Assembly: GCF_000243075.1 (NCBI RefSeq)
Contig: NC_016745.1
Location: 1,443,001-1,507,000, forward strand
Length of the DNA stretch: 64,000 nt
DNA from: Oceanimonas sp. GK1
GTDB taxonomy: Bacteria; Pseudomonadota; Gammaproteobacteria; Enterobacterales; Aeromonadaceae
Direction of reading: 5' to 3'
The notes under the pieces were generated by a model. It was given only the letters and a program-made list of their open reading frames with translations, was not told the DNA's origin and made no database searches. Positions 1-64,000 of this stretch are shown here, one piece after another; within the stretch, counting starts at the first letter, position 1, and each line of letters starts with the position of its first letter. Position numbers and translations under genes: made by a program.

Positions 1-520
1 GCGGGCCCCGGCTGCGCACCATGCCATGGTGATGGGTGCGGTAAATCCAGCCCAGTCCCAGCCGGTAGGGGGTGGCGGTGAGCCCCAGCACCTTGAGTGC
101 CGAATTGCTCTGGCGCAGGTGGTGAATGACCTGGGCATACTGGCTGTTGTCGTCGTCGGACACCCGATGGCATTCGTCGATAACCACCAGATTAAAGCCG
201 CTGAAGGCGTCCAGATTGCGGGCCACCGACTGCACCGAGCCGAACACCACCTGGCGACTGCTTTCCCGGCGCTTGAGGCCGGCGGAGAAAATATCGGCCT
301 CAATGCCATAGGCCTGATACTTGGCGTGGTTCTGCTCCACCAGCTCGCGCACATGGGCCAGCACCAGCACCCGGCCCCGGGCCAGGCGTGCCAGCTCGGC
401 GATCACCAGGCTTTTGCCGGCGCCGGTGGGCAGCACCAGCACCCCCGGCTCGCTGTGGCGGCGGAAATAATCAAGAGTGCGATCCACCGCCTCCTGCTGA
501 TAGGGACGTAATGTAAACAT
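1..520 (-). CDS. radD: RadD/YejH-type DEAD/DEAH helicase, N-terminal part (cut by window edge)
   Basis: The complement from the ATG at 518-520 reads [13 protein letters not shown], then a Walker A motif (LPTGAGKS), a Q-rich stretch, and a DECH box (VVIDECHR), followed by [10 protein letters not shown] (motif III-like). This order and the RPYQQEAV opening match the superfamily 2 helicase RadD (YejH), a DNA-repair and recombination accessory ATPase in gammaproteobacteria. Only about 173 of the roughly 590 residues usual for the family are in the window; the gene runs off the left end, so the helicase C domain cannot be checked. No disabling change is visible. The family call rests on motif spacing and remembered similarity. 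Confidence 0.85.
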
Positions 521-576
521 TGTTCTCACCAAAGCTCGAAGCCCGAAATCCGCACGTCGACTGTTACCTCCGCAAT

Positions 577-856
577 GCGAAGCACCAGCAGGGTTGCCTG
601 CGCCGACACGCTGCGAGTACATCCATGTAGCGCTCGGCACATGCCATCCATGGCATGTGACGGTCGGCTACGGCAATCCCTGCTGTTGCTTCGTCAAGCA
701 GCGGCGTTGCCTGTTGAATACCAACAGGCGGCCGAGAGCTCCATAAGGAGGGCAAAGGGTGTCTGCTTCGCCGCGCCCTTCGCGCCAAGGATGGCGCGAC
801 GGAGCCCCCAGGGAGGGGTTTACGGCGTGCCTTCGAGCTGTGCGCTTTGACCGACG
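577..856 (+). repeat. Interspersed ~280-bp repeat, copy A
   Basis: This stretch matches, as an inverted copy, bases 7388-7671. Shared blocks include GCGAAGCAnCAGC at one end, GGCACATGCC(A/T)TCCATGGCA, TGACGGTCGG(C/T)TACGGCAATCC, GGAGGGCAAAG(G/C)GTGTCTGC, and GGAGCCCCCAGGGA(G/A)GGG near the other end. The middle (about 690-745) is less alike. Short palindromic words (for example CATGCCATCCATGGCATG) suggest a structured RNA or DNA element. Reading frames across it differ between the two copies and give low-complexity Arg/Pro-rich peptides, so coding is unlikely. It fills most of the gap between radD and fabV, which otherwise holds only their divergent upstream regions. Confidence 0.8.
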
Positions 857-987
857 CTTGGCACGGCCTGTCTGTCAGCAGATGCATCGTGAGACAAGTA
901 GCAGGCCGATAATTCGGGCCTCACATTTGCCCCGGAATAAGGTATCTTTAGCCCCTATCGTTTGTAATAACCGAGGCAACCATTTCT

Positions 988-2187
988 ATGATCATCAAAC
1001 CCAAGGTTCGTGGCTTTATCTGCACCACCACCCACCCGGTCGGCTGTGAGGCGAATGTACGTGAGCAGATCGCCTACGTCAAAGGCAAGGGCAAACTGGA
1101 GCAGGGGCCGAAAAAGGTGCTGGTGATCGGCGCGTCCACCGGTTACGGCCTGGCTTCCCGCATCAACGCCGCCTTTGGCAGCGGTGCCGCCACCATCGGC
1201 GTGTTCTTTGAAAAGCCGGGCACCGACAAGAAGCCGGGCACCGCCGGCTGGTACAACGCCGCCGCCTTTGACAAGGCCGCCAAGGAGGAAGGCCTGTACG
1301 CCAAGAGCATCAATGGCGATGCCTTCTCCAACGAATGCCGTGAAAAGGTCATTGAGCTCATCAAGCAGGATCTGGGCGACATCGATCTGGTGGTGTACTC
1401 CCTGGCCTCGCCGGTGCGTAAGCTGCCCGACAGCGGCGAAGTGGTACGCTCCGCCCTGAAGCCCATCGGCGAGCCCTACAAGTCCACTGCGCTGGACACC
1501 AACAAGGACGTGCTGGTGGAAGCCGTGGTGGAGCCCGCCAACGAGCAGGAAATTGCCGACACCATTCAGGTAATGGGCGGTCAGGACTGGGAGCTGTGGA
1601 TGAACGCCCTGGAAGAGGCCGGCGTGCTGGCCGAGGGCGCCAAGTCCGTGGCCTATTCCTACATCGGCACCGATCTCACCTGGCCCATCTACTGGCACGG
1701 CACTCTTGGGAAAGCCAAGGAAGATCTGGACCGCGCCGCCCACGCCATCGACAGCAAGCTGAAAGCGCGCGGCGGCAACGCCCATGTGGCGGTGCTGAAG
1801 TCGGTGGTAACCCAGGCCTCTGCCGCCATTCCGGTGATGCCGCTGTATATCTCCATGGCCTTCAAGGTGATGAAGGAGCAGGGCATTCACGAGGGCTGCA
1901 TCGAGCAAATTCAGCGCCTGTTCCATGATCGCCTCTACAGCGGTCAGCCGGCTCCGGTGGACGAGCAGAACCGCCTGCGCCTGGACGACTGGGAGCTGCG
2001 CGACGAGGTGCAGAACGCCTGCCGTGAGATCTGGCAACAGGTGCAGGACGACAACATCTACCAGCTCACCGACTACCAGGGCTACAAGGACGAGTTCCTG
2101 CGCCTGTTCGGTTTCGGCCTTGACGGTGTGGACTACGACGCCGACGTGGAGACTAAGGTCGACTTCGACGTGGTCGAACTGGCCTGA
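988..2187 (+). CDS. fabV: Enoyl-[acyl-carrier-protein] reductase, FabV type
   Basis: FabV reduces trans-2-enoyl-ACP with NADH in the last step of each fatty-acid elongation round; it is the triclosan-tolerant alternative to FabI. The 399-residue product has the usual family length, an N-terminal [20 protein letters not shown], a Rossmann motif [16 protein letters not shown] around residues 46-61, and the family's Y-x8-K catalytic pair at Tyr235 and Lys244, as in characterised Vibrio FabV. The ATG is preceded by a GAGGC ribosome-binding site. It is a single-gene unit closed by the terminator at 2211-2233. No fabI is visible here, so whether it is the only enoyl reductase cannot be judged. Confidence 0.97.
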
Positions 2188-2210
2188 GCCGCTTCACCCG
2201 CGAATGTCAA

Positions 2211-2233
2211 AGCCCCGTTACGGGGCTTTTTTT
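2211..2233 (+). terminator. Rho-independent terminator of fabV
   Basis: A 7-bp stem AGCCCCG/CGGGGCT with loop TTA is followed by a run of seven T (counting the stem's last base), 23 bases after the fabV stop. Confidence 0.9.
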
Positions 2234-2338
2234 GTGTCCGGGTTCGACAGCTTCGATCCCATGGCATGCCGTCCGGCTTGGTCAATCCTCGAATTTCCCG
2301 ATACAGTGAATAGCATCGTTAACGGCAGGAGACTTGCC

Positions 2339-2836
2339 ATGCACAAGCGTACTTTGATTGCCTCACTGCTGCTTGCGGGGCTGGCGCTGCCGGTGCAGGC
2401 CCAACCGCCCGAGGGTCGAGGCCCGGGCCAGGCACCCGGCCGGCAGCAGGAGCAACAGTGGCAGCGGGAAGACGGTCGTCACGACAATGAGTGGCGAGAG
2501 CACCGGAACGAACGCCGGGAAGACCGGTATCAGCGGGAGCACCATTACGACCGGGAACCGCGGGTGGACGAACGGCAGTTGCGCCGGCTGTTCCGGGAGC
2601 ACAGAGACTGGCTGGAGTATGATGGCGGCCGGCGCCAGCTGCCGCCGGGCATCGCCAAGAACCTGCGTCGGGGCAAGCCGCTGCCGCCGGGTATTGCCAA
2701 GCAGTTTGACCCCAGGTTTCGGGAGCGGCTGCCCTATTACGAAGGCTACGAATGGCGCCGGGTCGACAACAAGGCGGTGCTGGTGGACTTGGCCACCGAG
2801 AACGTGCGCTACATCCTGGAAGACATTCTCAACTGA
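2339..2836 (+). CDS. CigR-like exported small basic protein
   Basis: The 165-residue product starts with a signal peptide (MHKRTLIASLLLAGLALPVQA, probably cleaved after AQA). A charged, Arg/Glu/His-rich segment follows (about 30-90), then two copies of an LPPGIAKxLRRGKPLPPGIAK-like motif near residues 100-125 and a C-terminal sequence typical of RcnB/CigR-type periplasmic proteins. The ATG follows GGCAGGAGA at good spacing; the long open frame upstream of it overlaps fabV and is ignored. CigR in Salmonella is described as an anti-virulence regulator, but the role of most relatives is unknown, so no function beyond an envelope location is claimed. Confidence 0.75.
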   Translation: MHKRTLIASLLLAGLALPVQAQPPEGRGPGQAPGRQQEQQWQREDGRHDNEWREHRNERREDRYQREHHYDREPRVDERQLRRLFREHRDWLEYDGGRRQLPPGIAKNLRRGKPLPPGIAKQFDPRFRERLPYYEGYEWRRVDNKAVLVDLATENVRYILEDILN

Positions 2837-2842
2837 GGCGGT

Positions 2843-3802
2843 TCAGCCGGGCTGAGTGCATACCCGGTTGCGCCCTTCCCGTTTGGCCCGGTACAGGGCC
2901 TGGTCGGCCCGTTGCAGCCAGTCCTGGGGCGAGTTGATCTCGGGGGTCAGGGAGGCCACGCCCAGGCTGATGGTATAGCCCAGTGACAGACCGTGGGTAT
3001 GAACGGTGGCATTGGCAATGGCCTGGCGCAGCCGCTCGCTGATCACCTCAGCCCCCCTGGCATCGGTCTGGGGCAGGATCAGGCCAAACTCCTCACCGCC
3101 GTAGCGCCCCGCCAGATCGGCATCGCGCAGGCAGTCCCTGATGACGTCCGCGGTATGGCGGATCACCTCGTCTCCCGCCGGGTGGCCATGGGAGTCATTG
3201 ATGCGCTTGAAGTGATCGATATCGAGCATCACCAGGCTGCAGGGCTGGCGGTAGCGGCGGTAGCGGGCAAACTCGGTATTGAGCAGGCTTTCCCAGCTGC
3301 CCCGGTTAAGCAGGCCGGTCAGCCGGTCGGTGCGGCTGAGGCGCGACAGCTGCTTGTTGGCCTGCTCCAGGGCCAGCTTGCTGGTGGCCACGTCGGTCAC
3401 GTCATACACCATCAGACACACCCGGCGAATGCTGCCGTCCGGATCGGCCAGCGGGTGAATGGTCAGGTTCTGGAACATGTAGTCGTGGGTGCCGGTAATG
3501 GGGCGGGTGCTGCGAAAGCGAAACAGCCAGGGGCGCTGCTCCCAGCTGGTAAAGGTGCGGGTGTTGAGGGTGATCACTGTCTCCACCTTGCGCCTGAGCC
3601 ACTGCTCGGGCAGCTCCGGAAACAGACTGAACAGACGCTGGCCGCGCACCCGGGTGGAGCTCAGGCCGCTGTGGTTTTCCATAAACCCATTCCACAGCTC
3701 GATATGATAATCGCCATCCAGCACCACCAGGCCGATATCGACCGATTCCAGCATGTCGACCAGCCAGTGAAAATCGCGGGGGGTCTGGGCCGTCAGGGGC
3801 AT
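2843..3802 (-). CDS. PAS-GGDEF diguanylate cyclase
   Basis: It is predicted to make cyclic di-GMP from two GTP. The 319-residue protein has an N-terminal PAS-like sensor (about 10-130, with the VLDGDYHIELWN opening typical of PAS folds), a short coiled linker (LALEQANKQLSRLSRTD), and a GGDEF domain (about 155-315) opening with DRLTGLLNRG. The active-site loop is GGEEF, and RDAD lies exactly five residues before it, which is the RxxD inhibitory site for product feedback. No transmembrane segment is seen, so sensing is cytosolic. The gene starts 3 bases after the stop of the receiver/CheC-like gene upstream, so both are almost certainly co-transcribed. Confidence 0.93.
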   Translation of the reverse strand: MPLTAQTPRDFHWLVDMLESVDIGLVVLDGDYHIELWNGFMENHSGLSSTRVRGQRLFSLFPELPEQWLRRKVETVITLNTRTFTSWEQRPWLFRFRSTRPITGTHDYMFQNLTIHPLADPDGSIRRVCLMVYDVTDVATSKLALEQANKQLSRLSRTDRLTGLLNRGSWESLLNTEFARYRRYRQPCSLVMLDIDHFKRINDSHGHPAGDEVIRHTADVIRDCLRDADLAGRYGGEEFGLILPQTDARGAEVISERLRQAIANATVHTHGLSLGYTISLGVASLTPEINSPQDWLQRADQALYRAKREGRNRVCTQPG

Positions 3803-3805
3803 GGG

Positions 3806-4807
3806 TTACTCCGTCATGTAGGCCAGGTTCTGCTCCAGCCGGCGCACCGAGGTTTCGGTCAGCAGTACCAGCAGGTTGCAGTGGACCTGGTGTTGTTCCA
3901 GGGCGTAGGGGATCTCGATGCACAGCAGCTGTTCATGCTTGTTGCTGTGGTGTTCCAGCAGCGAGGTAATGGGCTGATGGCGGCCCAGCACCGTGGGTTG
4001 GCCCAGCCCCAGACGCACATCCAGCTGATCCCCCAGGCCCTTGAGAAAGGCGCCGAACAGTATGCTGGACATGTCCATCAGCACTTCCACGTCCGGCTCT
4101 GTGGTGTCGGAGGAAGGCAGGTGCAGCAGCCGGGCCATTTCCTCCATGCCGCTGTCGGAAAACAGCAGCAGCGCCTCGCCGGAAATGCCGGCGCCCACAA
4201 AGCCCTGGCAGACGGCGGAAAAACCGCCATCATCGTCGGCCGCGGAAATGGCCATGCTCAGCTCGGTACGGGCAATGTGAGCCACCCGGGGCACGGGCTG
4301 GCGCACAAACACATCCAGCAGCCGGGCCAGCAGATCCGATGCCCGCCCCATGGCGATGTTGGCCACCTCCTGCAGGTAGTCGCACAGCTCCAGGGAGGTG
4401 TCGGGGGCGGCGGGAATAATGCCGGCCTGTTGCTGCCCCGGCTGGTACAGGCCGTAGCGGCGCAGCAGCCCGGCCAGCTCGCCGGTATTGACCGGCTTGG
4501 CAATAAAGGCCATGGCGCCCAGTGCCTGCACCCGCTCCCGGGCCCTGGGCTGAATATCGGCGGACACCACCAGGGTGAGCACCTCGAGGTGCTCACGGCG
4601 AATGGCTTCCAGTACCCCAAAGCCATCCAGCACCGGCATGTTCAGATCGAGCAGCAGCAGGTCAAAGGCGTGCTGGCGCAGCATGGACAGCGCCTGGCTG
4701 CCATGCTCGGCAAAGTGCAGCTCGGTGTCCCAGTCCGGGGGCAGGGCGCGGGCCATTTGTTTGCGGGCCACGGCGGAGTCGTCGCAGATAAGGATATGAG
4801 TGGTCAT
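3806..4807 (-). CDS. Response regulator with C-terminal CheC/CheX-like domain
   Basis: The N-terminal receiver (about 1-125) has the acidic pair DD9-10, phospho-acceptor Asp54 in LLLLDLNMP, a Ser in VVSAD and Lys in AKP. Residues about 140-330 resemble the CheC/CheX phosphatase fold: LQEVANIAMG carries the E-x3-N motif, while the second copy reads LMDMSSILFG and lacks the Asn. CheC/CheX proteins dephosphorylate CheY-like receivers, so this may act on itself or a partner. The start at ATG 4805-4807 is chosen because the receiver begins there (MTTHILICDD); 22 further in-frame codons upstream look unconserved. It is the first gene of an operon with the GGDEF gene, suggesting it sets c-di-GMP output. 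Confidence 0.88.
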   Translation of the reverse strand: MTTHILICDDSAVARKQMARALPPDWDTELHFAEHGSQALSMLRQHAFDLLLLDLNMPVLDGFGVLEAIRREHLEVLTLVVSADIQPRARERVQALGAMAFIAKPVNTGELAGLLRRYGLYQPGQQQAGIIPAAPDTSLELCDYLQEVANIAMGRASDLLARLLDVFVRQPVPRVAHIARTELSMAISAADDDGGFSAVCQGFVGAGISGEALLLFSDSGMEEMARLLHLPSSDTTEPDVEVLMDMSSILFGAFLKGLGDQLDVRLGLGQPTVLGRHQPITSLLEHHSNKHEQLLCIEIPYALEQHQVHCNLLVLLTETSVRRLEQNLAYMTE

Positions 4808-5165
4808 GCCGGAATAAATGGTGTCCTGGTGGCAGTCCCGGTCCGTGGGACGCTGAGTGGCTAATTTAACCACAGAACCGGCCGCTAAAAAAGCGCCCGG
4901 AGCGGGACCGGGTGCAAAAAACGGACAATCTCCAAAGCCAGCGCCGGCGGGAGCCGGGGCGGTTTTGGCGGTGACAGGAAGGGCGTTTTTGTGCCGGTAG
5001 GCAGCGCGGCCAAAGGGCGCTATATTCCCGCACCGGGCCGGGGTGCGTCAGCGCCGAACCGGCTATTAACTAACCAACTGAAAACCAAGCCTTTCTATTG
5101 TGAATTAGCGCGTGCCGCGCCATATTGAAAGGCAGGGAGCGCTGCTCGCAGCAAGGGAAGAAACA
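4808..5165. other. Intergenic region between the divergent response regulator and SulP genes
   Basis: No convincing gene is seen in these 358 bases. They must hold the two divergent promoters. A CTATATTCC box near 5019-5027 could be a -10 element but has no good -35 partner at 16-18 bases. A GC-rich inverted repeat flanked by A-runs lies around 4888-4921. Confidence 0.4.
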
Positions 5166-6914
5166 ATGCGGGATTTCTTTACATTGGCACGCTGGATGCC
5201 CGGCCTGGTGACCTTGCTGGGCTACCGGCGCACCTGGCTGGCGGCGGATGTGCGTGCCGGCCTGTCGGTGGCGGCGGTGGCGCTGCCGGTGGCCATTGCC
5301 TACGCCGAGCTGGCGGGGGTGAGCGCCGTGGTGGGGCTCTATTCCTGCATTCTGCCGATGATCGCCTACGCCCTGTTTGGCACCTCACGTCAGCTGATTG
5401 TGGGGCCGGATGCGGCCACCTGCGCGGTGATTGCCGCCGTGGTCACGCCGCTGGCGGCCGGCGACGCCACCCGCCACTGGCAGCTGGTGATGACCATGAC
5501 CGCCATGACCGGCCTGTGGTGCCTGGTGGCCAGCTATTTTCGCCTCGGGGTGCTGGCGGACTTTCTGTCCCGGCCCATTTTGCTCGGCCTGCTCAACGGG
5601 GTGGCCATCACCATCATGGTGGGACAGCTGTCGCGGATTTTCGGCTTTACCTTTGACGAGTCCCAGCTGATCGAGCGCCTGGCAGCCACCCCGAATTATC
5701 TGGCCCTGGTGCACTGGCCCACCCTCGGGGTGAGCGCCCTGACCCTGGGCCTGATGTTGCTGTGCCGGCGCTTTCGTCCGCTCTGGCCCAGCAGCCTGCT
5801 GGCGCTGGCGGCGGCGGCGGCCCTGCTGTGGCTGTGGGGGCCGAATCAGCCGGGCATTGAAGTGGTGGGCAACCTGGCCGGTGGCCTGCCCGAATTTCAG
5901 CTGCCGGTGTTTCCTGCCGGGCTGATGCGGGATCTAGTGATGCCGGCCCTCAACCTGGCGATGGTGAGCTTTGTATCCATGATGCTCACCGCCCGCAGCT
6001 TTGCCGCCCGCAACGGCTACGACATTGACGCCGACCGGGAATTCCGTGCCCTGGGGGTGGCCAACCTGGCCTCGGCCATTTCCCAGGGCTTTGCCATCAG
6101 CGGGGCCGACTCCCGTACCGCGGTGAACGACGCCAACGGCGGCAAGAGCCAGATGGTCTCCATTGTGGCCGCCGGGGTGATCGCCCTGGTGACCTTTTTC
6201 CTGACCGCGCCGCTGCAGTACATTCCTTCGGCGGCCCTGGGGGTGGTGCTGGTGATGGCGTCCTGGTCGCTGATCAACCTGCGCGGCCAGTGGGGGCTGC
6301 GCAAGTCCGACATGGCGGCCTTCTGGCTGGCCTGGATCACCTTTGTCAGCGTGCTGTTCATGGGGGTGATTCCGGGCATTACCCTGGCGGTGCTGCTGGG
6401 GCTGTTCCAGTTTTTGCGCAATGTGATGCGGCCCACGGATCAGCTGATGGGCATGAACGAGGAAGGCGTGGTGCACACCCTGGGACGTAACGAGGAGGTC
6501 AAGGCCATCGCCGGGGTGCTGATCTACCGTTTCAACTCGCCGCTCACCTATTTCAACGCCTCCTATTTCAAGCGCCGGGTGCTGTCGTTGATCGGCCACG
6601 AGCAGGCCCAGCCCAATTGCCTGATCATCGACGCCGTGTCCTGTTTTACCCACCAGGACATCAGCGTGATGAGCGTGGTGGGGGAGCTGCACAAGGAGCT
6701 GAAACGCCGCGGCATTCACATGGTGATGGCGGGCCGGCGCGGCCAGATGACCCACTGGCTGCAGCAGGCGGGTATTCGCGTGGGGGAAGATGGCGTGCTG
6801 GTGTATCCGGATCTGTACGAGGCGTTGCGCATGACCCGCTGTTATCTCACTCCCTCAGCGCCGGAAGACGGCGACGCGGCCGAGATCAGTAACGCGGTAA
6901 GGCGAGAGGCATGA
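5166..6914 (+). CDS. SulP-family anion transporter with STAS domain
   Basis: SulP (SLC26) proteins move sulfate, bicarbonate or other anions with Na+ or H+ across the inner membrane. The 582-residue product has about a dozen membrane helices (residues ~25-430), the signature VAVALPVAIAYAELAGVSAVVGLY in the first helices, and a C-terminal STAS domain (~450-560, with FNSPLTYFNASYFKRR and CLIIDAVSC). The substrate cannot be told from sequence. The ATG at 5166 is preferred over an in-frame ATG-like start at 5112 because GGGAAG lies 6 bases before it and conservation begins there. It overlaps the next gene by 4 bases (ATGA). Confidence 0.92.
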   Translation: MRDFFTLARWMPGLVTLLGYRRTWLAADVRAGLSVAAVALPVAIAYAELAGVSAVVGLYSCILPMIAYALFGTSRQLIVGPDAATCAVIAAVVTPLAAGDATRHWQLVMTMTAMTGLWCLVASYFRLGVLADFLSRPILLGLLNGVAITIMVGQLSRIFGFTFDESQLIERLAATPNYLALVHWPTLGVSALTLGLMLLCRRFRPLWPSSLLALAAAAALLWLWGPNQPGIEVVGNLAGGLPEFQLPVFPAGLMRDLVMPALNLAMVSFVSMMLTARSFAARNGYDIDADREFRALGVANLASAISQGFAISGADSRTAVNDANGGKSQMVSIVAAGVIALVTFFLTAPLQYIPSAALGVVLVMASWSLINLRGQWGLRKSDMAAFWLAWITFVSVLFMGVIPGITLAVLLGLFQFLRNVMRPTDQLMGMNEEGVVHTLGRNEEVKAIAGVLIYRFNSPLTYFNASYFKRRVLSLIGHEQAQPNCLIIDAVSCFTHQDISVMSVVGELHKELKRRGIHMVMAGRRGQMTHWLQQAGIRVGEDGVLVYPDLYEALRMTRCYLTPSAPEDGDAAEISNAVRREA

Positions 6915-7360
6915 ACCGGGCGCGGTGGTTGCTGTGGCTGCCGCCCCCGGCGGTGGCGGCGCTGGTGGCCTTGTTGATGTGGCTGCTGCCTGAATGGGCG
7001 GCGTTCTGGCCGCGCTGGCTGGCCGTGGTCCCCTTGCTGGCAGGGGGCTGCCTGATGCTGCTGGCGGCTCGTACCCTGCACCGTGCCGACACCACCTTGT
7101 TGCCCTTTGCCCCGGAACGGGCCAGCCGGCTGGTCACCTCTGGGGTGTTTGCCCGTTCCCGCAATCCCATTTATCTCGGTGACTCGCTGCTGTTGCTGGC
7201 CTTTGCCCTCTGGCTGCAAAGCTGGCCGGCCCTGCTGGGGCCGGTGTTGTTCGTGCTCTACATGAACCGGGTGCAGATCGCCGCCGAGGAACGCGCCCTG
7301 GCCCTGCGCTTTGGCAAGGCCTATGCCGACTATTGCGCTCGGGTGCGGCGCTGGCTTTAA
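6911..7360 (+). CDS. Isoprenylcysteine methyltransferase-like (PEMT/ICMT) membrane protein
   Basis: This 149-residue protein has about four hydrophobic segments and the ICMT/PEMT signature: GVFARSRNPIYLG around residue 80 and EERALALRFGKAYADYCARVRRWL at the C terminus, which form the SAM- and substrate-binding elements of this family. Bacterial members are usually of unknown substrate (lipid or small-molecule methylation). It overlaps the SulP gene by ATGA and is probably translationally coupled to it; the functional link is not obvious. The downstream repeat copy B starts 28 bases after the stop. Confidence 0.8.
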   Translation: MNRARWLLWLPPPAVAALVALLMWLLPEWAAFWPRWLAVVPLLAGGCLMLLAARTLHRADTTLLPFAPERASRLVTSGVFARSRNPIYLGDSLLLLAFALWLQSWPALLGPVLFVLYMNRVQIAAEERALALRFGKAYADYCARVRRWL

Positions 7361-7387
7361 CACTTTGCCTGTAAGCCTGTGCACCCT

Positions 7388-7671
7388 CGTCGGACAAAGC
7401 GCACTATTTCGCCGGCACGCCGTAAACCCTTCCCTGGGGGCTCCGTTGCGCCATCCATGGCGCAAAGGGCACGGCGAAGCAGACACGCTTTGCCCTCCAG
7501 GGCCAGACACAGAGTCGTCTTTCGAGATACTGTCAGACAGCGCCCAAATTTCACGAAGCAACAGCGGGGATTGCCGTAACCGACCGTCACATGCCATGGA
7601 AGGCATGTGCCGAGCGTCCCATGGATGGGCTTGAAGCGTGTCGGTGGAGTGCAACCGCGCTGTTGCTTCGC
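7388..7671 (-). repeat. Interspersed ~280-bp repeat, copy B (inverted relative to copy A)
   Basis: The reverse complement of this stretch aligns along nearly its whole length with 577-856. The best block is about 90 bp (7395-7485 against 745-840), where roughly nine of ten bases agree by eye. Copy B differs from A mainly in the central ~60 bases. Together with its flanks it fills the 440-base gap between the methyltransferase-like gene and rluF; no gene is called inside it. Confidence 0.8.
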
Positions 7672-7800
7672 GTGACGAGTCTTTCAACAACGCCGACCCT
7701 TGCGGGGTGGGGGGCTGAGCCTTACACTGGCGCGGTTTAGCCAGGCCCGCTTTGATTCGCCCTTGCCCGGCTGTGTTTAATAAACCGGGAAGGAGCTTCC

Positions 7801-8748
7801 ATGACGGCAACCAATCTTGATACTCGCCTGAATAAATTCATCAGTGAAACCGGCATTTGTTCCCGCCGGGAGGCGGACCGCCTGATTGAGCAGGGGCTGG
7901 TGACGGTAAACGGCGAGGTGGCCGGCATGGGCGTGCGAGTCACGGACGCCGACGAGATCACCGTGCGTGGCAAGCCGCTGCGGGCCAAGCCCAAGGCGGT
8001 GTATCTGGTGTACAACAAGCCCATCGGCATTACCTGCACCACCGACCGCGCCATTCCCGGCAACATTGTGGACGCGGTGAACTACCATGCCCGCATCTTT
8101 CCCATCGGCCGGCTCGACAAACCGTCCTGTGGGCTGATTCTGCTCACCAACGACGGCGACATCGTCAACAAGATACTGCGCGCCGGCAATGCCCACGAAA
8201 AAGAATATATCGTGTCCATGGACAAGCCCATCACCGAGGACTTTGTGGCAAAAATGTCGGCGGGAGTGCCCATTCTCGATACCGTGACCAAGCCCTGCAA
8301 GGTGCGCAAAATCGGCCCCAAAACCATCAATATCATTCTTACCCAGGGGCTGAATCGCCAGATCCGGCGCATGGCGGAATACCTGGACTACAGAGTCACC
8401 AGCCTGAAGCGGGTGCGCATCATGAACATTCAGCTTGGCAACCTCAAGCCGGGCCAGTGGCGTTATGTCAGCGAGGACGAGCTGGCCCTGATCAACCGCA
8501 TGATTGCGGGCTCCAGCAAAACCGAGGAAGCCTCGGTGCTGGAACAGCCCAGAGCGGCCCGCAACGCAGCGGGCAAGTCACCTGACCAGGAGCACCGCCC
8601 GGCCCGCAATGAGCGGCGCAGTGCACCGCGGGCCGGCAAGGAGCGGAGTGGTTCCCGCCAAGCGCACCGGCAAGCCCCCGGCGACAAGCCGTCTGGCCGC
8701 TCCCGCATTCAGCGTTGGAAAGCACCCACATCGGGCCGGAGCAAGTAA
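7801..8748 (+). CDS. rluF: 23S rRNA pseudouridine(2604) synthase
   Basis: RluF converts U2604 of 23S rRNA (and tRNA-Tyr U35 in E. coli) to pseudouridine. The 315-residue protein has an N-terminal S4 RNA-binding domain (~8-65, LNKFISETGICSRREAD) and the RsuA/RluB/E/F catalytic domain with GRLDKPSCGLILLTNDGD, where Asp106 is the catalytic aspartate; NKILRAGNAHEKEYIV follows, as in E. coli RluF. The last ~70 residues are a low-complexity Arg/Ala/Ser/Gly tail, likely disordered and RNA-binding. The start is well placed after GGGAAGGAG. It appears monocistronic. Confidence 0.95.
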   Translation: MTATNLDTRLNKFISETGICSRREADRLIEQGLVTVNGEVAGMGVRVTDADEITVRGKPLRAKPKAVYLVYNKPIGITCTTDRAIPGNIVDAVNYHARIFPIGRLDKPSCGLILLTNDGDIVNKILRAGNAHEKEYIVSMDKPITEDFVAKMSAGVPILDTVTKPCKVRKIGPKTINIILTQGLNRQIRRMAEYLDYRVTSLKRVRIMNIQLGNLKPGQWRYVSEDELALINRMIAGSSKTEEASVLEQPRAARNAAGKSPDQEHRPARNERRSAPRAGKERSGSRQAHRQAPGDKPSGRSRIQRWKAPTSGRSK

Positions 8749-8850
8749 GCCTGAGGCCGTTGCGGCGACGCATCCATCACCCCTTGTTCGGGTGGCGGTA
8801 AACCCAATGCCCGATCCGGCGTGCAAAAACCTGAGTGCGCCCAAGACGGT

Positions 8851-10134
8851 TCAATGGCACAACCGCAGCAGGTGGAACTGCTTTTTGCCCCGGCGCAGGA
8901 TCACATAGCGGCCGTGCAGCAGGGGCTGGGCGTTGGTGTCGGCGGTGGCCGGCACGCCATTGACCGAGACGGCGCCGGCGCTGATAAGCTCCCGGGCCTG
9001 GCGCAAAGAGCTGGCCAGACCGGCCTGTTTCAGCAGCTCGCTTAGCGCCGGTGGCGTACTGTCTGCGGCGAGCTCCAATGGGGTCATGGGCATGCCATCC
9101 AGCTCCAGCTGTGCCAATTCCTCTTCACTCAGTGTGCTGAATTCCCCGCTGAACAGCGCTTGGCTGATGCGCTCTGCCGCGGCCAGGGCCTGCTCGCCAT
9201 GCACCAGCCGGGTCAGCTCCCGGGCCAGCACCTGCTGGGCTTCGGGTCGGCCGCCCCGTTGCCGGTCGCTGGCTTCCAGCGCGGTGATCTCGTTCAGCTC
9301 AAGAAAGCTGTAGTAACGCAGAAAACGGTATACGTCCTCATCACTGGTGTTCAGCCAGAACTGGTAAAAGGCATAGGGCGAGGTTCGGGCCGCATCCAGC
9401 CAGACGGTGCCGCTTTCTGTCTTGCCGAACTTGGTGCCGTCCGCCTTGGTGATCAGCGGCAGGGTCAGGCCAAACACCGCTTGCCCGTTGAGGCGGCGGG
9501 TGAGATCGATGCCACTGGTGATATTGCCCCACTGATCGTTGCCGCCTATCTGCAGGGTGCAGTCATATTGCCGGTTGAGCATCACATAGTCATAGGACTG
9601 CAGCAGTGAGTAGGAAAACTCGGTAAAGGAAATCCCCTGCTCGGGCCGGGCCAGCCGCTGGCGCACCGACTCCCGGGCAATCATGGCATTGACCGAAAAA
9701 TGCTTGCCGATATCCCGCAGAAAGGTCAGCACCGCCATGCCATTCATCCAGTCGGCGTTGTTCACAAGCCTGCTTTCGGCATGCGGGTCTGTGTGCAGCA
9801 AGCGGCGTATCTGGGCGCTCAGCTCGCCCACCCATGTTTCCACCGTGCCGGCTTCATTGAGTGCGCGTTCACCGGCCTTGAAGCTGGGATCGCCAATCAT
9901 GCCGGTGGCGCCGCCCACCAGCGCCACCACCCGGTGGCCGGCTTGCTGAAACCGGCGCAGCATCAGTAATGGCACCAGATGACCGATATGCAGACTGCCG
10001 GCGGTGGGATCGAAGCCGCAATACAGGGTGCGCGGCTGTTCATCAAGGTGCACCGCCAGGGCGGCAGCATCGGACGACTGGGCGATCAGGCCGCGCCGGT
10101 GCAGTTCGTCAAGTAGGGACAGGGATTGGCTCAT
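8851..10134 (-). CDS. tyrS: Tyrosyl-tRNA synthetase
   Basis: Class I aminoacyl-tRNA synthetase that charges tRNA-Tyr. The 427-residue product shows [16 protein letters not shown] (HIGH motif) near residue 45, the tyrosine pocket residues in [15 protein letters not shown] and [11 protein letters not shown], the KMSKS equivalent KFGKTESG, and a C-terminal S4 domain (~365-425). The ATG at 10134 is preferred over a TTG six codons upstream. It is convergent with rluF; about 100 bases between them hold no clear terminator. Confidence 0.97.
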
Positions 10135-10246
10135 GCAGGGCTCCGTTGGCAAAAATCCGATACTGACCGGAACCCCGTCATTCAGATATGTCCTTTATGG
10201 GATAGTTTGCAATAATCATCTTCTTTCATTGCAGAAAGGGCAGGTG

Positions 10247-11047
10247 ATGACAGAGCCGAATAACACACTGCTGGCCAGAGTGATTGATGCCCTGGGCAGC
10301 CCGGCCTTTCCCCGCCTGTTGGCGCAATTGCTGCAGGCCGGCCTTGGCTGTGACTGTCTGCTGATGGTGAGTTATCGTCGTGGCGGTCCGGCGGTGTATT
10401 TGTTTGATAATCTGCGCCACCGGCGCGAGCTGTTGTTTCAGCGCTATCTCAACGGCCTGTATGCGGAAGATCCCTTTTGCCGGGCACTGAGCCGTGGCCT
10501 GAAAGACGGCGTTTATTCCCTGCGTGCCCTGGCCATGGCGCAGGGCATGCCGCCCCAGTATTCTGCGGCCTTTTATCAGGACACCGGCTGGCGTGAAGAG
10601 CTGGGGCTGGTTATTCGGCTGACCGAAGAACAATGGCTGATGATTTTTTTCGGGCGGCTGCAGGCCAGGCCCTTTGCGCCGGCGGAGCAGGCGGCGCTGC
10701 GGGAGCAGTTGCCGCTGGTCAGGGCCCTGTGCCGCCGGCACTGGCCGGCAGGGACCGGCCCGCTGGCGCAGTCGCCGCCGGCACCGGCCCGAATGGATGC
10801 CCGGGTAAAGGCGGCCCTGGCCAGCTTTGGCCGGGGGCGGCTGACCCGGCGTGAAGCTCAGGTGGCTGCCCTGCTGGTGCAGGGGATGGACAACGAGGCC
10901 ATTGCCGCCAGTCTGGGCATAGGCGCGGGCACGGTCAGAAACCACCGCAAGCACCTTTATGCCAAGCTGAATGCCGGCTCTCAAGGAGCCTTGTTTGCCC
11001 GCTTTCTCAATCATCTGATCACCGAAGACGAAGGCCAGGGTGAATAA
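10247..11047 (+). CDS. LuxR-family transcriptional regulator
   Basis: A 266-residue regulator with an uncharacterised N-terminal region (~1-170) that resembles autoinducer- or GAF-like sensor halves in size only, and a C-terminal GerE/LuxR helix-turn-helix (~200-260) with LTRREAQVAALLVQGMDNEAIA and GTVRNHRKHLYAKL. The ATG at 10247 follows GAAAGGGCAGG; the open frame upstream overlaps tyrS antisense and is not used. No luxI homologue is visible. The next gene in the same direction is ydiJ, 102 bases downstream, which might be a target. The inducing signal cannot be inferred. Confidence 0.85.
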   Translation: MTEPNNTLLARVIDALGSPAFPRLLAQLLQAGLGCDCLLMVSYRRGGPAVYLFDNLRHRRELLFQRYLNGLYAEDPFCRALSRGLKDGVYSLRALAMAQGMPPQYSAAFYQDTGWREELGLVIRLTEEQWLMIFFGRLQARPFAPAEQAALREQLPLVRALCRRHWPAGTGPLAQSPPAPARMDARVKAALASFGRGRLTRREAQVAALLVQGMDNEAIAASLGIGAGTVRNHRKHLYAKLNAGSQGALFARFLNHLITEDEGQGE

Positions 11048-11149
11048 CCGGGCAGTCCGGACGTCTTTCGGTACTCGCCCAACGTTGGCGCCGGTGTATA
11101 ATGACCGCCACTTCGGGCGTAATCGACAAGGACAAAGGGGACGCAGGTC

Positions 11150-14100
11150 ATGATCCCAAGGTTAGCGCTGCAGCAGCAGACAACCCCCACCTATTATTCA
11201 TTTCTTGAGGCGCTGGCCGACAGCGGGTTTCGCGGCGACATCGAGCGCAGCTATGCCAGCCGGCTGGCGGTAGCCACCGACAACAGCGTGTATCAGTGCC
11301 TGCCTCAGGCGGTGGTGTTTCCCCGTTCATCCCAGGATCTGGTGGTGATGCTGAGCCTGGCCGCGAAAGACGCCTACCGGGACATTCGCTTTTCGCCCCG
11401 GGGCGGCGGCACCGGCACCAATGGTCAGTCTCTCAACGACAACATAGTGGTGGACCTGTCCCGGCACATGACCCAGCTGCTGACCCTGGACGCCGACGGC
11501 CGCCGGGTGCGCATTCAGACCGGCATGGTCAAGGACAGGCTCAACCAGCTGGTGGCGCCCCACGATCTGTTCTTCTCGCCGGACTTGTCTACCAGCAACC
11601 GGGCCACCGTGGGCGGCATGATCAATACCGATGCCTCCGGTCAGGGCTCGCTGGTTTACGGCAAAACCTCGGATCACGTGCTCGGCGTGACCGCCGTGCT
11701 GGTGGACGGCACCCTGATTGAAACCGGCCCGGTCTCCGGCGAGGCGCTGAACCAGAAGCTGGAGGAAGACAGCCGGGAAGGGGAGCTGTACCGCTGCGTG
11801 TATCACAGCGTGACCGGCAACGCCGGGGAAATTGAGCGGCGCTTTCCCAAACTGAACCGCTTTCTCACCGGTTACGATCTGAAACACGTTTACGACAAGG
11901 CCAGCCATACCCTGGATCTGACCCGCATTCTGTGCGGCTCCGAAGGGTCGCTTGCCTTCATTACCGAAGCCTGGCTGGATCTTACCCCCATTCCCAACTA
12001 CCGCACCCTGGTCAACGTCAAGTACGACAGCTTTGAATCGGCCCTGCGCAATGCGCCGCTGATGGTGGAAGCCAAGGCGCTGTCGGTGGAAACCGTGGAC
12101 TCCAAAGTGCTCAACCTGGCCCGGCAAGACATCGTCTGGCACTCGGTGAGCGATCTCATTCAGGACGTGCCCGGCAAAGTGATGGATGGTCTCAACATGG
12201 TGGAATACGCCGACCAGGACGAGACCGCCCAGCGGGAAAAAGTGGACGCGCTGTGCAAACGGCTCGACGGCCTGATGGAGCGGGGCGAGGCCGGGGTGAT
12301 CGGCTATCAGGTGTGCGATGACCTGGCGTCCATCAACCGCATCTACGGCATGCGCAAAAAGGCGGTGGGCCTGCTGGGTAATACCCAGGGCCGCAAAAAG
12401 CCGGTGGCCTTTGTGGAAGACACCGCCGTGCCCCCGGAGCACCTGGCCGATTACATCATGGAGTTCCGCCAGCTGCTGGACGATCACGGCCTGCAATACG
12501 GCATGTTCGGCCATGTGGATGCCGGCGTGCTGCACGTGCGGCCGGCCCTGGACATGGTCGATCCCGAGCAGGAAGTCATGCTGCGGCGCATCTCCGACCA
12601 GGTGAATGCGCTCACCGCCAAATACGGCGGCCTGATGTGGGGCGAGCACGGCAAGGGCTTTCGTTCCGAATACAGCCCCACCTTCTTTGGCGAGGTGCTG
12701 TTTACCGAGTTGCGCCGCATCAAGTCGGCCTTTGACCCCTTCAACCGGCTGAACCCGGGCAAGATCTGCACGCCGCTGGACAGCCTGGAGCAGCTGGTGT
12801 CGGTGGACGCCACCAAACGCGGCTATTTCGACCGGCAGATCCCGGTGCATGTGCGTGACGGCTTTACCCAGGCCATGGACTGCAACGGCAACGGCCTGTG
12901 CTTTGACTTCGACGTGCGCTCGCCCATGTGCCCGTCCATGAAGCTCTCCGCCGACCGCCGGCATTCGCCCAAGGGCCGGGCCGGCCTGGTGCGGGAGTGG
13001 CTGCGCCAGCTGTCGGCCCAGGGCTTTGATCCCATGGCCGGCGAGGCGGCCGCCATGAGCCGGAGCACCAGCGTCAAGAACATGGTGCTGCGCATCAAGC
13101 ACACCCTCGACAAGCGCCGGGGCGAATACGACTTCTCCCATGAGGTGAAAGAGGCGATGGACGGCTGCCTGGCATGCAAGGCCTGCTCCAGCCAGTGCCC
13201 GATCAAGGTGGACGTGCCCACCTTCCGTGCCCGTTTTCTGCAGCTCTACTACCAGCGCTACCAGCGTCCGCCAAGGGATTATCTGGTGTCCTGGGTGGAA
13301 ACATATACCCCCTGGATGGCAAAAGCCCCGGGCCTGTTCAACCCCATCATGAACCACAAGTGGCTGCAGGGCGGTACCGCCTCATTGCTTGGCATGGTGG
13401 ACATGCCGGCGCTGAGCCAGCCCAGCCTGAAAAAGCGCCTGGGCAAGGGCCCGGCGGCCCAGTTCAGCCTGGAACAACTGCAGGCCATGAGCGAGGAAGA
13501 GCGCGCCCGGACTCTGCTGGTGGTACAGGATCCCTTTACCTCCTTCTACGACGCCGGCGTGGTGCACGATCTGGTACGCCTGGCCACGGCGCTGGGCTTC
13601 AATCCGGTGGTGTTGCCGTTCAAACCCAACGGCAAGCCGGCTCACGTAAAGGGCTTTTTGCGCCGTTTTGCCGGCATGGCTGCCGACAGCGCCCAGTTCC
13701 TCAACCGGCTGGCCCGGCTCAATATTCCCATGGTGGGCGTGGATCCGTCTTTGGTGCTCTGTTACCGGGATGAATACGCCAAGGTGCTGGGCCCGGCCCG
13801 GGGCGACTTTGAAGTCTTGCTGCCCCAGGAGTGGCTGCTTAAAGTGCTGGAGCACATACCGGCCCGTGAAAGTACGGGCGAGCCCTGGCACCTGTTTGCC
13901 CACTGCACCGAGAAAACCGCCAAGCCCACCACCCACCAGGACTGGAGCCGTATCTTCAGTCATCTGGGGGCAAAGCTTAACGCCGTGCCCGTGGGGTGCT
14001 GCGGCATGGCCGGCACCTATGGTCACGAGCGGGAGCACGCCGAGGGCTCCCGTACCCTGTTTGCCATGAGCTGGGCCGAGCCCCTGAGCCAGCTGCCCAG

Positions 14101-14206
14101 AGATCGCTGCCTGGCCACCGGCTTTTCCTGCCGCAGTCAGGTCAAGCGCATCGAGGGAGAGGGCCTTCGCCATCCGGTGCAGGCCTTGCTAAGCTTGTTG
14201 GCGTAA
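11150..14206 (+). CDS. ydiJ: FAD/Fe-S oxidoreductase, YdiJ family (D-2-hydroxyacid dehydrogenase type)
   Basis: At 1018 residues it equals the length I recall for E. coli YdiJ. The N-terminal FAD-binding type 4 domain (~50-280) carries PRGGGTGTNGQSLNDNIVVD; the vanillyl-alcohol-oxidase-like C domain follows (~280-560, with GHVDAGVLHVRP and WGEHGKGFRSEY). A ferredoxin-like segment near residue 665 reads CLACKACSSQCPIKVD, and a C-terminal CCG-type domain includes CHCTEK-like and GCCGMAGTYGHE motifs. Members oxidise D-lactate or D-2-hydroxyglutarate and pass electrons to the respiratory chain; the exact substrate is not certain. It lies near menI, as in E. coli, with a GlsB-type gene between. 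Confidence 0.9.
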   Translation: MIPRLALQQQTTPTYYSFLEALADSGFRGDIERSYASRLAVATDNSVYQCLPQAVVFPRSSQDLVVMLSLAAKDAYRDIRFSPRGGGTGTNGQSLNDNIVVDLSRHMTQLLTLDADGRRVRIQTGMVKDRLNQLVAPHDLFFSPDLSTSNRATVGGMINTDASGQGSLVYGKTSDHVLGVTAVLVDGTLIETGPVSGEALNQKLEEDSREGELYRCVYHSVTGNAGEIERRFPKLNRFLTGYDLKHVYDKASHTLDLTRILCGSEGSLAFITEAWLDLTPIPNYRTLVNVKYDSFESALRNAPLMVEAKALSVETVDSKVLNLARQDIVWHSVSDLIQDVPGKVMDGLNMVEYADQDETAQREKVDALCKRLDGLMERGEAGVIGYQVCDDLASINRIYGMRKKAVGLLGNTQGRKKPVAFVEDTAVPPEHLADYIMEFRQLLDDHGLQYGMFGHVDAGVLHVRPALDMVDPEQEVMLRRISDQVNALTAKYGGLMWGEHGKGFRSEYSPTFFGEVLFTELRRIKSAFDPFNRLNPGKICTPLDSLEQLVSVDATKRGYFDRQIPVHVRDGFTQAMDCNGNGLCFDFDVRSPMCPSMKLSADRRHSPKGRAGLVREWLRQLSAQGFDPMAGEAAAMSRSTSVKNMVLRIKHTLDKRRGEYDFSHEVKEAMDGCLACKACSSQCPIKVDVPTFRARFLQLYYQRYQRPPRDYLVSWVETYTPWMAKAPGLFNPIMNHKWLQGGTASLLGMVDMPALSQPSLKKRLGKGPAAQFSLEQLQAMSEEERARTLLVVQDPFTSFYDAGVVHDLVRLATALGFNPVVLPFKPNGKPAHVKGFLRRFAGMAADSAQFLNRLARLNIPMVGVDPSLVLCYRDEYAKVLGPARGDFEVLLPQEWLLKVLEHIPARESTGEPWHLFAHCTEKTAKPTTHQDWSRIFSHLGAKLNAVPVGCCGMAGTYGHEREHAEGSRTLFAMSWAEPLSQLPRDRCLATGFSCRSQVKRIEGEGLRHPVQALLSLLA

Positions 14207-14224
14207 ACCAACAAGGAGAAACGT

Positions 14225-14467
14225 ATGGGTCTGCTTTGGGGATTGATCATCGGTGGTCTGGCCGGCTGGATAGCCGGCAATCTGACCAGGGGCGGCGGCT
14301 TTGGCCTGCTCGGCAATATTGTGGTTGGCCTGGTGGGCGGCTTTCTCGGCGGTGTGCTGTTCCGGCTGCTGGGGCTGGCGGCCACCGGCATTATCGGATC
14401 CTTGGTGATGTCGGTAGTCGGCGCCCTGCTGCTGATTTTTATTGTGGGCAAAATCAAAAAAAGATGA
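14225..14467 (+). CDS. GlsB/YeaQ/YmgE-family small membrane stress protein
   Basis: An 80-residue, glycine-rich membrane protein with three hydrophobic segments: MGLLWGLIIGGLAGWIAG-type opening, a central LLGNIVVGLVGGFLGG segment and a C-terminal helix ending in KIKKR. This matches the transglycosylase-associated (GlsB/YeaQ/YmgE) family, found widely in stress regulons but without a proven activity. A strong AAGGAG precedes the ATG, and it starts 18 bases after the ydiJ stop, so it is probably in the same transcript. Confidence 0.88.
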   Translation: MGLLWGLIIGGLAGWIAGNLTRGGGFGLLGNIVVGLVGGFLGGVLFRLLGLAATGIIGSLVMSVVGALLLIFIVGKIKKR

Positions 14468-14548
14468 GGGATTAGGGATTAGGGATTAGGGATTGGGGAT
14501 CAGGGATTAGCGATCCCAGTCCCTATTCCCTAATCCCCAGTCCCTGAA
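14468..14548. repeat. Heptamer tandem array facing its own inverted copy (long hairpin)
   Basis: Six in-phase 7-base units GGGATTA (variants GGGATTG, GGGATCA) start at 14468, 14475, 14482, 14489, 14496 and 14503. After a short junction five units of the complementary type (CCCTAAT, CCCAGTC-like) run at the same 7-base period to about 14548. The halves can fold into an imperfect hairpin of over 30 bp, and the left half has closely spaced GGG runs that could form a G-quadruplex. It begins at the last codon of the GlsB-type gene and ends just before menI. There is no T-run, so it is not a standard terminator. Confidence 0.85.
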
Positions 14549-14555
14549 GTTAAAT

Positions 14556-14981
14556 ATGTGGAAACGTGAATTTACACTGGACAGTTTGAACCAACTGTCG
14601 GAGAATACGCTCGCAGCCCAGTTGGGCATGACCTTTTGTGAAGTGGGTCACGATTATCTGCGCGGCACCATGCCGGTAGACTACCGTACTCATCAGCCTC
14701 TTGGCATGTTACATGGCGGCGCGAGTGTCGCGTTTGCCGAGACCCTGGGTTCAGTAGCTGCCAATATGTGCGTTGAAGCGGGTTTTTATTGCGTTGGTCA
14801 GGGAGTTAACGCAAATCACGTCCGCGCCAAACGAAGCGGCCTGGTAACAGGAACCGCACGTCCCCTCCACTTGGGCGCGACGACACAAGTCTGGCAGATC
14901 GACATCCATGACGAGCGCAATCGCCTGGTGTGTACCAGTAGATTGACCATGGCGGTGTTGAGACAAAAACGGCCAGATTAG
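14556..14981 (+). CDS. menI: 1,4-dihydroxy-2-naphthoyl-CoA hydrolase / hotdog thioesterase (YdiI)
   Basis: A 141-residue hotdog-fold thioesterase. WKREFTLDSLNQLSENTLAAQLG, MPVDYRTHQPLGMLHGGASVAFAETLGS and the C-terminal DERNRLVCTSRLT closely parallel E. coli YdiI, where the HGG and the Glu of AETLGS form the active site. MenI releases CoA from DHNA-CoA in menaquinone synthesis, though YdiI is promiscuous. No good ribosome-binding site precedes the ATG; the upstream heptamer hairpin occupies that region. Its base composition is a little less GC-rich than its neighbours. A hairpin at 15021-15046 (AGCCCTCACTT/AAGTGAGCCGGGCT) downstream may end the transcript. Confidence 0.88.
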   Translation: MWKREFTLDSLNQLSENTLAAQLGMTFCEVGHDYLRGTMPVDYRTHQPLGMLHGGASVAFAETLGSVAANMCVEAGFYCVGQGVNANHVRAKRSGLVTGTARPLHLGATTQVWQIDIHDERNRLVCTSRLTMAVLRQKRPD

Positions 14982-15103
14982 CCTTGTGTATTCATGTGTG
15001 ACACCTTGCGTGTGAAGGAAAGCCCTCACTTCAAGTGAGCCGGGCTGTCCTCGGCCTTTTACTGTATCAGTCCGCCGACATTTTATTTTTTCGGAACTGT
15101 TAA

Positions 15104-16894
15104 ATGACAAATACCTCTGTAGTACCCGCTTTTGCTGATCTCGGGCTGGCGCCTGCCGTTCTTCAAGCTCTGACCGACGCCGGTTATGAGCAGCCTTCTG
15201 CCATTCAGGCCGCCGCCATTCCGACTCTGCTGACCGGGCGCGACGTACTGGGCCTGGCCCAGACCGGTACCGGCAAGACCGCCGCCTTTGCCCTGCCGAT
15301 GCTGAGCCGCATCAGCGGCGGCAACGCCTACCCCCAGGTGCTGGTGCTGGCCCCGACCCGGGAGCTGGCCATTCAGGTGGCCGAGTCCTTTGAAAACTAC
15401 GCCAAATATCAGAAAGACATTCGCATCGTCTCCATCTACGGTGGCCAGGCTTACGACAGCCAGATCCGTGCGCTGAAGCGCGGTGTCGACATCGTTGTGG
15501 GCACCCCGGGCCGAGTGATGGACCACATGCGCCGCGGTACCCTCAAGCTGGACAGCCTGCAGGCGCTGGTGCTGGACGAAGCCGACGAAATGCTGCGCAT
15601 GGGCTTTATTGACGACGTGGAATGGATCCTGGAGCACACCCCGGACACCCGTCAGATTGCCCTGTTCTCCGCCACCATGCCGCCGGCCATTCAGCGAGTG
15701 GCCCAGAAGTACCTGAAAGATCCTCAGGAAGTGCGCATCGCCAACAAGACCCGTACCAACGCCAGCATTCGCCAGCGTTACTGGTTTGTGCGCGGCATGC
15801 CCAAGCAGGAAGCCCTGTGCCGCTTGGTGGAAACCGAGAACATGGACGCCTGCCTGGTGTTTGTGCGCACCCGTAAAGACGCCGAAGAGCTGGCCGAGCT
15901 GATGAGCCGGGAAGGCCACGCCTGTGAGGCCCTGCACGGTGATATTCCCCAGAAGCTGCGGGAAAAAGTGGTTGATCGTCTGAAAAATGGCCGCCTGAAC
16001 GTGCTGGTGGCCACCGACGTGGTTGCCCGTGGTCTGGACGTGGAGCGCATCAGCCACGTGATCAACTACGACATGCCCCATGACAACGAGTCTTACGTGC
16101 ACCGTATCGGCCGTACCGGCCGTGCCGGCCGCGAAGGCGATGCCATCCTGTTTGTGACCGGCCGTGAAAAGCGCAGCCTGTACAACCTGGAGCGCCACAC
16201 TCGTCAGCCCATTGAAGAGATGAGCATGCCCAGCGCCGACGACATCAACAAGATCCGTGCCGAGCGCTTCAAGGCCCGCATTCGCACCAGCGTTGAAGCC
16301 GACGAAAAGGCCCTGGCGCCCTTCGTGGAAATGGTGAACGAGCTGCAGGCCGATGGTATGGATACCGCCGCCCTGGCCGCCGGCCTGGCCCGTCTGCTGC
16401 AAGGCGAGCGCCCGTTGTTTGTGGAAGACAAACCGATGGCGGCCCGTCGTCCGGATGTGCGTGAAAGCCGCGAGCGCTTTGAACGCAGCGACCGCCCCGA
16501 GCGCGGCGAGCGCCCGCGTCGTGGTGGCAAGGACGAGGTGTCCGGTGTGACCATGGAAACCTTCCGCGTTGACGTGGGCCGGGTGCACGGCGTCAAGCCG
16601 GGCCACCTGGTGGGCGCCATCGCCAACGAGGCGGATCTGGAGTCCCGTTATATCGGCCAGATCCAGATCCATGATGACTTCTCCACCGTGGATCTGCCCG
16701 AGGGCATTCCCGCCGAGCTGCAGCAGGTACTGCAAAAGGTACGGGTCTGTCAGCGTCCGCTGAACCTGGCCAAGTACGAAGGTGGTCCGCTGCCCCGTCG
16801 CCAGTTCCGTAGCAAGGACGAGCGCGGTGGCGACCGTGGTGGCGAGCGCGGCAAGTTTCGCCCCCGTCGCAACGACAAGCGCCTGAACGGCTAA
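15104..16894 (+). CDS. deaD: DEAD-box RNA helicase DeaD/CsdA
   Basis: ATP-dependent RNA helicase for 50S ribosome assembly and mRNA decay in the cold. The 596-residue protein has the Q motif (FADLGL...GYEQPSAIQ), AQTGTGKT, PTRELAIQ, DEADEML, SATMP, the helicase C domain with VARGLDVERI and HRIGRTGRAGR, a DbpA-type RNA-binding domain (~485-560, TMETFRVDVGRVHGVKPGHLVGAIAN-like), and a basic Arg/Gly tail. The size and tail match DeaD rather than RhlE, RhlB or SrmB. An untranslated leader of at least several tens of bases is possible, as for E. coli cold-shock genes, but no promoter was firmly found. Confidence 0.95.
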   Translation: MTNTSVVPAFADLGLAPAVLQALTDAGYEQPSAIQAAAIPTLLTGRDVLGLAQTGTGKTAAFALPMLSRISGGNAYPQVLVLAPTRELAIQVAESFENYAKYQKDIRIVSIYGGQAYDSQIRALKRGVDIVVGTPGRVMDHMRRGTLKLDSLQALVLDEADEMLRMGFIDDVEWILEHTPDTRQIALFSATMPPAIQRVAQKYLKDPQEVRIANKTRTNASIRQRYWFVRGMPKQEALCRLVETENMDACLVFVRTRKDAEELAELMSREGHACEALHGDIPQKLREKVVDRLKNGRLNVLVATDVVARGLDVERISHVINYDMPHDNESYVHRIGRTGRAGREGDAILFVTGREKRSLYNLERHTRQPIEEMSMPSADDINKIRAERFKARIRTSVEADEKALAPFVEMVNELQADGMDTAALAAGLARLLQGERPLFVEDKPMAARRPDVRESRERFERSDRPERGERPRRGGKDEVSGVTMETFRVDVGRVHGVKPGHLVGAIANEADLESRYIGQIQIHDDFSTVDLPEGIPAELQQVLQKVRVCQRPLNLAKYEGGPLPRRQFRSKDERGGDRGGERGKFRPRRNDKRLNG

Positions 16895-16913
16895 CCGCCG
16901 TGTCACGCTGACT

Positions 16914-16950
16914 AAAAAGCCCGCCGGCAACCCCGGCGGGCTTTTTGTTT
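16914..16950. terminator. Bidirectional-type terminator after deaD
   Basis: A 9-bp GC stem GCCCGCCGG/CCGGCGGGC with loop CAACC is flanked by AAAAA on the left and TTTTT on the right. It ends deaD and could stop antisense read-through. Confidence 0.92.
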
Positions 16951-16981
16951 TGTCCGCACTGGGGCAATAAACCGCCCATAC

Positions 16982-17006
16982 AAAAAGCCCGGCTCAATGG
17001 CCGGGC
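16982..17006 (-). terminator. Terminator of pheA
   Basis: Read on the minus strand: stem GCCCGGC/GCCGGGC with a 6-base loop, then TTTTT, 21 bases past the pheA stop. Confidence 0.88.
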
Positions 17007-17026
17007 GGTTGGTGCCGGGGGAGGGG

Positions 17027-18904
17027 TCAGTGTCGGTAGAGACTCTGGACCAGCTGCTCCAGGGCGTGGTGATCCTCGTCTGCGGTCAGACAAAAACCGC
17101 TGACCCCGGCGGCATTGAGTGCTTCGCCCAGACGGGGCAGGGCAGCGGCGTCGCCGCTCAGCCGGCTCACCAGGGGCAGGTGGGTCTGGCTGCTCAGCGC
17201 GAGCAGGCGCGTCAGGGGCAGGGCCTGGGTGTCCAGCAGCGCCAGTTGCTGGTTGCCCTGCTGCAGAATGTGCTGGGCCAGGCTCAGGCTTTGCTCGGGC
17301 TCGCCGGCCAGCTCCAGCAGCAGCGGTCGGGTGCAGCGGCCGGCGGCATTCACCAGCTCTTCATTGCCGGCGGCATCGGCGCCCAGCAGCAGCAGATCCA
17401 CCGATTCGGCGGCTCGCTGCACCTGCTCGACACTGCTCACCCGAGTCATGGCGGCCAGATCAAAGCGGGCGGCGGTGGCGCGCAGCTGCTGCAGCCGTGC
17501 CAGTCCCTGCTCCATGTTCACGCCGGTAAAGCAGTCCAGTGCCAGCACCTGGCCTCCCTGCTCCTTAATGCTGCGGGCCAGTTCACACCGCCGGGCTTCG
17601 CTGGGCCAGGCCGTCAGCTCGGCAATCAGCAGCGGCTCCTCGCCACCCAGGGTGAAGGGACCTACCTGCACCCGGGTGTTGTCCGCCTTGTAATGGCGGC
17701 TGTAGCGCACCGGCTCGGCCCGCTCAGCGGGCTGGGCCTGGTTCAGCAGCCGCGGCGGAATGCGGGTGGGTGCCACCTCGGCGCTGGGGTAGCAGCCCAG
17801 CACCTTGATAAAGCGGGTAATGCGGCCGAGCTCCTTCATGGCGCTTTGCATGGCGTCGCTGTTGACGTTGGCGGCCACGTCCACGTAGAACATCTCTTCC
17901 CAGGGGTTGCCGATAATGGGGCGTGACTCCAGCTTGGTCATGGTGATGCCATGATTGCGCAGCACCAGCAGGGCTTCCACCAGGGCACCGCTCTGCTGAC
18001 CGGTCGACATGATAAAGCTGGTCTTGGCGGGGATCTGCTCCGCCACCTCGATGGGCTTGCGCGCCACCACGATAAAACGGGTCATGTTCTGCTTCTGGTT
18101 GGCCAGGCCTTCCACCAGCGGCTTGAGGCCGTGCAGCTCACCGCCGTCGGTGCTGCCGAGCGCCGCCACGTCGGGCCGCTTGAGCTTGGCCACCTGCTCC
18201 ATGGCGTTGGAGGACGCGGCGCAGAACTTCAGCTCCAGCTCGCCCAGGCGGCTCAGGTACTGGGAGCACTGCTGGTAGGGCTGGGAGTGAGTGTAGAGGG
18301 TTTTGATTTGTTCCACTGTGGTATCGGTGGCCACCAGCAGGCAGTGTTCAATGGGCTGGGTCAGCTCGCCGACGATGGACAGGCTGGTGTGCTGCATCAG
18401 ATCGAACACATCGTTGATGGAGCCGGAGCTGGTGTTTTCAATGGGCAGAATACCGTACTGGGCCTGGCCCGACTCCACGGTCTCAAAGATCTGCTGAAAG
18501 GTCTCGCAGTTGTGCTCCACCAAGGGCGCCTGAAAGCGGGACAGGTATTTGCGTGCCGCCATGTTGGAGTAGGATCCCTTGAGCCCGAGAAAGGCCACGC
18601 TGATGGCGGGTACTTGATCCTGGGGATTGAGCAAATCCTGCAGCAGGGCCTGCTGGGACAGCACCGAATCCTCAATAATGGTGTGAAAGATGCGGGTGAC
18701 AAAATGGGCATCCAGACCGAGCTGGCGGCCCTGATTAACCAGCTCCACCAGCAGCGCCTGCTCCCGCTCCTGATCGCGAATGGGACGCGGGGTTTCCAGT
18801 TTGGAGCGGGCCACGTCCAGGCTCAGGGCCTTACGCTGGGCCAGCAGGCCGAGCAGCTCCTGGTCCAGGCGGGTGATCTTGCTTCTTATCTCGTCCAGGT
18901 TCAT
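17027..18904 (-). CDS. pheA: Chorismate mutase/prephenate dehydratase with extra C-terminal DAHP-synthase-like domain
   Basis: PheA converts chorismate to prephenate and then phenylpyruvate. Domains in order: AroQ chorismate mutase (1-90, MNLDEIRSKITRLDQ, Arg/Lys residues intact); prephenate dehydratase (103-283, with NTSSGSIND and the MTRFIVV motif); ACT regulatory domain (296-375, GALVEALLVLRNHG and ESRP). The E. coli protein ends near residue 386; this one runs to 625. Residues 411-625 follow the order of a type I-beta DAHP synthase barrel, but its metal and substrate residues are replaced (for instance AGPCS by AELTA, DPSH by RLSG). The start at 18904 is set by conservation; upstream lie the attenuator and pheL. 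Confidence 0.95.
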   Translation of the reverse strand: MNLDEIRSKITRLDQELLGLLAQRKALSLDVARSKLETPRPIRDQEREQALLVELVNQGRQLGLDAHFVTRIFHTIIEDSVLSQQALLQDLLNPQDQVPAISVAFLGLKGSYSNMAARKYLSRFQAPLVEHNCETFQQIFETVESGQAQYGILPIENTSSGSINDVFDLMQHTSLSIVGELTQPIEHCLLVATDTTVEQIKTLYTHSQPYQQCSQYLSRLGELELKFCAASSNAMEQVAKLKRPDVAALGSTDGGELHGLKPLVEGLANQKQNMTRFIVVARKPIEVAEQIPAKTSFIMSTGQQSGALVEALLVLRNHGITMTKLESRPIIGNPWEEMFYVDVAANVNSDAMQSAMKELGRITRFIKVLGCYPSAEVAPTRIPPRLLNQAQPAERAEPVRYSRHYKADNTRVQVGPFTLGGEEPLLIAELTAWPSEARRCELARSIKEQGGQVLALDCFTGVNMEQGLARLQQLRATAARFDLAAMTRVSSVEQVQRAAESVDLLLLGADAAGNEELVNAAGRCTRPLLLELAGEPEQSLSLAQHILQQGNQQLALLDTQALPLTRLLALSSQTHLPLVSRLSGDAAALPRLGEALNAAGVSGFCLTADEDHHALEQLVQSLYRH

Positions 18905-18941
18905 GAATAGGGCTTCCTTCCTCGCCAGACTGCGCGTAAAT

Positions 18942-18965
18942 AAAAAAAGCCTCCCGGTGGGAGGC
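18942..18965 (-). terminator. pheA attenuator (rho-independent terminator in the leader)
   Basis: On the minus strand the stem GCCTCCC/GGGAGGC with loop ACC is followed by seven T, 38 bases before the pheA start. Another GGGAGGC at 19004-19010, just after the pheL stop, can pair with the first arm GCCTCCC of this stem, giving the competing antiterminator. This is the layout of Phe-codon-controlled attenuation. Confidence 0.9.
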
Positions 18966-19013
18966 TTGGCTGTTCGTCTTTCGCTTGTTTCTCGTAAGAC
19001 CTTGCCTCCCGGG

Positions 19014-19058
19014 TCAGGATGCAAAAAAGAAGCGAAAGAAAAACAGGTGCACGGACAT
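19014..19058 (-). CDS. pheL: pheA leader peptide
   Basis: A 14-codon frame encodes MSVHLFFFRFFFAS and stops. Six of 14 residues are Phe in two triplets, which marks it as the ribosome-stalling leader of the phe operon. When charged tRNA-Phe is scarce the ribosome stalls on the Phe codons, the antiterminator (19004-19010 with 18959-18965) forms and pheA is transcribed; otherwise the attenuator at 18942-18965 folds. It lies between raiA and pheA exactly as in E. coli. Confidence 0.93.
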   Translation of the reverse strand: MSVHLFFFRFFFAS

Positions 19059-19089
19059 ACTTCAGGACTCTTGATTAACGCAACCCATA

Positions 19090-19118
19090 GAAATACTGAA
19101 AAGCGGCGGAGCTGGCAA
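19090..19118 (-). promoter_or_regulatory. Candidate sigma-70 promoter for pheL-pheA
   Basis: On the minus strand TTGCCA (-35, 19113-19118) and TATTTC (-10, 19090-19095) are 17 bases apart, about 30 bases upstream of the pheL ATG. The -10 is a weak match, so the exact box is uncertain. Confidence 0.5.
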
Positions 19119-19151
19119 GCCTTTTCCCGGTTTTTTGTCCCATTGATACCA

Positions 19152-19175
19152 AAAAGCGGCGAAACCGCCGCTTTT
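19152..19175. terminator. Terminator of raiA
   Basis: A 10-bp stem AAAAGCGGCG/CGCCGCTTTT with loop AAAC lies 24 bases downstream of the raiA stop (minus strand), with A/T runs on both sides. Confidence 0.88.
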
Positions 19176-19199
19176 AAGCCATGAGGAGGGCAGGGGGGA

Positions 19200-19526
19200 T
19201 TACTCTTCTTCTTCCACCGCCGGCTGAACGGCCTGGGTGCGCTGGGCCAGGGGCTTTTCTGCGTAGCGGGTCAGCTGACGCTCTAGCTTGTGGCCCAGCT
19301 CATTGATGGCGGCATACAGGTTTTCATCTTCAGCCTGGGCAAACAAGGTCTCACCGGGCAGGCCGGCACTGGCTTCCACCTGGTAGTTCAGGCCTTCCTT
19401 CTGGATCACCACATGGGGGTTAATGAGCGCAATCTGGCGCCGGTCGAGCTTCTCGAAGCGACTTTCAATCCGTTCACGAATGGCGGGAGTGATGTCGATA
19501 ACATGGCTGGTAATGGCAACGGACAT
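19200..19526 (-). CDS. raiA: Ribosome-associated inhibitor A (HPF/RaiA family)
   Basis: A short (108 residues) ribosome hibernation/stress factor that binds the 30S subunit in the decoding channel. The sequence MSVAITSHVIDITPAIRERIE, LINPHVVIQKEG, YAAINELGHKLERQL and an acidic tail EEEE match E. coli RaiA (YfiA) rather than the tail-less short HPF. It lies upstream of pheL-pheA in the same direction, as in E. coli. Confidence 0.93.
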   Translation of the reverse strand: MSVAITSHVIDITPAIRERIESRFEKLDRRQIALINPHVVIQKEGLNYQVEASAGLPGETLFAQAEDENLYAAINELGHKLERQLTRYAEKPLAQRTQAVQPAVEEEE

Positions 19527-19786
19527 AAAAGACCCCCTGGTTACTGTCTGATTTTCTGCGTCTGATTGACGGTTTCAGATTACCCCCTTTGCAAATTCCT
19601 GTCGTGAGCTGGATCAAGTAACGATGGCAAGGGCAGGAGGAAGGCGATAATTGTGATCACGGCTGAATTTCGGTGCTTAACGACTCCACTTGTCCTGTAC
19701 ATCAAAAGAATTTTCCGTCTGCCATTGGCAGCCCTGTCGCCATTTCTTACGATAGCCTTAATTATATCGTTGCGGGAGAGATCAGC

Positions 19787-21694
19787 GTGTTCAAACGGCT
19801 AGGGGTGGGAGTGTTGTTACTGAGTCTGGGGCTGGCGGCCCAGGCATCGCCGCAGCGGGAGCAGTACCGCCAGGCAGAGCAGGCCCTGGCCCAGGGCAAA
19901 ACCGGTGAATACCGCCAGTTGCGGCAAGGGCTCGACGGCTATCCGCTGGTTCCCTATCTGGACTACCGCTACCTGGCCGACCGGCTGAAAGACATCGGTA
20001 CCGGCGATGTCCGTGGCTTTATGTCCCGTTATTCCGACTCCCTGCTGGCCGACCGGCTGGAGCGACAGTACCTGTTTCGCCTGGCCCGGGAGCAGCGCTG
20101 GCAGGAGTTTCTCGCCCTTTACCCCGAGCTGCCCAACAGCATTGAGCTGCAATGCGCCCATTACCGGGCCAAATGGGCCACCGGCGACCTGGCCGAAGCG
20201 ATGAAAGGCGCCGAGCGGCTGTGGCGTTATGGCGGCTCCCGGCCCGATGCTTGCGATCCCCTGTTTGATACCTGGAAGGCGCGGGGCGGCCTGAACGATG
20301 AGCAGGTATGGCAGCGTATGCTGCTGGCCTACGAGTCCGGCCAGAGCAGCCTGCTCACGTATCTGTCCGGTTTGCTGGGCGGCTCCGCCCGGGCCAGTGG
20401 CGAGCTGCTGCTGGCCCTGGATCGCAATCCCGCCCTGCTCGCCGACAGCGAGCGCTTCGGCTCCTCCAACCCCCGCCATCAGGCGGCCATGGCGGTAGCG
20501 CTGGCGCGGCTGGCGGACCGGGATCCGGGCCTTGCCATGACCCTTTATCCGCGCTACCAGCGTGCCCCCGGGCTGACCTCACTGCAGGTGGCCGAGGTGG
20601 AGCGCAGCCTGGCCCGGCGGCTGATGTACAACCGCACTCACGAATACCGCAGCTGGCTCGACCAGCGTCTGCCCGAGATCGGCAGCGACGCCCTGTTCGA
20701 GCTGCGGGCCCGGCTGGCCATCTGGGAGCAGGACTGGCGTCATCTGGTGGACTGGATAGACCGGCTGCCGGCGGATGAACAAAACAGCAGCCGCTGGCAA
20801 TACTGGCGGGGCCGGGCACTGGCCAGCCAGGGCAAGGCGAAGGAGGCGGATGCGGCCTGGGCCAAGGCCGCATCCGAGCGGGATTATTACGGCTTTCTGG
20901 CGGCCCAGCGCAGTCAGCGACCCTATGCACTCAACCGGGCTGCACCGCCCGCAGCGCCCGACTGGCAGCAGGCGGTCGAGCGCTGGCCGGCGCTGGCCCG
21001 GGTAGCGGAATGGCTGGCGCTGGGCAACAAGGCGGCGGCCCGCAGCGAGTGGTATCACCTGCTGGGCCGGGTGAGTGAAGCCGATCAGCTGGCCCTGGGC
21101 GCCCTGGCCTTGAAGCGGGGCTGGCATGACAAGTCGATCCTGGCCAGCATTCAAGCCCGGGCCTGGGATCAGCTGGAGCTGCGTTTTCCCGTGGTGTATC
21201 GGGATGTGTTTCGTGGCCAGGCCAACAAACTGGATCTGAACGAATCCACACTGTTTGCCATCGCCCGTCAGGAGAGCGCGTTTTACGAGCAGGCCCGCTC
21301 GCCGGTGGGCGCCGCTGGCCTGATGCAGCTGATGCCGGCCACCGCCCGGGAAACCGCGCGCAAGCATAGCATCAGCGATTATCGCAGGGCCACCGACGTA
21401 TACCGCCCGGAGGTCAATGTGCAGCTGGGATCCAGTTACTTCAAGGAGCTGCTACAGCGTTACCAGGGCAACCGTATTCCGGCCATTGCCGCCTACAATG
21501 CCGGTCCTGGCCGTATCAACCGCTGGCTGGAACAAAGCGCCAGCCGCCCACTGGACGTGTGGGTGGAAAACATTCCCTATCGTGAAACTCGGGGCTATGT
21601 GCAGAACGTGCTGGCATATTCGGTGATTTACCAGGATATGCTGGGTCAGGAAAAGACCTTCATCACCTCTCGGGAGCTGGACTATGTCTACTGA
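19787..21694 (+). CDS. slt: Soluble lytic murein transglycosylase Slt70
   Basis: Periplasmic enzyme that cleaves the MurNAc-GlcNAc bond to form 1,6-anhydro ends. The 635-residue product has a signal peptide (MFKRLGVGVLLLSLGLAAQA), the long alpha-helical superhelix (U and L domains, ~30-450) and a C-terminal SLT domain with ARQESAFYEQARSPVGAAGLMQLMPATA, in which the Glu of RQES is catalytic, and later AAYNAGPGRINRWL. I chose the GTG at 19787 because it gives the signal peptide directly and GGGAGAG precedes it; the open frame continues 38 codons upstream without support. It overlaps the next gene by 11 bases. Confidence 0.94.
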   Translation: MFKRLGVGVLLLSLGLAAQASPQREQYRQAEQALAQGKTGEYRQLRQGLDGYPLVPYLDYRYLADRLKDIGTGDVRGFMSRYSDSLLADRLERQYLFRLAREQRWQEFLALYPELPNSIELQCAHYRAKWATGDLAEAMKGAERLWRYGGSRPDACDPLFDTWKARGGLNDEQVWQRMLLAYESGQSSLLTYLSGLLGGSARASGELLLALDRNPALLADSERFGSSNPRHQAAMAVALARLADRDPGLAMTLYPRYQRAPGLTSLQVAEVERSLARRLMYNRTHEYRSWLDQRLPEIGSDALFELRARLAIWEQDWRHLVDWIDRLPADEQNSSRWQYWRGRALASQGKAKEADAAWAKAASERDYYGFLAAQRSQRPYALNRAAPPAAPDWQQAVERWPALARVAEWLALGNKAAARSEWYHLLGRVSEADQLALGALALKRGWHDKSILASIQARAWDQLELRFPVVYRDVFRGQANKLDLNESTLFAIARQESAFYEQARSPVGAAGLMQLMPATARETARKHSISDYRRATDVYRPEVNVQLGSSYFKELLQRYQGNRIPAIAAYNAGPGRINRWLEQSASRPLDVWVENIPYRETRGYVQNVLAYSVIYQDMLGQEKTFITSRELDYVY

Positions 21695-22496
21695 GCGCAG
21701 CCTGGCCATACTCGGGCTGGGCTGGCTGGGCGAGCCGCTCGGGCATACCCTGCTTGAGCAGGGCTGGCGCGTAAGCGGGACCAGCCGTGATGCCGGCAAG
21801 GCGGCCCGGCTGACCGCAGCCGGCATCCACACCCAGGTGTGGGATTTCGACGCGCCCTTGCCCCTGCACTGGCCCGAACGGCTGCGTGCCCACACCCTGT
21901 TGCTGTGTGTGCCGCCGGGTAAGCTGATCGATTACCCGGACATCCTGGGCCGGCTGGCCCGGCTGGCGGTAGCCGGGGGCGTTCAGCGGGTGATCTTTAC
22001 CAGTGCTACCTCGGTTTACGCCGGGGTGGGAGTCAAGACCGAGGCGGATGCGGCGCCCGATGGCCCCCGGGGAGCGCGCATGCTGGCGGCCGAACGGGCG
22101 GTGCAGGCTTGCGGCGCCGGGCGGGTGCTGATATTGCGGCTGTCGGGGCTGGTGGGCGGCAACCGGGAGCCGGGCCGGTTTCTTTCGGGAAAACGCTTTG
22201 ATGGCGGCGATGAGCCGGTCAATCTGGTGGCGCTGGAGGATCTGCTGCGTATGATCCCCGCCATCCTTGGGCGCAACGACTGGCCCGCCGTGCTGAACAT
22301 CAGCGCCCCCCATCACCCCAGTCGGTGCGATTTTTACAGTGAGGCGGCCCGGCTGCAGGGGCTGCCTCCGCCGGAATTTGGCGGTGGCGGCGCGGGCAAA
22401 ATCATCGACGGCAGTGCCTTGTGTCGCTGGCTGAACATGGATTACGCAGTCACTGACTGGTTCGACTGGCTGGCGGCCCGCCGGCCTGAGCGGTGA
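21684..22496 (+). CDS. NAD(P)-binding SDR-like protein, YeeZ family
   Basis: A 270-residue extended-SDR relative. The N terminus LAILGLGWLGEPLG is a Rossmann dinucleotide-binding glycine motif (GxGxxG), and RVIFTSATSVYAG supplies the Ser/Thr-SVY element, though the usual YxxxK of active SDRs is not evident. Its start overlaps the end of slt by 11 bases, so the two are likely co-transcribed. E. coli YeeZ has no established reaction, so none is assigned. Confidence 0.78.
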   Translation: MSTERSLAILGLGWLGEPLGHTLLEQGWRVSGTSRDAGKAARLTAAGIHTQVWDFDAPLPLHWPERLRAHTLLLCVPPGKLIDYPDILGRLARLAVAGGVQRVIFTSATSVYAGVGVKTEADAAPDGPRGARMLAAERAVQACGAGRVLILRLSGLVGGNREPGRFLSGKRFDGGDEPVNLVALEDLLRMIPAILGRNDWPAVLNISAPHHPSRCDFYSEAARLQGLPPPEFGGGGAGKIIDGSALCRWLNMDYAVTDWFDWLAARRPER

Positions 22497-22558
22497 TTGC
22501 GGGGGCAAACAAGGCGGACTATGATGCCCGCTTTCAGTTCGACACAAGAGTATGAAAC

Positions 22559-22972
22559 ATGAGCGAATCACAAAATCCCCGGGGTGATCTGCTGCTGCGC
22601 ACCATGGCCATGCCGGCCGATACCAATGCCAATGGCGATATTTTCGGCGGCTGGATCATGTCGCAGATGGATCTGGGCGGCAGCCTGCTAGCCAATGAAA
22701 TCGCCCTTGGCCGGGTGTGTACCGTGGCGGTGGATAAAATGGTGTTCGCCCGTCCGGTGCAGGTGGGGGATGTCATTTGCTGCTACGGCGAGCTGGTCAG
22801 GGTGGGCCGAAGCTCCATTACCATCAAGGTGGAAGTCTGGGTCAAGCCGGTACTAACGCCGGAAAGCGGGCCGCGCTACCCGGTGGCTGGTGCCGAGTTT
22901 GTGTACGTGGCCATCGACGCCAATGGCCGCCCCCGGGCGGTGGCCGGGCGCGATAAGGCAACGGGGCAATAA
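22559..22972 (+). CDS. yciA: Acyl-CoA thioesterase YciA
   Basis: A 137-residue hotdog-fold thioesterase that hydrolyses a wide range of acyl-CoAs. RTMAMPADTNANGDIFGGWIMSQMD contains the NANGDIFGG active-site helix with the catalytic Asp, and FARPVQVGDVICCYGEL is typical of the family. It stands alone, 62 bases after the YeeZ-like gene, and is closed by the terminator at 22992-23018. Confidence 0.93.
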   Translation: MSESQNPRGDLLLRTMAMPADTNANGDIFGGWIMSQMDLGGSLLANEIALGRVCTVAVDKMVFARPVQVGDVICCYGELVRVGRSSITIKVEVWVKPVLTPESGPRYPVAGAEFVYVAIDANGRPRAVAGRDKATGQ

Positions 22973-22991
22973 AAAACAAAAATAAAAAACA

Positions 22992-23018
22992 AAAAGGGAG
23001 CCGAAAAGGCTCCCTTTT
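22992..23018. terminator. Bidirectional terminator between yciA and mltD
   Basis: Stem AAAAGGGAGCC/GGCTCCCTTTT (11 bp) with a 5-base loop. It sits between convergent yciA and mltD, ending 20 bases from the mltD stop, and has T-runs for both directions. Confidence 0.92.
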
Positions 23019-23037
23019 GCATGGAACGTTCACGACA

Positions 23038-24420
23038 TCAGCCGGAATTGGCGGCCACGATCAGCTGCTGACCGGCGCGCAGCATGTGCTGGTTGCTAAG
23101 CCGGTTCCAGCGCAGCAGATCGGCGATGCTGACGCTGAAACGGCTGGCGATCACCGACAGCGAATCGCCGGCCTGCACCTGGTAGGTGCTGCTTTCCGTG
23201 CTGGTATGGGCCGGTGCCGGTGCGGCGGAAGCGGGCACCAGCAGGGTCTGACCAATGCGAATGGTGTTGCCGCTCAGGTTGTTGGCCTGCCTCAGGGCGG
23301 TAATATGAGTGCCGTAACGGCGGGCGATCACGCCCAGGCTGTCGCCGCCCTTGACCCGGTAGCGCTGGTACTGTTGGCGCTCTGCCGCAGGCAGGTCTGC
23401 CATGGCCAGTTCAAAGCTTTCGGCGTGACGCACCGGCACCAGGATCTGGGTATCGATCTGCGGCGAGGTGGTGGTGTGCTTGAACGCCGGGTTCAGCTCC
23501 TTGAGCTGACTGCGGCTGACCCCGGCCAGATCGGCGGCCATGTTCAGATCCACCTGACCTTCCACCGCCACCGCCGTCACCTGGGGGCGGTTCGGCAGCG
23601 CGGGCACGTCCATGCCGTAATGATCGGGCTGCTTGAGAATGTCGGCCAGGGCCATCAGTTTGGGCACATAGTTCTGGGTTTCCTTGGGCAGCGACAATGA
23701 CCAGTAGTCGGTCGGCTTGCCGTGGCGACGGTTGGCGCGAATGGCGCGCTGCACCCGGCCTTCCCCCGAGTTGTAGGCGGCCAGAGCGTGAGTCCAGTTG
23801 CCATCAAAGAACTTGTGCAGGTACTCCAGGTAGTCGAGGGCTGCCCGGGTCGAGGCCATGATGTCGTAACGGCCGTCGTACCAGCTGTCGTAATGCAGGC
23901 CAAAGTTCTTGCCGGTGCTCTGCAGCATCTGCCACAGGCCGGCGGCATGGCCGTGGGAATAGGCCTTGGGATCAAAGGTACTCTCTACCACCGGCAGCAG
24001 GGCCAGCTCCATCGGCATGTCCCGCTTTTCTATCTCTTCCTTGATGAGATAGAGAAACGGTCTGGCCCGTTCGGAGACGGCCTGCATATAGCCCGGCTGT
24101 TTCAGGTACCACTTGCGCTGGGCCACCACCCGAGGGTGGTCGGCAGGAATATCCAGCGTCATGTCGTCGGCGATGGCCTGCCACAGATCCTGCTGGCGGG
24201 CTTCGCCCCGGTGCGCTTGCGGGCCTTCATCGGAAGAATGACGGCTGTCGCGACCGGCAGCCTTGAGCGCGGTGTAGTTGCCTGATTTGGGGTACAGCGG
24301 CCGGCTGTTTTGCTCTTCGGTGCGGTTCTGGTGACCATGGGTCTGGCGCGCCGAATCGGTCGATACCGCCTGGCAGCCAGCCAGGAGCAAGGCACCGGAT
24401 AAAATGCAAAGTCTTATCAT
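23038..24420 (-). CDS. mltD: Membrane-bound lytic murein transglycosylase D with LysM repeats
   Basis: A 460-residue lipoprotein: signal peptide with lipobox LLAGC (Cys16), an SLT-type catalytic domain (~100-290) with ELALLPVVESTFDPKAYSHGHAAGLWQ (catalytic Glu in VES) and AAYNSGEGRVQRAI, then two clear C-terminal LysM domains (about 355-400 and 412-458), each opening with YxVxxGDSLxVIAxR. It cleaves peptidoglycan at the outer membrane inner face. Position next to gloB is as in E. coli. Confidence 0.95.
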   Translation of the reverse strand: MIRLCILSGALLLAGCQAVSTDSARQTHGHQNRTEEQNSRPLYPKSGNYTALKAAGRDSRHSSDEGPQAHRGEARQQDLWQAIADDMTLDIPADHPRVVAQRKWYLKQPGYMQAVSERARPFLYLIKEEIEKRDMPMELALLPVVESTFDPKAYSHGHAAGLWQMLQSTGKNFGLHYDSWYDGRYDIMASTRAALDYLEYLHKFFDGNWTHALAAYNSGEGRVQRAIRANRRHGKPTDYWSLSLPKETQNYVPKLMALADILKQPDHYGMDVPALPNRPQVTAVAVEGQVDLNMAADLAGVSRSQLKELNPAFKHTTTSPQIDTQILVPVRHAESFELAMADLPAAERQQYQRYRVKGGDSLGVIARRYGTHITALRQANNLSGNTIRIGQTLLVPASAAPAPAHTSTESSTYQVQAGDSLSVIASRFSVSIADLLRWNRLSNQHMLRAGQQLIVAANSG

Positions 24421-24483
24421 CGTGTCTGCTTCTCAAAAAAACGGCGGCCAGTGTATGCTTTGTGAGCAACTTAATCAAGTTCG

Positions 24484-25251
24484 TTAAAAATGGTCCTTCC
24501 AGCGCCGAAGTGCAGCGAACACCTCGTGCTCTTCATTTAACTCCCTCATTGCCTGCTGCTCGGCGGCGGCCCGGACGGCCGGCTCGGCGGTTCTCAGAAA
24601 GACGTTGACGGCCTTTTCACGGCCCAGGGTGGAGGGCAGGGTGGGTACGTCTTGCTGGCGCAATTTGGCCACCTCCTTCATGTAATTCAGCAGCGCCGGG
24701 TTGTCGGGCTCCACCGCATGGCAAAAGGCCAGATTGGATTGGGTGTATTCGTGGGCGCAATACACTTGAGTGTCGTCGGGCAGGGCGGCCAGCCGGGCAA
24801 GCGACTGGTGCATCTGCTCGGGGGTGCCTTCAAACAGCCGGCCGCAGCCGCCTGAAAACAGGGTGTCGCCGCAAAACAGCAGGCGATTGCCGTAATAGGC
24901 GATGTGACCGCGGGTGTGGCCTGGCACGGACAGAACGCGCAGCTCCAGGCCCAGCGCCGGCAGCGCCACCGGATCGCCGTCGTGCAGGGCAATGGCGCCG
25001 GGGGCGGGCAGCCGCTCGTCGGCCGGTGCGTAGAGGGCGGCATCGGGCCAGTCGGCCAGCAGCGCCGGCACGCCGCCGGTGTGATCCTGATGATGATGGG
25101 TAATCAGGATGGCCACCAGCTCAAGGCCGCGCTCGGCAAGCAGGGCCTGGACCGGGGCGGCGTCGCCCGGATCGACCACGGCGGCCTGGCGGCCATTGCC
25201 AATCAGCCAGATATAGTTATCGTTAAAGGCACGAATCGAAATCACGTTCAT
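24484..25251 (-). CDS. gloB: Hydroxyacylglutathione hydrolase (glyoxalase II)
   Basis: Hydrolyses S-D-lactoylglutathione to D-lactate and glutathione, the second step of methylglyoxal detoxification. The 255-residue metallo-beta-lactamase-fold protein starts MNVISIRAFNDNYIWLI and has the binuclear metal motif THHHQDHTGG, then PGHTRGHI, FCGDTLFSGGCGRLFEG and AHEYT. I set the start at the conserved MNVI; about 100 further upstream in-frame codons overlap yafS antisense. It is divergent from yafS. Confidence 0.96.
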   Translation of the reverse strand: MNVISIRAFNDNYIWLIGNGRQAAVVDPGDAAPVQALLAERGLELVAILITHHHQDHTGGVPALLADWPDAALYAPADERLPAPGAIALHDGDPVALPALGLELRVLSVPGHTRGHIAYYGNRLLFCGDTLFSGGCGRLFEGTPEQMHQSLARLAALPDDTQVYCAHEYTQSNLAFCHAVEPDNPALLNYMKEVAKLRQQDVPTLPSTLGREKAVNVFLRTAEPAVRAAAEQQAMRELNEEHEVFAALRRWKDHF

Positions 25252-25303
25252 CGTTGAGTGCATCCTTGGCATGAGCAGAATGCCAAAGCTTACCAGAGGG
25301 ATC

Positions 25304-26020
25304 ATGAACACAGCCAGCAAGATGCCGCCGCCAGCGCCCGAGCGCTGGGACTGTCTGCCCAGGGGCAACCATATTGCCGCGCAGTTGCAGCAGCGCCTGG
25401 ACGCCTGGGCACCGGGCCTGTTCGGCTTTACTCTGCTCAAGGTGGACGCCCTGAGTGCGGCGTTGTCCCTGGATGGCAGCCGGTTGCGCCAGGGCGTGGT
25501 CATGGCCCAGCGGGAGCAGGAAGGCATGGACCTGCTCGGCGATGCCACCGCCATGCCCTTCGCGCCGGGCAGCCTCGACGCCTGCCTGTTGGCCCATGTG
25601 CTCGATTACAGCGAGCACCCTCACGCCATTTTGCGGGAAACCGAAGCTGTGCTGCGGGATGACGGCTGGCTGGTGCTGACTGGCTTTAACCCCTACGGCA
25701 GCGCCGGCTGGGCCAGTTTGCTGCCGGGCTGGCGCACGGGCTTGCCCGGCTGGCGCCGCATGCTGGCACCGGCCCGGGTGGAAGACTGGCTGAAACTGCT
25801 GGGATTTGAAGTGATTGAGCGGGATTACATCGGTTTTACCAACCTGATGCCCTGGCTGGATCGCTGGCAGCGCCAGCGCTGCCCTCATTTTTGTCCGTCA
25901 CCGGCGGCGGTCTATATCATGCTGGCGCGCAAGCGGCGCTTTCCGCTGACACCGGTGCGCGAGCGCCAGCGGGTGACGGCCCCGGCGGCCCGGCCGGAAA
26001 TGGCCCGTCAGCGGGAGTAG
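25304..26020 (+). CDS. yafS: SAM-dependent methyltransferase YafS family
   Basis: A 238-residue class I methyltransferase-like protein. Core elements include [27 protein letters not shown] (motif II/III region) and [29 protein letters not shown] motif near residue 110-130. The early glycine motif I is degenerate ([11 protein letters not shown]), so SAM binding is likely but not certain. E. coli yafS lies in the same gloB-yafS-rnhA-dnaQ order; its substrate is unknown. ATG 25304 follows AGAGGG; an in-frame start 11 codons earlier (25271) is possible. Its last 13 bases overlap the end of convergent rnhA. Confidence 0.82.
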
Positions 26021-26469
26021 CCCTCATCTTCCTGAACGGCGTGGTGCATGGCCGCTTCCCGGGCCAGATCGTCGCAGCGCTCGTTCTCCGGGTGGCCGGT
26101 ATGGCCACGAACCCAGTGCCACTGCACGGTGTGGCGCTGACAGAGATCGTCCAGCTGTTGCCACAAATCGGCGTTTTTCACCGCCGTTTTGGCGGCGGTG
26201 CGCCAGTTGTTGCGTTTCCAGCCCTTGATCCACTGGGTAATGCCCTGGCGTACGTACTGGCTGTCGGTGGTCAGCTCTACCGCGCAGTCGTGGCTGAGGA
26301 TTTCCAGCCCCTTGATGGCGGCCATCAGCTCCATGCGGTTGTTGGTGGTCAGCCGGTAGCCGCCGCTGAGCTCCTTGCGATGCTGCTTGTAGATAAGCAC
26401 GGCGCCGTAGCCACCGGGGCCCGGGTTGCCGAGGCAGGAGCCGTCGGTAAATAGCTGAACCTGTTTCAT
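26008..26469 (-). CDS. rnhA: Ribonuclease HI
   Basis: Degrades the RNA strand of RNA-DNA hybrids. The 153-residue protein has all four catalytic acidic residues: Asp9 ([15 protein letters not shown]), Glu47 (NNRMELMAA), Asp69 (TTDSQYV) and Asp133 ([11 protein letters not shown]), with the basic handle [10 protein letters not shown] typical of proteobacterial type HI. Divergent from dnaQ with 137 bases between the starts, the classic rnhA-dnaQ arrangement with overlapping promoters. Confidence 0.97.
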
Positions 26470-26606
26470 GGTGTTGCCTGTTGGGTGAATGCGGTGAAGG
26501 GGCGCAGTCTGCCACAGGAAAAGGGGCAGGAGCCAGCCCGACAGCCCTTATCATGTCCCCGCGCAGACGATATACTGGCCTCCGAATTTGCGGAGGAAAA
26601 GACACT

Positions 26607-27341
26607 GTGATCACCGAATCTGGCTATCAGCGGCAGGTGGTGCTCGATACCGAGACCACGGGCATGAACATGGACTCCGGTCCGCACTATCTCGGCCACA
26701 GGGTGATCGAGATCGGTTGTGTGGAAGTGGTCAACCGTCGCCTCACCGGCCGGCATCTGCACCTTTACCTCAAGCCGGACCGAAAAGTGGACGAGGAAGC
26801 CATTCGCGTTCACGGCATTACCGACGATTTTCTTGCCGACAAGCCAGTCTTTTCCACCAAGGTCGACGAGTTTATCGACTTTATTCGCGGCGCCGAAATG
26901 GTCGCCCACAACGCCCCCTTTGACGTCGGCTTTCTCGATTACGAAATGGAGCTGATGGGCCGGCCCGAACGCATGGCCGAATTGTGCAAAATCACCGATA
27001 CTCTGGCCCTGGCCCGCCGGCTGTATCCGGGCAAGCGCAACAACCTGGACGTGCTCTGCGACCGTTACGGCATCGACAACAGCCACCGCACCCTGCACGG
27101 GGCCTTGCTCGATGCGGAAATTCTGGCCGATGTTTACCTGCTGATGACCGGCGGCCAGACCAGGCTCAACCTGCAGACCGACGGCGGCCAGCAAAGCGGC
27201 AATGGCGGGGAGCTGCGCCGGCTGGCGGCCGGAAGACCGCCGCTGCGGGTGATCCGGGCTCAGGGCGCCGAGCTGGAAGCCCATGAAAGCCGGCTGGATC
27301 TGATCCAGAAAAAAGGCGGTAGCTGTCTGTGGCGACCCTGA
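26607..27341 (+). CDS. dnaQ: DNA polymerase III epsilon subunit (3'-5' proofreading exonuclease)
   Basis: Proofreading subunit of the replicative polymerase. The 244-residue protein (E. coli 243) has ExoI VLDTETTG (Asp14, Glu16), ExoII AHNAPFDVGF, and ExoIII HGALLDAEILADVY, followed by the low-complexity linker and the C-terminal alpha-subunit-binding segment. The start is a GTG at 26607 preceded by GGAGGAAAAG at ideal spacing; the frame is open upstream but unconserved. Its stop overlaps the next gene (TGATG). Confidence 0.96.
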   Translation: MITESGYQRQVVLDTETTGMNMDSGPHYLGHRVIEIGCVEVVNRRLTGRHLHLYLKPDRKVDEEAIRVHGITDDFLADKPVFSTKVDEFIDFIRGAEMVAHNAPFDVGFLDYEMELMGRPERMAELCKITDTLALARRLYPGKRNNLDVLCDRYGIDNSHRTLHGALLDAEILADVYLLMTGGQTRLNLQTDGGQQSGNGGELRRLAAGRPPLRVIRAQGAELEAHESRLDLIQKKGGSCLWRP

Positions 27342-28450
27342 TGCGGCCTGTGTTGCTGCTGCTGGCGCTGCTGCCGGCCGTGTCCACGTTTGCCGAAGAG
27401 CAGCGTGCCCGCTGGCTGGGCAATACCTTTCGCATCGATCCCTCCATTCGGGAAGTGACCCTGTTCATCGAGCGGGAAACGCCTTCCACCCCGGTGGTGC
27501 TGATAAGGCCCGATGGCAGCAAGTATTATTACCAGCGCCATCCCGACACCGTCAGCTGGGCTTCCACTCCCACCCGGGACGTGATCACCCTGTGGCAGCC
27601 GGAGCCGGGTCCCTGGCAGGCCACCGGCAAAATTGCCGGTGAGCACGGCATTACCCTGCTCAGCGTGTTTCGGCTGGAGCTTGACGCGCTGCCGGAAAAG
27701 CTCTACCAGAACGAGGTAATTCGGCTGCACGGGCAGTTGCGGCACGGCAATACCACCCTGGATGCCAATTATTACCTAGATGGCCTGCGGCTGACGGCCC
27801 AGCTGTATTCCCACGCCGATGCCCAGCAGGAAGATCCCTTTAACCGGGCGCCGCTGCCTTTGGGGGAGTTTGTGGATGATGGCACCGGACTGGATCCGCA
27901 CCCGGGAGACGGCGCCATGACGGCGGAAATGGTGTTCAATGCTCTGCCCGGCAGTTATCTGTTTCAGGCCGAGGTCTCGAACGGCGTGCTGGCCCGTTAT
28001 GCCGAGCGCGAACTCACCCTGTATCCCATGCCGGTACGCGCCCGCTTTACCACCCCCGACACTCAGCGCCACTGGCGTATTGAGCTCGACGCCGACAGCG
28101 ACATCGTTGCCGACAGCCTGACGGTGGTGGGCACCCTGATCAACCCCCTGGAGCAGGCCCTGACCATTTCCGGGCAGGGGCGCCATATCGAGCTGCCGCC
28201 GGCGCGTCAGCCGGGCAATTATCACTGGCAGGGGCGGGCCTACGCCACCACGGCGGATGGCCGGGAAATTCAGTTGCAGCTGGACGAACAGGTGGTGCGG
28301 GTGGTGCCGCCCTTGCCCGCGGTAAACACGGCACCGGTACCGGCCACGGCCAGTCGCTGGCAGGGCTGGCCGCTGTGGGCGGGCCTGGCCGGCCTGGTGC
28401 TGCTGCCTGCCGGCGGTGGGCTGTGGTGGTGGCGCCGGCGGCGCGGCTGA
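27341..28450 (+). CDS. TIGR03503-type exported membrane-anchored protein of unknown function
   Basis: A 369-residue protein with an N-terminal signal peptide (MRPVLLLLALLPAVSTFAEE), a long extracytoplasmic beta-rich region with Ig-like character (for instance REVTLFIERETPSTPVVLIRPDGSKYYY, and several strands rich in Tyr/Val), and a C-terminal transmembrane helix followed by WWWRRRRG. This layout fits the TIGR03503 family found in marine gammaproteobacteria, whose role is unknown. I take the ATG overlapping the dnaQ stop (TGATG); a GTG 12 bases earlier is in frame. It is translationally coupled to dnaQ and followed by tRNA-Asp. Confidence 0.75.
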   Translation: MRPVLLLLALLPAVSTFAEEQRARWLGNTFRIDPSIREVTLFIERETPSTPVVLIRPDGSKYYYQRHPDTVSWASTPTRDVITLWQPEPGPWQATGKIAGEHGITLLSVFRLELDALPEKLYQNEVIRLHGQLRHGNTTLDANYYLDGLRLTAQLYSHADAQQEDPFNRAPLPLGEFVDDGTGLDPHPGDGAMTAEMVFNALPGSYLFQAEVSNGVLARYAERELTLYPMPVRARFTTPDTQRHWRIELDADSDIVADSLTVVGTLINPLEQALTISGQGRHIELPPARQPGNYHWQGRAYATTADGREIQLQLDEQVVRVVPPLPAVNTAPVPATASRWQGWPLWAGLAGLVLLPAGGGLWWWRRRRG

Positions 28451-28580
28451 ACGAAAAATCGTCTTTTTGAAACCTTGAGAACAAAAAATAACCGAAAGGG
28501 ATAAAAAGAGATATTTTCAGCTTGACGACCCGATTCGCCGGCCCTATTATCCGCCTCGCTTGAAGCAAAAGCCAAGCACC

Positions 28581-28657
28581 GGAGCGGTAGTTCAGTTGGT
28601 TAGAATACCGGCCTGTCACGCCGGGGGTCGCGGGTTCGAGTCCCGTCCGCTCCGCCA
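28581..28657 (+). tRNA. tRNA-Asp (GTC)
   Basis: The 77-base sequence has a 7-bp acceptor stem GGAGCGG/CCGCTCC, D-loop AGTTGGTTAGA, anticodon stem CCGGC/GCCGG with loop anticodon GTC (28615-28617), T-loop GGTTCGAGTCC and encoded CCA. It is nearly the same as E. coli tRNA-Asp. Its own terminator follows at 28663. The accessory catabolic cluster begins just beyond, a common insertion position for genomic islands. Confidence 0.98.
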
Positions 28658-28662
28658 AATTT

Positions 28663-28699
28663 AAAAATCCCTTAGCTAGTTGATAGCTAAGGGATTTTT
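28663..28699 (+). terminator. Terminator of tRNA-Asp
   Basis: A perfect 16-bp stem AAAAATCCCTTAGCTA/TAGCTAAGGGATTTTT with a 5-base loop and T-rich 3' arm, 6 bases after the tRNA. Confidence 0.95.
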
Positions 28700-29013
28700 G
28701 CTTTTCTGTCTTCAGTAAAATCACACACCTGCATTCTGTCAAATTCCCCCTCGTGACCACACCGTGACCATTTCGTGACCCGGACCCTGTTTTGACCGGT
28801 GTTCAAACCACACCACCTGCGCTGTCCATATGCTGATAAAGCTTCAGGTCGAAATACTGAGCCTGCTTTTTGAATTTGACTACAACGTACTTCTTAAATT
28901 CGTGGAGTCATGAGTTTTTCGTATTCCTCTGTGTGAAAGTGTCACTGGTGCTTTATCCGCTCTTTGGTTCTGATAACCCCTGGCTTGTTAGTTACAGGTA
29001 TGGAGAGGAATTA
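28700..29013. other. Intergenic region between tRNA-Asp and the lyase gene
   Basis: No gene is supported. Three CGTGACC words occur within about 30 bases at 28753-28780, a small direct-repeat cluster of unknown meaning. The region is the left junction of the lower-GC cluster and must hold the lyase promoter; no box pair of good quality was found. No second copy of the tRNA 3' end was seen to the right of the cluster. Confidence 0.4.
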
Positions 29014-30363
29014 ATGACAGCGAAGCAGCGGCAATACCGTATTGAAGAAGACTTGATAGGGGAGCTCGAAGTACCGGCACAGGCACTTTTCGGGGTGCAA
29101 ACGCAAAGGGCCATCAACTTGTATCCGCTGAATGGCGAAAAGCCCTTGTCGGCCTACCCGGAGCTGTTGCGCGGGCTGCTGCTGGTCAAAAAACTGGCGG
29201 CCCAGACCAATATCGATATTGGGGAAATTGAGCCCGAGATTGGCCAGGCCATCGTATCGGCAGTGGATCTGCTGCTTGAGGAGATGCCAGCCGAGGCGTT
29301 TCTGGTGCATGCCTTTCATGGTGGCGGAGGGATCTCCAGCAACATGAATGTTAATGAGGTGGTGGCCAATCTGGCCAACCGCAATGCCTTTGATCGCCCC
29401 CTGGGAAGCTACCACCCGGTGCATCCCAATGATCACGTCAACCTGAACAACTCGACCAGTGATGTGTTAAACACGGCCTGCCACTTAGCGGTGATCGACA
29501 GGATAAAGCAACTGGATAGCGAGCTGGCGGCACTGGTCGGCACCTTCAATGAGCAGGGGCAACGGTGGCAGCATGTGCTGAAGATTTCCCGAACCTGTCT
29601 GCAGGATGCGGTCGAAATCAGTTTTGCCGATCTGTTTTGGGGCTATTCATCACAGCTTGCACGCCACCGTCAACGACTGGATACAGACACCGGTGAGCTG
29701 TACCGGGTTAACCTGGGCGGCAATATTATCGGACGCAGAGGAGACTGCTCCGAGGCCTTCTTCAACAGAGTTATCGATGGGCTGAACCGGATGATGGGGG
29801 AAACAGGGTTTGTGCACAGCGACAACCTGTTTGATGCTTCTCAGAGTCATGATGATCTGGCCAGGGTGGCTGCCGGGCTGGACCAGCTGGCGAGGGCTCT
29901 GCTGCGCATTGCCAAGGATTTTCGCCTGATGGCCTCGGGCCCGGCAACGGGCTTGGGGGAAATTCGTCTTCCCGCGGTGCAACCCGGCTCCTCGGCCATG
30001 CCGGGCAAGGTCAACCCGACCATTCCGGAATACCTGATCCAGTGCTGTATGCAGGCCTGCGGGCGCTGTTACTCGGTGCAGATGACCCAGGATCATGGTG
30101 AGCTCGACTATACCCCCTGGCAGTCTGTGGTGATCAGCAATTTGCTCGACGCCATCTCGGTTTTGACCAGCGGCATGGAGGCCTTCCGGCAACATTGCCT
30201 TGCCGGTATGGAGCCGGATCTGGCGCGTAACGCCCATAACGTTAATACCTTGATTCCCACATTGATTCGGCTTAAGCAGCAATGCGGCTATTCGTTCGCT
30301 GCCCGTGTTTACAAGGAAAGCGGCGGTGACCTGGAGCAAATCCGGCGTTACCTGGAGGAATAA
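29014..30363 (+). CDS. Aspartase/fumarase-superfamily lyase, substrate unknown
   Basis: A 449-residue member of the aspartase/class II fumarase family, which removes ammonia, water or another leaving group from the beta position of a dicarboxylate. RIEEDLIGELEVPAQALFGVQT and GSSAMPGKVNPTIPE (325-339, the mobile Ser loop) define the family. The loop at 103-115 reads GGGGISSNMNVNE; aspartases have Thr where Ile107 lies, and STSD (147-150) replaces STND. It is also shorter than E. coli AspA (about 478 residues). So aspartase activity is doubtful and a different amino- or onium-substituted acid is possible. ATG 29014 follows GGAGAGGAA. It heads the catabolic cluster. Confidence 0.85.
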   Translation: MTAKQRQYRIEEDLIGELEVPAQALFGVQTQRAINLYPLNGEKPLSAYPELLRGLLLVKKLAAQTNIDIGEIEPEIGQAIVSAVDLLLEEMPAEAFLVHAFHGGGGISSNMNVNEVVANLANRNAFDRPLGSYHPVHPNDHVNLNNSTSDVLNTACHLAVIDRIKQLDSELAALVGTFNEQGQRWQHVLKISRTCLQDAVEISFADLFWGYSSQLARHRQRLDTDTGELYRVNLGGNIIGRRGDCSEAFFNRVIDGLNRMMGETGFVHSDNLFDASQSHDDLARVAAGLDQLARALLRIAKDFRLMASGPATGLGEIRLPAVQPGSSAMPGKVNPTIPEYLIQCCMQACGRCYSVQMTQDHGELDYTPWQSVVISNLLDAISVLTSGMEAFRQHCLAGMEPDLARNAHNVNTLIPTLIRLKQQCGYSFAARVYKESGGDLEQIRRYLEE

Positions 30364-30513
30364 GAACTTGGGAAGAAGGATGAGTTTTTTGCAGGGCGCC
30401 ATACCCTAATGTCAATTGTGCTCGAATAGCCATCCTTCTACTCTCGTTGAGAACCACTACAGCACTCGTCCTCACAGGATGTAAACTTCGTCGCAATAGA
30501 AATGGAGTATCAA

Positions 30514-32019
30514 ATGGATTCTGTAAAAAACATCCCCCTGTCCTGGGCCTACGATTGGCTTCAGCAACCCAAGCGGCAGTATATCGATGGCCAATGGGTA
30601 GACGGCGCCGGCCAGGACAAGTGGGTAGTGACCAACCCGGCTAACCGCGAAGCCCTGTGCGAGTTTGTAATGGCCGATGCGGAGCAGGTGGAATACGCTG
30701 CTCAAGTTGCCAACCAGCAACATGAATCCGGCGCCTGGTCCAAGGTCAGCCGCACTCAGCGGGCAGAGATGCTGCGCCAGGTTGCCCGTCTGATCCGCGA
30801 GCATACCGAAGAGCTGGCGGTGCTCGAATCCCTGCCCAATGGCAAGTTGTTTGCCGAGTCCATGGCCGATGATATTCCCACTTGCGCCGATATTTTTGAG
30901 TACTATGCTGGCTGGACCGATAAGTTCTATGGCGAAACGTCGCCGGTAGAAGACGGTTTTCTGAACTACACGCTCAAGGAGCCGATTGGTGTCTGCGCGC
31001 TGATCGCGCCCTGGAACTTTCCCCTGTACCAGACCAGCCTCAAGGTAGCGGCGGCACTGGCCATGGGCAATACCGTGATCATCAAACCGTCGGAATACAC
31101 GCCGCTGACCACCATCTACCTGATGGAGCTGATCGACCGTGAGCTCGAGTTTCCGAAGGGCGTGATCAACATGCTGTTGACCAACGGCGAGATGGCTAAC
31201 CAACTGACCCTGAGCAACAACGTACACAAGGTGTCCTTTACCGGCAGCACCGGGGTAGGGCGCAAAATAGTGCAAAACGCTGGCCTGTCCAACCTCAAGG
31301 CGGCCACCCTGGAGCTGGGCGGCAAGTCACCCTGCATCTTCTTTGAAGACACACCGGATCTGGACGGTGCCATCGATCGGGCCTTTACCGTGATGTTTTC
31401 GCACAAGGGTGAGAAGTGCTCGGAACCGACCCGCTTCCTGATCCACGACAGCATCTATGATCAGGTGCTCGAAAAGCTGATCGCCAAGGCCAATGCGGTG
31501 AAGTGCGGTAATCCGTTCGATGAAAATGTCGACCAGGGACCCCAGTGCAACGAGGCCCAGTTCAACAAGATCCTGGAGTACATTGAAATTGGCAAGGGCG
31601 AGGCCAAACTGGTGGCTGGCGGCTGTGCCGATACCGAGGGTGACAATGCCAACGGCTATTTCATTCGCCCCACCATCTTCTCCGAGGTGGACCTGAATGC
31701 CCGCATCGCCCAGGAAGAGATTTTTGGTCCCGTGCTGTGCTGCACTCGTTTCCACACCTCCGAAGAAGCCGTGCAAATGGCCAATGCCACTGCCTACGGC
31801 CTGGCGGCCGGCATTTATACCGCAGACGTATCCCGTGCCCATCGAGTAGCGGAACAAATCGACGCCGGCATGCTGTTTATCAACCGCTACGGTTGCTACG
31901 GCCTGGCCGCTCCCTTCGGCGGTTTCCGCCAGAGTGGCTGGGGAAAGGAGATGGCGATTCACTCCCTGTCTTCCTACACCAAGACCAAGGGTGTATGGGT
32001 GTATTACGGCGACGCCTGA
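30514..32019 (+). CDS. NAD(P)-dependent aldehyde dehydrogenase 1 (betaine-aldehyde type)
   Basis: Oxidises an aldehyde to a carboxylate. The 501-residue protein has the ALDH fold with PWNFPLYQ (Asn168), the glycine motif FTGSTGVGR (242-250), general base Glu268 in LELGGKSP and the thiol Cys302 in GEKCSEPTRF. Overall it resembles betaine-aldehyde/aminoaldehyde dehydrogenases, but the substrate is not determined. I prefer ATG 30514 because GGAG lies 7-10 bases before it; an ATG at 30502 lacks a ribosome-binding site. A 150-base gap separates it from the lyase. It is convergent with the IclR gene. Confidence 0.9.
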   Translation: MDSVKNIPLSWAYDWLQQPKRQYIDGQWVDGAGQDKWVVTNPANREALCEFVMADAEQVEYAAQVANQQHESGAWSKVSRTQRAEMLRQVARLIREHTEELAVLESLPNGKLFAESMADDIPTCADIFEYYAGWTDKFYGETSPVEDGFLNYTLKEPIGVCALIAPWNFPLYQTSLKVAAALAMGNTVIIKPSEYTPLTTIYLMELIDRELEFPKGVINMLLTNGEMANQLTLSNNVHKVSFTGSTGVGRKIVQNAGLSNLKAATLELGGKSPCIFFEDTPDLDGAIDRAFTVMFSHKGEKCSEPTRFLIHDSIYDQVLEKLIAKANAVKCGNPFDENVDQGPQCNEAQFNKILEYIEIGKGEAKLVAGGCADTEGDNANGYFIRPTIFSEVDLNARIAQEEIFGPVLCCTRFHTSEEAVQMANATAYGLAAGIYTADVSRAHRVAEQIDAGMLFINRYGCYGLAAPFGGFRQSGWGKEMAIHSLSSYTKTKGVWVYYGDA

Positions 32020-32060
32020 TAACCGCTTTTGCACATTCGACGGGCGAGTCCGTTTATTAA

Positions 32061-32088
32061 CAGTAGTCGGCCAGCAGGCCGACTACTG
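32061..32088. terminator. Perfect 12-bp hairpin between convergent genes (probable terminator)
   Basis: CAGTAGTCGGCC/GGCCGACTACTG with loop AGCA lies between the aldehyde dehydrogenase and the convergent iclR-type gene. No T-run follows on either strand, so termination efficiency is unclear. Confidence 0.55.
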
Positions 32089-32125
32089 CTTGCGTATGTC
32101 CGTTTTTCGCCCGTTCCGTCGTGTG

Positions 32126-32890
32126 TCAGACAAACCGCGATGACAACTGTCTTGCCGCCTGGATCAGGAACTTGGAATAATTCCTGGAATCCTGTGCACT
32201 GAGTGTCGCACCGTCGATACAGGCGCTGATGGCGGCAACCGGTTCATTTCTCAGATTCAGCACCGGCGCGGCAATACAGCTGAGATGGTGCTCTATTTCG
32301 CCCTGGCTGACCGCATAGCCAAGCCGGTGTGCCCGGGACAATTCTTCTTCCAGCACTGTCACTCTATCATCCGCCAACGGAGCCACTTTTTTCTCGCCTT
32401 CCATGTAGCTTTTCCTGAAGTTGGCCGACTGCATCGACAGAATGGCCTTGCCGGCGGCTGAGCGGTGCATTGGCATGGTCTGGCCGATAAAGAGGTTAAG
32501 TGACGTATTCAGCGATGGTTCCACCTTGGACACCACCACCACCTTGTTACCTACCGGTACGGCGAGGAAAATCAGCTTGTGGATCTCGTTCTTGAGAATT
32601 TCGGCAATCGGAAAGAAGTAGGGAATCAGGCTTTGTTTGTTGTACACGGTCGAGGCGATTTGAAAGATGCGTGAGCCGATGCAGTATGCTTTTTTGCGGC
32701 TTGGATCCATGGCAATCAATTGATGCCTGAGCAGGGTCTGAGCAATACGGTGGCCGCTGGCCACCGGAATTCCCGTCTGCTCGCAGATCTCCGTTAAGGT
32801 CAGCGGATAGGAGGCGGCGGCCAACAGATCCAGGATCAGTACGGAGGCGTCGACGGCCGGCGCCTTTGATTTTTCGACGTGTTCGTTCAC
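32126..32890 (-). CDS. IclR-family transcriptional regulator
   Basis: A 254-residue regulator with an N-terminal winged helix (~15-75, LTLTEICEQTGIPVASGHRIAQTL) and a C-terminal IclR effector domain (~85-250) with PMHRSAAGKAILS and GEIEHHLSCIAAPV. Such proteins bind a small acid and repress or activate a catabolic operon. The start is a GTG at 32890 preceded by AGAGAG; an alternative longer start (32959) would add 23 residues with no conservation. It is divergent from the AldA-like dehydrogenase operon. A palindrome at 32903-32916 overlaps its leader and recurs at 33144-33157, suggesting autoregulation and control of the operon. Confidence 0.9.
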   Translation of the reverse strand: MNEHVEKSKAPAVDASVLILDLLAAASYPLTLTEICEQTGIPVASGHRIAQTLLRHQLIAMDPSRKKAYCIGSRIFQIASTVYNKQSLIPYFFPIAEILKNEIHKLIFLAVPVGNKVVVVSKVEPSLNTSLNLFIGQTMPMHRSAAGKAILSMQSANFRKSYMEGEKKVAPLADDRVTVLEEELSRAHRLGYAVSQGEIEHHLSCIAAPVLNLRNEPVAAISACIDGATLSAQDSRNYSKFLIQAARQLSSRFV

Positions 32891-32902
32891 TGTTTCACTC
32901 TC

Positions 32903-32916
32903 TTCTATATATGGAA
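32903..32916. promoter_or_regulatory. Operator-like palindrome O1 (iclR side)
   Basis: TTCTATATATGGAA shares 12 of 14 bases with TTCCATATTTGGAA at 33144. It lies 13-26 bases before the iclR start codon. Likely IclR-type regulator binding site (inference). Confidence 0.5.
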
Positions 32917-33143
32917 AAAGTGGTGGGTTTCTCGCCGGGATGGCCAGCCAACTATCCACTTCCTTCTGTTAACCCAACAGAAAGAAAAAATATCAAATAC
33001 GTAACCTTTTGAAAAAGCAGGTAGTACCAAGCCTTGCGGTCTGACTGTCAGGTTTTTGGTGCGCTTTGCTTGTTCCTCGGCATCGCGCATGTCCTTGTTA
33101 TAAAAATACTTTTATTTCTAGCTGCAGACATTCATTAATATTC

Positions 33144-33157
33144 TTCCATATTTGGAA
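33144..33157. promoter_or_regulatory. Operator-like palindrome O2 (operon side)
   Basis: TTCCATATTTGGAA is a perfect TTCCA/TGGAA inverted repeat spaced by four bases, 26 bases upstream of the -35 box at 33183. Matches O1. Confidence 0.55.
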
Positions 33158-33161
33158 ATAA

Positions 33162-33178
33162 AATTCTATATAAGAATT
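33162..33178. promoter_or_regulatory. Palindrome O3 abutting the -35 box
   Basis: AATTCT-ATATA-AGAATT is a perfect 6-bp inverted repeat ending 4 bases before the -35 element; it partly resembles O1/O2 (TTCTATATA). Possible second operator. Confidence 0.45.
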
Positions 33179-33182
33179 AAAT

Positions 33183-33211
33183 TTGACAGCAGAAAGGCCT
33201 GTCCATAGGAT
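33183..33211 (+). promoter_or_regulatory. Sigma-70 promoter of the aldA-like operon
   Basis: TTGACA (33183-33188, perfect consensus) and TAGGAT (33206-33211) are 17 bases apart, 32 bases before the ATG at 33243. This is the best promoter match in the window, and the palindromes just upstream suggest regulated use. Confidence 0.75.
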
Positions 33212-33242
33212 TGTTACCAAATTTAACAATGGGCGTTTTTCC

Positions 33243-34667
33243 ATGAAAATGTATAACAATTTCATCCATAACGAATTTGTCGAAAGGGCAGAAGCCACGA
33301 AGATCCCGGTTTACAACCCGGCAACTGAAGAGATCATTGGGCAGGTCAGTGCCGCCAGTGCAGAAGATGCCAAGGAAGCGGTCGAGATTGCGGCGGCGGC
33401 CCAGAAGGGCTGGCGCAAGCTGACCAGCATTCAACGGGGAGATTACCTGCGCAGACTGGCTGATGCCCTGGTGGCCCGCAAGGATGATATCGGTCGGGCA
33501 CTGGCGCTGGAGTCCGGCAAGGCGCTGGATGAAGCAACCAGTGAAGCCGTGTATGCGGCGGATATCACCCGCTATCACGCCGAGTGGGCGCGCCGGATCG
33601 AAGGCGAGATTATTCCCAGTGACAGTCCGTCTGAAAACCTGTTGCTGCAGCGTGAGCCCATCGGTGTGGTGGCCTGCCTGATCCCGTTCAATTACCCGGT
33701 CTATACCCTGATGCGCAAGATTGCCCCGGCCTTGATCACCGGCAATACCGTGGTGGTGCGCCCGAGTAACAACACGCCCTGTTCGGCGTTTGAAATTGCC
33801 CGCGCGGTTCAGGAAGCCGGCTTGCCGCCCGGTGTGGTTAATGTGCTGGCGATGGATCACAGCACTGCCGAAATTGTCTGCACCCATCCCAGAGTTGGCA
33901 TGATCACCCTGACCGGCAGCGTGGGAGCGGGGCGCAAGGTGCTGGAATACTCTCAGGTCAATATCGCCAAGTCGTCACTGGAGTTGGGCGGTAAAACGCC
34001 GGCCATCGTCGAGGCCGATGCCGATCTGGAAAAGGCGGCCAGCCAGATTGTCGCCTCCAAAACTACCCACTGCGGACAACTTTGTACCGCGGTCGAGCGG
34101 GTCTATGTGCATGAGGCCGTCTATGACCGTTTCGTCGGCCTGCTGCGTGACCTATTCAAACAGCGCGAGTTTGGTGATCGTTCGAAGAGTCCGGGGGTTA
34201 TGGGGCCGCTTATTAACGAGAACACGCGCCTCGGTATTCATCAGATGGTACAGCGGGCCATCGACGACGGTGCCACGCTGGAAGTCGGCGGTTATATTCC
34301 AGAAGGAAAGGGTCATTTCTATCCGCCGACCCTGCTGACCAACTGCCGCCAGGATATGGAAATTGTTCAGGAAGAAATCTTCGGTCCTGTCTTGCCGGTG
34401 CTCAAGTATCGCGATGCCGAGGAAGCACTGATGCTGGCCAACGATCACCAGTTTGGTCTGGCTTCGGTGATCTACACCGAGAATTACCGTACGGCCATGA
34501 TGGTGGCCAACGAGATTGAGGCTGGCGAGATTTATATCAACCGCACACCGGCCGATCCCTATCAAGGCTACCACGCTGGCTGGAAGCGCTCGGGACTGGG
34601 GGGGGACGACGGCAAGCATGGCATGCTCGAGTTTACCCAGACCCGACTGGTCGTGCTCAGTTACTAA
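33243..34667 (+). CDS. AldA-like (lacta/glycolaldehyde-type) aldehyde dehydrogenase 2
   Basis: A 474-residue NAD-dependent aldehyde dehydrogenase. Asn150 (PFNYP), Glu248 (LELGGKTP) and Cys281 (CGQLCTAVERVYVH) are in place. RYHAEWARRIEGEIIPSDSPSENLLL and the C-terminal YHAGWKRSGLGGDDGKHGMLEFTQT closely parallel E. coli AldA, which oxidises L-lactaldehyde and glycolaldehyde. The substrate here may be a related hydroxy-aldehyde. ATG 33243 is chosen for conservation and its place after the promoter; its ribosome-binding site is weak. It heads the operon ALDH2, enolase-type, GMC, BCCT1. Confidence 0.9.
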   Translation: MKMYNNFIHNEFVERAEATKIPVYNPATEEIIGQVSAASAEDAKEAVEIAAAAQKGWRKLTSIQRGDYLRRLADALVARKDDIGRALALESGKALDEATSEAVYAADITRYHAEWARRIEGEIIPSDSPSENLLLQREPIGVVACLIPFNYPVYTLMRKIAPALITGNTVVVRPSNNTPCSAFEIARAVQEAGLPPGVVNVLAMDHSTAEIVCTHPRVGMITLTGSVGAGRKVLEYSQVNIAKSSLELGGKTPAIVEADADLEKAASQIVASKTTHCGQLCTAVERVYVHEAVYDRFVGLLRDLFKQREFGDRSKSPGVMGPLINENTRLGIHQMVQRAIDDGATLEVGGYIPEGKGHFYPPTLLTNCRQDMEIVQEEIFGPVLPVLKYRDAEEALMLANDHQFGLASVIYTENYRTAMMVANEIEAGEIYINRTPADPYQGYHAGWKRSGLGGDDGKHGMLEFTQTRLVVLSY

Positions 34668-34732
34668 GCCCCTGCAATGGGCTCCGTACATTCCGTTGTC
34701 GATGAGCCCTCGACGATTTACGAGGTATTCAG

Positions 34733-35974
34733 ATGAAAGTAGCTTCCTGTCAGACTCATGTTGTTGCCGTACCGCCCCCTCATGTGGGGGGCATGTACTG
34801 GATTTTTGTGACCCTGCGGACCGAATGCGGCATTGAAGGGGTGGGAGAGGTCTATGCGTCCACCTTTCACCCCAGGGTTATGGTCCCGGCCATCGAGGAC
34901 GTATTTGATAGATATCTAAAGGGAGAAGACCCTCATCATATCGAGCGCTTCTTCCGGCAGGCTTACTCGAGCGGCTTTACCCAACGGCCCGATCTGACCA
35001 TGATGGGCATTATCAGCGGTCTGGAGATGGCCTGCTGGGACATCATCGGCAAGGCGGCGGGCAAACCGGTGTATGAGCTGATCGGAGGGCGGGTACACGA
35101 CAAGCTGCGCTCCTATACCTACCTGTACCCGGTCAACCGAGCCGGCGAGTATGACTACGACAACGTTGAACTGGCGGTCGAGTGCGCCCTGGAAAACATG
35201 GAAAAGGGCTTTACTGCACTGAAGTTCGATCCTGCCGGTCCCTATACCGCTTATTCCGGGCATCAACTGGCGCTGGAAGATATCGACAAGAGCGCGACCT
35301 TCTGCCGCCGTATTCGCGAGGCGGTAGGTAATAAGTGTGACCTGCTGTTTGGAACGCATGGCCAGATGGTACCGTCAGCCGCCATCCGACTGGCCAAGCG
35401 GCTCGAGCCCTATGATCCGCTCTGGTTCGAAGAGCCGGTCCCTCCGGGGCAGGCCGAAGCCATGGGAAGGGTTGCGGCAAACACCTCGATTCCGGTGGCG
35501 GCAGGAGAACGGTTGACTACCAAGTACGAGTTCCATGATCTGCTGACCCACAAGGCGGCGTCGATCCTGCAGATGAACCTGGGCCGTGTTGGCGGCATTC
35601 TGGAAGCGAAGAAAATCGCCGGCATGGCCGAGGCTTTCTATGCCCAGATAGCCCCGCACTTGTACAACGGCCCCGTGGGTGCCGCCGCCAGCATTCAACT
35701 GGCCACCGCAACACCGAACTTCCTGATCCAGGAAAGTATTCGCACCTGGGACGGATTCCATGCCGAGGTGCTGCAGGAGAAGATCGAGTGGCGTGATGGC
35801 TACATCATTCCCTCGACCAAGCCAGGGCTGGGCGTGGAGCTGAACATGGAAGTGGTCAAGGCCCATTCACCCTACAGCGGCAAACGCCTACACCTGCTGA
35901 TGGATCCCAAACCTTATGATTACAAGGCGCGCAGCGATGACTGGAAGCGCCAGCCGGATACGGTGGAGAAATGA
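34733..35974 (+). CDS. Enolase-superfamily (mandelate racemase/dehydratase-like) enzyme
   Basis: A 413-residue protein with the capping domain (1-125) and a TIM barrel. Known members abstract a proton alpha to a carboxylate and either dehydrate acid sugars or racemise/cycloisomerise. Visible elements: KFD at 164-166, GTHGQ at 207-211, WFEEP with Glu233/234, GER with Glu259, MNLGRVGG at 281-288 and PHLYNGP with His309. The position of the first Mg2+ ligand (usually Asp in DxN or DxH) reads Gly207, and the Asp usually paired with the barrel His is Asn282, so chemistry may differ. It overlaps the GMC gene by ATGA. Confidence 0.85.
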   Translation: MKVASCQTHVVAVPPPHVGGMYWIFVTLRTECGIEGVGEVYASTFHPRVMVPAIEDVFDRYLKGEDPHHIERFFRQAYSSGFTQRPDLTMMGIISGLEMACWDIIGKAAGKPVYELIGGRVHDKLRSYTYLYPVNRAGEYDYDNVELAVECALENMEKGFTALKFDPAGPYTAYSGHQLALEDIDKSATFCRRIREAVGNKCDLLFGTHGQMVPSAAIRLAKRLEPYDPLWFEEPVPPGQAEAMGRVAANTSIPVAAGERLTTKYEFHDLLTHKAASILQMNLGRVGGILEAKKIAGMAEAFYAQIAPHLYNGPVGAAASIQLATATPNFLIQESIRTWDGFHAEVLQEKIEWRDGYIIPSTKPGLGVELNMEVVKAHSPYSGKRLHLLMDPKPYDYKARSDDWKRQPDTVEK

Positions 35975-37620
35975 GCATGGAATTCGATTTTATCATTGTC
36001 GGGGCTGGTTCGGCGGGCTGTATTCTGGCCAGTCGCCTGAGCGAGTCGGGGCGGCATTCGGTGCTGCTGCTGGAAGCTGGTGAAAAGGACAGCTCGCCCT
36101 GGTTCAAACTGCCGGTCGGATTTGCCAAGACCTATTACAACCCCCGCTACAACTACATGTATTACAGCGAGGAAGAAGCAGGTATGGCGGGGCGAAAAGT
36201 ATACGCTCCCCGGGGCAAGGTGCAGGGCGGCTCCGGCTCCATCAATGCAATGATCTATGTGCGCGGCCAGGCGTCGGACTTCGACGATTGGGCGGCGGCC
36301 GGCAACGAGGGCTGGAGCTATCGGGAGGTGTTGCCCTATTTCAAGAAGTTGGAGCAACATCCGGCTGGCGACAACGAGTTCCATGCTTCTAGTGGTCCCA
36401 TTGGCATAACACCGATGAAAGGACGAGCTCATCCCATCTGCGATTATTATCTGCGGGCGGCTGAACAGCTTGGCTGGCCTCTTAATGACGACTTTAACGG
36501 CGCCGGGGTGGAGGGTGCCGGTATCTACGAAACGAATATTCGCAATGGTCAGCGTGACTCCAGCAATACCGCCTACCTGAAGCCGGCGTTGAGCCGGCCT
36601 AATCTCAGCTTACAGCGGGTAAGCATGGTACAGCGGGTATTGGTTGACGAACAGCAACAGGCTACAGGGGTTGAGGTGCTGTACCAAGGGCGCCTGCAGC
36701 AATATCGGGCCCGGCGGGAGGTGATCCTGTCGGCCGGCGCCGTGGATTCTCCCAAGCTGCTGCAATTGTCCGGTATCGGTGATCGGGCAACGCTGACCTG
36801 CCATGGTATTGAAGTCCGGTGCCATCTGCCGGCGGTAGGTGAGAACCTGCAGGATCACCTCTGTGTCAGCTATTACTACCGGGCCAATATGAAAACTCTG
36901 AACGATACCTTCCGTTCGTTCTGGGGTAAGGCCTGGTCCGGACTCGAATACCTGATCAACCGCTCGGGGCCGCTGTCGATGAGCGTCAACCAGGCCGGGG
37001 GGTTTTTCCGGGGTAGCGACACCGAGCAGGCCCCCAATATTCAGCTTTACTTCAACCCCATGTCCTACCAGATACCGAAGGACTCCAATGCTAGGCTGGA
37101 GCCGGAACCTTATTCAGGCTTTCTGGTGGCCTTCAATGCCTGCCGCCCGACCAGCAAAGGGCGCATTGAACTTGCATCGAGTAACCCGCAGCACGCGGCG
37201 TTAATCAAACCCAATTACCTATCGACCGACAAGGATATCAATGAGGTCATTCAGGGGAGTCGTTTGATACGGGCCCTGATGCAGGCGCCCGCACTGCGGG
37301 AGATCACCGCCGAAGAAGTATTGCCCGGAAAAGCAGTCGAGAGTGAGGAGGAAATGCTGACGTACTTTCGCGAGAACGCGGGCTCCATTTATCACCTGTG
37401 CGGCTCTTGTGCCATGGGACCGGACCCCCGGACCGCGGTTGTTGACAGCCGCTTGCGGGTGCACGGGCTCAACGGGCTCAGGGTTATCGATGCCTCGATT
37501 TTCCCCAGTATCACTTCTGGCAATACCAATGCCGCCACCATGATGGTGGCGGAAAAAGGCGCCGACATGGTGCTTGCCGATCATGCCGACTCGGCAGGTC
37601 GCGGTCATGTCGACAGCTAA
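35971..37620 (+). CDS. GMC-family FAD oxidoreductase (choline-dehydrogenase-like)
   Basis: A 549-residue flavoprotein that probably oxidises an alcohol to an aldehyde and passes electrons to quinone or another acceptor. The N terminus has [18 protein letters not shown] (FAD motif GxGxxG), then [18 protein letters not shown] (GMC signature 1), [17 protein letters not shown] (signature 2), and the C-terminal catalytic region [10 protein letters not shown] and [18 protein letters not shown]. It resembles BetA/AlkJ/DddA-type dehydrogenases, without enough to choose. The first ATG (35971) overlaps the upstream stop; a second is two codons in (35977). The next gene, BCCT1, starts 21 bases downstream. 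Confidence 0.92.
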
Positions 37621-37641
37621 TTAAAAGATGGATAATGGATT

Positions 37642-39213
37642 ATGACAAACGCGAAAAGAATCAAACCGCTGGTGTTTTGGCCCCCGTTCCTGCTGTTGAT
37701 GGCCGCGGTGGCCATGAGCTTTGCCGATTTGGAGGCATTCCTCGGTGTTACCTCAGCCATCAACAGCTGGATCCTGAATCACTTTTCTTGGTTGTTCAGT
37801 CTGGGTACTCTGCTTATGGTCGCCACTTGTATCTGGGTGTTTTTTTCACCCTTGGGCAAAGTGCGTATTGGCGGTGAAGATGCCACCCCGCTGATCAGCC
37901 GATGGCGCTGGTTCTCCATCGCCCTCTGTACCACAGTAGCGATCGGCATTTTGTTCTGGGCCACGGCCGAGCCCATGTATCATCTGCACAGTCCGCCCGC
38001 ATCGTTAGGTCTTGAGCCCGGCTCGGCCGATGCAGCCCAGTTCGCCATTTCGACCATGTTTTTACACTGGTCTTTTACGCCTTATGCCATCTATACGGTG
38101 CCGGCACTGATGTTTGCACTGGCGCACTATAACCTGGGTAAGCCATTTTCACTTGGATCCGCACTGAGCCCGTTGTTCGGTGACCGCATGTTAGGAAAAC
38201 CGGGACACCTGATTGATGCGCTGGCGCTCTATGCCCTGGTGGCCGGCATGTCGGCGTCACTCGGTACCGGCGTACTGACCCTGGCCGGCGGCTTGGACAA
38301 TATGCTGTCGATCGGCACCGGCCCCGTGGTACTGGGCGCGATCACCCTGTTGATCGTGGTCAGCTTTATCCTGTCTGCGGCCAGTGGCCTGAAGAAAGGG
38401 ATAGCCATGCTCTCGAGTCTCAATACCCGGATCTTTTTCCTGATTTGCGGTTTTGTGTTCGTGTGTGGCCCGACCACCTGGATACTGTCTATCGGGGTCG
38501 AGGGACTGGGAGTGTATCTCGGTAACTTCATCGAAAAGAGCCTGTTTACCGGTGCGGCTTCGGGTGATCAGTGGCCGCAGTGGTGGACCATTTTCTACTG
38601 GGCCAACTGGCTGGCCTGGGCGCCGATCACAGCCCTGTTTCTGGGCAAAATATCCCGGGGATATACGGTTCGCGAGTTTCTGGTGATTAACATGATGTTA
38701 CCGGCCCTGTTTGCCTGTGTCTGGATGTCGATTTTCAGTGGTACCGCACTGAGTATGGACATGAACGGCGATGGTTTACTCAACAAGGCCCTGCAGGCTA
38801 CCGGTGCTGAGTCTGTGGTCTATACCATGCTGGATAACCTGCCACTGGCGGGCATTACTGCGGGGGTGTTTATTTTTGTGTCCTTCCTATCCTATGTAAC
38901 GGCGGCGGACTCTAACACCGAAGCAATGAGTAATCTGTGCTGCGAAGACAGTGAAGCCAGTCTGTCCGGTGACACCCAGGCCCATGGCGCCAGCCTGAAG
39001 CTGAAACTGATATGGGGCGGCACCATCGGCTTTGTAGCCTGGGTTATGACCAGTTTTGCTGGGGTCGATGGTATCAAGATGATGTCGAACCTGGGCGGTC
39101 TACCCGCATTGCTGATTGTACTGGGGTGTAACGCCGCCCTGATCCATTGTCTGCTGTCGAGACGCTTCCAGAGCCGGGAGCTTGCCTGGCTGGGGGATGT
39201 CAGGGCTGCCTGA
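37642..39213 (+). CDS. BCCT-family transporter 1
   Basis: A 523-residue, 12-helix secondary transporter of the betaine/choline/carnitine family. Family hallmarks are present but altered: the TM3 glycine motif of Na+-coupled betaine carriers (GMGIG) reads VAIGI before LFWATAEP; TM4 has HWSFTPYAIY, so of the BetP cage Trp189/Trp194/Tyr197 it keeps Trp, Tyr, Tyr; TM8 reads YWANWLAWAP, where the first Trp of WWxxW is Asn. A quaternary ammonium or sulfonium substrate other than glycine betaine is therefore likely. It is the last gene of the ALDH2 operon and is followed by the terminator at 39232. Confidence 0.92.
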   Translation: MTNAKRIKPLVFWPPFLLLMAAVAMSFADLEAFLGVTSAINSWILNHFSWLFSLGTLLMVATCIWVFFSPLGKVRIGGEDATPLISRWRWFSIALCTTVAIGILFWATAEPMYHLHSPPASLGLEPGSADAAQFAISTMFLHWSFTPYAIYTVPALMFALAHYNLGKPFSLGSALSPLFGDRMLGKPGHLIDALALYALVAGMSASLGTGVLTLAGGLDNMLSIGTGPVVLGAITLLIVVSFILSAASGLKKGIAMLSSLNTRIFFLICGFVFVCGPTTWILSIGVEGLGVYLGNFIEKSLFTGAASGDQWPQWWTIFYWANWLAWAPITALFLGKISRGYTVREFLVINMMLPALFACVWMSIFSGTALSMDMNGDGLLNKALQATGAESVVYTMLDNLPLAGITAGVFIFVSFLSYVTAADSNTEAMSNLCCEDSEASLSGDTQAHGASLKLKLIWGGTIGFVAWVMTSFAGVDGIKMMSNLGGLPALLIVLGCNAALIHCLLSRRFQSRELAWLGDVRAA

Positions 39214-39231
39214 TCACTGACTTGCTACACC

Positions 39232-39268
39232 GCCCGTACCGCGCGAATGCCGGTGCGGGCTTTTTATT
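39232..39268 (+). terminator. Terminator after BCCT transporter 1
   Basis: Stem GCCCGTACCG/CGGTGCGGGC (one G-T pair) with a 9-base loop and a TTTTTATTT tail, 19 bases past the stop. Confidence 0.85.
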
Positions 39269-39452
39269 TCTAGCGCGTTCATTGTTAATAACTCCTCGAA
39301 AAAAGATGTTGATTTTGTGTTATGACTTTTTTTCATGGTTGAGCGAATTTATGTCATTTTGAAAATTTTCTGTGCTGCAGCATTCTTGCCAGTGATGAGG
39401 ACATCTGAAGGAACATTCGCCACACCGGCGGAGTAATTATGTAGGGATTAAT

Positions 39453-41054
39453 ATGCAAAACATCAGACCTATTACATTCTGGCCGGCATTTGCCTGTCTT
39501 GCCCTGACGGTCATCTATACCATCATTGACAAGCAAAACTTCATTGCCGGTACCTCGACACTTAACAATGTGATCATGGCCAACCTCTCGTGGCTGTTCA
39601 ACCTCAGCGCCTTGCTAATGGTGTTTATCGCTGCTTATGCATTTATATCACCTATCGGCCGGGTACGCATCGGTGGTGAAAAAGCGACACCCATGCTTAC
39701 CCCGTTCCGCTGGTTTGCGGTTTCCTTAACCACCGTGATTGCCATGGGGATCTTGTTCTGGTCGGTGGCTGAGCCTGTGCTGCACTACCATGAACCACCG
39801 AAGTATCTGGGCGTGACTCCCGAGAGTGCCGAGTCGATGCGCTTTGCCATGTCTACCATCTTCGTACACTGGACTATTACGCCATATAGCATCTATACCG
39901 TTGCAGGTTTGGCATTTGCGCTGGCGTTCCACAACCTCAAGCTTCCCTTTTCTATCGGCTCCATGCTGCGCCCGTTACTGGGACGCTGGGTTGATGGTAT
40001 CGGTGGCCAGATCATCGATGGTTTGGCACTTTTCTCCGTGGTATTGGGCATGTCGGCCACTTTGACATCGGGACTTTTGGTAATTGGCGATGGGATGGAG
40101 TCGGTACTGGGCATTGAGAAAAGTGTTACCGGCTACGCGATTATTGCGATTGCCATTATTGGCTCTGCCATTATATCGGCCGCATCTGGTCTGTATCGTG
40201 GTATTCAGACTCTGGCACGTATTAACACCTGGCTCTATTTCGTCGGTGCTCTGTTTATCTTCATCGTGGGGCCTACCGCCTTCATCCTGTCACTGGGGGT
40301 CGAGTCACTAGGTGTTTATCTGTCAGATTTCTTTGCCCGTAACTTGGTGACCGGCGCTTCTGGTAATGACCAATGGCCGGGCTGGTGGACCGTTGCTTTC
40401 TTTGCCAGCTGGTTTGCCTGGGCCCCGCTTAGTTGTTTGTTCCTTGGCAAGATCGCCCGTGGCTACACAGTGCGTCAATTCATCATCGTCAACCTGTTGC
40501 TGCCTTCGTTGTTTGGTTTCCTGTGGTTCAGCATCTTCAGCGGATCTTCACTGTTTTTTGATACTAGCCTCGGCGGCATCATGTACCAGGCCTATCAGGA
40601 GCATGGTTTTGCCTCGGTCATTTATGTGCTGTTCGAGCAGTTGCCCGGTAGCACCCTGCTCAGTGCGCTGTTTATCTTCGCCTGTTTTATCACCTTTATT
40701 ACTGCAGCTGACTCCAATACCGATGCTATCGGTGGCCTTTGTATCAAGGGTGTGGATGCCGAAAACCTGAAATCCCCCTTGTGGGTTAAGGCTACCTGGG
40801 GTTGTGCCATTGCTTTCGTTGCTTGGATCAGCGCGAGCTATATCGGTGTCGATGCTATCAAGATGCTGTTTAACCTGTCTGGTGTGCCGGGCATGCTGAT
40901 TGTGCTGGGAGCAGGGTTTGCCTTTCTGAGACTGGCGCAACGAGTGCAGGTTAATGGCCAAATCGTCGAACTGAAGCCGACTGTGCTGGCTCAGATGGAA
41001 GCTAACTCTGAATCCGGACGTACAGTACTGCTGGCAGGACTGGGACAGAAATAA
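39453..41054 (+). CDS. BCCT-family transporter 2
   Basis: A 533-residue paralogue of the transporter encoded just upstream, sharing its special features: IAMGILFWSVAEP in TM3, HWTITPYSIY in TM4 and FFASWFAWAP in TM8 (Ser where BetP has the first Trp). The 239-base gap upstream, after the terminator, indicates its own promoter, so it can be expressed separately. It is followed by the aldo/keto reductase, with which it probably forms a two-gene operon. Both transporters likely carry related compounds, perhaps with different affinity. Confidence 0.92.
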   Translation: MQNIRPITFWPAFACLALTVIYTIIDKQNFIAGTSTLNNVIMANLSWLFNLSALLMVFIAAYAFISPIGRVRIGGEKATPMLTPFRWFAVSLTTVIAMGILFWSVAEPVLHYHEPPKYLGVTPESAESMRFAMSTIFVHWTITPYSIYTVAGLAFALAFHNLKLPFSIGSMLRPLLGRWVDGIGGQIIDGLALFSVVLGMSATLTSGLLVIGDGMESVLGIEKSVTGYAIIAIAIIGSAIISAASGLYRGIQTLARINTWLYFVGALFIFIVGPTAFILSLGVESLGVYLSDFFARNLVTGASGNDQWPGWWTVAFFASWFAWAPLSCLFLGKIARGYTVRQFIIVNLLLPSLFGFLWFSIFSGSSLFFDTSLGGIMYQAYQEHGFASVIYVLFEQLPGSTLLSALFIFACFITFITAADSNTDAIGGLCIKGVDAENLKSPLWVKATWGCAIAFVAWISASYIGVDAIKMLFNLSGVPGMLIVLGAGFAFLRLAQRVQVNGQIVELKPTVLAQMEANSESGRTVLLAGLGQK

Positions 41055-41121
41055 ACTATTCGACTTTGTAACAAATGGAGTCGAATAGGTTCGGCTCCGT
41101 CATTACCTTTGAGGATTTAAC

Positions 41122-42141
41122 ATGCAATACGTAAGACTCGGCCAGTCCGGCTTGAAAGTATCCCGTCTCTGCCTCGGCACCATGAACATGGGCTCTAAGC
41201 AATGGAAACCCTGGATCTTTGATGAAAAGGAGAGCGAGCCGATTATCGCGCACGCACTTAACATGGGCGTTAACTTTATCGATCTGGCAGATTTTTACTC
41301 TACCGGTGCGGGTGAAGAAGTGGTGTGCAATGTGTTGCGTCGTATTGCCCGTCGTGACGAGCTGGTTATCACCACCAAGGTAGGCTATGCCATGAGTGAT
41401 GACATCAATGCTCAGGGCCACTCGCGCAAACATATCTTCGATGCCATCGACGCCTCACTGAAGCGCATGGGAATGGATTATGTCGATATCTACATGCTGC
41501 ATTATTTCGATACCGAAACCCCGGTGGAAGAAACCATGGGCGCCCTGAACGATATCGTGCTGGCCGGCAAGGCCCGCTATATCGGTGTGTCTACCATGTA
41601 CACTTGGCAACTGGCGAAAATCCTGCAGGTATGTGACAAGAATGGCTGGGCCCGCCCAATCAACATGCAGCTTCAACTGAATTGCGCCTATCGTGAAGAA
41701 GAGCGGGAGATGATCCCCTTCTGTATGGATCAGGGCATTGGGGTGTCGGTATTCAGTCCGCTGGCTCGGGGTATTTTGACCAGTGATCTGCAGTCTACCC
41801 GCAACCAGACCGACTTTTTTACCGCCGAGATGTACAACGATCAGGCCTCCAAGGATATTGCCCATTCTGTCGCTAAAGTGGCGGCTGCGCGCGGCTGCCT
41901 GCCTGCACAGATAGCACAGGCATGGGTGTTGCAAAAGCCGGAAGTGTCCTCAATGCTGGTAGGAGCCGACAGCCCGGCCCAGTTTGACAGCGCGCTAGCG
42001 GCACTCGAAATGACTCTGAGCGCAGAAGAGCTTTACGAGATTGAACGCAACTACACTCCGTGCGACTTGATCAACGATTACACTGCCGGCAAACGGATTG
42101 CGCGAAGCCCACGTCCAGCTCGGGCCCCCTTTATTGACTGA
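41122..42141 (+). CDS. Aldo/keto reductase
   Basis: A 339-residue NADPH-type oxidoreductase. The catalytic tetrad is visible: Asp54 and Tyr59 in FIDLADFYS, Lys86 in ITTKVG and His127 in IYMLHYFD. The N terminus RLGQSGLKVSRLCLGTMNMGS and the length place it with the YajO/general-stress-protein-like AKRs, whose substrates vary. AKRs also run in the oxidative direction, so it may handle an alcohol or aldehyde of the cluster's pathway. GAGGA precedes the ATG. It sits 67 bases after BCCT2 and ends at the terminator at 42190. Confidence 0.9.
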   Translation: MQYVRLGQSGLKVSRLCLGTMNMGSKQWKPWIFDEKESEPIIAHALNMGVNFIDLADFYSTGAGEEVVCNVLRRIARRDELVITTKVGYAMSDDINAQGHSRKHIFDAIDASLKRMGMDYVDIYMLHYFDTETPVEETMGALNDIVLAGKARYIGVSTMYTWQLAKILQVCDKNGWARPINMQLQLNCAYREEEREMIPFCMDQGIGVSVFSPLARGILTSDLQSTRNQTDFFTAEMYNDQASKDIAHSVAKVAAARGCLPAQIAQAWVLQKPEVSSMLVGADSPAQFDSALAALEMTLSAEELYEIERNYTPCDLINDYTAGKRIARSPRPARAPFID

Positions 42142-42189
42142 TCGCCCTCAAGTGTTTCCGTGGTACGTTGTTTTGCTTTAGGTCTTTTT

Positions 42190-42211
42190 GCCCCGCTTGC
42201 GGGGCTTTTTT
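42190..42211 (+). terminator. Terminator after the aldo/keto reductase
   Basis: Stem GCCCCG/CGGGGC with loop CTTG, followed by TTTTTT, 48 bases past the stop. Confidence 0.9.
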
Positions 42212-42256
42212 GTGGTTCAAATTGATGGAGTTGGTGTCTCTTACCCTTGGGGTTGT

Positions 42257-43129
42257 TTAGCCCGGGCTGATCTCTCGTAGCCACTCGGTAAAGCGGATCA
42301 CCTTGGCCAGCCCCTGACGTTCTGCGTTGATATCAAGCCAGTATCCATATGGGCCGCTGACTTCTATGTCGCTGAAGGGCACCAGGGCACCTGATTGCAG
42401 TTCACGACTGATCATGTGTTTGTCGATAATGGCAAAACCAGCACCGTTAATGGCGGCATTGGTCACCTGATCCAGGGTGCTGAATTCCATGCCGCGATTG
42501 GCATCAACCTGATCGGTGAGGCCGGCGGCCTGTAGCCAGTTTTGCCACACCGGCAGCCGTTCGCCTTTATGCAAGATGTGAAGCAGGCTGCCATCGGTCT
42601 GGTCTAGATGACGTGCCCGGTTAACCAGCTCCGGTGCACAGACGGCCACATGTTGCTCCAGCATGATCAGTTCACTGTAATGGCTCGGCCTGGCGGTGCG
42701 GCCAAAACGAATACAGCAATCGAACAGTTTGTGGTCGCTGTCGCTGTTGTGAATGGACAGCTCAAGCTCGGGAGAATGCCGGTGCAGACTGGCCAGGCGG
42801 GGGGCCAGCCAGCGAGTGGCAAAAGTGGGAGGTACCAGTAGTGTTAATCGTTGTCGTTGTTTAGGATCCCGTAGCTCTTGGACTGCGCTTTCCATCAGGT
42901 TGAAAGACTGCTCTAGTTTGGCAAGCAGTTGCTTGCCAGACTCGGTCAGTTCCAAGTGATGATGGCGGCGAATAAACAGCGCCACACCCAGGTAGTCTTC
43001 CAGTTGCTTGATCTGCCGGCTGACCGCACTCTGAGTGACATGCAACTGGGCTGCTGCCTGAGTGAAGCTCAGGCACTTGCCCGTGGTTTCGAAAACGCGT
43101 AACGAAGTCAGTGCCGGTAACGAACGCAT
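42257..43129 (-). CDS. LysR-family transcriptional regulator (GcvA/BetI-cluster type)
   Basis: A 290-residue LTTR: winged helix at 1-65 (LTSLRVFETTGKCLSFTQAAAQLHVTQSAVSRQIKQLE) and a periplasmic-binding-protein-like effector domain (~90-290). The opening MRSLPALTSLRVFE resembles the GcvA-like group. It is convergent with the aldo/keto reductase. LysR genes normally face the operon they control; here the divergent side (43130-43628) contains only an apparently decayed region, so its target may be the cluster to its left or may have been lost. Confidence 0.9.
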   Translation of the reverse strand: MRSLPALTSLRVFETTGKCLSFTQAAAQLHVTQSAVSRQIKQLEDYLGVALFIRRHHHLELTESGKQLLAKLEQSFNLMESAVQELRDPKQRQRLTLLVPPTFATRWLAPRLASLHRHSPELELSIHNSDSDHKLFDCCIRFGRTARPSHYSELIMLEQHVAVCAPELVNRARHLDQTDGSLLHILHKGERLPVWQNWLQAAGLTDQVDANRGMEFSTLDQVTNAAINGAGFAIIDKHMISRELQSGALVPFSDIEVSGPYGYWLDINAERQGLAKVIRFTEWLREISPG

Positions 43130-43628
43130 AAGATTGCCTATGGATGAAGCTTACGGGGAAGGAGGGATGCTAACTGTAACAAACGACGAGATTCTTATTC
43201 AAACTTATTACTCCTCCTGGAGCTACCGGTATGGACGCATGCAACTACAGACACATCCTGGTCACTGCGGATGATCGTAAACGAGGCTGCGGAGCGGTTT
43301 GAGTACGATAGCCCCTGGCGCAATATCAAGGCGCTGCCCATGCCGTGCGCCGAGGAGCAGCCTTTTAGTCTGAAAGTTTCGTGAACGCAGTTCAGCTTAT
43401 TGTCCGTTGGCTCGTCATTACGAAGCCAGCGGATCTATGCCGAAAGATTGCGCCTATCCAATACCCTTTTTGAAACATGGCCGTTTATCGTTTTTGGCGG
43501 CGACTTCAACATATTGGTCCACAAGATCTTCTTGGTACCCACCGGCTCTGTATTTGGCATTTTCAAAAGCAGATGGACCTTACACATCGTTCTGCGACGG
43601 GATTTGCGGCAAACCGTGGGAGGAGTGG
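43130..43628. other. Gene-free region with possible gene remnants
   Basis: No intact gene is supported. On the plus strand 43231-43302 gives a 23-codon frame beginning MDACNYRHILVTADD, loosely like the start of a universal stress protein, and 43271-43384 gives a 37-codon frame in another phase. On the minus strand 43454-43579 is open and gives a plausible, charged peptide (AFENAKYRAGGYQEDLVDQY and on) with no ATG. These look like scraps of decayed genes at the right edge of the low-GC cluster. None is called as a gene. Confidence 0.35.
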
Positions 43629-45803
43629 TTACGGAGGGCTCTGGGGCTGCTTGCCGCCCCGCCGCCAGCGGTGGTAGCGGGCCAGCCAGGCCAGCAGCCG
43701 CTGCGGGGCGTGGGCCTTTTTCCACTCGCCGGCGGCGTACTTGTTGGCCTCGCTCAGGGTGGGGTAGATGTGGATGGTGGCCAGCAGCTTGTTGAGCCCT
43801 AAGCCGTGGCGCATCGCCAGCACATATTCCGCCAGCAGCTCGCCGGCGTGTTCCCCCACTATGGTCACCCCCAGGATCCGGTCCTTGCCCGGTACCGTCA
43901 GCACCTTAATAAAGCCGTGATCGGCGCCGTCGGCGATGGCCCTGTCGAGATCCTCCAGCCCGAAGCGGGTCACCTCACAGGCGATGCCCCTGTCCCTGGC
44001 CTCGGCCTCGGACAGGCCCACCCGGGCCACCTCCGGATCCACGAAGGTGCACCAGGGGATCACCGCGTAGTCCACCCGGAAGCGTTTGAACTGGCCGAAC
44101 AGGGCGTTGACGCTGGCATACCAGGCCATGTGGGCGGCGGTGTGGGTGAACTGGTAGCCCCCGGCCACGTCGCCGGCGGCGTAGATGTTGGGGTAGAGGG
44201 TTTCCAGGTAGTCGTTGGTCTCGAGCTTGCGCTCGGTATCGATACCCAGTTGCTCCAGGCCGTAGCCGGTCAGCCGGGGGCGGCGGCCCAGGGCGACCAG
44301 CAGATCGTCGAATTCCAGCGCCACTTCCCGGTGGTGATGGCGGACGATCAGCCGCTTGCCCCGGTTGTCCTGCTCCAGCCGCAGCGGCTGATGGTCGGTC
44401 AGCACGGCGATGCCGTCATGAGTGAGGGCTTCCTTGATCCGCTCGCTCACGTCTTCGTCTTCCTTCGGTAGCAGCCGGGGGTTGCGTTGCACCAGGGTCA
44501 CCTTCGATCCCAGCCGGGCCAGGGCCTGGGCCAGCTCGCAGCCGATGGGGCCGCCGCCCAGCACCAGCAGCCGGCGGGGCGGGCTGTCCCGCTGTGCCAG
44601 GGCCTGCCACAGGGTGTCGCTGGTGAGATAGCCCACCTCTTCCAGCCCCGGCAGCTCGGGCACCAGGGGTTCGGCCCCGGCGGCGATGATCACAGAGCGG
44701 GTGCTAAGTCGGCGGCGGCCGCCGTCGTTGAGAGTCACCTCCACTGTCCAGGGATCGAGCAGGCGGCCATGGCCCTGCAGCACCTCCACCCCCAGGGCGG
44801 TGTAGCGCTCCACGCTGTCGTGGGGTGCTACCTTTTGGATGATCTCCTGTACCCGCGCCATCACCCGCCGAAAGCTGAATACGGGCTGGGTGGCGTGGAG
44901 GCCGTAGCGGTCGGCGTGTCGCATCTGGTGGGCCAGCCTGGCGCTGCGGATCAGCGCCTTGCTCGGCACGCAGCCGGTGTTGAGGCAGTCGCCGCCCATT
45001 CTGCCCGCCTCGATCAGGGTGACCCTGGCCCTGACGACGGCGGCGATGTAGGCGCTGACCAGGCCGGCGGCGCCGGCGCCGATCACGATGAGATTGCGGT
45101 CGAAGTGGCGGGGTTTTTGCCAGCCCCGGTAGATCCGGCGGCGTTGCAGCCAGCGCACCAGGTGGCGGGCCAGCAGCGGAAAGATGCCAAGCAGGGCGAA
45201 GGAGAGCCATAGGACCGGGGAGAGGATGCCGCCGAGGGAGTCGAGGGCGGCGAGTTGGGTGCCGGCGTTCACATACACCAGGGTGCCGGGCAGCATGCCG
45301 AGTTGGCTTACCCAGTAGAAGCGGCGGACGGGAAAGGGGGTGAGCCCCATCAGCAGGTTGATCAGGAAAAAAGGAAACACCGGCACCAGCCGCAGGGTGA
45401 ACAGGTAAAAGGCGCCGTCCTTGGCAATGCCGTCGTTCACCGCCTTGAGCCGGTTGCCGAACCGCTGCTGCACCTGGTCGCGCAGCAGGAAGCGGGCCGC
45501 CAGCAATGCCAGGGTGGCGCCCAGGCTGGAGGCGAAGGACACCAGCACCAGCCCCTGCCAGAGGCCGAACAGGGCGCCGGCGGCTAGGGTCATGATGGCG
45601 GCGCCGGGCAGGGACAGGGCCGCCACCAGCACATAGAGCAGGAAGAAACCGGCGGCGGTCAGCCAGGGCGACCGGTCGCGCAGGGCGGCGAATTCCGCCT
45701 GGTGCTGTTTGAGTGCTTCCAGGGTCAGCCAGTCGTGGCCGCCCAGGGCGAAGAAGAGCAAGGCGAGCGTCAGTAGTACCAGCAGCAGGAGAAGCTTTTT
45801 CAT
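43629..45803 (-). CDS. Fusion: TVP38/DedA-like membrane domain + mercuric-reductase-like FAD disulfide oxidoreductase
   Basis: A 724-residue, two-part protein. Residues 1-225 form a TVP38/VTT membrane domain with about five to six helices (LSLPGAAIMTLAAGALFG, RLVPVFPFFLINLLMGLT). Residues 235-700 form a complete class I pyridine nucleotide-disulfide oxidoreductase: FAD motif GAGAAG (242-247), redox pair Cys273/Cys278 in GGDCLNTGCVPSK, NAD motif GGGPIGCELAQAL, GDVAGGYQFTHTA and the C-terminal dimerisation domain with HIYPTLSEA. The flavoenzyme half resembles mercuric reductase or lipoamide dehydrogenase; the N-terminal metal-binding domain and C-terminal Cys pair of MerA are absent. It overlaps the desaturase-like gene by ATGA. 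Confidence 0.9.
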   Translation of the reverse strand: MKKLLLLLVLLTLALLFFALGGHDWLTLEALKQHQAEFAALRDRSPWLTAAGFFLLYVLVAALSLPGAAIMTLAAGALFGLWQGLVLVSFASSLGATLALLAARFLLRDQVQQRFGNRLKAVNDGIAKDGAFYLFTLRLVPVFPFFLINLLMGLTPFPVRRFYWVSQLGMLPGTLVYVNAGTQLAALDSLGGILSPVLWLSFALLGIFPLLARHLVRWLQRRRIYRGWQKPRHFDRNLIVIGAGAAGLVSAYIAAVVRARVTLIEAGRMGGDCLNTGCVPSKALIRSARLAHQMRHADRYGLHATQPVFSFRRVMARVQEIIQKVAPHDSVERYTALGVEVLQGHGRLLDPWTVEVTLNDGGRRRLSTRSVIIAAGAEPLVPELPGLEEVGYLTSDTLWQALAQRDSPPRRLLVLGGGPIGCELAQALARLGSKVTLVQRNPRLLPKEDEDVSERIKEALTHDGIAVLTDHQPLRLEQDNRGKRLIVRHHHREVALEFDDLLVALGRRPRLTGYGLEQLGIDTERKLETNDYLETLYPNIYAAGDVAGGYQFTHTAAHMAWYASVNALFGQFKRFRVDYAVIPWCTFVDPEVARVGLSEAEARDRGIACEVTRFGLEDLDRAIADGADHGFIKVLTVPGKDRILGVTIVGEHAGELLAEYVLAMRHGLGLNKLLATIHIYPTLSEANKYAAGEWKKAHAPQRLLAWLARYHRWRRGGKQPQSPP

Positions 45804-46609
45804 TTGGGTGTCCGCCGCCAGGGCTGGGTCAGCAGGCGGCCCAGCCGCAGCTCGGCCGGATCCTGGAAGTCGTTCAGTCCTATGGTCATGCGTTGGTGTC
45901 CCGCCTCGGGCTGGGCCTTATAGGTACCCAGCAGGCGATCCCACCAGGGCAGGTTAAAGCCGAAGTTGCTGTCGGTTTCCCGTGGGATCACCGAGTGGTG
46001 CACCCGGTGCATGTCCGGGGTGACCAGCAGCAGGCGCAAGCCGGCGTCTAGCCGGGGCGGCAGCCGGACATTGCCGTGGTTGAACATGGAAGTGGCGTTG
46101 AGCAGCACCTCGAACAGCAGCACCGATAGCGGCGGCGCCCCCAGCAGGATGACGGCGCCCAGCTTGATCCCCATCGACAGCAGTATCTCCAGCGGATGGA
46201 AACGCAATCCGGTGGTGACGTCGATGTCCGGGTCGCTGTGGTGCATGCGGTGCAGCCGCCACAGCCAGGGCAGGGCGTGGAACAGCCGGTGCTGCAGGTA
46301 GATGAGGAAATCCAGCGCCAGCAGGGAAAGCACCAGGGTGAGCCAGAGCGGCAGCGGCCACAGCTGGAACAGTCCCCAGCCGCGCTGCTCCGCCAGCAGG
46401 GCACCACCCACGGCGGCGAGCGGAAACAGCCACCGAAGCAGCAGGGTATTGATGGCCACCAGCAGCAGGTTGGCCGGCCAGCGGCGTCGGCGCGGATAAC
46501 GCCGGTGGCGGCGCGGGACGAGCGCCTCCCACAGCATCATGACCAACAGGATGCCGGCGAAGGCGGCCAGCCGAAGCAGGGGTTCCTGAGTGAATATTTC
46601 GTTCGGCAT
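45800..46609 (-). CDS. Sterol-desaturase/fatty-acid-hydroxylase-family membrane protein
   Basis: A 269-residue integral membrane protein with the histidine clusters of the di-iron hydroxylase superfamily: LQHRLFHALPWLWRLHRMHHSD (HxxxH and HxxHH), GFNHGN-like FNHGN and PDMHRVHHS (HxxHH). Such enzymes hydroxylate or desaturate lipids with O2. The start is ATG 46609 by conservation; the upstream frame is unconserved. It lies 11 bases after the TIGR04282-like gene and overlaps the fused flavoprotein by 4 bases (ATGA). Confidence 0.88.
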   Translation of the reverse strand: MPNEIFTQEPLLRLAAFAGILLVMMLWEALVPRRHRRYPRRRRWPANLLLVAINTLLLRWLFPLAAVGGALLAEQRGWGLFQLWPLPLWLTLVLSLLALDFLIYLQHRLFHALPWLWRLHRMHHSDPDIDVTTGLRFHPLEILLSMGIKLGAVILLGAPPLSVLLFEVLLNATSMFNHGNVRLPPRLDAGLRLLLVTPDMHRVHHSVIPRETDSNFGFNLPWWDRLLGTYKAQPEAGHQRMTIGLNDFQDPAELRLGRLLTQPWRRTPK

Positions 46610-46620
46610 GAGGGGCCTCG

Positions 46621-47247
46621 TCAGCGGTCGAACCGGGCGGCACCGACCCACTGGGAGGGCAGCCAGAACAGGTCGGCGGGCTCGTCGATGTCGCGCAGGC
46701 ACTCGCCCTGGTAACAACACCAGCCGAGTTCGCGAATGCGCCGCCGGGTGAGTTCGGCGACCCGGTCGGTGCTCCAGGGAATGTCCTCGAACAACCGGGG
46801 GGAGAAACGGCGCAGGCCGAGCAAGGCGTAGCCGCCGTCGCAGGTGGGGTGGAACATCACCTCGCACCGGCCGAGGCGGCGGGCGGCCGCCTGCAGCAGG
46901 GCGGGATTGAGGTGCGGGCAGTCGGTGCCGATCAGCAGTAGGTGTTCATCCCGTTGCAGGCCGCGCCGGGCCGCCCGGGCCATGCGTTGCCCCAGGTCAC
47001 CCTCGCCCTGGTCGCTGAGTTCGAGATGGGCGGGCAGGGGCAGCTCGCTCCAGGGCGGCCGGTCCGGCGCCGGGCTGGCGCACAGCTCCACCGGACCCAG
47101 GGCCGCGGCCCGGCAATGGGCCAGGGTCGACATCAGCATGTGCCGGGCCAGGCGCGCCGCGCCCTCGGGCCCCAATGCCGGGATCAGCCGGGTCTTGGCC
47201 AGGCCGGCCAGGGGGGCCTTGGCGAAGACGATGATGCGGGTGCTCAT
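46621..47247 (-). CDS. TIGR04282-like glycosyltransferase (arsenosugar-biosynthesis annotation)
   Basis: A 208-residue GT-A-like protein: IIVFAKAPLAGLAKTRLIPALGPEGAARLA is the nucleotide-binding N terminus of the DUF2064/TIGR04282 family, and LLLIGTDCPHL plus HPTCDGGYALLGL give the DxD-like acidic motif and the family-typical DGGY. ATG 47247 overlaps the preceding stop (ATGA). The family is annotated as arsenosugar biosynthesis because of its neighbours; activity has not been shown in most hosts. Confidence 0.85.
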   Translation of the reverse strand: MSTRIIVFAKAPLAGLAKTRLIPALGPEGAARLARHMLMSTLAHCRAAALGPVELCASPAPDRPPWSELPLPAHLELSDQGEGDLGQRMARAARRGLQRDEHLLLIGTDCPHLNPALLQAAARRLGRCEVMFHPTCDGGYALLGLRRFSPRLFEDIPWSTDRVAELTRRRIRELGWCCYQGECLRDIDEPADLFWLPSQWVGAARFDR

Positions 47248-47909
47248 CGGTAGGCCCTCGCCAGCGAGGCCGGGTCGGCGCCCCGCCAGTAGGCGAAGCG
47301 CAGTCGCCACATCAGCCAGATGGTGCGAAACAGCCCCCGGCTTTCCCAGCGCCGGCCCGAGGTGTGCGCCTTCAGCCGAAGGCAGGCCGGCGGCCCCAGC
47401 CGCTTCAATCGCTTGCTGAGTTCGATGTCCTCCATCAAGGGTTGCTCGGGAAAGCCGCCGATGGCCTCGAAGCTGCTCCGGCGCACGAAGATGGCCTGAT
47501 CGCCGGTGGCGATGCCGGTCAGCCGGGAGCGCAGGTTGATAAGCGCGGCCACCAGGGCCAGCAGGGGATGGCGGCCGGAAATGGTGATGTCGAAGCGGCC
47601 CCAGTGCCGGCGGGACAGGGCCTGCTCCACCGCCGGCAAGGCCCCGGGCGGCAGCCGGGTGTCGGCGTGCAGGAACAGCAACAGCTCTCCCCGGGCCTCG
47701 GCGGCGCCGGCGTTCATCTGCCGGGCGCGGCCGGGGGCGCTGGTGACCACCCTGACTCCGGCCCGGCGGGCCAGGGCGGCGGATTCGTCCGTGCTGCCGC
47801 CGTCCACCAGGATCACCTCGGCCTGGCCGCCCCCCGGCGGCAGCGCGGCCAGGGTCCGGGGCAGGATGGCGGCTTCGTTCAACACCGGCATAATGATCGA
47901 CATCGTCAT
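47244..47909 (-). CDS. TIGR04283-like family 2 glycosyltransferase (arsenosugar-biosynthesis annotation)
   Basis: A 221-residue GT2 protein. SIIMPVLNEAAILPRTLAAL opens the GT-A fold, VILVDGGSTDESAALARRAG has the acidic nucleotide-binding site, LLFLHADTRLP carries the DxD-like motif and GDQAIFVRRSSFEAIGGFPEQPLMEDIELSKRL is typical of TIGR04283. The start is ATG 47909, overlapping the arsS stop as ATGA; a second ATG is two codons in. Confidence 0.87.
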   Translation of the reverse strand: MTMSIIMPVLNEAAILPRTLAALPPGGGQAEVILVDGGSTDESAALARRAGVRVVTSAPGRARQMNAGAAEARGELLLFLHADTRLPPGALPAVEQALSRRHWGRFDITISGRHPLLALVAALINLRSRLTGIATGDQAIFVRRSSFEAIGGFPEQPLMEDIELSKRLKRLGPPACLRLKAHTSGRRWESRGLFRTIWLMWRLRFAYWRGADPASLARAYR

Positions 47910-48874
47910 GACGGCTCCTTGTGCAGGGCGCCGCCGCAGCTGCTGCCCTGGCCGGCGGTGCAGCCGTAGCAGTGCTCGGCCACCCGGATGGGCTGGCCTT
48001 CCAGCTCGCGGTGCAGCAGATCGCGCAGGTGCGGGCGGCCCGCGCCGGGCAGGCGCAGCCCCAGTTGCTGGTTGAAGTCGCAGTCGTACAAATACCCCTG
48101 CCAGTCCACGCTCACCAGGTTGCGGCACATCAGTCCGGGCAGGTTGGCGGCGGAGAAGTTTTCCTTCAGCAGGCGCAGGTAGTCGTGGAACTGGCGCTTG
48201 CTGAGCAGGTAGTCGCCGAAGCGCTTGATGGGCATGTTGGCCAGGGCGAACAGCCGGTTAAAGCGAATGCCGAAGTGTTCCCCCAGCTCGCGCTTGTAGT
48301 CGGCTTCCAGCGCCGCCTGGGGCGGCGGCAGGCTGGGGCCCTGGGGATTGTAGACAAGGTGAAGCTCAAGCCCCGAACCGGGCTGGCCGTACCCCAGCCG
48401 GTTGAGTGCCTGCAGGGCGAGCATGCTCTTGTCGAAGGTGCCCTTGCCCCGCTGCTTGTCGACGTTGTCCAGCGAATAACAGGGCAGGGAGGCTACCACC
48501 TCCACCCCCTGTCCGGCCAGGAATTCGGCCAGATCGTCCTGGCCTGGCTCGAACAGTATGGTGAGGTTGCAGCGATCGATCACCTTCACCCCCTGGGCGC
48601 GGGCGGCCCGCACCAGCGCCCGAAAGCCTGAGTGCAGCTCGGGGGCGCCGCCGGTGAGATCCAGGGTCGAGAGCCCACGGGCCCGCAGCACCTCGGGGAT
48701 CAGCGCCAGGTTGTCCTCGTCCATCATCTCGGTGCGGTGGGGGCCGGCGGCCACGTGGCAGTGCACGCACTTCATGTTGCACTGGTAGCCCAGGTTCACC
48801 TGCAGGGTATCGAGCCGGTGGCGGCGGATGGCCGGAAAGTCGGTCAGATCCAGCAGCGGCAGGGTGTCTCTCAT
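47906..48874 (-). CDS. arsS: Radical SAM protein of the ArsS family
   Basis: A 322-residue radical SAM enzyme. The 4Fe-4S/SAM motif is C-x3-C-x2-C (Cys32, Cys36, Cys39 in YQCNMKCVHCHVAAGP), followed by LDLTGGAPELH. The C-terminal DUF3641-type region has LMCRNLVSVDWQGYLYDCDFNQ and CYGCTAGQGSSCGG (Cys302, 305, 313). ArsS in cyanobacteria is linked to arsenosugar synthesis; many relatives are selenoproteins, but this one has no in-frame TGA and uses Cys. A GGAG site precedes the ATG. It heads the five-gene operon, which lacks arsM in this window. Confidence 0.9.
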   Translation of the reverse strand: MRDTLPLLDLTDFPAIRRHRLDTLQVNLGYQCNMKCVHCHVAAGPHRTEMMDEDNLALIPEVLRARGLSTLDLTGGAPELHSGFRALVRAARAQGVKVIDRCNLTILFEPGQDDLAEFLAGQGVEVVASLPCYSLDNVDKQRGKGTFDKSMLALQALNRLGYGQPGSGLELHLVYNPQGPSLPPPQAALEADYKRELGEHFGIRFNRLFALANMPIKRFGDYLLSKRQFHDYLRLLKENFSAANLPGLMCRNLVSVDWQGYLYDCDFNQQLGLRLPGAGRPHLRDLLHRELEGQPIRVAEHCYGCTAGQGSSCGGALHKEPS

Positions 48875-49121
48875 GGTGCTTCTCCACGGATGGAAAGGGA
48901 TAAGTTAGCATCGTGCGACGGGGGCCGATGGTGACAGCCGATTCGATTCCGCCTTGTCTAAAGCTTATACCCGGCGCGCGGCCAGGATCTTTCAGGCCGA
49001 ATGCGCGGCAGGCTTAATTCTTTGGGCTGTTGCGTCTGCCGGGCCGCCCGGACGGCGCTATGCTTAGAGCCGGGTGCCCAAAATCGGCCGCCCGCCGATA
49101 TCTCTCTCTCCGAGGCCGTCC

Positions 49122-50333
49122 ATGAGCCATTACCATATCTTCAGCCCCGATCACGCCCTCGACTACGCCCGCCGGCATGCACCCGGCTTTGTCACCGCCC
49201 ACCTGTCGGTTGCCGAAGTGGGCGATGGCAACCTCAATCAGGTGTTCCGGGTGATGGACGACGCCAGCGGGCGCAGCGTTATCGTCAAGCAGGCGCTGCC
49301 CTACATCCGCTGTGTGGGCGAGTCCTGGCCCCTGACCCGGGAGCGGGCCAGGATCGAGGCCGGGGTACTGCAGCGCCATGGCGAGCATTGCCCCGAGCAC
49401 ACGGTGGCGCTGCTGCACCACGACGCCGAGCTGTCGGTGCTGATGCTGGAGGATCTGTCGGCGTGGCAGCCTTGGCGCCAGGCCCTGCTCGCAGGGAATG
49501 CCCCCGCCGGTATGGCGGTCCGGCTGGGGCATTATTTGGCCCGGGTGCTCTATCACGGCTCCGATTTTCATCTGGCATCCATAGCCAAGCGGGCGGACAT
49601 GGTGCGGTTCAGTAACCCGGAGCTGTGCGCCACCACCGAGACGGTGTTCTTTGACGACCCTTATCACGACCATCCGCGTAACCAGATCGCGCCCGCCCTG
49701 CGCCCCCTGGCCGAGCAATTGTGGCGAGATGGCTCCCTCAAACGCCGGGTGGCGGCGCTCAAGCACCGCTTTCGCTGTGACGCCCAGGCCCTGCTGCACG
49801 GCGACCTGCATACCGGCTCGGTGTTCGTGACCGAGGGCGGACTCAAGGTGTTTGATGCCGAGTTCGGTTTTTACGGCCCCATGGGGTTCGATCTGGGCTC
49901 TGCCATGGGGAACCTGCTGCTCAACTACTGTGGCCAGCCTGGCCTGCATGGGGATGAAACAGGACTGGCGGAGCAGCGGCGGCGGCTGGAGGAGGTGCAG
50001 ACCCTGTGGCAGGCGTTCCACGACGAGTTTTCTGCCCTGGCGGCAGGCTGCGAGGATCCGGCCCTGGCCGAGCCTGGCTATGTGACCGACTTTCTGGCCC
50101 GAGTGTGGCAGGACAGCCTGGGCTACGCCGGCACCGAGCTTATTCGCCGTACCATCGGCATCGCCCAGGTGGCGGATCTGGCTGGCATTGCGGATGCCGG
50201 CCTTCGGCTTGCTTGCCAGCGCCGGGCCCTGATAGTGGGACGCACCCTGATCCTGGACGCGGAATCCTTTACCGACAGCGATCAGTTGAAGGCATGGCTC
50301 CATTCCCGCGATGGCACTGGTTGTCACCGCTAA
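49122..50333 (+). CDS. mtnK: S-methyl-5-thioribose kinase
   Basis: Phosphorylates methylthioribose at C1 in methionine salvage. The 403-residue choline/aminoglycoside-kinase-fold protein has AEVGDGNLNQVFRV, a LLHGDLHTGSVFV catalytic loop (HGDLHxGS) and VFDAEFGFYGPMGFDLG, as in characterised MTR kinases. ATG 49122 (MSHYHIFSPD) is chosen by conservation over a frame extending 16 codons upstream. No mtnA is adjacent in the window. Confidence 0.92.
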   Translation: MSHYHIFSPDHALDYARRHAPGFVTAHLSVAEVGDGNLNQVFRVMDDASGRSVIVKQALPYIRCVGESWPLTRERARIEAGVLQRHGEHCPEHTVALLHHDAELSVLMLEDLSAWQPWRQALLAGNAPAGMAVRLGHYLARVLYHGSDFHLASIAKRADMVRFSNPELCATTETVFFDDPYHDHPRNQIAPALRPLAEQLWRDGSLKRRVAALKHRFRCDAQALLHGDLHTGSVFVTEGGLKVFDAEFGFYGPMGFDLGSAMGNLLLNYCGQPGLHGDETGLAEQRRRLEEVQTLWQAFHDEFSALAAGCEDPALAEPGYVTDFLARVWQDSLGYAGTELIRRTIGIAQVADLAGIADAGLRLACQRRALIVGRTLILDAESFTDSDQLKAWLHSRDGTGCHR

Positions 50334-50441
50334 CGCCGTCGGTGCGGCGGGCCGCGGTTGACTGAAGAAAATCGGTTGTCTTTCCCTGAAGCGACGACAT
50401 AAGATGTCATTAGTCCACTACAGAGGTATTACCAGACTTTT

Positions 50442-51464
50442 ATGAGTCTTCTTATTGCGTTTGCTGTCCTGTCCATCGGTGTGTCCTTTTTCTGCTCTAT
50501 CCTCGAAGCCGCCCTGCTCTCGATCACTCCCAGTTACATTGCCCAGCTGAAGCTGTCCGACCCCAGGCTGCATGAGCGCATGCGTTTGCTCAAGGACAAG
50601 ATTGACCAGCCCCTGGCCGCTATCCTGACCCTGAACACCGTTGCCCACACCGTGGGGGCCACCGGCGTGGGGGCCCAGGTCACCATGGTATTCGGTGACG
50701 GCTATCTTGGGGTGGCCTCGGCGGTCATGACGATACTGATCCTGGTGCTGTCCGAGATCCTGCCCAAGTCCATCGGTGCCCGTTACTGGCGCACGCTGGC
50801 ACCGGCTTTGCCGCGTGTGCTGAACGGCATGATTTTTGTGCTCAGGCCCTTTATCTGGGTATCGGACCAGATCATGAAACTGTTCGGCGGTCATACCCCC
50901 GAGCACGATCTGCGTCAGGAAATTAAGGCCCTGTCCGTGCTTGGCCGTGAACTGAACAAGCTGGATGAAGACGAGCAGCGGGTGATCGCCAATATTCTGG
51001 ATCTGCACGACATCAATGTCCGCAGCATCATGACCCCCAGAACCGTCTGTGAGGTTGTCTCACCCGACACGACGGTGGCCGAGTTTTCCGAACAGGTCAA
51101 ATCCGGTCAGTTTTCCCGTTATCCGGTCATCGACAAGGACGAGAACCCGCTGGGGCTGCTGTTCCGCTATGACATCATTCACGCCGACCCGGCGCTGCCG
51201 GTCACCTCCCTGATCAAACCGGTCACCATCGTGTCCGACAAGCTCAATGCCGAGAACCTGATGAGCCAGTTTATGCATGAACGCCAGCACATGTTCCTGG
51301 TGTATGACGAATACGGCAGCTGGCTGGGGCTGGTGACCATGGAAGACGTGATCGAAACCATTATTGGCAAGCCGATCATGGATGAAACCGACGACATTCC
51401 CAACATGCGCCGCTATGCCAAGCGCCGCTGGAAACACCGTCTTAAAAGTCTGGCGGAAGACTAA
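50442..51464 (+). CDS. CNNM (DUF21) transmembrane protein with CBS pair
   Basis: A 340-residue protein: DUF21/CNNM membrane domain (~1-170, with LSEILPKSIGARY typical of the family) followed by two CBS domains (~185-310, MTPRTVCEVVSPDTTVAEF and LVTMEDVIETIIG). The CorC/HlyC C-terminal domain found in CorB-like and TlyC-like relatives is missing. Members are linked to Mg2+/Co2+ efflux or resistance. A GC hairpin without T-run (51474-51490) separates it from the YqhA-family gene. Confidence 0.88.
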   Translation: MSLLIAFAVLSIGVSFFCSILEAALLSITPSYIAQLKLSDPRLHERMRLLKDKIDQPLAAILTLNTVAHTVGATGVGAQVTMVFGDGYLGVASAVMTILILVLSEILPKSIGARYWRTLAPALPRVLNGMIFVLRPFIWVSDQIMKLFGGHTPEHDLRQEIKALSVLGRELNKLDEDEQRVIANILDLHDINVRSIMTPRTVCEVVSPDTTVAEFSEQVKSGQFSRYPVIDKDENPLGLLFRYDIIHADPALPVTSLIKPVTIVSDKLNAENLMSQFMHERQHMFLVYDEYGSWLGLVTMEDVIETIIGKPIMDETDDIPNMRRYAKRRWKHRLKSLAED

Positions 51465-51548
51465 GCAACAGCAGGCCCGTTTAGCGGGCCGGCTGCGTGA
51501 CTGATCTTGGCAGTATTCTTTTTATCAAGGCCTTGCCTCTACAGAGAC

Positions 51549-52052
51549 ATGACGACAATGGAAAAACTGATCGAACGACTGATGTATTCCTCGCGCTGGC
51601 TGATGGCGCCTATCTATCTGGGACTGAGCCTGATTTTGCTGGCCCTGGCGATCAAATTCTTTCAGGAAATTCTTCATATTCTGCCCAACATCCTGGCCAT
51701 GAAAGAAGTGGATCTGATCCTGGTGACCCTGTCCCTGATCGACCTCTCGCTGGTGGGCGGCCTGATTGTGATGGTGATGTTTTCCGGTTACGAGAACTTT
51801 GTTTCCCGCCTGGATGTGGACGACAGCGACGACAAGCTGGGCTGGCTGGGCAAGCTCGATGCCGGCTCGCTGAAGAACAAGGTGGCGGCCTCCATCGTGG
51901 CGATCTCCTCCATTCACCTGCTGAAGGTGTTTATGAACACCGAAAATATCGATAACGACAAGATCAAATGGTACCTGCTGATCCACATTACGTTTGTGGT
52001 GTCGGCGTTCGCCATGGGCTATCTGGACAAGCTGACCCGCAGCAAGCCGTAA
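51549..52052 (+). CDS. UPF0114/YqhA-family inner-membrane protein
   Basis: A ~167-residue protein with about four membrane helices. [41 protein letters not shown] and [20 protein letters not shown] match E. coli YqhA (UPF0114), of unknown function. The start is either ATG 51549 (MTTMEKL) or 51558 (MEKL, as in E. coli); AGAGA just upstream slightly favours the first. Confidence 0.88.
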
Positions 52053-52097
52053 GGGCACGGCAGGGCCGCCGATCCCGGGGCCGGCCAGTGTGCCCGC

Positions 52098-54767
52098 TCA
52101 GCGCCGCACCGCCCGGGACCAGACTCGCAGGCCCAGCTTGGCGATTTCATCCAGCAGCAGCACGCTGGAGGCCACCAGGGCACAGAGCAGCCACTGAACA
52201 CCGGTGAGCGCCACTGTGCCAAACACCTGCTGTAACGGCGGCCAGTGCACCACCAGCCACTGCAGGATAAGCACCGACGCCAGGGCCAGCCACAGCTTGC
52301 CATTTGACAGAAAATGGCGGTTAAAGGCCGAGCCCTGCTCGGCCCGGGCATTGAACACATTGAAAAACTGGTACAGCACAAAGGTGGTGAACGCCAGGGT
52401 GCCCGCCAGCCCGGGCGAGTCCAGGCTCAGCCCATGGCTCAGCATGGTCAGGGTACCCACCATCATGGTGATGCCGTACAGCAGCAGTTTGCCCAGGCGG
52501 CGGCCCGAGAGGATCAGGGTGCCCGGCGCGCGCGGGGGCTCGCCCATCAGACCGGCACGGGCCGGCTCTACCCCCAGGGTCATGGCGGGCGGGCCGTCCA
52601 TGATGATGTTGATCCACAACAGCTGAATGGCGGTAAAGGGCACGGGAAGGCTCAGCAGGGTGGCGGCAAGCACGGTAAACATGGCCGCGATATTGGTGGA
52701 CAGCTGAAAACGCACAAACTTGACGATATTGTCGTAAATGGTGCGGCCTTCCTCTATGGCCTGAACAATGGTGGAAAAATTGTCGTCGGTCAGCACCAGG
52801 GTCGCGGCTTCCTGAGTGACGGCGGTGCCGGTCAGGCCCATGGCCACGCCGATGTCGGCCGCCTTGAGGGCGGGCGCGTCGTTCACGCCGTCTCCGGTCA
52901 TGGCAGTGATATGGCCATCCGCCTGCAAGGCGCGGACAATCTTTACCTTGTGCTGGGGGGAAACCCGGGCAAACACCGTCACGTCGTCAATACGGCGGGC
53001 CAGCTCGGCATCACTCATGCCATCCAGCTCGGCTCCCGACAATACGGCGCCGGTCAGGCCCAGCTCCCGGGCAATGGCCGCCGCCGTGGTCTTGTGATCG
53101 CCGGTGATCATTTTGACCTGTATTCCCGCCCCCTGGCACAGGGCAATGGCCTCGGCGGCTTCTGGGCGGGGCGGGTCCATCAGGCCGACCATCCCGAGAA
53201 AGGTCCAGTCACCGACCCAGCACCACAAATCGGCGTCGGGATCAAAGTCGCGGGCCGGAATTTCCCGCTCGGCCACGGCCAGCACCCGCAGGGCCTGGCC
53301 GGCGAGATGATCGTTTTCCTGCATGATGGTGCTCGCCACGGCCTCGCTTAATGGCCGTGGCCCCTTCGCTTGCCGCCAGCGGCTTGCATGGCCGAGCAGC
53401 ACGTCCGGCGCCCCCTTGATGTACATGACCACCTTGTCGGCCCGGTGATGAAAGGTCGCCATGAATTTGTGGGCGGAATCAAAAGGGATTTCGGCCAGAC
53501 GCGGGGCATGCACCTGCTCCCTTGATGGATCGAGGCCGCCTTTCTGGGCCAGTACATAGAGCGCCCCTTCGGTGGGATCGCCAATCAGCTGGCCGTCACG
53601 CACTCGGGATTCGGTACACAGCGCCATGGGCGGCAGCATGGGGGCCGGTGGCGGGCCATGGGGCACCTGGATCTCCCCCTCGGGCCGATAGCCCTGTCCC
53701 GTCACCGTAAAACGGTGGCCCGCATACCAGCCCGCACGGGCGGTCATCTGGTTGAGCGTCAGGGTGCCGGTCTTGTCGGTGCAGATCACCGTGGTGGCCC
53801 CCAGGGTTTCGACGGCCGCGAGTTTTTTCAGAATGGCCTTTTTGCGTGCCATGCGCCACATGCCGATGGCCAGGGTAACGGTGACCACCGCCGGCAGGCC
53901 TTCGGGCACGGCGGCAACGGCCAGGGCCACCGAGGTCATGGCGGCGTCGGCCCAGGGCGTGCCGCGCATCAGGGTCATGGCAAAAATAACCGCCACCACC
54001 ACACCGGCAATGGCGGCCAGCCGTTTGCCCAGCCGGTCCAGTTGCTGTTGCAGCGGGGTTTCGCCTTCCGGTGCCTGGGCAATCAGCGAGGCGATGCCGC
54101 CCATTTCGGTGCGCATGCCGGTGGCGACCACCAGCATTTCTCCCCGGCCCCGAGTGACGGTGGTGTTCATGTACAGCATGTTGCCGCGTTCGCCCAGGGG
54201 CAGCTCGTCCTGCTCCAGCGGTTCGGCAAATTTACCGATGGGCTGGGACTCCCCGGTCAGGGCCGCCTCCTGCGCTTCCAGGGCGTGGGCCGCCAACACC
54301 CGGCCATCGGCCGGTACCTGATCCCCGGCTTCCAGCAGAACCAGATCACCGGGCACCAGCTCGGCGGTGGCGATCTCCTGCACCAGGCCGTTGCGCCGGA
54401 CCCTGGCCTTGGGCACCAGCATGCCCTTGAGGGCCGCCAGGGTTCGCTCGGCCCGGTGCTCCTGATGAAAGCCCAGAACGGCGTTGAACAAGACCACCAG
54501 CAGAATGACCACCGCATCCTTGAGCTCCCCGATAACCCAGGCCAGGGCGGCGGCAAAAAGCAGCACCAGCACCAGGAACCCTTTGAATTGATCGAGAAAC
54601 TTCAGCCATGGAGCGCGGGGGATGGCTTCATCGAGGCGGTTTTCGCCCTGCTCGGCCAGCCGTTGTGCCGCCAAAGACTGGCTGAGGCCCTGATGACGGT
54701 CGCTGTCGAGTTCCGTTACCGCCTGCGCTGTGCTCAGGCGGTGCCAACGAGGCGTGTTGACGGTCAT
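52098..54767 (-). CDS. P-type Ca2+-transporting ATPase (P2A type)
   Basis: An 889-residue P-type ATPase. Actuator motif TGES (171-174), phosphorylation site CTDKTGTLT (Asp331), nucleotide-binding KGAPD, hinge TGDGVNDAPALK, TM4 VPEGLPAVVT and TM6 NIIMDGPPAMTLGVEP give the P2A/SERCA-PMR1-like layout with Ca2+-site I/II residues (Glu in PEGLP, Asn and Asp in NIIMD). It likely exports Ca2+ or Mn2+. ATG 54767 is preferred over a longer frame. It is convergent with the YqhA-family gene; no clear terminator between. Confidence 0.92.
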   Translation of the reverse strand: MTVNTPRWHRLSTAQAVTELDSDRHQGLSQSLAAQRLAEQGENRLDEAIPRAPWLKFLDQFKGFLVLVLLFAAALAWVIGELKDAVVILLVVLFNAVLGFHQEHRAERTLAALKGMLVPKARVRRNGLVQEIATAELVPGDLVLLEAGDQVPADGRVLAAHALEAQEAALTGESQPIGKFAEPLEQDELPLGERGNMLYMNTTVTRGRGEMLVVATGMRTEMGGIASLIAQAPEGETPLQQQLDRLGKRLAAIAGVVVAVIFAMTLMRGTPWADAAMTSVALAVAAVPEGLPAVVTVTLAIGMWRMARKKAILKKLAAVETLGATTVICTDKTGTLTLNQMTARAGWYAGHRFTVTGQGYRPEGEIQVPHGPPPAPMLPPMALCTESRVRDGQLIGDPTEGALYVLAQKGGLDPSREQVHAPRLAEIPFDSAHKFMATFHHRADKVVMYIKGAPDVLLGHASRWRQAKGPRPLSEAVASTIMQENDHLAGQALRVLAVAEREIPARDFDPDADLWCWVGDWTFLGMVGLMDPPRPEAAEAIALCQGAGIQVKMITGDHKTTAAAIARELGLTGAVLSGAELDGMSDAELARRIDDVTVFARVSPQHKVKIVRALQADGHITAMTGDGVNDAPALKAADIGVAMGLTGTAVTQEAATLVLTDDNFSTIVQAIEEGRTIYDNIVKFVRFQLSTNIAAMFTVLAATLLSLPVPFTAIQLLWINIIMDGPPAMTLGVEPARAGLMGEPPRAPGTLILSGRRLGKLLLYGITMMVGTLTMLSHGLSLDSPGLAGTLAFTTFVLYQFFNVFNARAEQGSAFNRHFLSNGKLWLALASVLILQWLVVHWPPLQQVFGTVALTGVQWLLCALVASSVLLLDEIAKLGLRVWSRAVRR

Positions 54768-55110
54768 GCTGGTGGTGTCTCCTTGAACCCGTGGCGGTGG
54801 GACTGGTGCCGATGGTGGCTGCCTCACAAGTTACCGCGAGAGGTACCGCAATACCATGACAGAATAGCGATAGGCATGGTTAAGTTGTTGTCCTGCCTCT
54901 CAAAATCATGAAGGCTGCGCCCGTTTTCCCATCTTGTTGCTCCCCCAGCACGGGGCTCTCGCTGCGCCGGCGGGCCTGCGGTTAAGGAGAAAGCCGGCAG
55001 CTCCACCGCCAGGGGAATGCCAGTGACTGAACTATGCTTGATGGGCGCAAGGCAATGAGGGGGAGAGGGTGAAAGGTGCTCCAGATGTTGCTGTTTGTTT
55101 TTTGTGCTCG
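54768..55110. other. Intergenic region between the P-type ATPase and BCCT transporter 3
   Basis: No gene is supported in the left ~300 bases. The right part (from about 55080) becomes AT-rich and leads into the candidate BCCT3 promoter. Confidence 0.4.
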
Positions 55111-55139
55111 TGACCGCTGTTTTTCACTACTATTATGAT
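55111..55139 (+). promoter_or_regulatory. Candidate promoter of BCCT transporter 3
   Basis: TGACCG (55111-55116) and TATGAT (55134-55139, five of six -10 consensus bases) with a 17-base spacer, followed by a ~70-base AT-rich leader before the ATG at 55211. Confidence 0.4.
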
Positions 55140-55210
55140 TTTTATGGTTTTTAGTGCTATTTTCAGCATGTTTTTAAATTACATATCTAAGCATTGAGGC
55201 GAGGCAGCCA

Positions 55211-56848
55211 ATGGCAGACAAAGACAATCACGATGTGATTGCCCCCGAGGGCAGGGTCAATCCCATTGATACCGATTATCAGGTAGGGCAGGATAACATC
55301 GCCCTGCAGATAGGGCCCTTCGGGCTCGACATTCACAACCGGGTGTTCCTGATTTCCGGTCTGGCCATCGTGGCCTTTGTGTTTCTGACCCTGGCCTTTC
55401 AGAACCAGGTGGGGCCCATGTTCAGCAGCCTGCGGGGCTGGCTGACGTCTAATCTCGACTGGTTTTTCCTGAGCGCCGGCAACATTTTCGTGCTGGTGTG
55501 CCTGGGCCTGATTGTGTCCCCGCTTGGGCGGGTGCGTATCGGCGGCACCGAGGCCAGCCCCGACTTCACCTACCTGGGCTGGTTTTCCATGCTGTTCGCC
55601 GCCGGCATGGGCATTGGCCTGATGTTTTTTGGGGTGTCCGAGCCGCTGACCCACTTCGGTACCGCCATGGGCGGCACTACCCTGGAAAACGGGGTGCGTA
55701 CCGACTGGGCGCCGCTGGGGGCGGCCGCCGGCGATGCCGCCGAGGCGACCCGTCTGGGCATGGCCGCCACCCTGTATCACTGGGCGCTGCACCCCTGGGC
55801 CATTTATGCCGTGCTGGCGCTGGGGCTGGCCATTTTCTCCTTTAACAAGGGGCTGCCGCTGACCATGCGCTCCGTGCTTTATCCGCTGCTGGGCGAGCGG
55901 GTGTGGGGCTGGCCGGGCCACATCATCGATATTCTGGCGGTGGTCGCCACCCTGTTTGGTCTGGCCACCTCGCTGGGTTACGGCGCCTCCCAGGCTGCCG
56001 CCGGCCTTAACTTTCTGTTCGACATTCCCGGCGGCACCACCACCCAGGTGATCCTGGTTATTCTGATCACCGCCGTGGCGCTGGTGTCGGTGCTGGCCGG
56101 CCTGGATGCCGGGGTGAAGCGGCTGTCGGAAATCAACATGGTACTGGCGGCGCTGCTGCTGGTGTTTGTGGTGGCGGTGGGGCCGACCCTGATGATCCTC
56201 ACCGGCTTTTTCTCCAATCTGGGCGCCTACCTTGAGTATTTCCCGGCGCTGTCCATGCCCTTTGGCCGGGAAGATGCGAACTACTCCCAGGGCTGGACCG
56301 CCTTCTACTGGGCCTGGTGGATCTCCTGGTCGCCCTTTGTGGGCATGTTTATCGCCCGGGTCTCCCGTGGCCGGACCGTGCGCGAGTTTCTGATTTCGGT
56401 ATTGCTGGTGCCCTCTGCCGCCTGTGTGCTGTGGATGACCGCCTTTGGCGGCACCGCCATTCATCAGGTCGTGAGTGAGGGGTATCAGGCCGTGGCCGAA
56501 GCCGCCCTGCCGCTGCAGCTGTTTGAAATGCTGAAAAACCTGCCGTTGACGGCCATTACCTCCTTTATCGGCATCGTGCTGGTGGTGGTGTTCTTCGTCA
56601 CTTCGTCCGACTCCGGCTCCCTGGTGATCGACACCATCGCCGCCGGCGGCAAGGTGAATGCGCCCAAGCCCCAGCGGGTGTTCTGGTGTACCTTTGAGGG
56701 CCTGGTGGCCATTGCCCTGATGCTGGGCGGCGGCCTGGCGGCCCTGCAGGCCATGGCGGTGTCTACCGGTTTTCCCTTTACCATAGTGCTGCTGATCTCC
56801 TGCGTGGCCCTGATCAAGGGGCTGATGTCGGAGCCCAGGGGCGATTGA
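55211..56848 (+). CDS. BCCT-family transporter 3 (glycine-betaine type)
   Basis: A 545-residue transporter with the canonical features missing in the two cluster BCCTs: AAGMGIGLMFFGVSEP (GMGIG, Na+ coupling in BetP), HWALHPWAIY in TM4 (the full Trp-Trp-Tyr cage) and WAWWISWSPFVGMFIARVSRGRTVREF in TM8 (WWxxW). It is thus likely a Na+-coupled glycine-betaine or choline carrier for osmoprotection. The short C-terminal tail lacks a long osmosensor region. It precedes a cNMP/CBS/DUF294 gene. Confidence 0.93.
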   Translation: MADKDNHDVIAPEGRVNPIDTDYQVGQDNIALQIGPFGLDIHNRVFLISGLAIVAFVFLTLAFQNQVGPMFSSLRGWLTSNLDWFFLSAGNIFVLVCLGLIVSPLGRVRIGGTEASPDFTYLGWFSMLFAAGMGIGLMFFGVSEPLTHFGTAMGGTTLENGVRTDWAPLGAAAGDAAEATRLGMAATLYHWALHPWAIYAVLALGLAIFSFNKGLPLTMRSVLYPLLGERVWGWPGHIIDILAVVATLFGLATSLGYGASQAAAGLNFLFDIPGGTTTQVILVILITAVALVSVLAGLDAGVKRLSEINMVLAALLLVFVVAVGPTLMILTGFFSNLGAYLEYFPALSMPFGREDANYSQGWTAFYWAWWISWSPFVGMFIARVSRGRTVREFLISVLLVPSAACVLWMTAFGGTAIHQVVSEGYQAVAEAALPLQLFEMLKNLPLTAITSFIGIVLVVVFFVTSSDSGSLVIDTIAAGGKVNAPKPQRVFWCTFEGLVAIALMLGGGLAALQAMAVSTGFPFTIVLLISCVALIKGLMSEPRGD

Positions 56849-56911
56849 GGACATTCACTGTATTGCCAAGGCAGCCGCGGTGCTGCCTTTTTTCGGTTGG
56901 CGGGAGGGTAA

Positions 56912-58783
56912 ATGGAAGCAGAGCAGCTGGAAGTACTGGGCTTTATTCGCCAGCGGGCCCCCTTTACGGCCTTGCCGGAAGAGGTACTGGAGCGCATTGC
57001 CACCGAGGTGGAAGTCGCCTATTACCGGGCCGGCACCATTATTCTCAAATACGGCGATGCGGTACACGATCTCTACCTGGTGCGCAGTGGCGCGGTGGAG
57101 TTGTACCGGCGCAACGGCGAGCTGCATAACCGGCTGAGCGAAGGCAGCCTGTTTGGCCAGATGGGGCTGTTGATGAACAACCGGAACCGGCTGCCGGCCA
57201 CGGCATTGGAAGACACCCTGGTCTACTGCCTGCCCGAGTCCCTGTTCAACGAGCTGTATGAGCGCTTTGAGGCCTTCTCCGACTTTATGGAAGTGGGGGA
57301 GAGTACCCGCTTGCGCCATGCCGTGTCCCGCCATCAGGGCGCCAATGAACTGATGACGTCCAGCATTCGCGAGCTGATCTCCCGGGAGCCGGTGTCCATC
57401 GGCTGCGCGGCCAGCGTGTTTGATGCCGCGCGAAAAATGACCGACGAGGGGGTGTCCTCGATCCTGGTACTTAAGGAAGGGAGTGACGCCGAGCAGGAAG
57501 TGGCCGGCATCATCACCGACCGGGATCTGCGTACCCGGGTGTTGGCCGAGCAGTTGCCCTCGGCCACGCCGGTATCGGAGGTGATGTCCACCGACCTGGT
57601 GGCCGCCGAAAGCGATCAGTACGTGTTTGAGGCCATGCTCACCATGCTGCGCTGTAACCTGCATCACCTGCCGGTACTGCACCGGGGCCGGCCCATCGGT
57701 GTGGTGGCGCTGTCGGATGTGTTGCGGCACGAGTCCCGCAACAGCCTGTTTGTGGTGCGTCATATTTTTCGTGCCCACGACGCCTCTGAGCTGGCCACCA
57801 TTGCCGACGATGCCCGGGCCTGCTTTGTGCGCATGGTCAAGGAAGACGCCAATTCCCACATGATAGGCTCGGCCATGGCGGTGATCGGACGCAGCTTCAA
57901 GCAGCGCCTGCTGGAGCTGGCGGAAGAGCAACTGGGGCCGCCGCCGGTGCCTTACTGTTTTCTGGCGCTGGGCTCCATGGCCCGGGACGAACAGCTGGTG
58001 GTGACCGATCAGGACAATGCCATCATTCTCGACAACGGCTACGATCCTGAGTTGCACAACGACTATTTCGCCGCCCTGGCCCAGTACGTGTGCGACGGCC
58101 TGGCGGCCTGCGGTTACAGTTACTGCACCGGCGGCATCATGGCCAGCAATCCCGAGTGGCGAAAAACCCGGCGGCAGTGGGAGCAGTGTTTTATGGAGTG
58201 GATCGACAAGCCCAGCGCTCAGACCCTGCTTAACAGCGCCATCTTTTTTGATCTCGATGGCGTTTATGGTCATCTCGAATGGGCCGAGCAGCTCAACCGG
58301 CTGATCCTGCGCCGGGCCAGGAAAAACCCCCGCTTTCTTGCCAGCATGGCCCGTAACGCCCTGCTGCGCACGCCGCCGCTGGGCTTTTTCAAGGAGTTCG
58401 TGATGGAGCAGGATGGCAAGCACAACAATTCCATCAACCTCAAGCGCCGGGGCACGGCCCCGCTGGCGGATCTGGTGCGGGTGCATGCCCTGGCGACGGG
58501 CTCCAAGGCGCGCAACTCCTTTGAGCGGCTGAACGATGTGATCGAGGCGGACATACTGCCCCGGGGCCGGGGGCCGGACTTGCGGGATGCCATGGAGTTC
58601 ATCGCCATGGTGCGCATCCGTCACCAGGCCATGGACGTGGAGGCGGGACGGGAGCCGGACAACAATATCGAGCCGGAAAACCTGTCCGAGTTCGAGCGGC
58701 GCAACCTCAAGGATGCCTTTCAGATCCTGAGCCAGGCCCAGAAGTACCTGAAATTCCGTTACCAGCCCGGTCGGGCGCCCTGA
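56912..58783 (+). CDS. Cyclic-nucleotide-binding/CBS/DUF294 putative nucleotidyltransferase
   Basis: A 623-residue regulatory protein: cNMP-binding-like domain (~15-135), two CBS domains (~150-275, MTSSIRELISREPVSI and VMSTDLVAAESDQYVF), DUF294 nucleotidyltransferase (~300-440) with GSMARDEQLVVTDQDNAII (the GSxxRxEQxxxTDQDN catalytic motif) and its C-terminal substrate-binding domain (~480-610). Relatives usually sit beside sodium:acetate/solute symporters with a DnaQ-like exonuclease; here the partner transporter is a BCCT. It may regulate that transporter or nucleotidylate a protein, unproven. Confidence 0.9.
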   Translation: MEAEQLEVLGFIRQRAPFTALPEEVLERIATEVEVAYYRAGTIILKYGDAVHDLYLVRSGAVELYRRNGELHNRLSEGSLFGQMGLLMNNRNRLPATALEDTLVYCLPESLFNELYERFEAFSDFMEVGESTRLRHAVSRHQGANELMTSSIRELISREPVSIGCAASVFDAARKMTDEGVSSILVLKEGSDAEQEVAGIITDRDLRTRVLAEQLPSATPVSEVMSTDLVAAESDQYVFEAMLTMLRCNLHHLPVLHRGRPIGVVALSDVLRHESRNSLFVVRHIFRAHDASELATIADDARACFVRMVKEDANSHMIGSAMAVIGRSFKQRLLELAEEQLGPPPVPYCFLALGSMARDEQLVVTDQDNAIILDNGYDPELHNDYFAALAQYVCDGLAACGYSYCTGGIMASNPEWRKTRRQWEQCFMEWIDKPSAQTLLNSAIFFDLDGVYGHLEWAEQLNRLILRRARKNPRFLASMARNALLRTPPLGFFKEFVMEQDGKHNNSINLKRRGTAPLADLVRVHALATGSKARNSFERLNDVIEADILPRGRGPDLRDAMEFIAMVRIRHQAMDVEAGREPDNNIEPENLSEFERRNLKDAFQILSQAQKYLKFRYQPGRAP

Positions 58784-58790
58784 GGCCACC

Positions 58791-59522
58791 ATGGTATACC
58801 TGAGACCCTCTGCCCTGGTGCAACCCGCCCGGGCCACCGACTGGCCGGGGCTGTTTGAACAGCGGGCACGCAGCGCCCGGGATTACCGGCTGCAGCGCTT
58901 TTACCGGGCCGGTTTGCCGGCCCCCGACACCCCCCTGGCCGAGGTGCCGCTGGTGGCCATGGATTTTGAAACCACCGGGCTCAATGCAGATCGGGATGCC
59001 ATCGTCAGCATTGGTCTGGTGCCCTTTACCCTGCAACGCATTCGCTGCCGTGAAGCGGGCCACTGGATTGTGAATCCGCACAAGCCGCTGGCAGGAGAAA
59101 CCGTGGCCCTGCACCACATTACCCACTCCGAAGTGAAGGAAGCCCCAGACTTGCTGCAGGTGCTGGACGAGGTGCTGGCAGCCCTGGCAGGCAGGGTGGT
59201 GGTGGTGCACTACCGGCGCATTGAACAGGTGTTTTTTGCCGCCGCCCTCAAGGCCCGGCTCAACGAGGACATTCGTTTTCCGGTGATCGACACCATGGCG
59301 CTGGAAGCCCGCTTTCACCCCAGACAGCTCAGCCTGTGGGACCGGCTGCGTCGGCGCAAGCCGGCCTCCATTCGTCTGGCTGCCTGTCGGGAGCGTTATC
59401 ACCTGCCTTATTACACCCCTCATCATGCCCTGACCGATGCCCTGGCCACCGCCGAGCTGCTGCAGGCCCAGGTGGCGTATCATTATTCGCCGGACACGCC
59501 GCTCAGTGAGCTGTGGCTGTAA
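58791..59522 (+). CDS. DnaQ-fold 3'-5' exonuclease-family protein
   Basis: A 243-residue protein with the DEDDh exonuclease motifs: VAMDFETTGLN (ExoI), a central VVHYRRIEQVFF in the ExoII place where the Asp is not evident, and HHALTDALATAELL (ExoIII, HxAxxD). The start ATG 58791 is 7 bases after the upstream stop, so it is co-transcribed with the DUF294 gene, as in relatives. Exonuclease activity is plausible but one catalytic Asp needs checking. Confidence 0.85.
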   Translation: MVYLRPSALVQPARATDWPGLFEQRARSARDYRLQRFYRAGLPAPDTPLAEVPLVAMDFETTGLNADRDAIVSIGLVPFTLQRIRCREAGHWIVNPHKPLAGETVALHHITHSEVKEAPDLLQVLDEVLAALAGRVVVVHYRRIEQVFFAAALKARLNEDIRFPVIDTMALEARFHPRQLSLWDRLRRRKPASIRLAACRERYHLPYYTPHHALTDALATAELLQAQVAYHYSPDTPLSELWL

Positions 59523-59530
59523 GCCCCTAC

Positions 59531-60145
59531 CTACAACCGAAAGCGGGGCTCGTCTGCGTCGTCGGGCTCGTCGGCGGGCAGGCTGAGTACCGGCTCCTGG
59601 CGGCCACCGCCGAGCGGAGGCGTGGTCTCGACCGGCTGTAGCAGGGAGCGAATTTCGTCGCGCAGGGCATCGGGGCCGGGCCAGTCCTTGGGAGACAGGT
59701 GCAGCACCGGCAGGCCGGCGGTTTCAATCTGCTCCAGCAGCCGGTGACGGTGGCGGCCATCGGTCTGGCTCAGGCTGTCGTCCATCAGCGCCACCACCAG
59801 CCGCACCCGCAGGTCTTTTGGCGAACACAGCACAAAATCCAGCTTTTCGCCGAACAAGTCCTGCCAGGCCGCGTCGCGGTGAGCTTTCTTCAGGGTGGGG
59901 GAGAGCTCCAGTACCTCGCTCATCTGGACCGCAGGAAACACCCGCAGGGTGTGACCGGCGGCCTGCTCCAGCAACGTGAGGGCGGTGGCCGCTTCCGGGC
60001 CGAACATCACCTTCTGTACATAGGCCTGGCCCGGCTTGCCGCGCCAGAGCCGGCGCAGCAGGCTGAACAGGGTCAGCAGTACCAGCAGACACACCAGGCC
60101 GAGCATCAGCCAGTCGAGCAGGGAAACGGGCAACCAGTCGATCAT
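59531..60145 (-). CDS. DUF2726-type membrane-anchored protein
   Basis: A ~204-residue protein: N-terminal transmembrane helix (LMLGLVCLLVLLTLFSLL), a DUF2726 domain (~60-150) with VFPAVQMSEVLELS, KLDFVLCSPKDLRVRLVVALMDDS and LPVLHLSPKDW, then a disordered acidic tail. DUF2726 resembles nuclease-like folds, function unknown. Start MIDWLPV at 60145 is chosen; ATG 60157 or TTG 60163 are alternatives, with no clear ribosome-binding site for any. Convergent with the exonuclease gene. Confidence 0.75.
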   Translation of the reverse strand: MIDWLPVSLLDWLMLGLVCLLVLLTLFSLLRRLWRGKPGQAYVQKVMFGPEAATALTLLEQAAGHTLRVFPAVQMSEVLELSPTLKKAHRDAAWQDLFGEKLDFVLCSPKDLRVRLVVALMDDSLSQTDGRHRHRLLEQIETAGLPVLHLSPKDWPGPDALRDEIRSLLQPVETTPPLGGGRQEPVLSLPADEPDDADEPRFRL

Positions 60146-60324
60146 CGCGCACAACATCCGCAAAGAAGGGAAAGAGCGTCAGTGTACCAGCCGCTCATGG
60201 AAATAGAACTGTTCCGGCATCTCGACCGGTATCCGGCTTTTGCTCACCGGGCTCGGTCAGCGCTGGCATGCACCGGCCTGCCCCCCTATAATCCACAGCC
60301 ATCGAACTTCCGACCGAGGTGTGC

Positions 60325-61236
60325 ATGTCCCGGCGATTACCCCCGCTCAACGCGCTCAAGGCCTTTGAGGCCGCCGCCCGCAACCTGAGCTTTACTCGGG
60401 CGGCGGAAGAGCTGTTTGTGACGCAGGCGGCCATCAGCCACCAGATCAAGGGGCTGGAAGAGTTTCTGGGGATCAAGCTGTTTCGCCGGCGCAACCGCTC
60501 CCTGTTGCTGACCGAGGAAGGGCAGAGCTATTTCCTGGAGATCAAGGATATCTTTACCGCCATCTCCGATGCCACCGAGCGGCTGCTGGCGCGCAGTGCC
60601 AAGGGCGCGCTCACCGTCAGCCTGCAGCCGAGCTTTGCCATTCAGTGGCTGGTGCCGCGGCTGGTGCGTTTCAGCGAGGCGCATCCGGACATCGACGTGC
60701 GCATCAAGGCGGTGGATCTGGATGAAGGCTCGCTCACCGACGACGTGGACGTGGCCATTTATTACGGCCGGGGCAACTGGCCGGGCCTCAGGGCCGACAA
60801 GCTGCACGCGGAATACCTGATTCCGGTGTGCTCGCCCATGCTGCTGATGGGCACCCGGCCGCTGAAAACCCCGGAGGATCTGACCCGGCACACCCTGCTG
60901 CACGACACCTCGCGCCGCGACTGGAAGGCCTGGTTCAAGCAGCTCGACATTCAGGCGGCCAACGTCAACCAGGGGCCCATTTTCAGTCATTCGTCCATGG
61001 TGATCCAGGCTGCCATTCACGGCCAGGGGGTGGCCCTGGGGCACAGCGTGCTGACCCAGCCGGAGATCGATGCCGGCCGCCTGGTGTGCCCTTTTGAGCA
61101 GGTACTGATGTCGAAAAATGCCTACTACCTGGTGTGTCATGAATCCCAGGCCGGGCTCGGCAAGATTGCCGCCTTTCGCGACTGGATGCTGGCCCTGGTC
61201 AACAAAGAAGAAAAACAAAAGGCGGTGAACGGATGA
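60325..61236 (+). CDS. gcvA: LysR regulator GcvA
   Basis: A 303-residue LTTR that controls the glycine-cleavage operon in E. coli. SRRLPPLNALKAFEAAARNLSFTRAAEELFVTQAAISHQIKGLE and ALTVSLQPSFAIQWLVPRLVRFS are close to E. coli GcvA almost word for word. CGAGG lies 5 bases before ATG 60325; a GTG two codons earlier is less likely. It overlaps the hydrolase gene by 4 bases and heads a run gcvA-hydrolase-DUF423-rlmM. Confidence 0.95.
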   Translation: MSRRLPPLNALKAFEAAARNLSFTRAAEELFVTQAAISHQIKGLEEFLGIKLFRRRNRSLLLTEEGQSYFLEIKDIFTAISDATERLLARSAKGALTVSLQPSFAIQWLVPRLVRFSEAHPDIDVRIKAVDLDEGSLTDDVDVAIYYGRGNWPGLRADKLHAEYLIPVCSPMLLMGTRPLKTPEDLTRHTLLHDTSRRDWKAWFKQLDIQAANVNQGPIFSHSSMVIQAAIHGQGVALGHSVLTQPEIDAGRLVCPFEQVLMSKNAYYLVCHESQAGLGKIAAFRDWMLALVNKEEKQKAVNG

Positions 61237-61844
61237 AGGTACTGAAAAACGGGCCCGACAGCGCCACTCACCGGGTATTGCTGGCCCACGGCGCCGGCGC
61301 CGGCATGGAGCACGCCGTGATGCAGGCCCTGGCCGAGGGGCTGGCCAGCGAGCACATTCAGGTGGTGCGCTTTGAGTTTCCCTACATGCAAAAGACCCGG
61401 GCCGATGGCCGGCGCCGGCCGCCCGACCGCGAGCCGGTGCTGCTGGACTGCTGGCGCGCCATGGCGGGCGAGTTTGCCCACCCCAGGCTGTTTCTGGCGG
61501 GCAAGTCCATGGGCGGGCGCATGGCGTCGCTGGTGGCGGACGAACTGCAACCCGCCGGACTGATGCTGCTTGGCTTTCCCTTTCACCCGCCGGGCAAGCC
61601 GGCGCGCTTTCGTGGCCAGCACCTGGCCTCGATACGTACGCCCACCCTGTTGCTGCAGGGCGAGCGGGACGCCTTCGGCAACCGTGACGCGGTGGGGGAT
61701 TATGATCTGGCCGACACCGTGGAGACCTGCTGGGTAGCCGACGGCGATCACGGATTTTCGCCGCGCAAGGCCTCTGGGACCACCCTGGAAGCCAACCTGG
61801 CACGAGTGATTGAGCGCATGAGGAGCTTTATTGGTGATCATTAA
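61233..61844 (+). CDS. KANL3/Tex30-like alpha/beta hydrolase-family protein
   Basis: A 203-residue alpha/beta hydrolase fold. LLAHGAGAGMEH (oxyanion region), FLAGKSMGGRMAS (nucleophile-elbow G-x-S-x-G with Ser) and WVADGDHGF (Asp/His end) give the triad. The family (KANL3/Tex30 hydrolase-like) has no settled substrate. It overlaps gcvA (ATGA) and the DUF423 gene. Confidence 0.88.
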   Translation: MKVLKNGPDSATHRVLLAHGAGAGMEHAVMQALAEGLASEHIQVVRFEFPYMQKTRADGRRRPPDREPVLLDCWRAMAGEFAHPRLFLAGKSMGGRMASLVADELQPAGLMLLGFPFHPPGKPARFRGQHLASIRTPTLLLQGERDAFGNRDAVGDYDLADTVETCWVADGDHGFSPRKASGTTLEANLARVIERMRSFIGDH

Positions 61845-62211
61845 TCTCGCCTTTTACAGTGCGGCGCTGGCGGGCTTGAGCGCCACCGCCCTGGGCGCCT
61901 ACGGTGCCCACGGCCTCGCGGCTCAGCCTTCGCTGGTATCGGCCTTTAACACCGGGGTGCAGTACCAGTTTCTGCACGCCCTGGCGCTGCTGCTGGTGAC
62001 TGTCATGCTCAAGCGGCAGGCCAGCGGGCTGCTCCATGCCGCGGTAATGTGTTTTGTGCTGGGCATATTGATGTTCAGCGGCAGTATTTATGCCCTGGTG
62101 CTGCTTGGCACCAAGGGGATCGGATTTATTACCCCGTTGGGGGGAGTGTGTTTTATGGCGGGCTGGCTGTGTCTGATGCTGTCCGGTCGCGCCTGGTTGA
62201 GGTCTGAATGA
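61834..62211 (+). CDS. ygdD: DUF423 small membrane protein (YgdD)
   Basis: A ~125-residue protein with four membrane helices. [21 protein letters not shown] and [10 protein letters not shown]...[14 protein letters not shown] match DUF423/YgdD. I prefer the GTG at 61834 (8 bases after AGGAG) over the TTG one codon earlier. It overlaps both neighbours by a few bases, giving E. coli-like gcvA-ygdD-rlmM order with a hydrolase inserted. Confidence 0.88.
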
Positions 62212-63299
62212 AACAGTTGTTGATATATTGCCGCCCCGGATTTGAAAAGGAAGCGGCCGCCGAAATACAGGACAGGGCCGGGCAGATGGGCTGTCCGGGC
62301 TTTGCTCGGGCCAAGGACGACAGTGGTTATGTGGTGTACGAGTGTTTTCAGCCGGAAGACGGCGACCTGCTGGCGCGCAAGCTGCCCTTTCGCGAGCTGA
62401 TCTTTGCCCGCCAGATGCTGGTGGTATGGGCCGAGCTGAACGACCTGCCGCTGGAGGATCGCATCGGCCCCCTGGTTGAAGCCGCCGAAGGCATGCCCCT
62501 GTGTGGCGACATTCGGGTGGAGACGCCGGACACCAACGCGGGCAAGGAGCTGTCGCGCTTTTGCCGCAAGTTTACCGTGCCGGCGCGTCAGGCCCTGCGC
62601 GGAAAAGGGGTGCTGACCCGGGCCGAGGCCCGCAACCGGCCCACGCTGCATCTGTTTTTTACCGCCAATAATCGGGCGATGCTGGGGTATTCCTATTCCT
62701 ATAACCAGTCGCCCTTTCACATGGGCATTCCCCGGCTGCGTTTTCCCGCCGATGCGCCGAGCCGCTCCAGCCTCAAGCTGGAAGAGGCGTTCCATGTGTT
62801 TATTCCCCGGGAAGAGTGGGATACCCGGCTGACCTCCGGCCTGCGGGGCGTGGATCTGGGGGCGGCCCCCGGCGGCTGGACCTACCAGCTGGTGGCCCGG
62901 GGCATGATGGTGGCCGCCATCGACAACGGCCCCATGGCTGAGAGCCTGATGGAGACCGGTCAGGTCAAGCACTACCGGGAAGACGGCTTTAAATGGCGGC
63001 CGAGTCGCAAGAACGTCTACTGGCTGGTGTGCGACATGGTGGAAAAGCCCGCCCGGGTGGTGGCGCTGATGGCCGACTGGCTGCTGGCGGAAGATTGCCA
63101 GGAGGCGATTTTCAACCTCAAGCTGCCGATGAAAAAACGCTACGCCGAGGCGGTGTACAACCTGCAGCAGCTGAAGGACAAGCTCGACGAGCTGGGCGGT
63201 TTTCAGGTGCAGGCCAAGCAGCTCTACCACGATCGGGAAGAGATCACGGTGCACGTGTGTCAGCCGCGCAAGGTGGCCAAGCTGCAACCCAAGGCCTGA
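62208..63299 (+). CDS. rlmM: 23S rRNA 2'-O-ribose C2498 methyltransferase
   Basis: RlmM methylates C2498 of 23S rRNA. The 363-residue protein has an N-terminal THUMP-like domain (~1-170) and an FtsJ-like Rossmann domain with [15 protein letters not shown] (SAM motif I, ~ residue 220) and [10 protein letters not shown] (catalytic Lys region). It overlaps the DUF423 gene by ATGA. Same place in E. coli (ygdE). Confidence 0.95.
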
Positions 63300-63323
63300 T
63301 CCGGGCCTGCAGAGTGAACACAT

Positions 63324-63352
63324 AAAAAACGGCGCCTTCAGGCGCCGTTTTT
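63324..63352. terminator. Bidirectional terminator between rlmM and the isocitrate dehydrogenase gene
   Basis: Stem AAAACGGCGCC/GGCGCCGTTTT with loop TTCA, T/A runs on both sides, between the convergent genes. Confidence 0.92.
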
Positions 63353-63383
63353 CTTTCAGCAATTTCTTTCCGCCAGGTGCCGG

Positions 63384-64000
63384 TTACAGGTTGGCAATAA
63401 TGGCGTCGGTAAACTCCGTGGTGCTGGCGTTGCCGCCCAGATCCCGGGTGACGGTGTTGCCGTCGGCAATGGTTTTGGCTACGGCAGTGCGGATTTGTGC
63501 GGCCTTGTCGGTCATCCCCAGGTGCTCCAGCATCTGAATGGAAGCGAGGATCACCGAGCAGGGGTTGGCGATGTTCTGACCGGCAATGTCGGGGGCCGAG
63601 CCGTGCACGGCTTCAAAAATGGCCACGTTCTTGCCGATGTTGGCGCCCGGCGCCATGCCCAGGCCACCCACCAGACCGGCGCACAGATCCGAGAGAATAT
63701 CGCCGAACAGGTTGGTGGTCACGATCACATCGAACCGCTCCGGGTACATCACCAGGTTCATGCAGGCGGCGTCCACGATCATCTCGTTGGTTTCGATGTC
63801 CGGGTAGCGTTTCGCCACTTCCCGCGCCACTTCCAGGAACAGCCCGGAGGTGGACTTGAGAATGTTGGCCTTGTGCACCACGGTGACCTTTTTGCGGCCT
63901 TCGTTGCGGGCCAGCTCATAGGCAAACACCACGATACGCTCGGCGCCTTCCCGGGTGATGATGCTCATGGCCTCGGCGCTGTTGTTGTCCTCGGCGCGTT
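63384..64000 (-). CDS. NAD-type isocitrate/isopropylmalate dehydrogenase family, C-terminal part (cut by window edge)
   Basis: About 205 C-terminal residues are present, running off the right edge. AEDNNSAEAMSIITREGAERIVVFAYELAR, VVHKANILKSTSGLFLE, DVIVTTNLFGDILSD (Asp residues for Mg2+-isocitrate) and EAVHGSAPDIAGQNIANP fit the NAD-dependent isocitrate dehydrogenase branch rather than LeuB. It feeds the citric-acid cycle. The first half and any start lie beyond 64000. Confidence 0.88.
   Translation of the reverse strand, partial: RAEDNNSAEAMSIITREGAERIVVFAYELARNEGRKKVTVVHKANILKSTSGLFLEVAREVAKRYPDIETNEMIVDAACMNLVMYPERFDVIVTTNLFGDILSDLCAGLVGGLGMAPGANIGKNVAIFEAVHGSAPDIAGQNIANPCSVILASIQMLEHLGMTDKAAQIRTAVAKTIADGNTVTRDLGGNASTTEFTDAIIANL

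Follow-up and report, generated by a model that had tools for sequence, protein, structure and literature searches.

A gene cluster of Oceanimonas sp. GK1 possibly involved in a two-stage breakdown of a trimethylammonium compound

Background

BCCT importers stand together with GMC alcohol dehydrogenases and aldehyde dehydrogenases (ALDH) in the choline-to-betaine system BetT-BetA-BetB, where the ALDH is BADH, and GMC and ALDH enzymes occur in the Ddd clusters for DMSP. The TRIS catabolic patchwork pathway reportedly processes an amino-polyol with an importer and with alcohol and aldehyde dehydrogenases; it is said to contain neither an enolase-type enzyme nor an AKR nor an aspartase-like lyase. 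The betaine lipid DGTS is common in algae and fungi. It substitutes for phospholipids in phosphorus-starved Phaeobacter (PMC10132767). No paper on a bacterial use of the DGTS head group was found in the open-licence literature.

Ten genes in the window, i.e., the whole 64-kb stretch of DNA that was analysed, share a BCCT importer, a GMC enzyme and a BADH-like ALDH with the choline system and BCCT, GMC and ALDH with the Ddd clusters (Table 1). In contrast to BetT-BetA-BetB, they remain below the BetA, BetB and BetT cut-offs and have in addition an enolase-superfamily dehydratase-like protein (ENO), an AKR, a lyase and an AldA-like second ALDH. Neither a Ddd lyase nor a CoA-transferase was among the ten genes, whereas Ddd genes lie beside the modules in some relatives, and we know of no counterpart in Ddd clusters to ENO or to a dicarboxylate-type lyase. 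The DMSP lyase, choline-betaine and carnitine pathways were thus rejected as explanations for the whole, since no diagnostic enzyme reached its family cut-off; the first-pass annotation had also seen none of these sets complete. In the open-licence literature, no matching pathway came up for this gene set, for betaine-lipid catabolism or gonyol, or for an aspartase-type trimethylamine lyase or a Fae-AKR set.

Table 1 Features of the cluster in window positions, with putative roles
Feature	Position	Strand	Module	Families and remarks	Proposed role
Aspartase/fumarase-fold lyase	29014..30363	+	B	PF00206; 14 of 14 NCBIfam matches below curated cut-offs	putative 2-trimethylammonio-succinate lyase
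ALDH1	30502..32019	+	B	Aldedh	putative onium-semialdehyde dehydrogenase
IclR-type regulator	32126..32959	-	A	PF01614/PF09339; divergent from ALDH2
ALDH2	33243..34667	+	A	Aldedh	putative glyceraldehyde-ether dehydrogenase
ENO, enolase-superfamily dehydratase-like	34733..35974	+	A	PF13378/PF02746 (MR_MLE)
GMC oxidoreductase	35971..37620	+	A	PF00732/PF05199	putative primary-alcohol dehydrogenase
BCCT1 importer	37642..39213	+	A	PF02028
BCCT2 importer	39453..41054	+	B	PF02028
AKR	41122..42141	+	B	PF00248 (Aldo_ket_red)	putative alcohol-to-semialdehyde step
LysR-type regulator	42257..43129	-	B	PF00126/PF03466
Stretch holding module A, missing from relative G295	32198..39287	.		blastn flank comparison

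Results

All ten open reading frames described in the first-pass annotation were present, and Pfam and NCBIfam confirmed their families. The lower GC content reported for the region was reproduced with 0.51-0.59 in 1-kb intervals over 28001-44000 and mostly 0.60-0.69 outside, other low-GC intervals being few in the window, e.g., 19001-20000 and 51001-52000. The adjacent tRNA-Asp gene was located at 28581-28657. The lyase had been started at a TTG at 28870; the true start is probably the ATG at 29014, because GGAGAGGA lies upstream and the lyases of relatives begin there. With regard to tRNA-Asp as a possible integration site, a direct repeat of at least 18 bases framing the cluster was not found, and an exact search of the window with the last 18 bases of tRNA-Asp retrieved only the gene itself. 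Among seven loci of relatives scanned for tRNA genes, only L137 had one; near module B of L138, an 82-base stretch is 80% like window positions 28626-28707, spanning the 3' end of tRNA-Asp.

The cluster consists of two modules separable by loss: module A (IclR and the divergent ALDH2-ENO-GMC-BCCT1 genes) is nested inside module B (lyase-ALDH1-BCCT2-AKR-LysR). The view of one self-contained set had to be given up, for relatives keep B without A and an IclR scar marks a site where A was lost. Two genomes of the window's genus carry module B without module A. In locus L137 of G295, blastn blocks 28464-32197 and 39288-43150 of the window match adjoining stretches only 41 bases apart. These collinear flanks had suggested a recent insertion of A into B, an explanation dropped after a scar resembling the IclR 3' end was recognized in L137; therefore G295 lost module A. 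The corresponding gap in L127 showed no IclR scar; its single notable match was a weak one, 51 bases long, to the part of the window preceding BCCT2. The module flanks differ in L128, L135 and L138.

Co-occurrence across genomes, a check proposed in the first-pass annotation, was above chance: GMC was found at 77 and ALDH2 at 73 of 80 ENO loci. AKR was paired with ENO at 14/80 loci from several genera. Where AKR orthologs lie next to the ENO module or close by, again in several genera, they have 70-79% identity. Half of 20 hand-chosen ENO-bearing genomes had an AKR ortholog (at least 70% identity), the other ten, some of them small and probably incomplete bins, held ENO without AKR. At E 1e-100, a sample of 274 genomes from the class had AKR in one, the window's own; outside the own genus it was present in 9/19 ENO genomes versus 0/273 of the class sample, two samples not matched for phylogeny. 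The class sample had 12 ENO genomes, AKR again only in the own one, and 10/12 hold ENOs of at most 64% identity. In all ten AKR-carrying ENO genomes, AKR was accompanied either by lyase and ALDH1 or by Fae. Across the own genus, family and order (61 genomes), the lyase was present in 4/4 genomes having ENO, and the ENO family was present in 211/295 genomes of the Salipiger family.

Modules A and B occur together also in Salipiger and Marinobacterium. Genomes of the own genus and of Salipiger, as well as relatives from Pseudomonas and Burkholderia, show A next to B or to a Fae-AKR module. In the latter two groups with AKR, a Fae-like protein and an ALDH of the SSADH subfamily (716.7 against a cut-off of 646) replace lyase and ALDH1. 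ALDH1 accompanies the lyase in Salipiger, Marinobacterium and the genome G589, and IclR adjoins the ENO module in Halomonas, Salipiger, Marinobacterium and Chromobacterium. AKR has BCCT2 as its neighbour, with no BCCT1 ortholog alongside, both in L127 of Marinobacterium and in G295. LysR counterparts accompany AKR in Marinobacterium, at 80%, as well as in Pseudomonas, at about 53%. A DddP above the NCBIfam cut-off lies in the module B cluster of L136; the one of L138 contains a DddP-like gene with 536 against 600 bits, its gene call having no start. In Marinobacterium, a gene beside module A was judged DddD-like by eye; NCBIfam assigned general CoA-transferase models to it. Genes of relatives were called with a simple codon-usage gene caller, which makes starts and small genes approximate, and neighbours outside the Pfam and NCBIfam runs were named by eye. 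Loci L023, L025 and L030 start within AKR, and the gene listing of relatives covers L175 and L176 in part.

The lyase has the aspartase/fumarase fold (Foldseek to AspB with bound L-aspartate, 3r6v_D, E 4.4e-24, TM 0.81), as judged from an AlphaFold model with a mean pLDDT of 73.9 and poor active-site loops that served for the fold only. With aspartase (AspB/AspA) and class II fumarase it shares the catalytic Ser loop and the alpha-carboxylate pocket: Ser318/319 and T187/K324/N326 are kept in 17/17 ortholog rows (9 distinct sequences; tblastn hits below 350 columns were dropped before counting). It differs from them in family score, with 324.7 bits for aspA (cut-off 681.2), 398.4 for the broader PRK12273 subfamily (510) and 332.9 for fumC_II (664.75), and in the amine contacts, where N142 is replaced by S or A and H188 by C in all 17 rows. 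The 40 comparison rows, which stand for 38 proteins as E. coli AspA and FumC each enter twice, have N at position 142 throughout and H or Q at 188, with one C; the pair Asn142 and His/Gln188 of an aspartate ammonia-lyase is thus missing from the lyase. Thr101, which we take to be a substrate-contacting residue of aspartase, is replaced by Ile, and a GELDYxPW-like stretch places Glu, Tyr and Trp at three positions where none of the comparison rows has them. Replaced amine contacts next to a kept carboxylate pocket suggest a 2-onium-succinate as substrate, e.g., aspartate betaine, which would yield fumarate and trimethylamine; retention of this pocket favours a dicarboxylate over a DMSP-like monocarboxylate.

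ENO is 37% identical to E. coli DgoD and has both presumably catalytic His residues (H209, H309) and two Glu, presumably metal ligands, in common with it. In contrast to DgoD, Gly207 takes the place of the first such ligand, Asp183, and Asp166 is invariant in the ENO rows (hits below 300 columns and rows of 100% identity were dropped before counting). The D-galactonate dehydratase model of NCBIfam gave 252.4 against a cut-off of 311; 4e4u was the nearest solved chain, and the five nearest carry only general mandelate racemase/MLE names. ALDH2 passes NF007497 (PRK10090, 'aldehyde dehydrogenase') with 532.9 against 500, and at E 1e-110 it matched no solved chains other than those of AldA / lactaldehyde dehydrogenase; it therefore fits an alpha-hydroxy aldehyde. 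Together, ENO and the AldA-like ALDH2 point to a chemistry of 2,3-substituted glycerates. The best NCBIfam model of ALDH1 was BADH (477.1 bits versus a cut-off of 668.6), and GMC is choline-dehydrogenase-like, below the BetA cut-off (474.2 versus 732.1).

Both importers are BCCT members (PF02028, 445 and 391 bits). By TmaT positions, with BCCT1 aligned to BCCT2, the aromatic cation box is mostly kept in both, with W-Y-Y-W at the four site-I positions; at the second site, the Trp325 equivalent is lost to Asn in BCCT1 and Ser in BCCT2. The first-pass annotation had taken the genes for an uncharacterised cluster that degrades a hydroxylated onium compound. This much is supported by the mostly kept cation boxes, the changed amine contacts of the lyase, the resemblance of ALDH1 to BADH, and the DMSP-catabolism genes or glycine-betaine-type ABC importer found next to the set in relatives; the single set and the exact chemistry are revised.

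Discussion

We propose, with a probability of roughly one in three, an undescribed two-stage breakdown of a trimethylammonium compound, in which module A would cleave deacylated DGTS to pyruvate and homoserine betaine and module B would convert the latter to fumarate and trimethylamine. BCCT1 would import the DGTS head group in its deacylated form, glyceryl-N,N,N-trimethylhomoserine. GMC would convert the free CH2OH of this compound to an aldehyde, which ALDH2 would oxidize to a 3-O-alkyl-glycerate. ENO may then abstract the alpha proton and, in analogy to the loss of hydroxide in sugar-acid dehydratases, release the alkoxide, leaving pyruvate and homoserine betaine. The latter, which BCCT2 may import too, would be oxidized by AKR to aspartate-semialdehyde betaine and by ALDH1 to aspartate betaine, the predicted substrate of the lyase. 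Each of the eight non-regulatory genes would have one step. What was observed is which genes are present, how they split into modules and co-occur, and which residues changed; all substrates and reactions we infer, the steps of module B being better supported than those of module A. We know of no precedent for ether expulsion by an enolase-superfamily enzyme. Against the DGTS pathway count the missing Asp metal ligand of DgoD in ENO, ENO without AKR in ten of the 20 chosen genomes and in 11/12 ENO genomes of the class sample, and the DddP and DddP-like genes in module B clusters, which it does not explain. The replacement of Thr101 in the lyase likewise speaks against it. Among the ten genes there is no lipase, and a search of the own genome for DUF1989, presumably the domain of a TMAO demethylase, gave no match.

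It is rather unlikely that module B acts as proposed while module A expels water from another onium polyol or polyhydroxy acid, the two having only regulation or habitat in common. The DgoD-like ENO with both His kept would fit this, as would ENO genomes without AKR and B without A in two relatives, but the ten genes include neither a kinase nor an aldolase for keto-deoxy acids, and the adjacency of A to B or to the Fae-AKR module in the own genus, Salipiger and the Pseudomonas/Burkholderia relatives also speaks against it. Two unrelated accessory modules gathered in one low-GC island, with no common pathway, are improbable: the GC content, the separate modules in relatives and the differing flanks speak for them, the AKR-ENO pairing across several genera and the AKR frequencies (in samples not phylogeny-matched) against them. 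Also quite improbable is a lyase acting on a non-onium 2-substituted succinate in a sugar-acid or mixed-acid route, with BCCTs carrying a non-onium substrate; members of the aspartase superfamily use several leaving groups, and both importers have lost the Trp325 equivalent, whereas their cation boxes, the OpuAC-type ABC genes of relatives and the BADH-like ALDH1 argue for an onium compound. Least of all do we favour, as very improbable, a cleavage of a monocarboxylate (e.g., beta-alanine betaine or DMSP) to acrylate, with AKR and ALDH1 (and GMC and ALDH2) carrying 3-hydroxypropionate via malonate semialdehyde in the manner of known DMSP clusters: it would account for the Ddd-type neighbours in L136, L138 and Marinobacterium and for GMC and ALDH enzymes, but T187/K324/N326, kept in all lyase orthologs found, are replaced in an aspartase engineered for acrylate, an acrylate hydratase is missing from the ten genes, ENO is left without a role, ALDH1 scored 232 against 448 bits for MMSDH, and MMSDH was not among the best 25 NCBIfam models of ALDH2.

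If the DGTS pathway were correct, a route from the head group to pyruvate, fumarate and trimethylamine would link phosphorus-free lipids to methylamine cycling. A first catabolic pathway for the head group of a betaine lipid, with an ether-cleaving ENO, an aspartase-fold trimethylamine-releasing lyase and a Fae-like variant in soil, is a doubtful reading. Even with another onium substrate, the lyase would be a candidate for a new trimethylamine- or sulfide-releasing enzyme. In the soil relatives, the Fae-like protein may eliminate trimethylamine already from the semialdehyde, one step before the lyase would, and the SSADH-type ALDH may oxidize fumaric semialdehyde to fumarate; its subfamily is a hint at a C4 compound. 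In four Paraburkholderia/Burkholderia loci, genes of the OpuAC-type (glycine-betaine-type) ABC importer lie between module A and the Fae-AKR module.

Gene cluster and module organization

The window carries ten open reading frames of lowered GC content downstream of a tRNA-Asp gene; strands and order agreed with the first-pass annotation, and the gene families were confirmed. The host genome has 3.5 Mb, and its GTDB genus includes Zobellella maritima. Locus L001, from the named Z. maritima record (in G274), encodes an enolase-superfamily dehydratase-like enzyme (ENO) with 98 % identity to that of the window. The ten genes had been regarded as one self-contained set, but comparison with relatives splits them into two blocks. 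Module A comprises the IclR regulator, an aldehyde dehydrogenase (ALDH2), ENO, a GMC oxidoreductase and the importer BCCT1; it is nested in the window within module B, formed by an aspartase/fumarase-fold lyase, ALDH1, the importer BCCT2, an AKR oxidoreductase and a LysR regulator.

In relatives, module A appears as ALDH2-ENO-GMC plus an IclR or LysR regulator, and in most cases an importer gene separates ALDH2 from ENO. Among the 80 loci retained from the ENO search, GMC was present in 77 and ALDH2 in 73 (at our thresholds), and the importer was the MFS protein MFS2 in 67. Module B is contiguous in Marinobacterium profundum (L127; identities to the window: lyase 74, ALDH1 85, BCCT2 86, AKR 91, LysR 80 %) and in the genus relative G295 (L137). 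In G295 the two blocks matching the window flanks of module A are 41 bases apart and a scar resembling a segment with the end of the IclR gene persists, thus module A was lost there as one unit. The modules are adjacent in Salipiger marinus (L006), in a stretch free of BCCTs, and on separate contigs in Marinobacterium. G589, of the Salipiger family, has module B genes and, elsewhere in the genome, two ENOs of lower identity (60 and 54 %).

Among 61 genomes belonging to the host's genus, family or order, the lyase (E 1e-100) was found in 6, own included, and ENO (E 1e-120) in 4, all four with the lyase. The lyase ortholog was rare in the Salipiger family (2/295 genomes at E 1e-95, Salipiger among the two), and in the class sample of 274 genomes the host genome alone exceeded 39 % identity among the matches listed. 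In Z. maritima (L128) the lyase is preceded by inositol-type ABC importer- and Gfo/Idh-like genes (assigned by eye), not by the tRNA-Asp flank of the window. L138, from genome G296, has a DddP-like gene at the place held by module A in the window.

Coordinates of features in the window and in stretches from relatives
Feature	Stretch	Position	Remark
Lyase, most likely start	window	29014	start shared with relatives
Segment resembling the G295 scar	window	32039-32197	includes IclR gene end; 67 % over 172 bases, E 4e-18
Arsenosugar biosynthesis	window	46624-48874	ArsS radical SAM and two arsenosugar glycosyltransferases, each over cut-off
S-methyl-5-thioribose kinase	window	49122-50330	over cut-off
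Third BCCT gene	window	55211-56845	~12 kb downstream of cluster; 459 vs bcct subfamily cut-off 408
Two AKR copies	L138	4429-11561	each 97 % to window AKR; beside BCCT genes
Fae-AKR pair	L029	15873-20346

AKR linkage and the Fae-like variant

AKR links modules A and B. An ortholog with at least 70 % identity was present in 10 of 20 ENO-bearing genomes chosen from the loci; at E 1e-100, AKR occurred in one of 274 class genomes, the own. Without Z. maritima and the own genome, AKR was present in 9/19 ENO genomes against 0/273 class genomes (Fisher p 2e-12, an overstatement because the two samples are unmatched for phylogeny). It counts against the link that, of the twelve genomes of this class sample with ENO (E 1e-120; 10 with at most 64 % identity), the own genome alone had AKR. 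AKR was encoded in 14 of the 80 ENO loci, twice with lyase and ALDH1 (L001, L006) and twelve times with an SSADH-type ALDH. Nine of these twelve had a Fae-like gene, and the other three start within AKR; for one of them, L025, the wider stretch L204 revealed Fae adjoining AKR. Seven of the ten AKR genomes lacked the lyase beside AKR; Fae adjoined AKR in 7/7 and the SSADH-type ALDH was there in 6/7. Fae and lyase co-occurred in none of the 80 loci. Two Fae-like proteins scored 136 and 137 (TIGR03126 cut-off 118), and one SSADH-type ALDH scored 717 (cut-off 646). Fae-AKR pairs were seen in L029 and L203 to L207, from Pseudomonas/Burkholderia relatives and one Neisseriaceae genome, most of them beside an SSADH-type ALDH and many with an MFS gene nearby.

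Enzymes of the cluster

ENO shares 37 % identity with E. coli DgoD and keeps both catalytic His (His209 and His309) and the Glu metal ligands. The position of DgoD Asp183, a metal ligand, is Gly in 126/126 ENO rows (split by identity into bands of 86, 23 and 17 rows, ~112 distinct; an 18th row in the lowest band is DgoD), and Asp166 is invariant in the same rows, so Asp166 may take over the metal ligation. ALDH2 exceeded the NF007497 cut-off and its solved chains at E 1e-110 were lactaldehyde dehydrogenase AldA, which fits an alpha-hydroxy aldehyde as substrate. ALDH1 was nearest to betaine-aldehyde dehydrogenase models, below cut-off, and its best solved chains (phmmer) were mitochondrial ALDH, then betaine-aldehyde dehydrogenase. 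GMC was choline-dehydrogenase-like, below cut-off (best solved chain a chloramphenicol-inactivating oxidoreductase, then choline dehydrogenase), and among solved chains AKR matched best an aryl-alcohol-dehydrogenase-like oxidoreductase.

The closest solved relatives of the lyase are aspartases, fumarases and a Brucella 'fumarate lyase', and its predicted model has, with moderate confidence, the aspartase/fumarase fold. The alpha-carboxylate pocket of aspartase consists of Thr187, Met321, Lys324 and Asn326, while His188 and Asn142 also contact the amine, and Ser318 is catalytic (PMC11744663). Seventeen ortholog rows (9 distinct sequences) have invariant T187, K324, N326, S318 and S319, with M or I at 321; N142 is changed to S or A, H188 to C and T101 to I. 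All 40 comparison rows (38 proteins, E. coli AspA and FumC twice each) possess T187, K324, N326, S318, S319, M321, N142 and T101; position 188 is H in 33, Q in 6 and C in one, L087, which retains T101 and N142. Within a GELDYxPW-like stretch, three further positions carry E, Y and W in the orthologs but not in the other rows. Since the pocket is kept and the amine-contact residues are replaced, we read the substrate as a dicarboxylate with a non-ammonia leaving group, a 2-onium succinate. A DMSP-like monocarboxylate is argued against by the opposite change in aspartase engineered for acrylate, where the alpha-carboxylate pocket was replaced (PMC11744663).

Proposed pathway

A homoserine betaine glyceryl ether fits every enzyme. 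We hypothesize that the substrate is glyceryl-trimethylhomoserine, the deacylated head of the betaine lipid DGTS, a phosphorus-free lipid in Phaeobacter (PMC10132767). The data show which genes are present, their modular arrangement, how often they occur together and which residues are changed; all substrates of the scheme are inferred. GMC and ALDH2 would convert the glyceryl ether to a 3-alkoxy-2-hydroxypropanoate, from which ENO would expel the alcohol in a putative ether cleavage, leaving pyruvate. AKR and ALDH1 would yield aspartate betaine, and the lyase would split it into fumarate and trimethylamine. In relatives with a Fae-like protein in place of the lyase, elimination, the presumed role of Fae, possibly precedes oxidation, which would explain an SSADH-type and not a BADH-type ALDH. 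Text searches of open-licence papers listed no described pathway with this gene set. Counting against the scheme, a domain search of the own genome gave no match to DUF1989, a domain of TMAO demethylase.

Some other onium alcohol is a possible substrate. The scheme does not explain DddP in module B clusters: the G589 lyase cluster (L136) contains DddP, over cut-off, and the G296 cluster a DddP-like gene (score 536 bits, cut-off 600; the gene call begins at profile position 74). ENO without AKR, in 10/20 chosen genomes, was likewise counted against the glyceryl-trimethylhomoserine scheme. A beta-hydroxyacid dehydrogenase and another ALDH, encoded nearby in Halomonas (L003, L008) and Thioglobus (L077), may replace AKR there; best models for the dehydrogenases of L003 and L077 were 2-hydroxy-3-oxopropionate reductase and 3-hydroxyisobutyrate dehydrogenase, all below cut-off.

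The wider ENO family need not share the substrate, as the neighbours differ. ENO relatives occurred in 211/295 Salipiger-family genomes, nearly all with 51-62 % identity among the matches listed. As far as inspected by eye in 12 stretches from this family, ENO lies beside a zinc alcohol dehydrogenase (family confirmed for L174) or beside GMC; some of the GMC type add ALDH, beta-hydroxyacid dehydrogenase, class II aldolase (confirmed in L173, L181) and dioxygenase (confirmed in L181). A more distant ENO (52-54 %) was seen near lyase and alpha-beta-hydrolase genes, aromatic (pca)-like by eye, in L174, L178, L179, L182 and L184, most with the zinc alcohol dehydrogenase (checked in L174). In L173, L180 and L181, ENO (58-60 %) and GMC lie near beta-hydroxyacid-dehydrogenase genes; L173 and L181 add class II aldolases, and L181 also has a TmpA/butyrobetaine-dioxygenase-like gene.

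Transporters and onium context

Both transporters of the cluster belong to the BCCT family. Mapped on the residue roles of the trimethylamine transporter TmaT (PMC11708041), they keep Trp146, Tyr154 and Trp326, with Trp151 changed to Tyr and Trp325 to Asn in BCCT1 and Ser in BCCT2. Four Paraburkholderia/Burkholderia loci (L041, L048, L063, L067) have an ABC importer between module A and Fae-AKR-SSADH; its binding protein matches OpuAC (Pfam run: L041 only), and relatives of it occurred in 7/80 ENO loci. Beside module A, Marinobacterium has BCCTs and a DddD-like gene (by eye; NCBIfam gave general CoA-transferase models only), and Halomonas L003 a TmpA/gamma-butyrobetaine-dioxygenase-like gene (354 bits vs cut-off 400). 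Further genes of the window, among them a third BCCT, are listed in the table.
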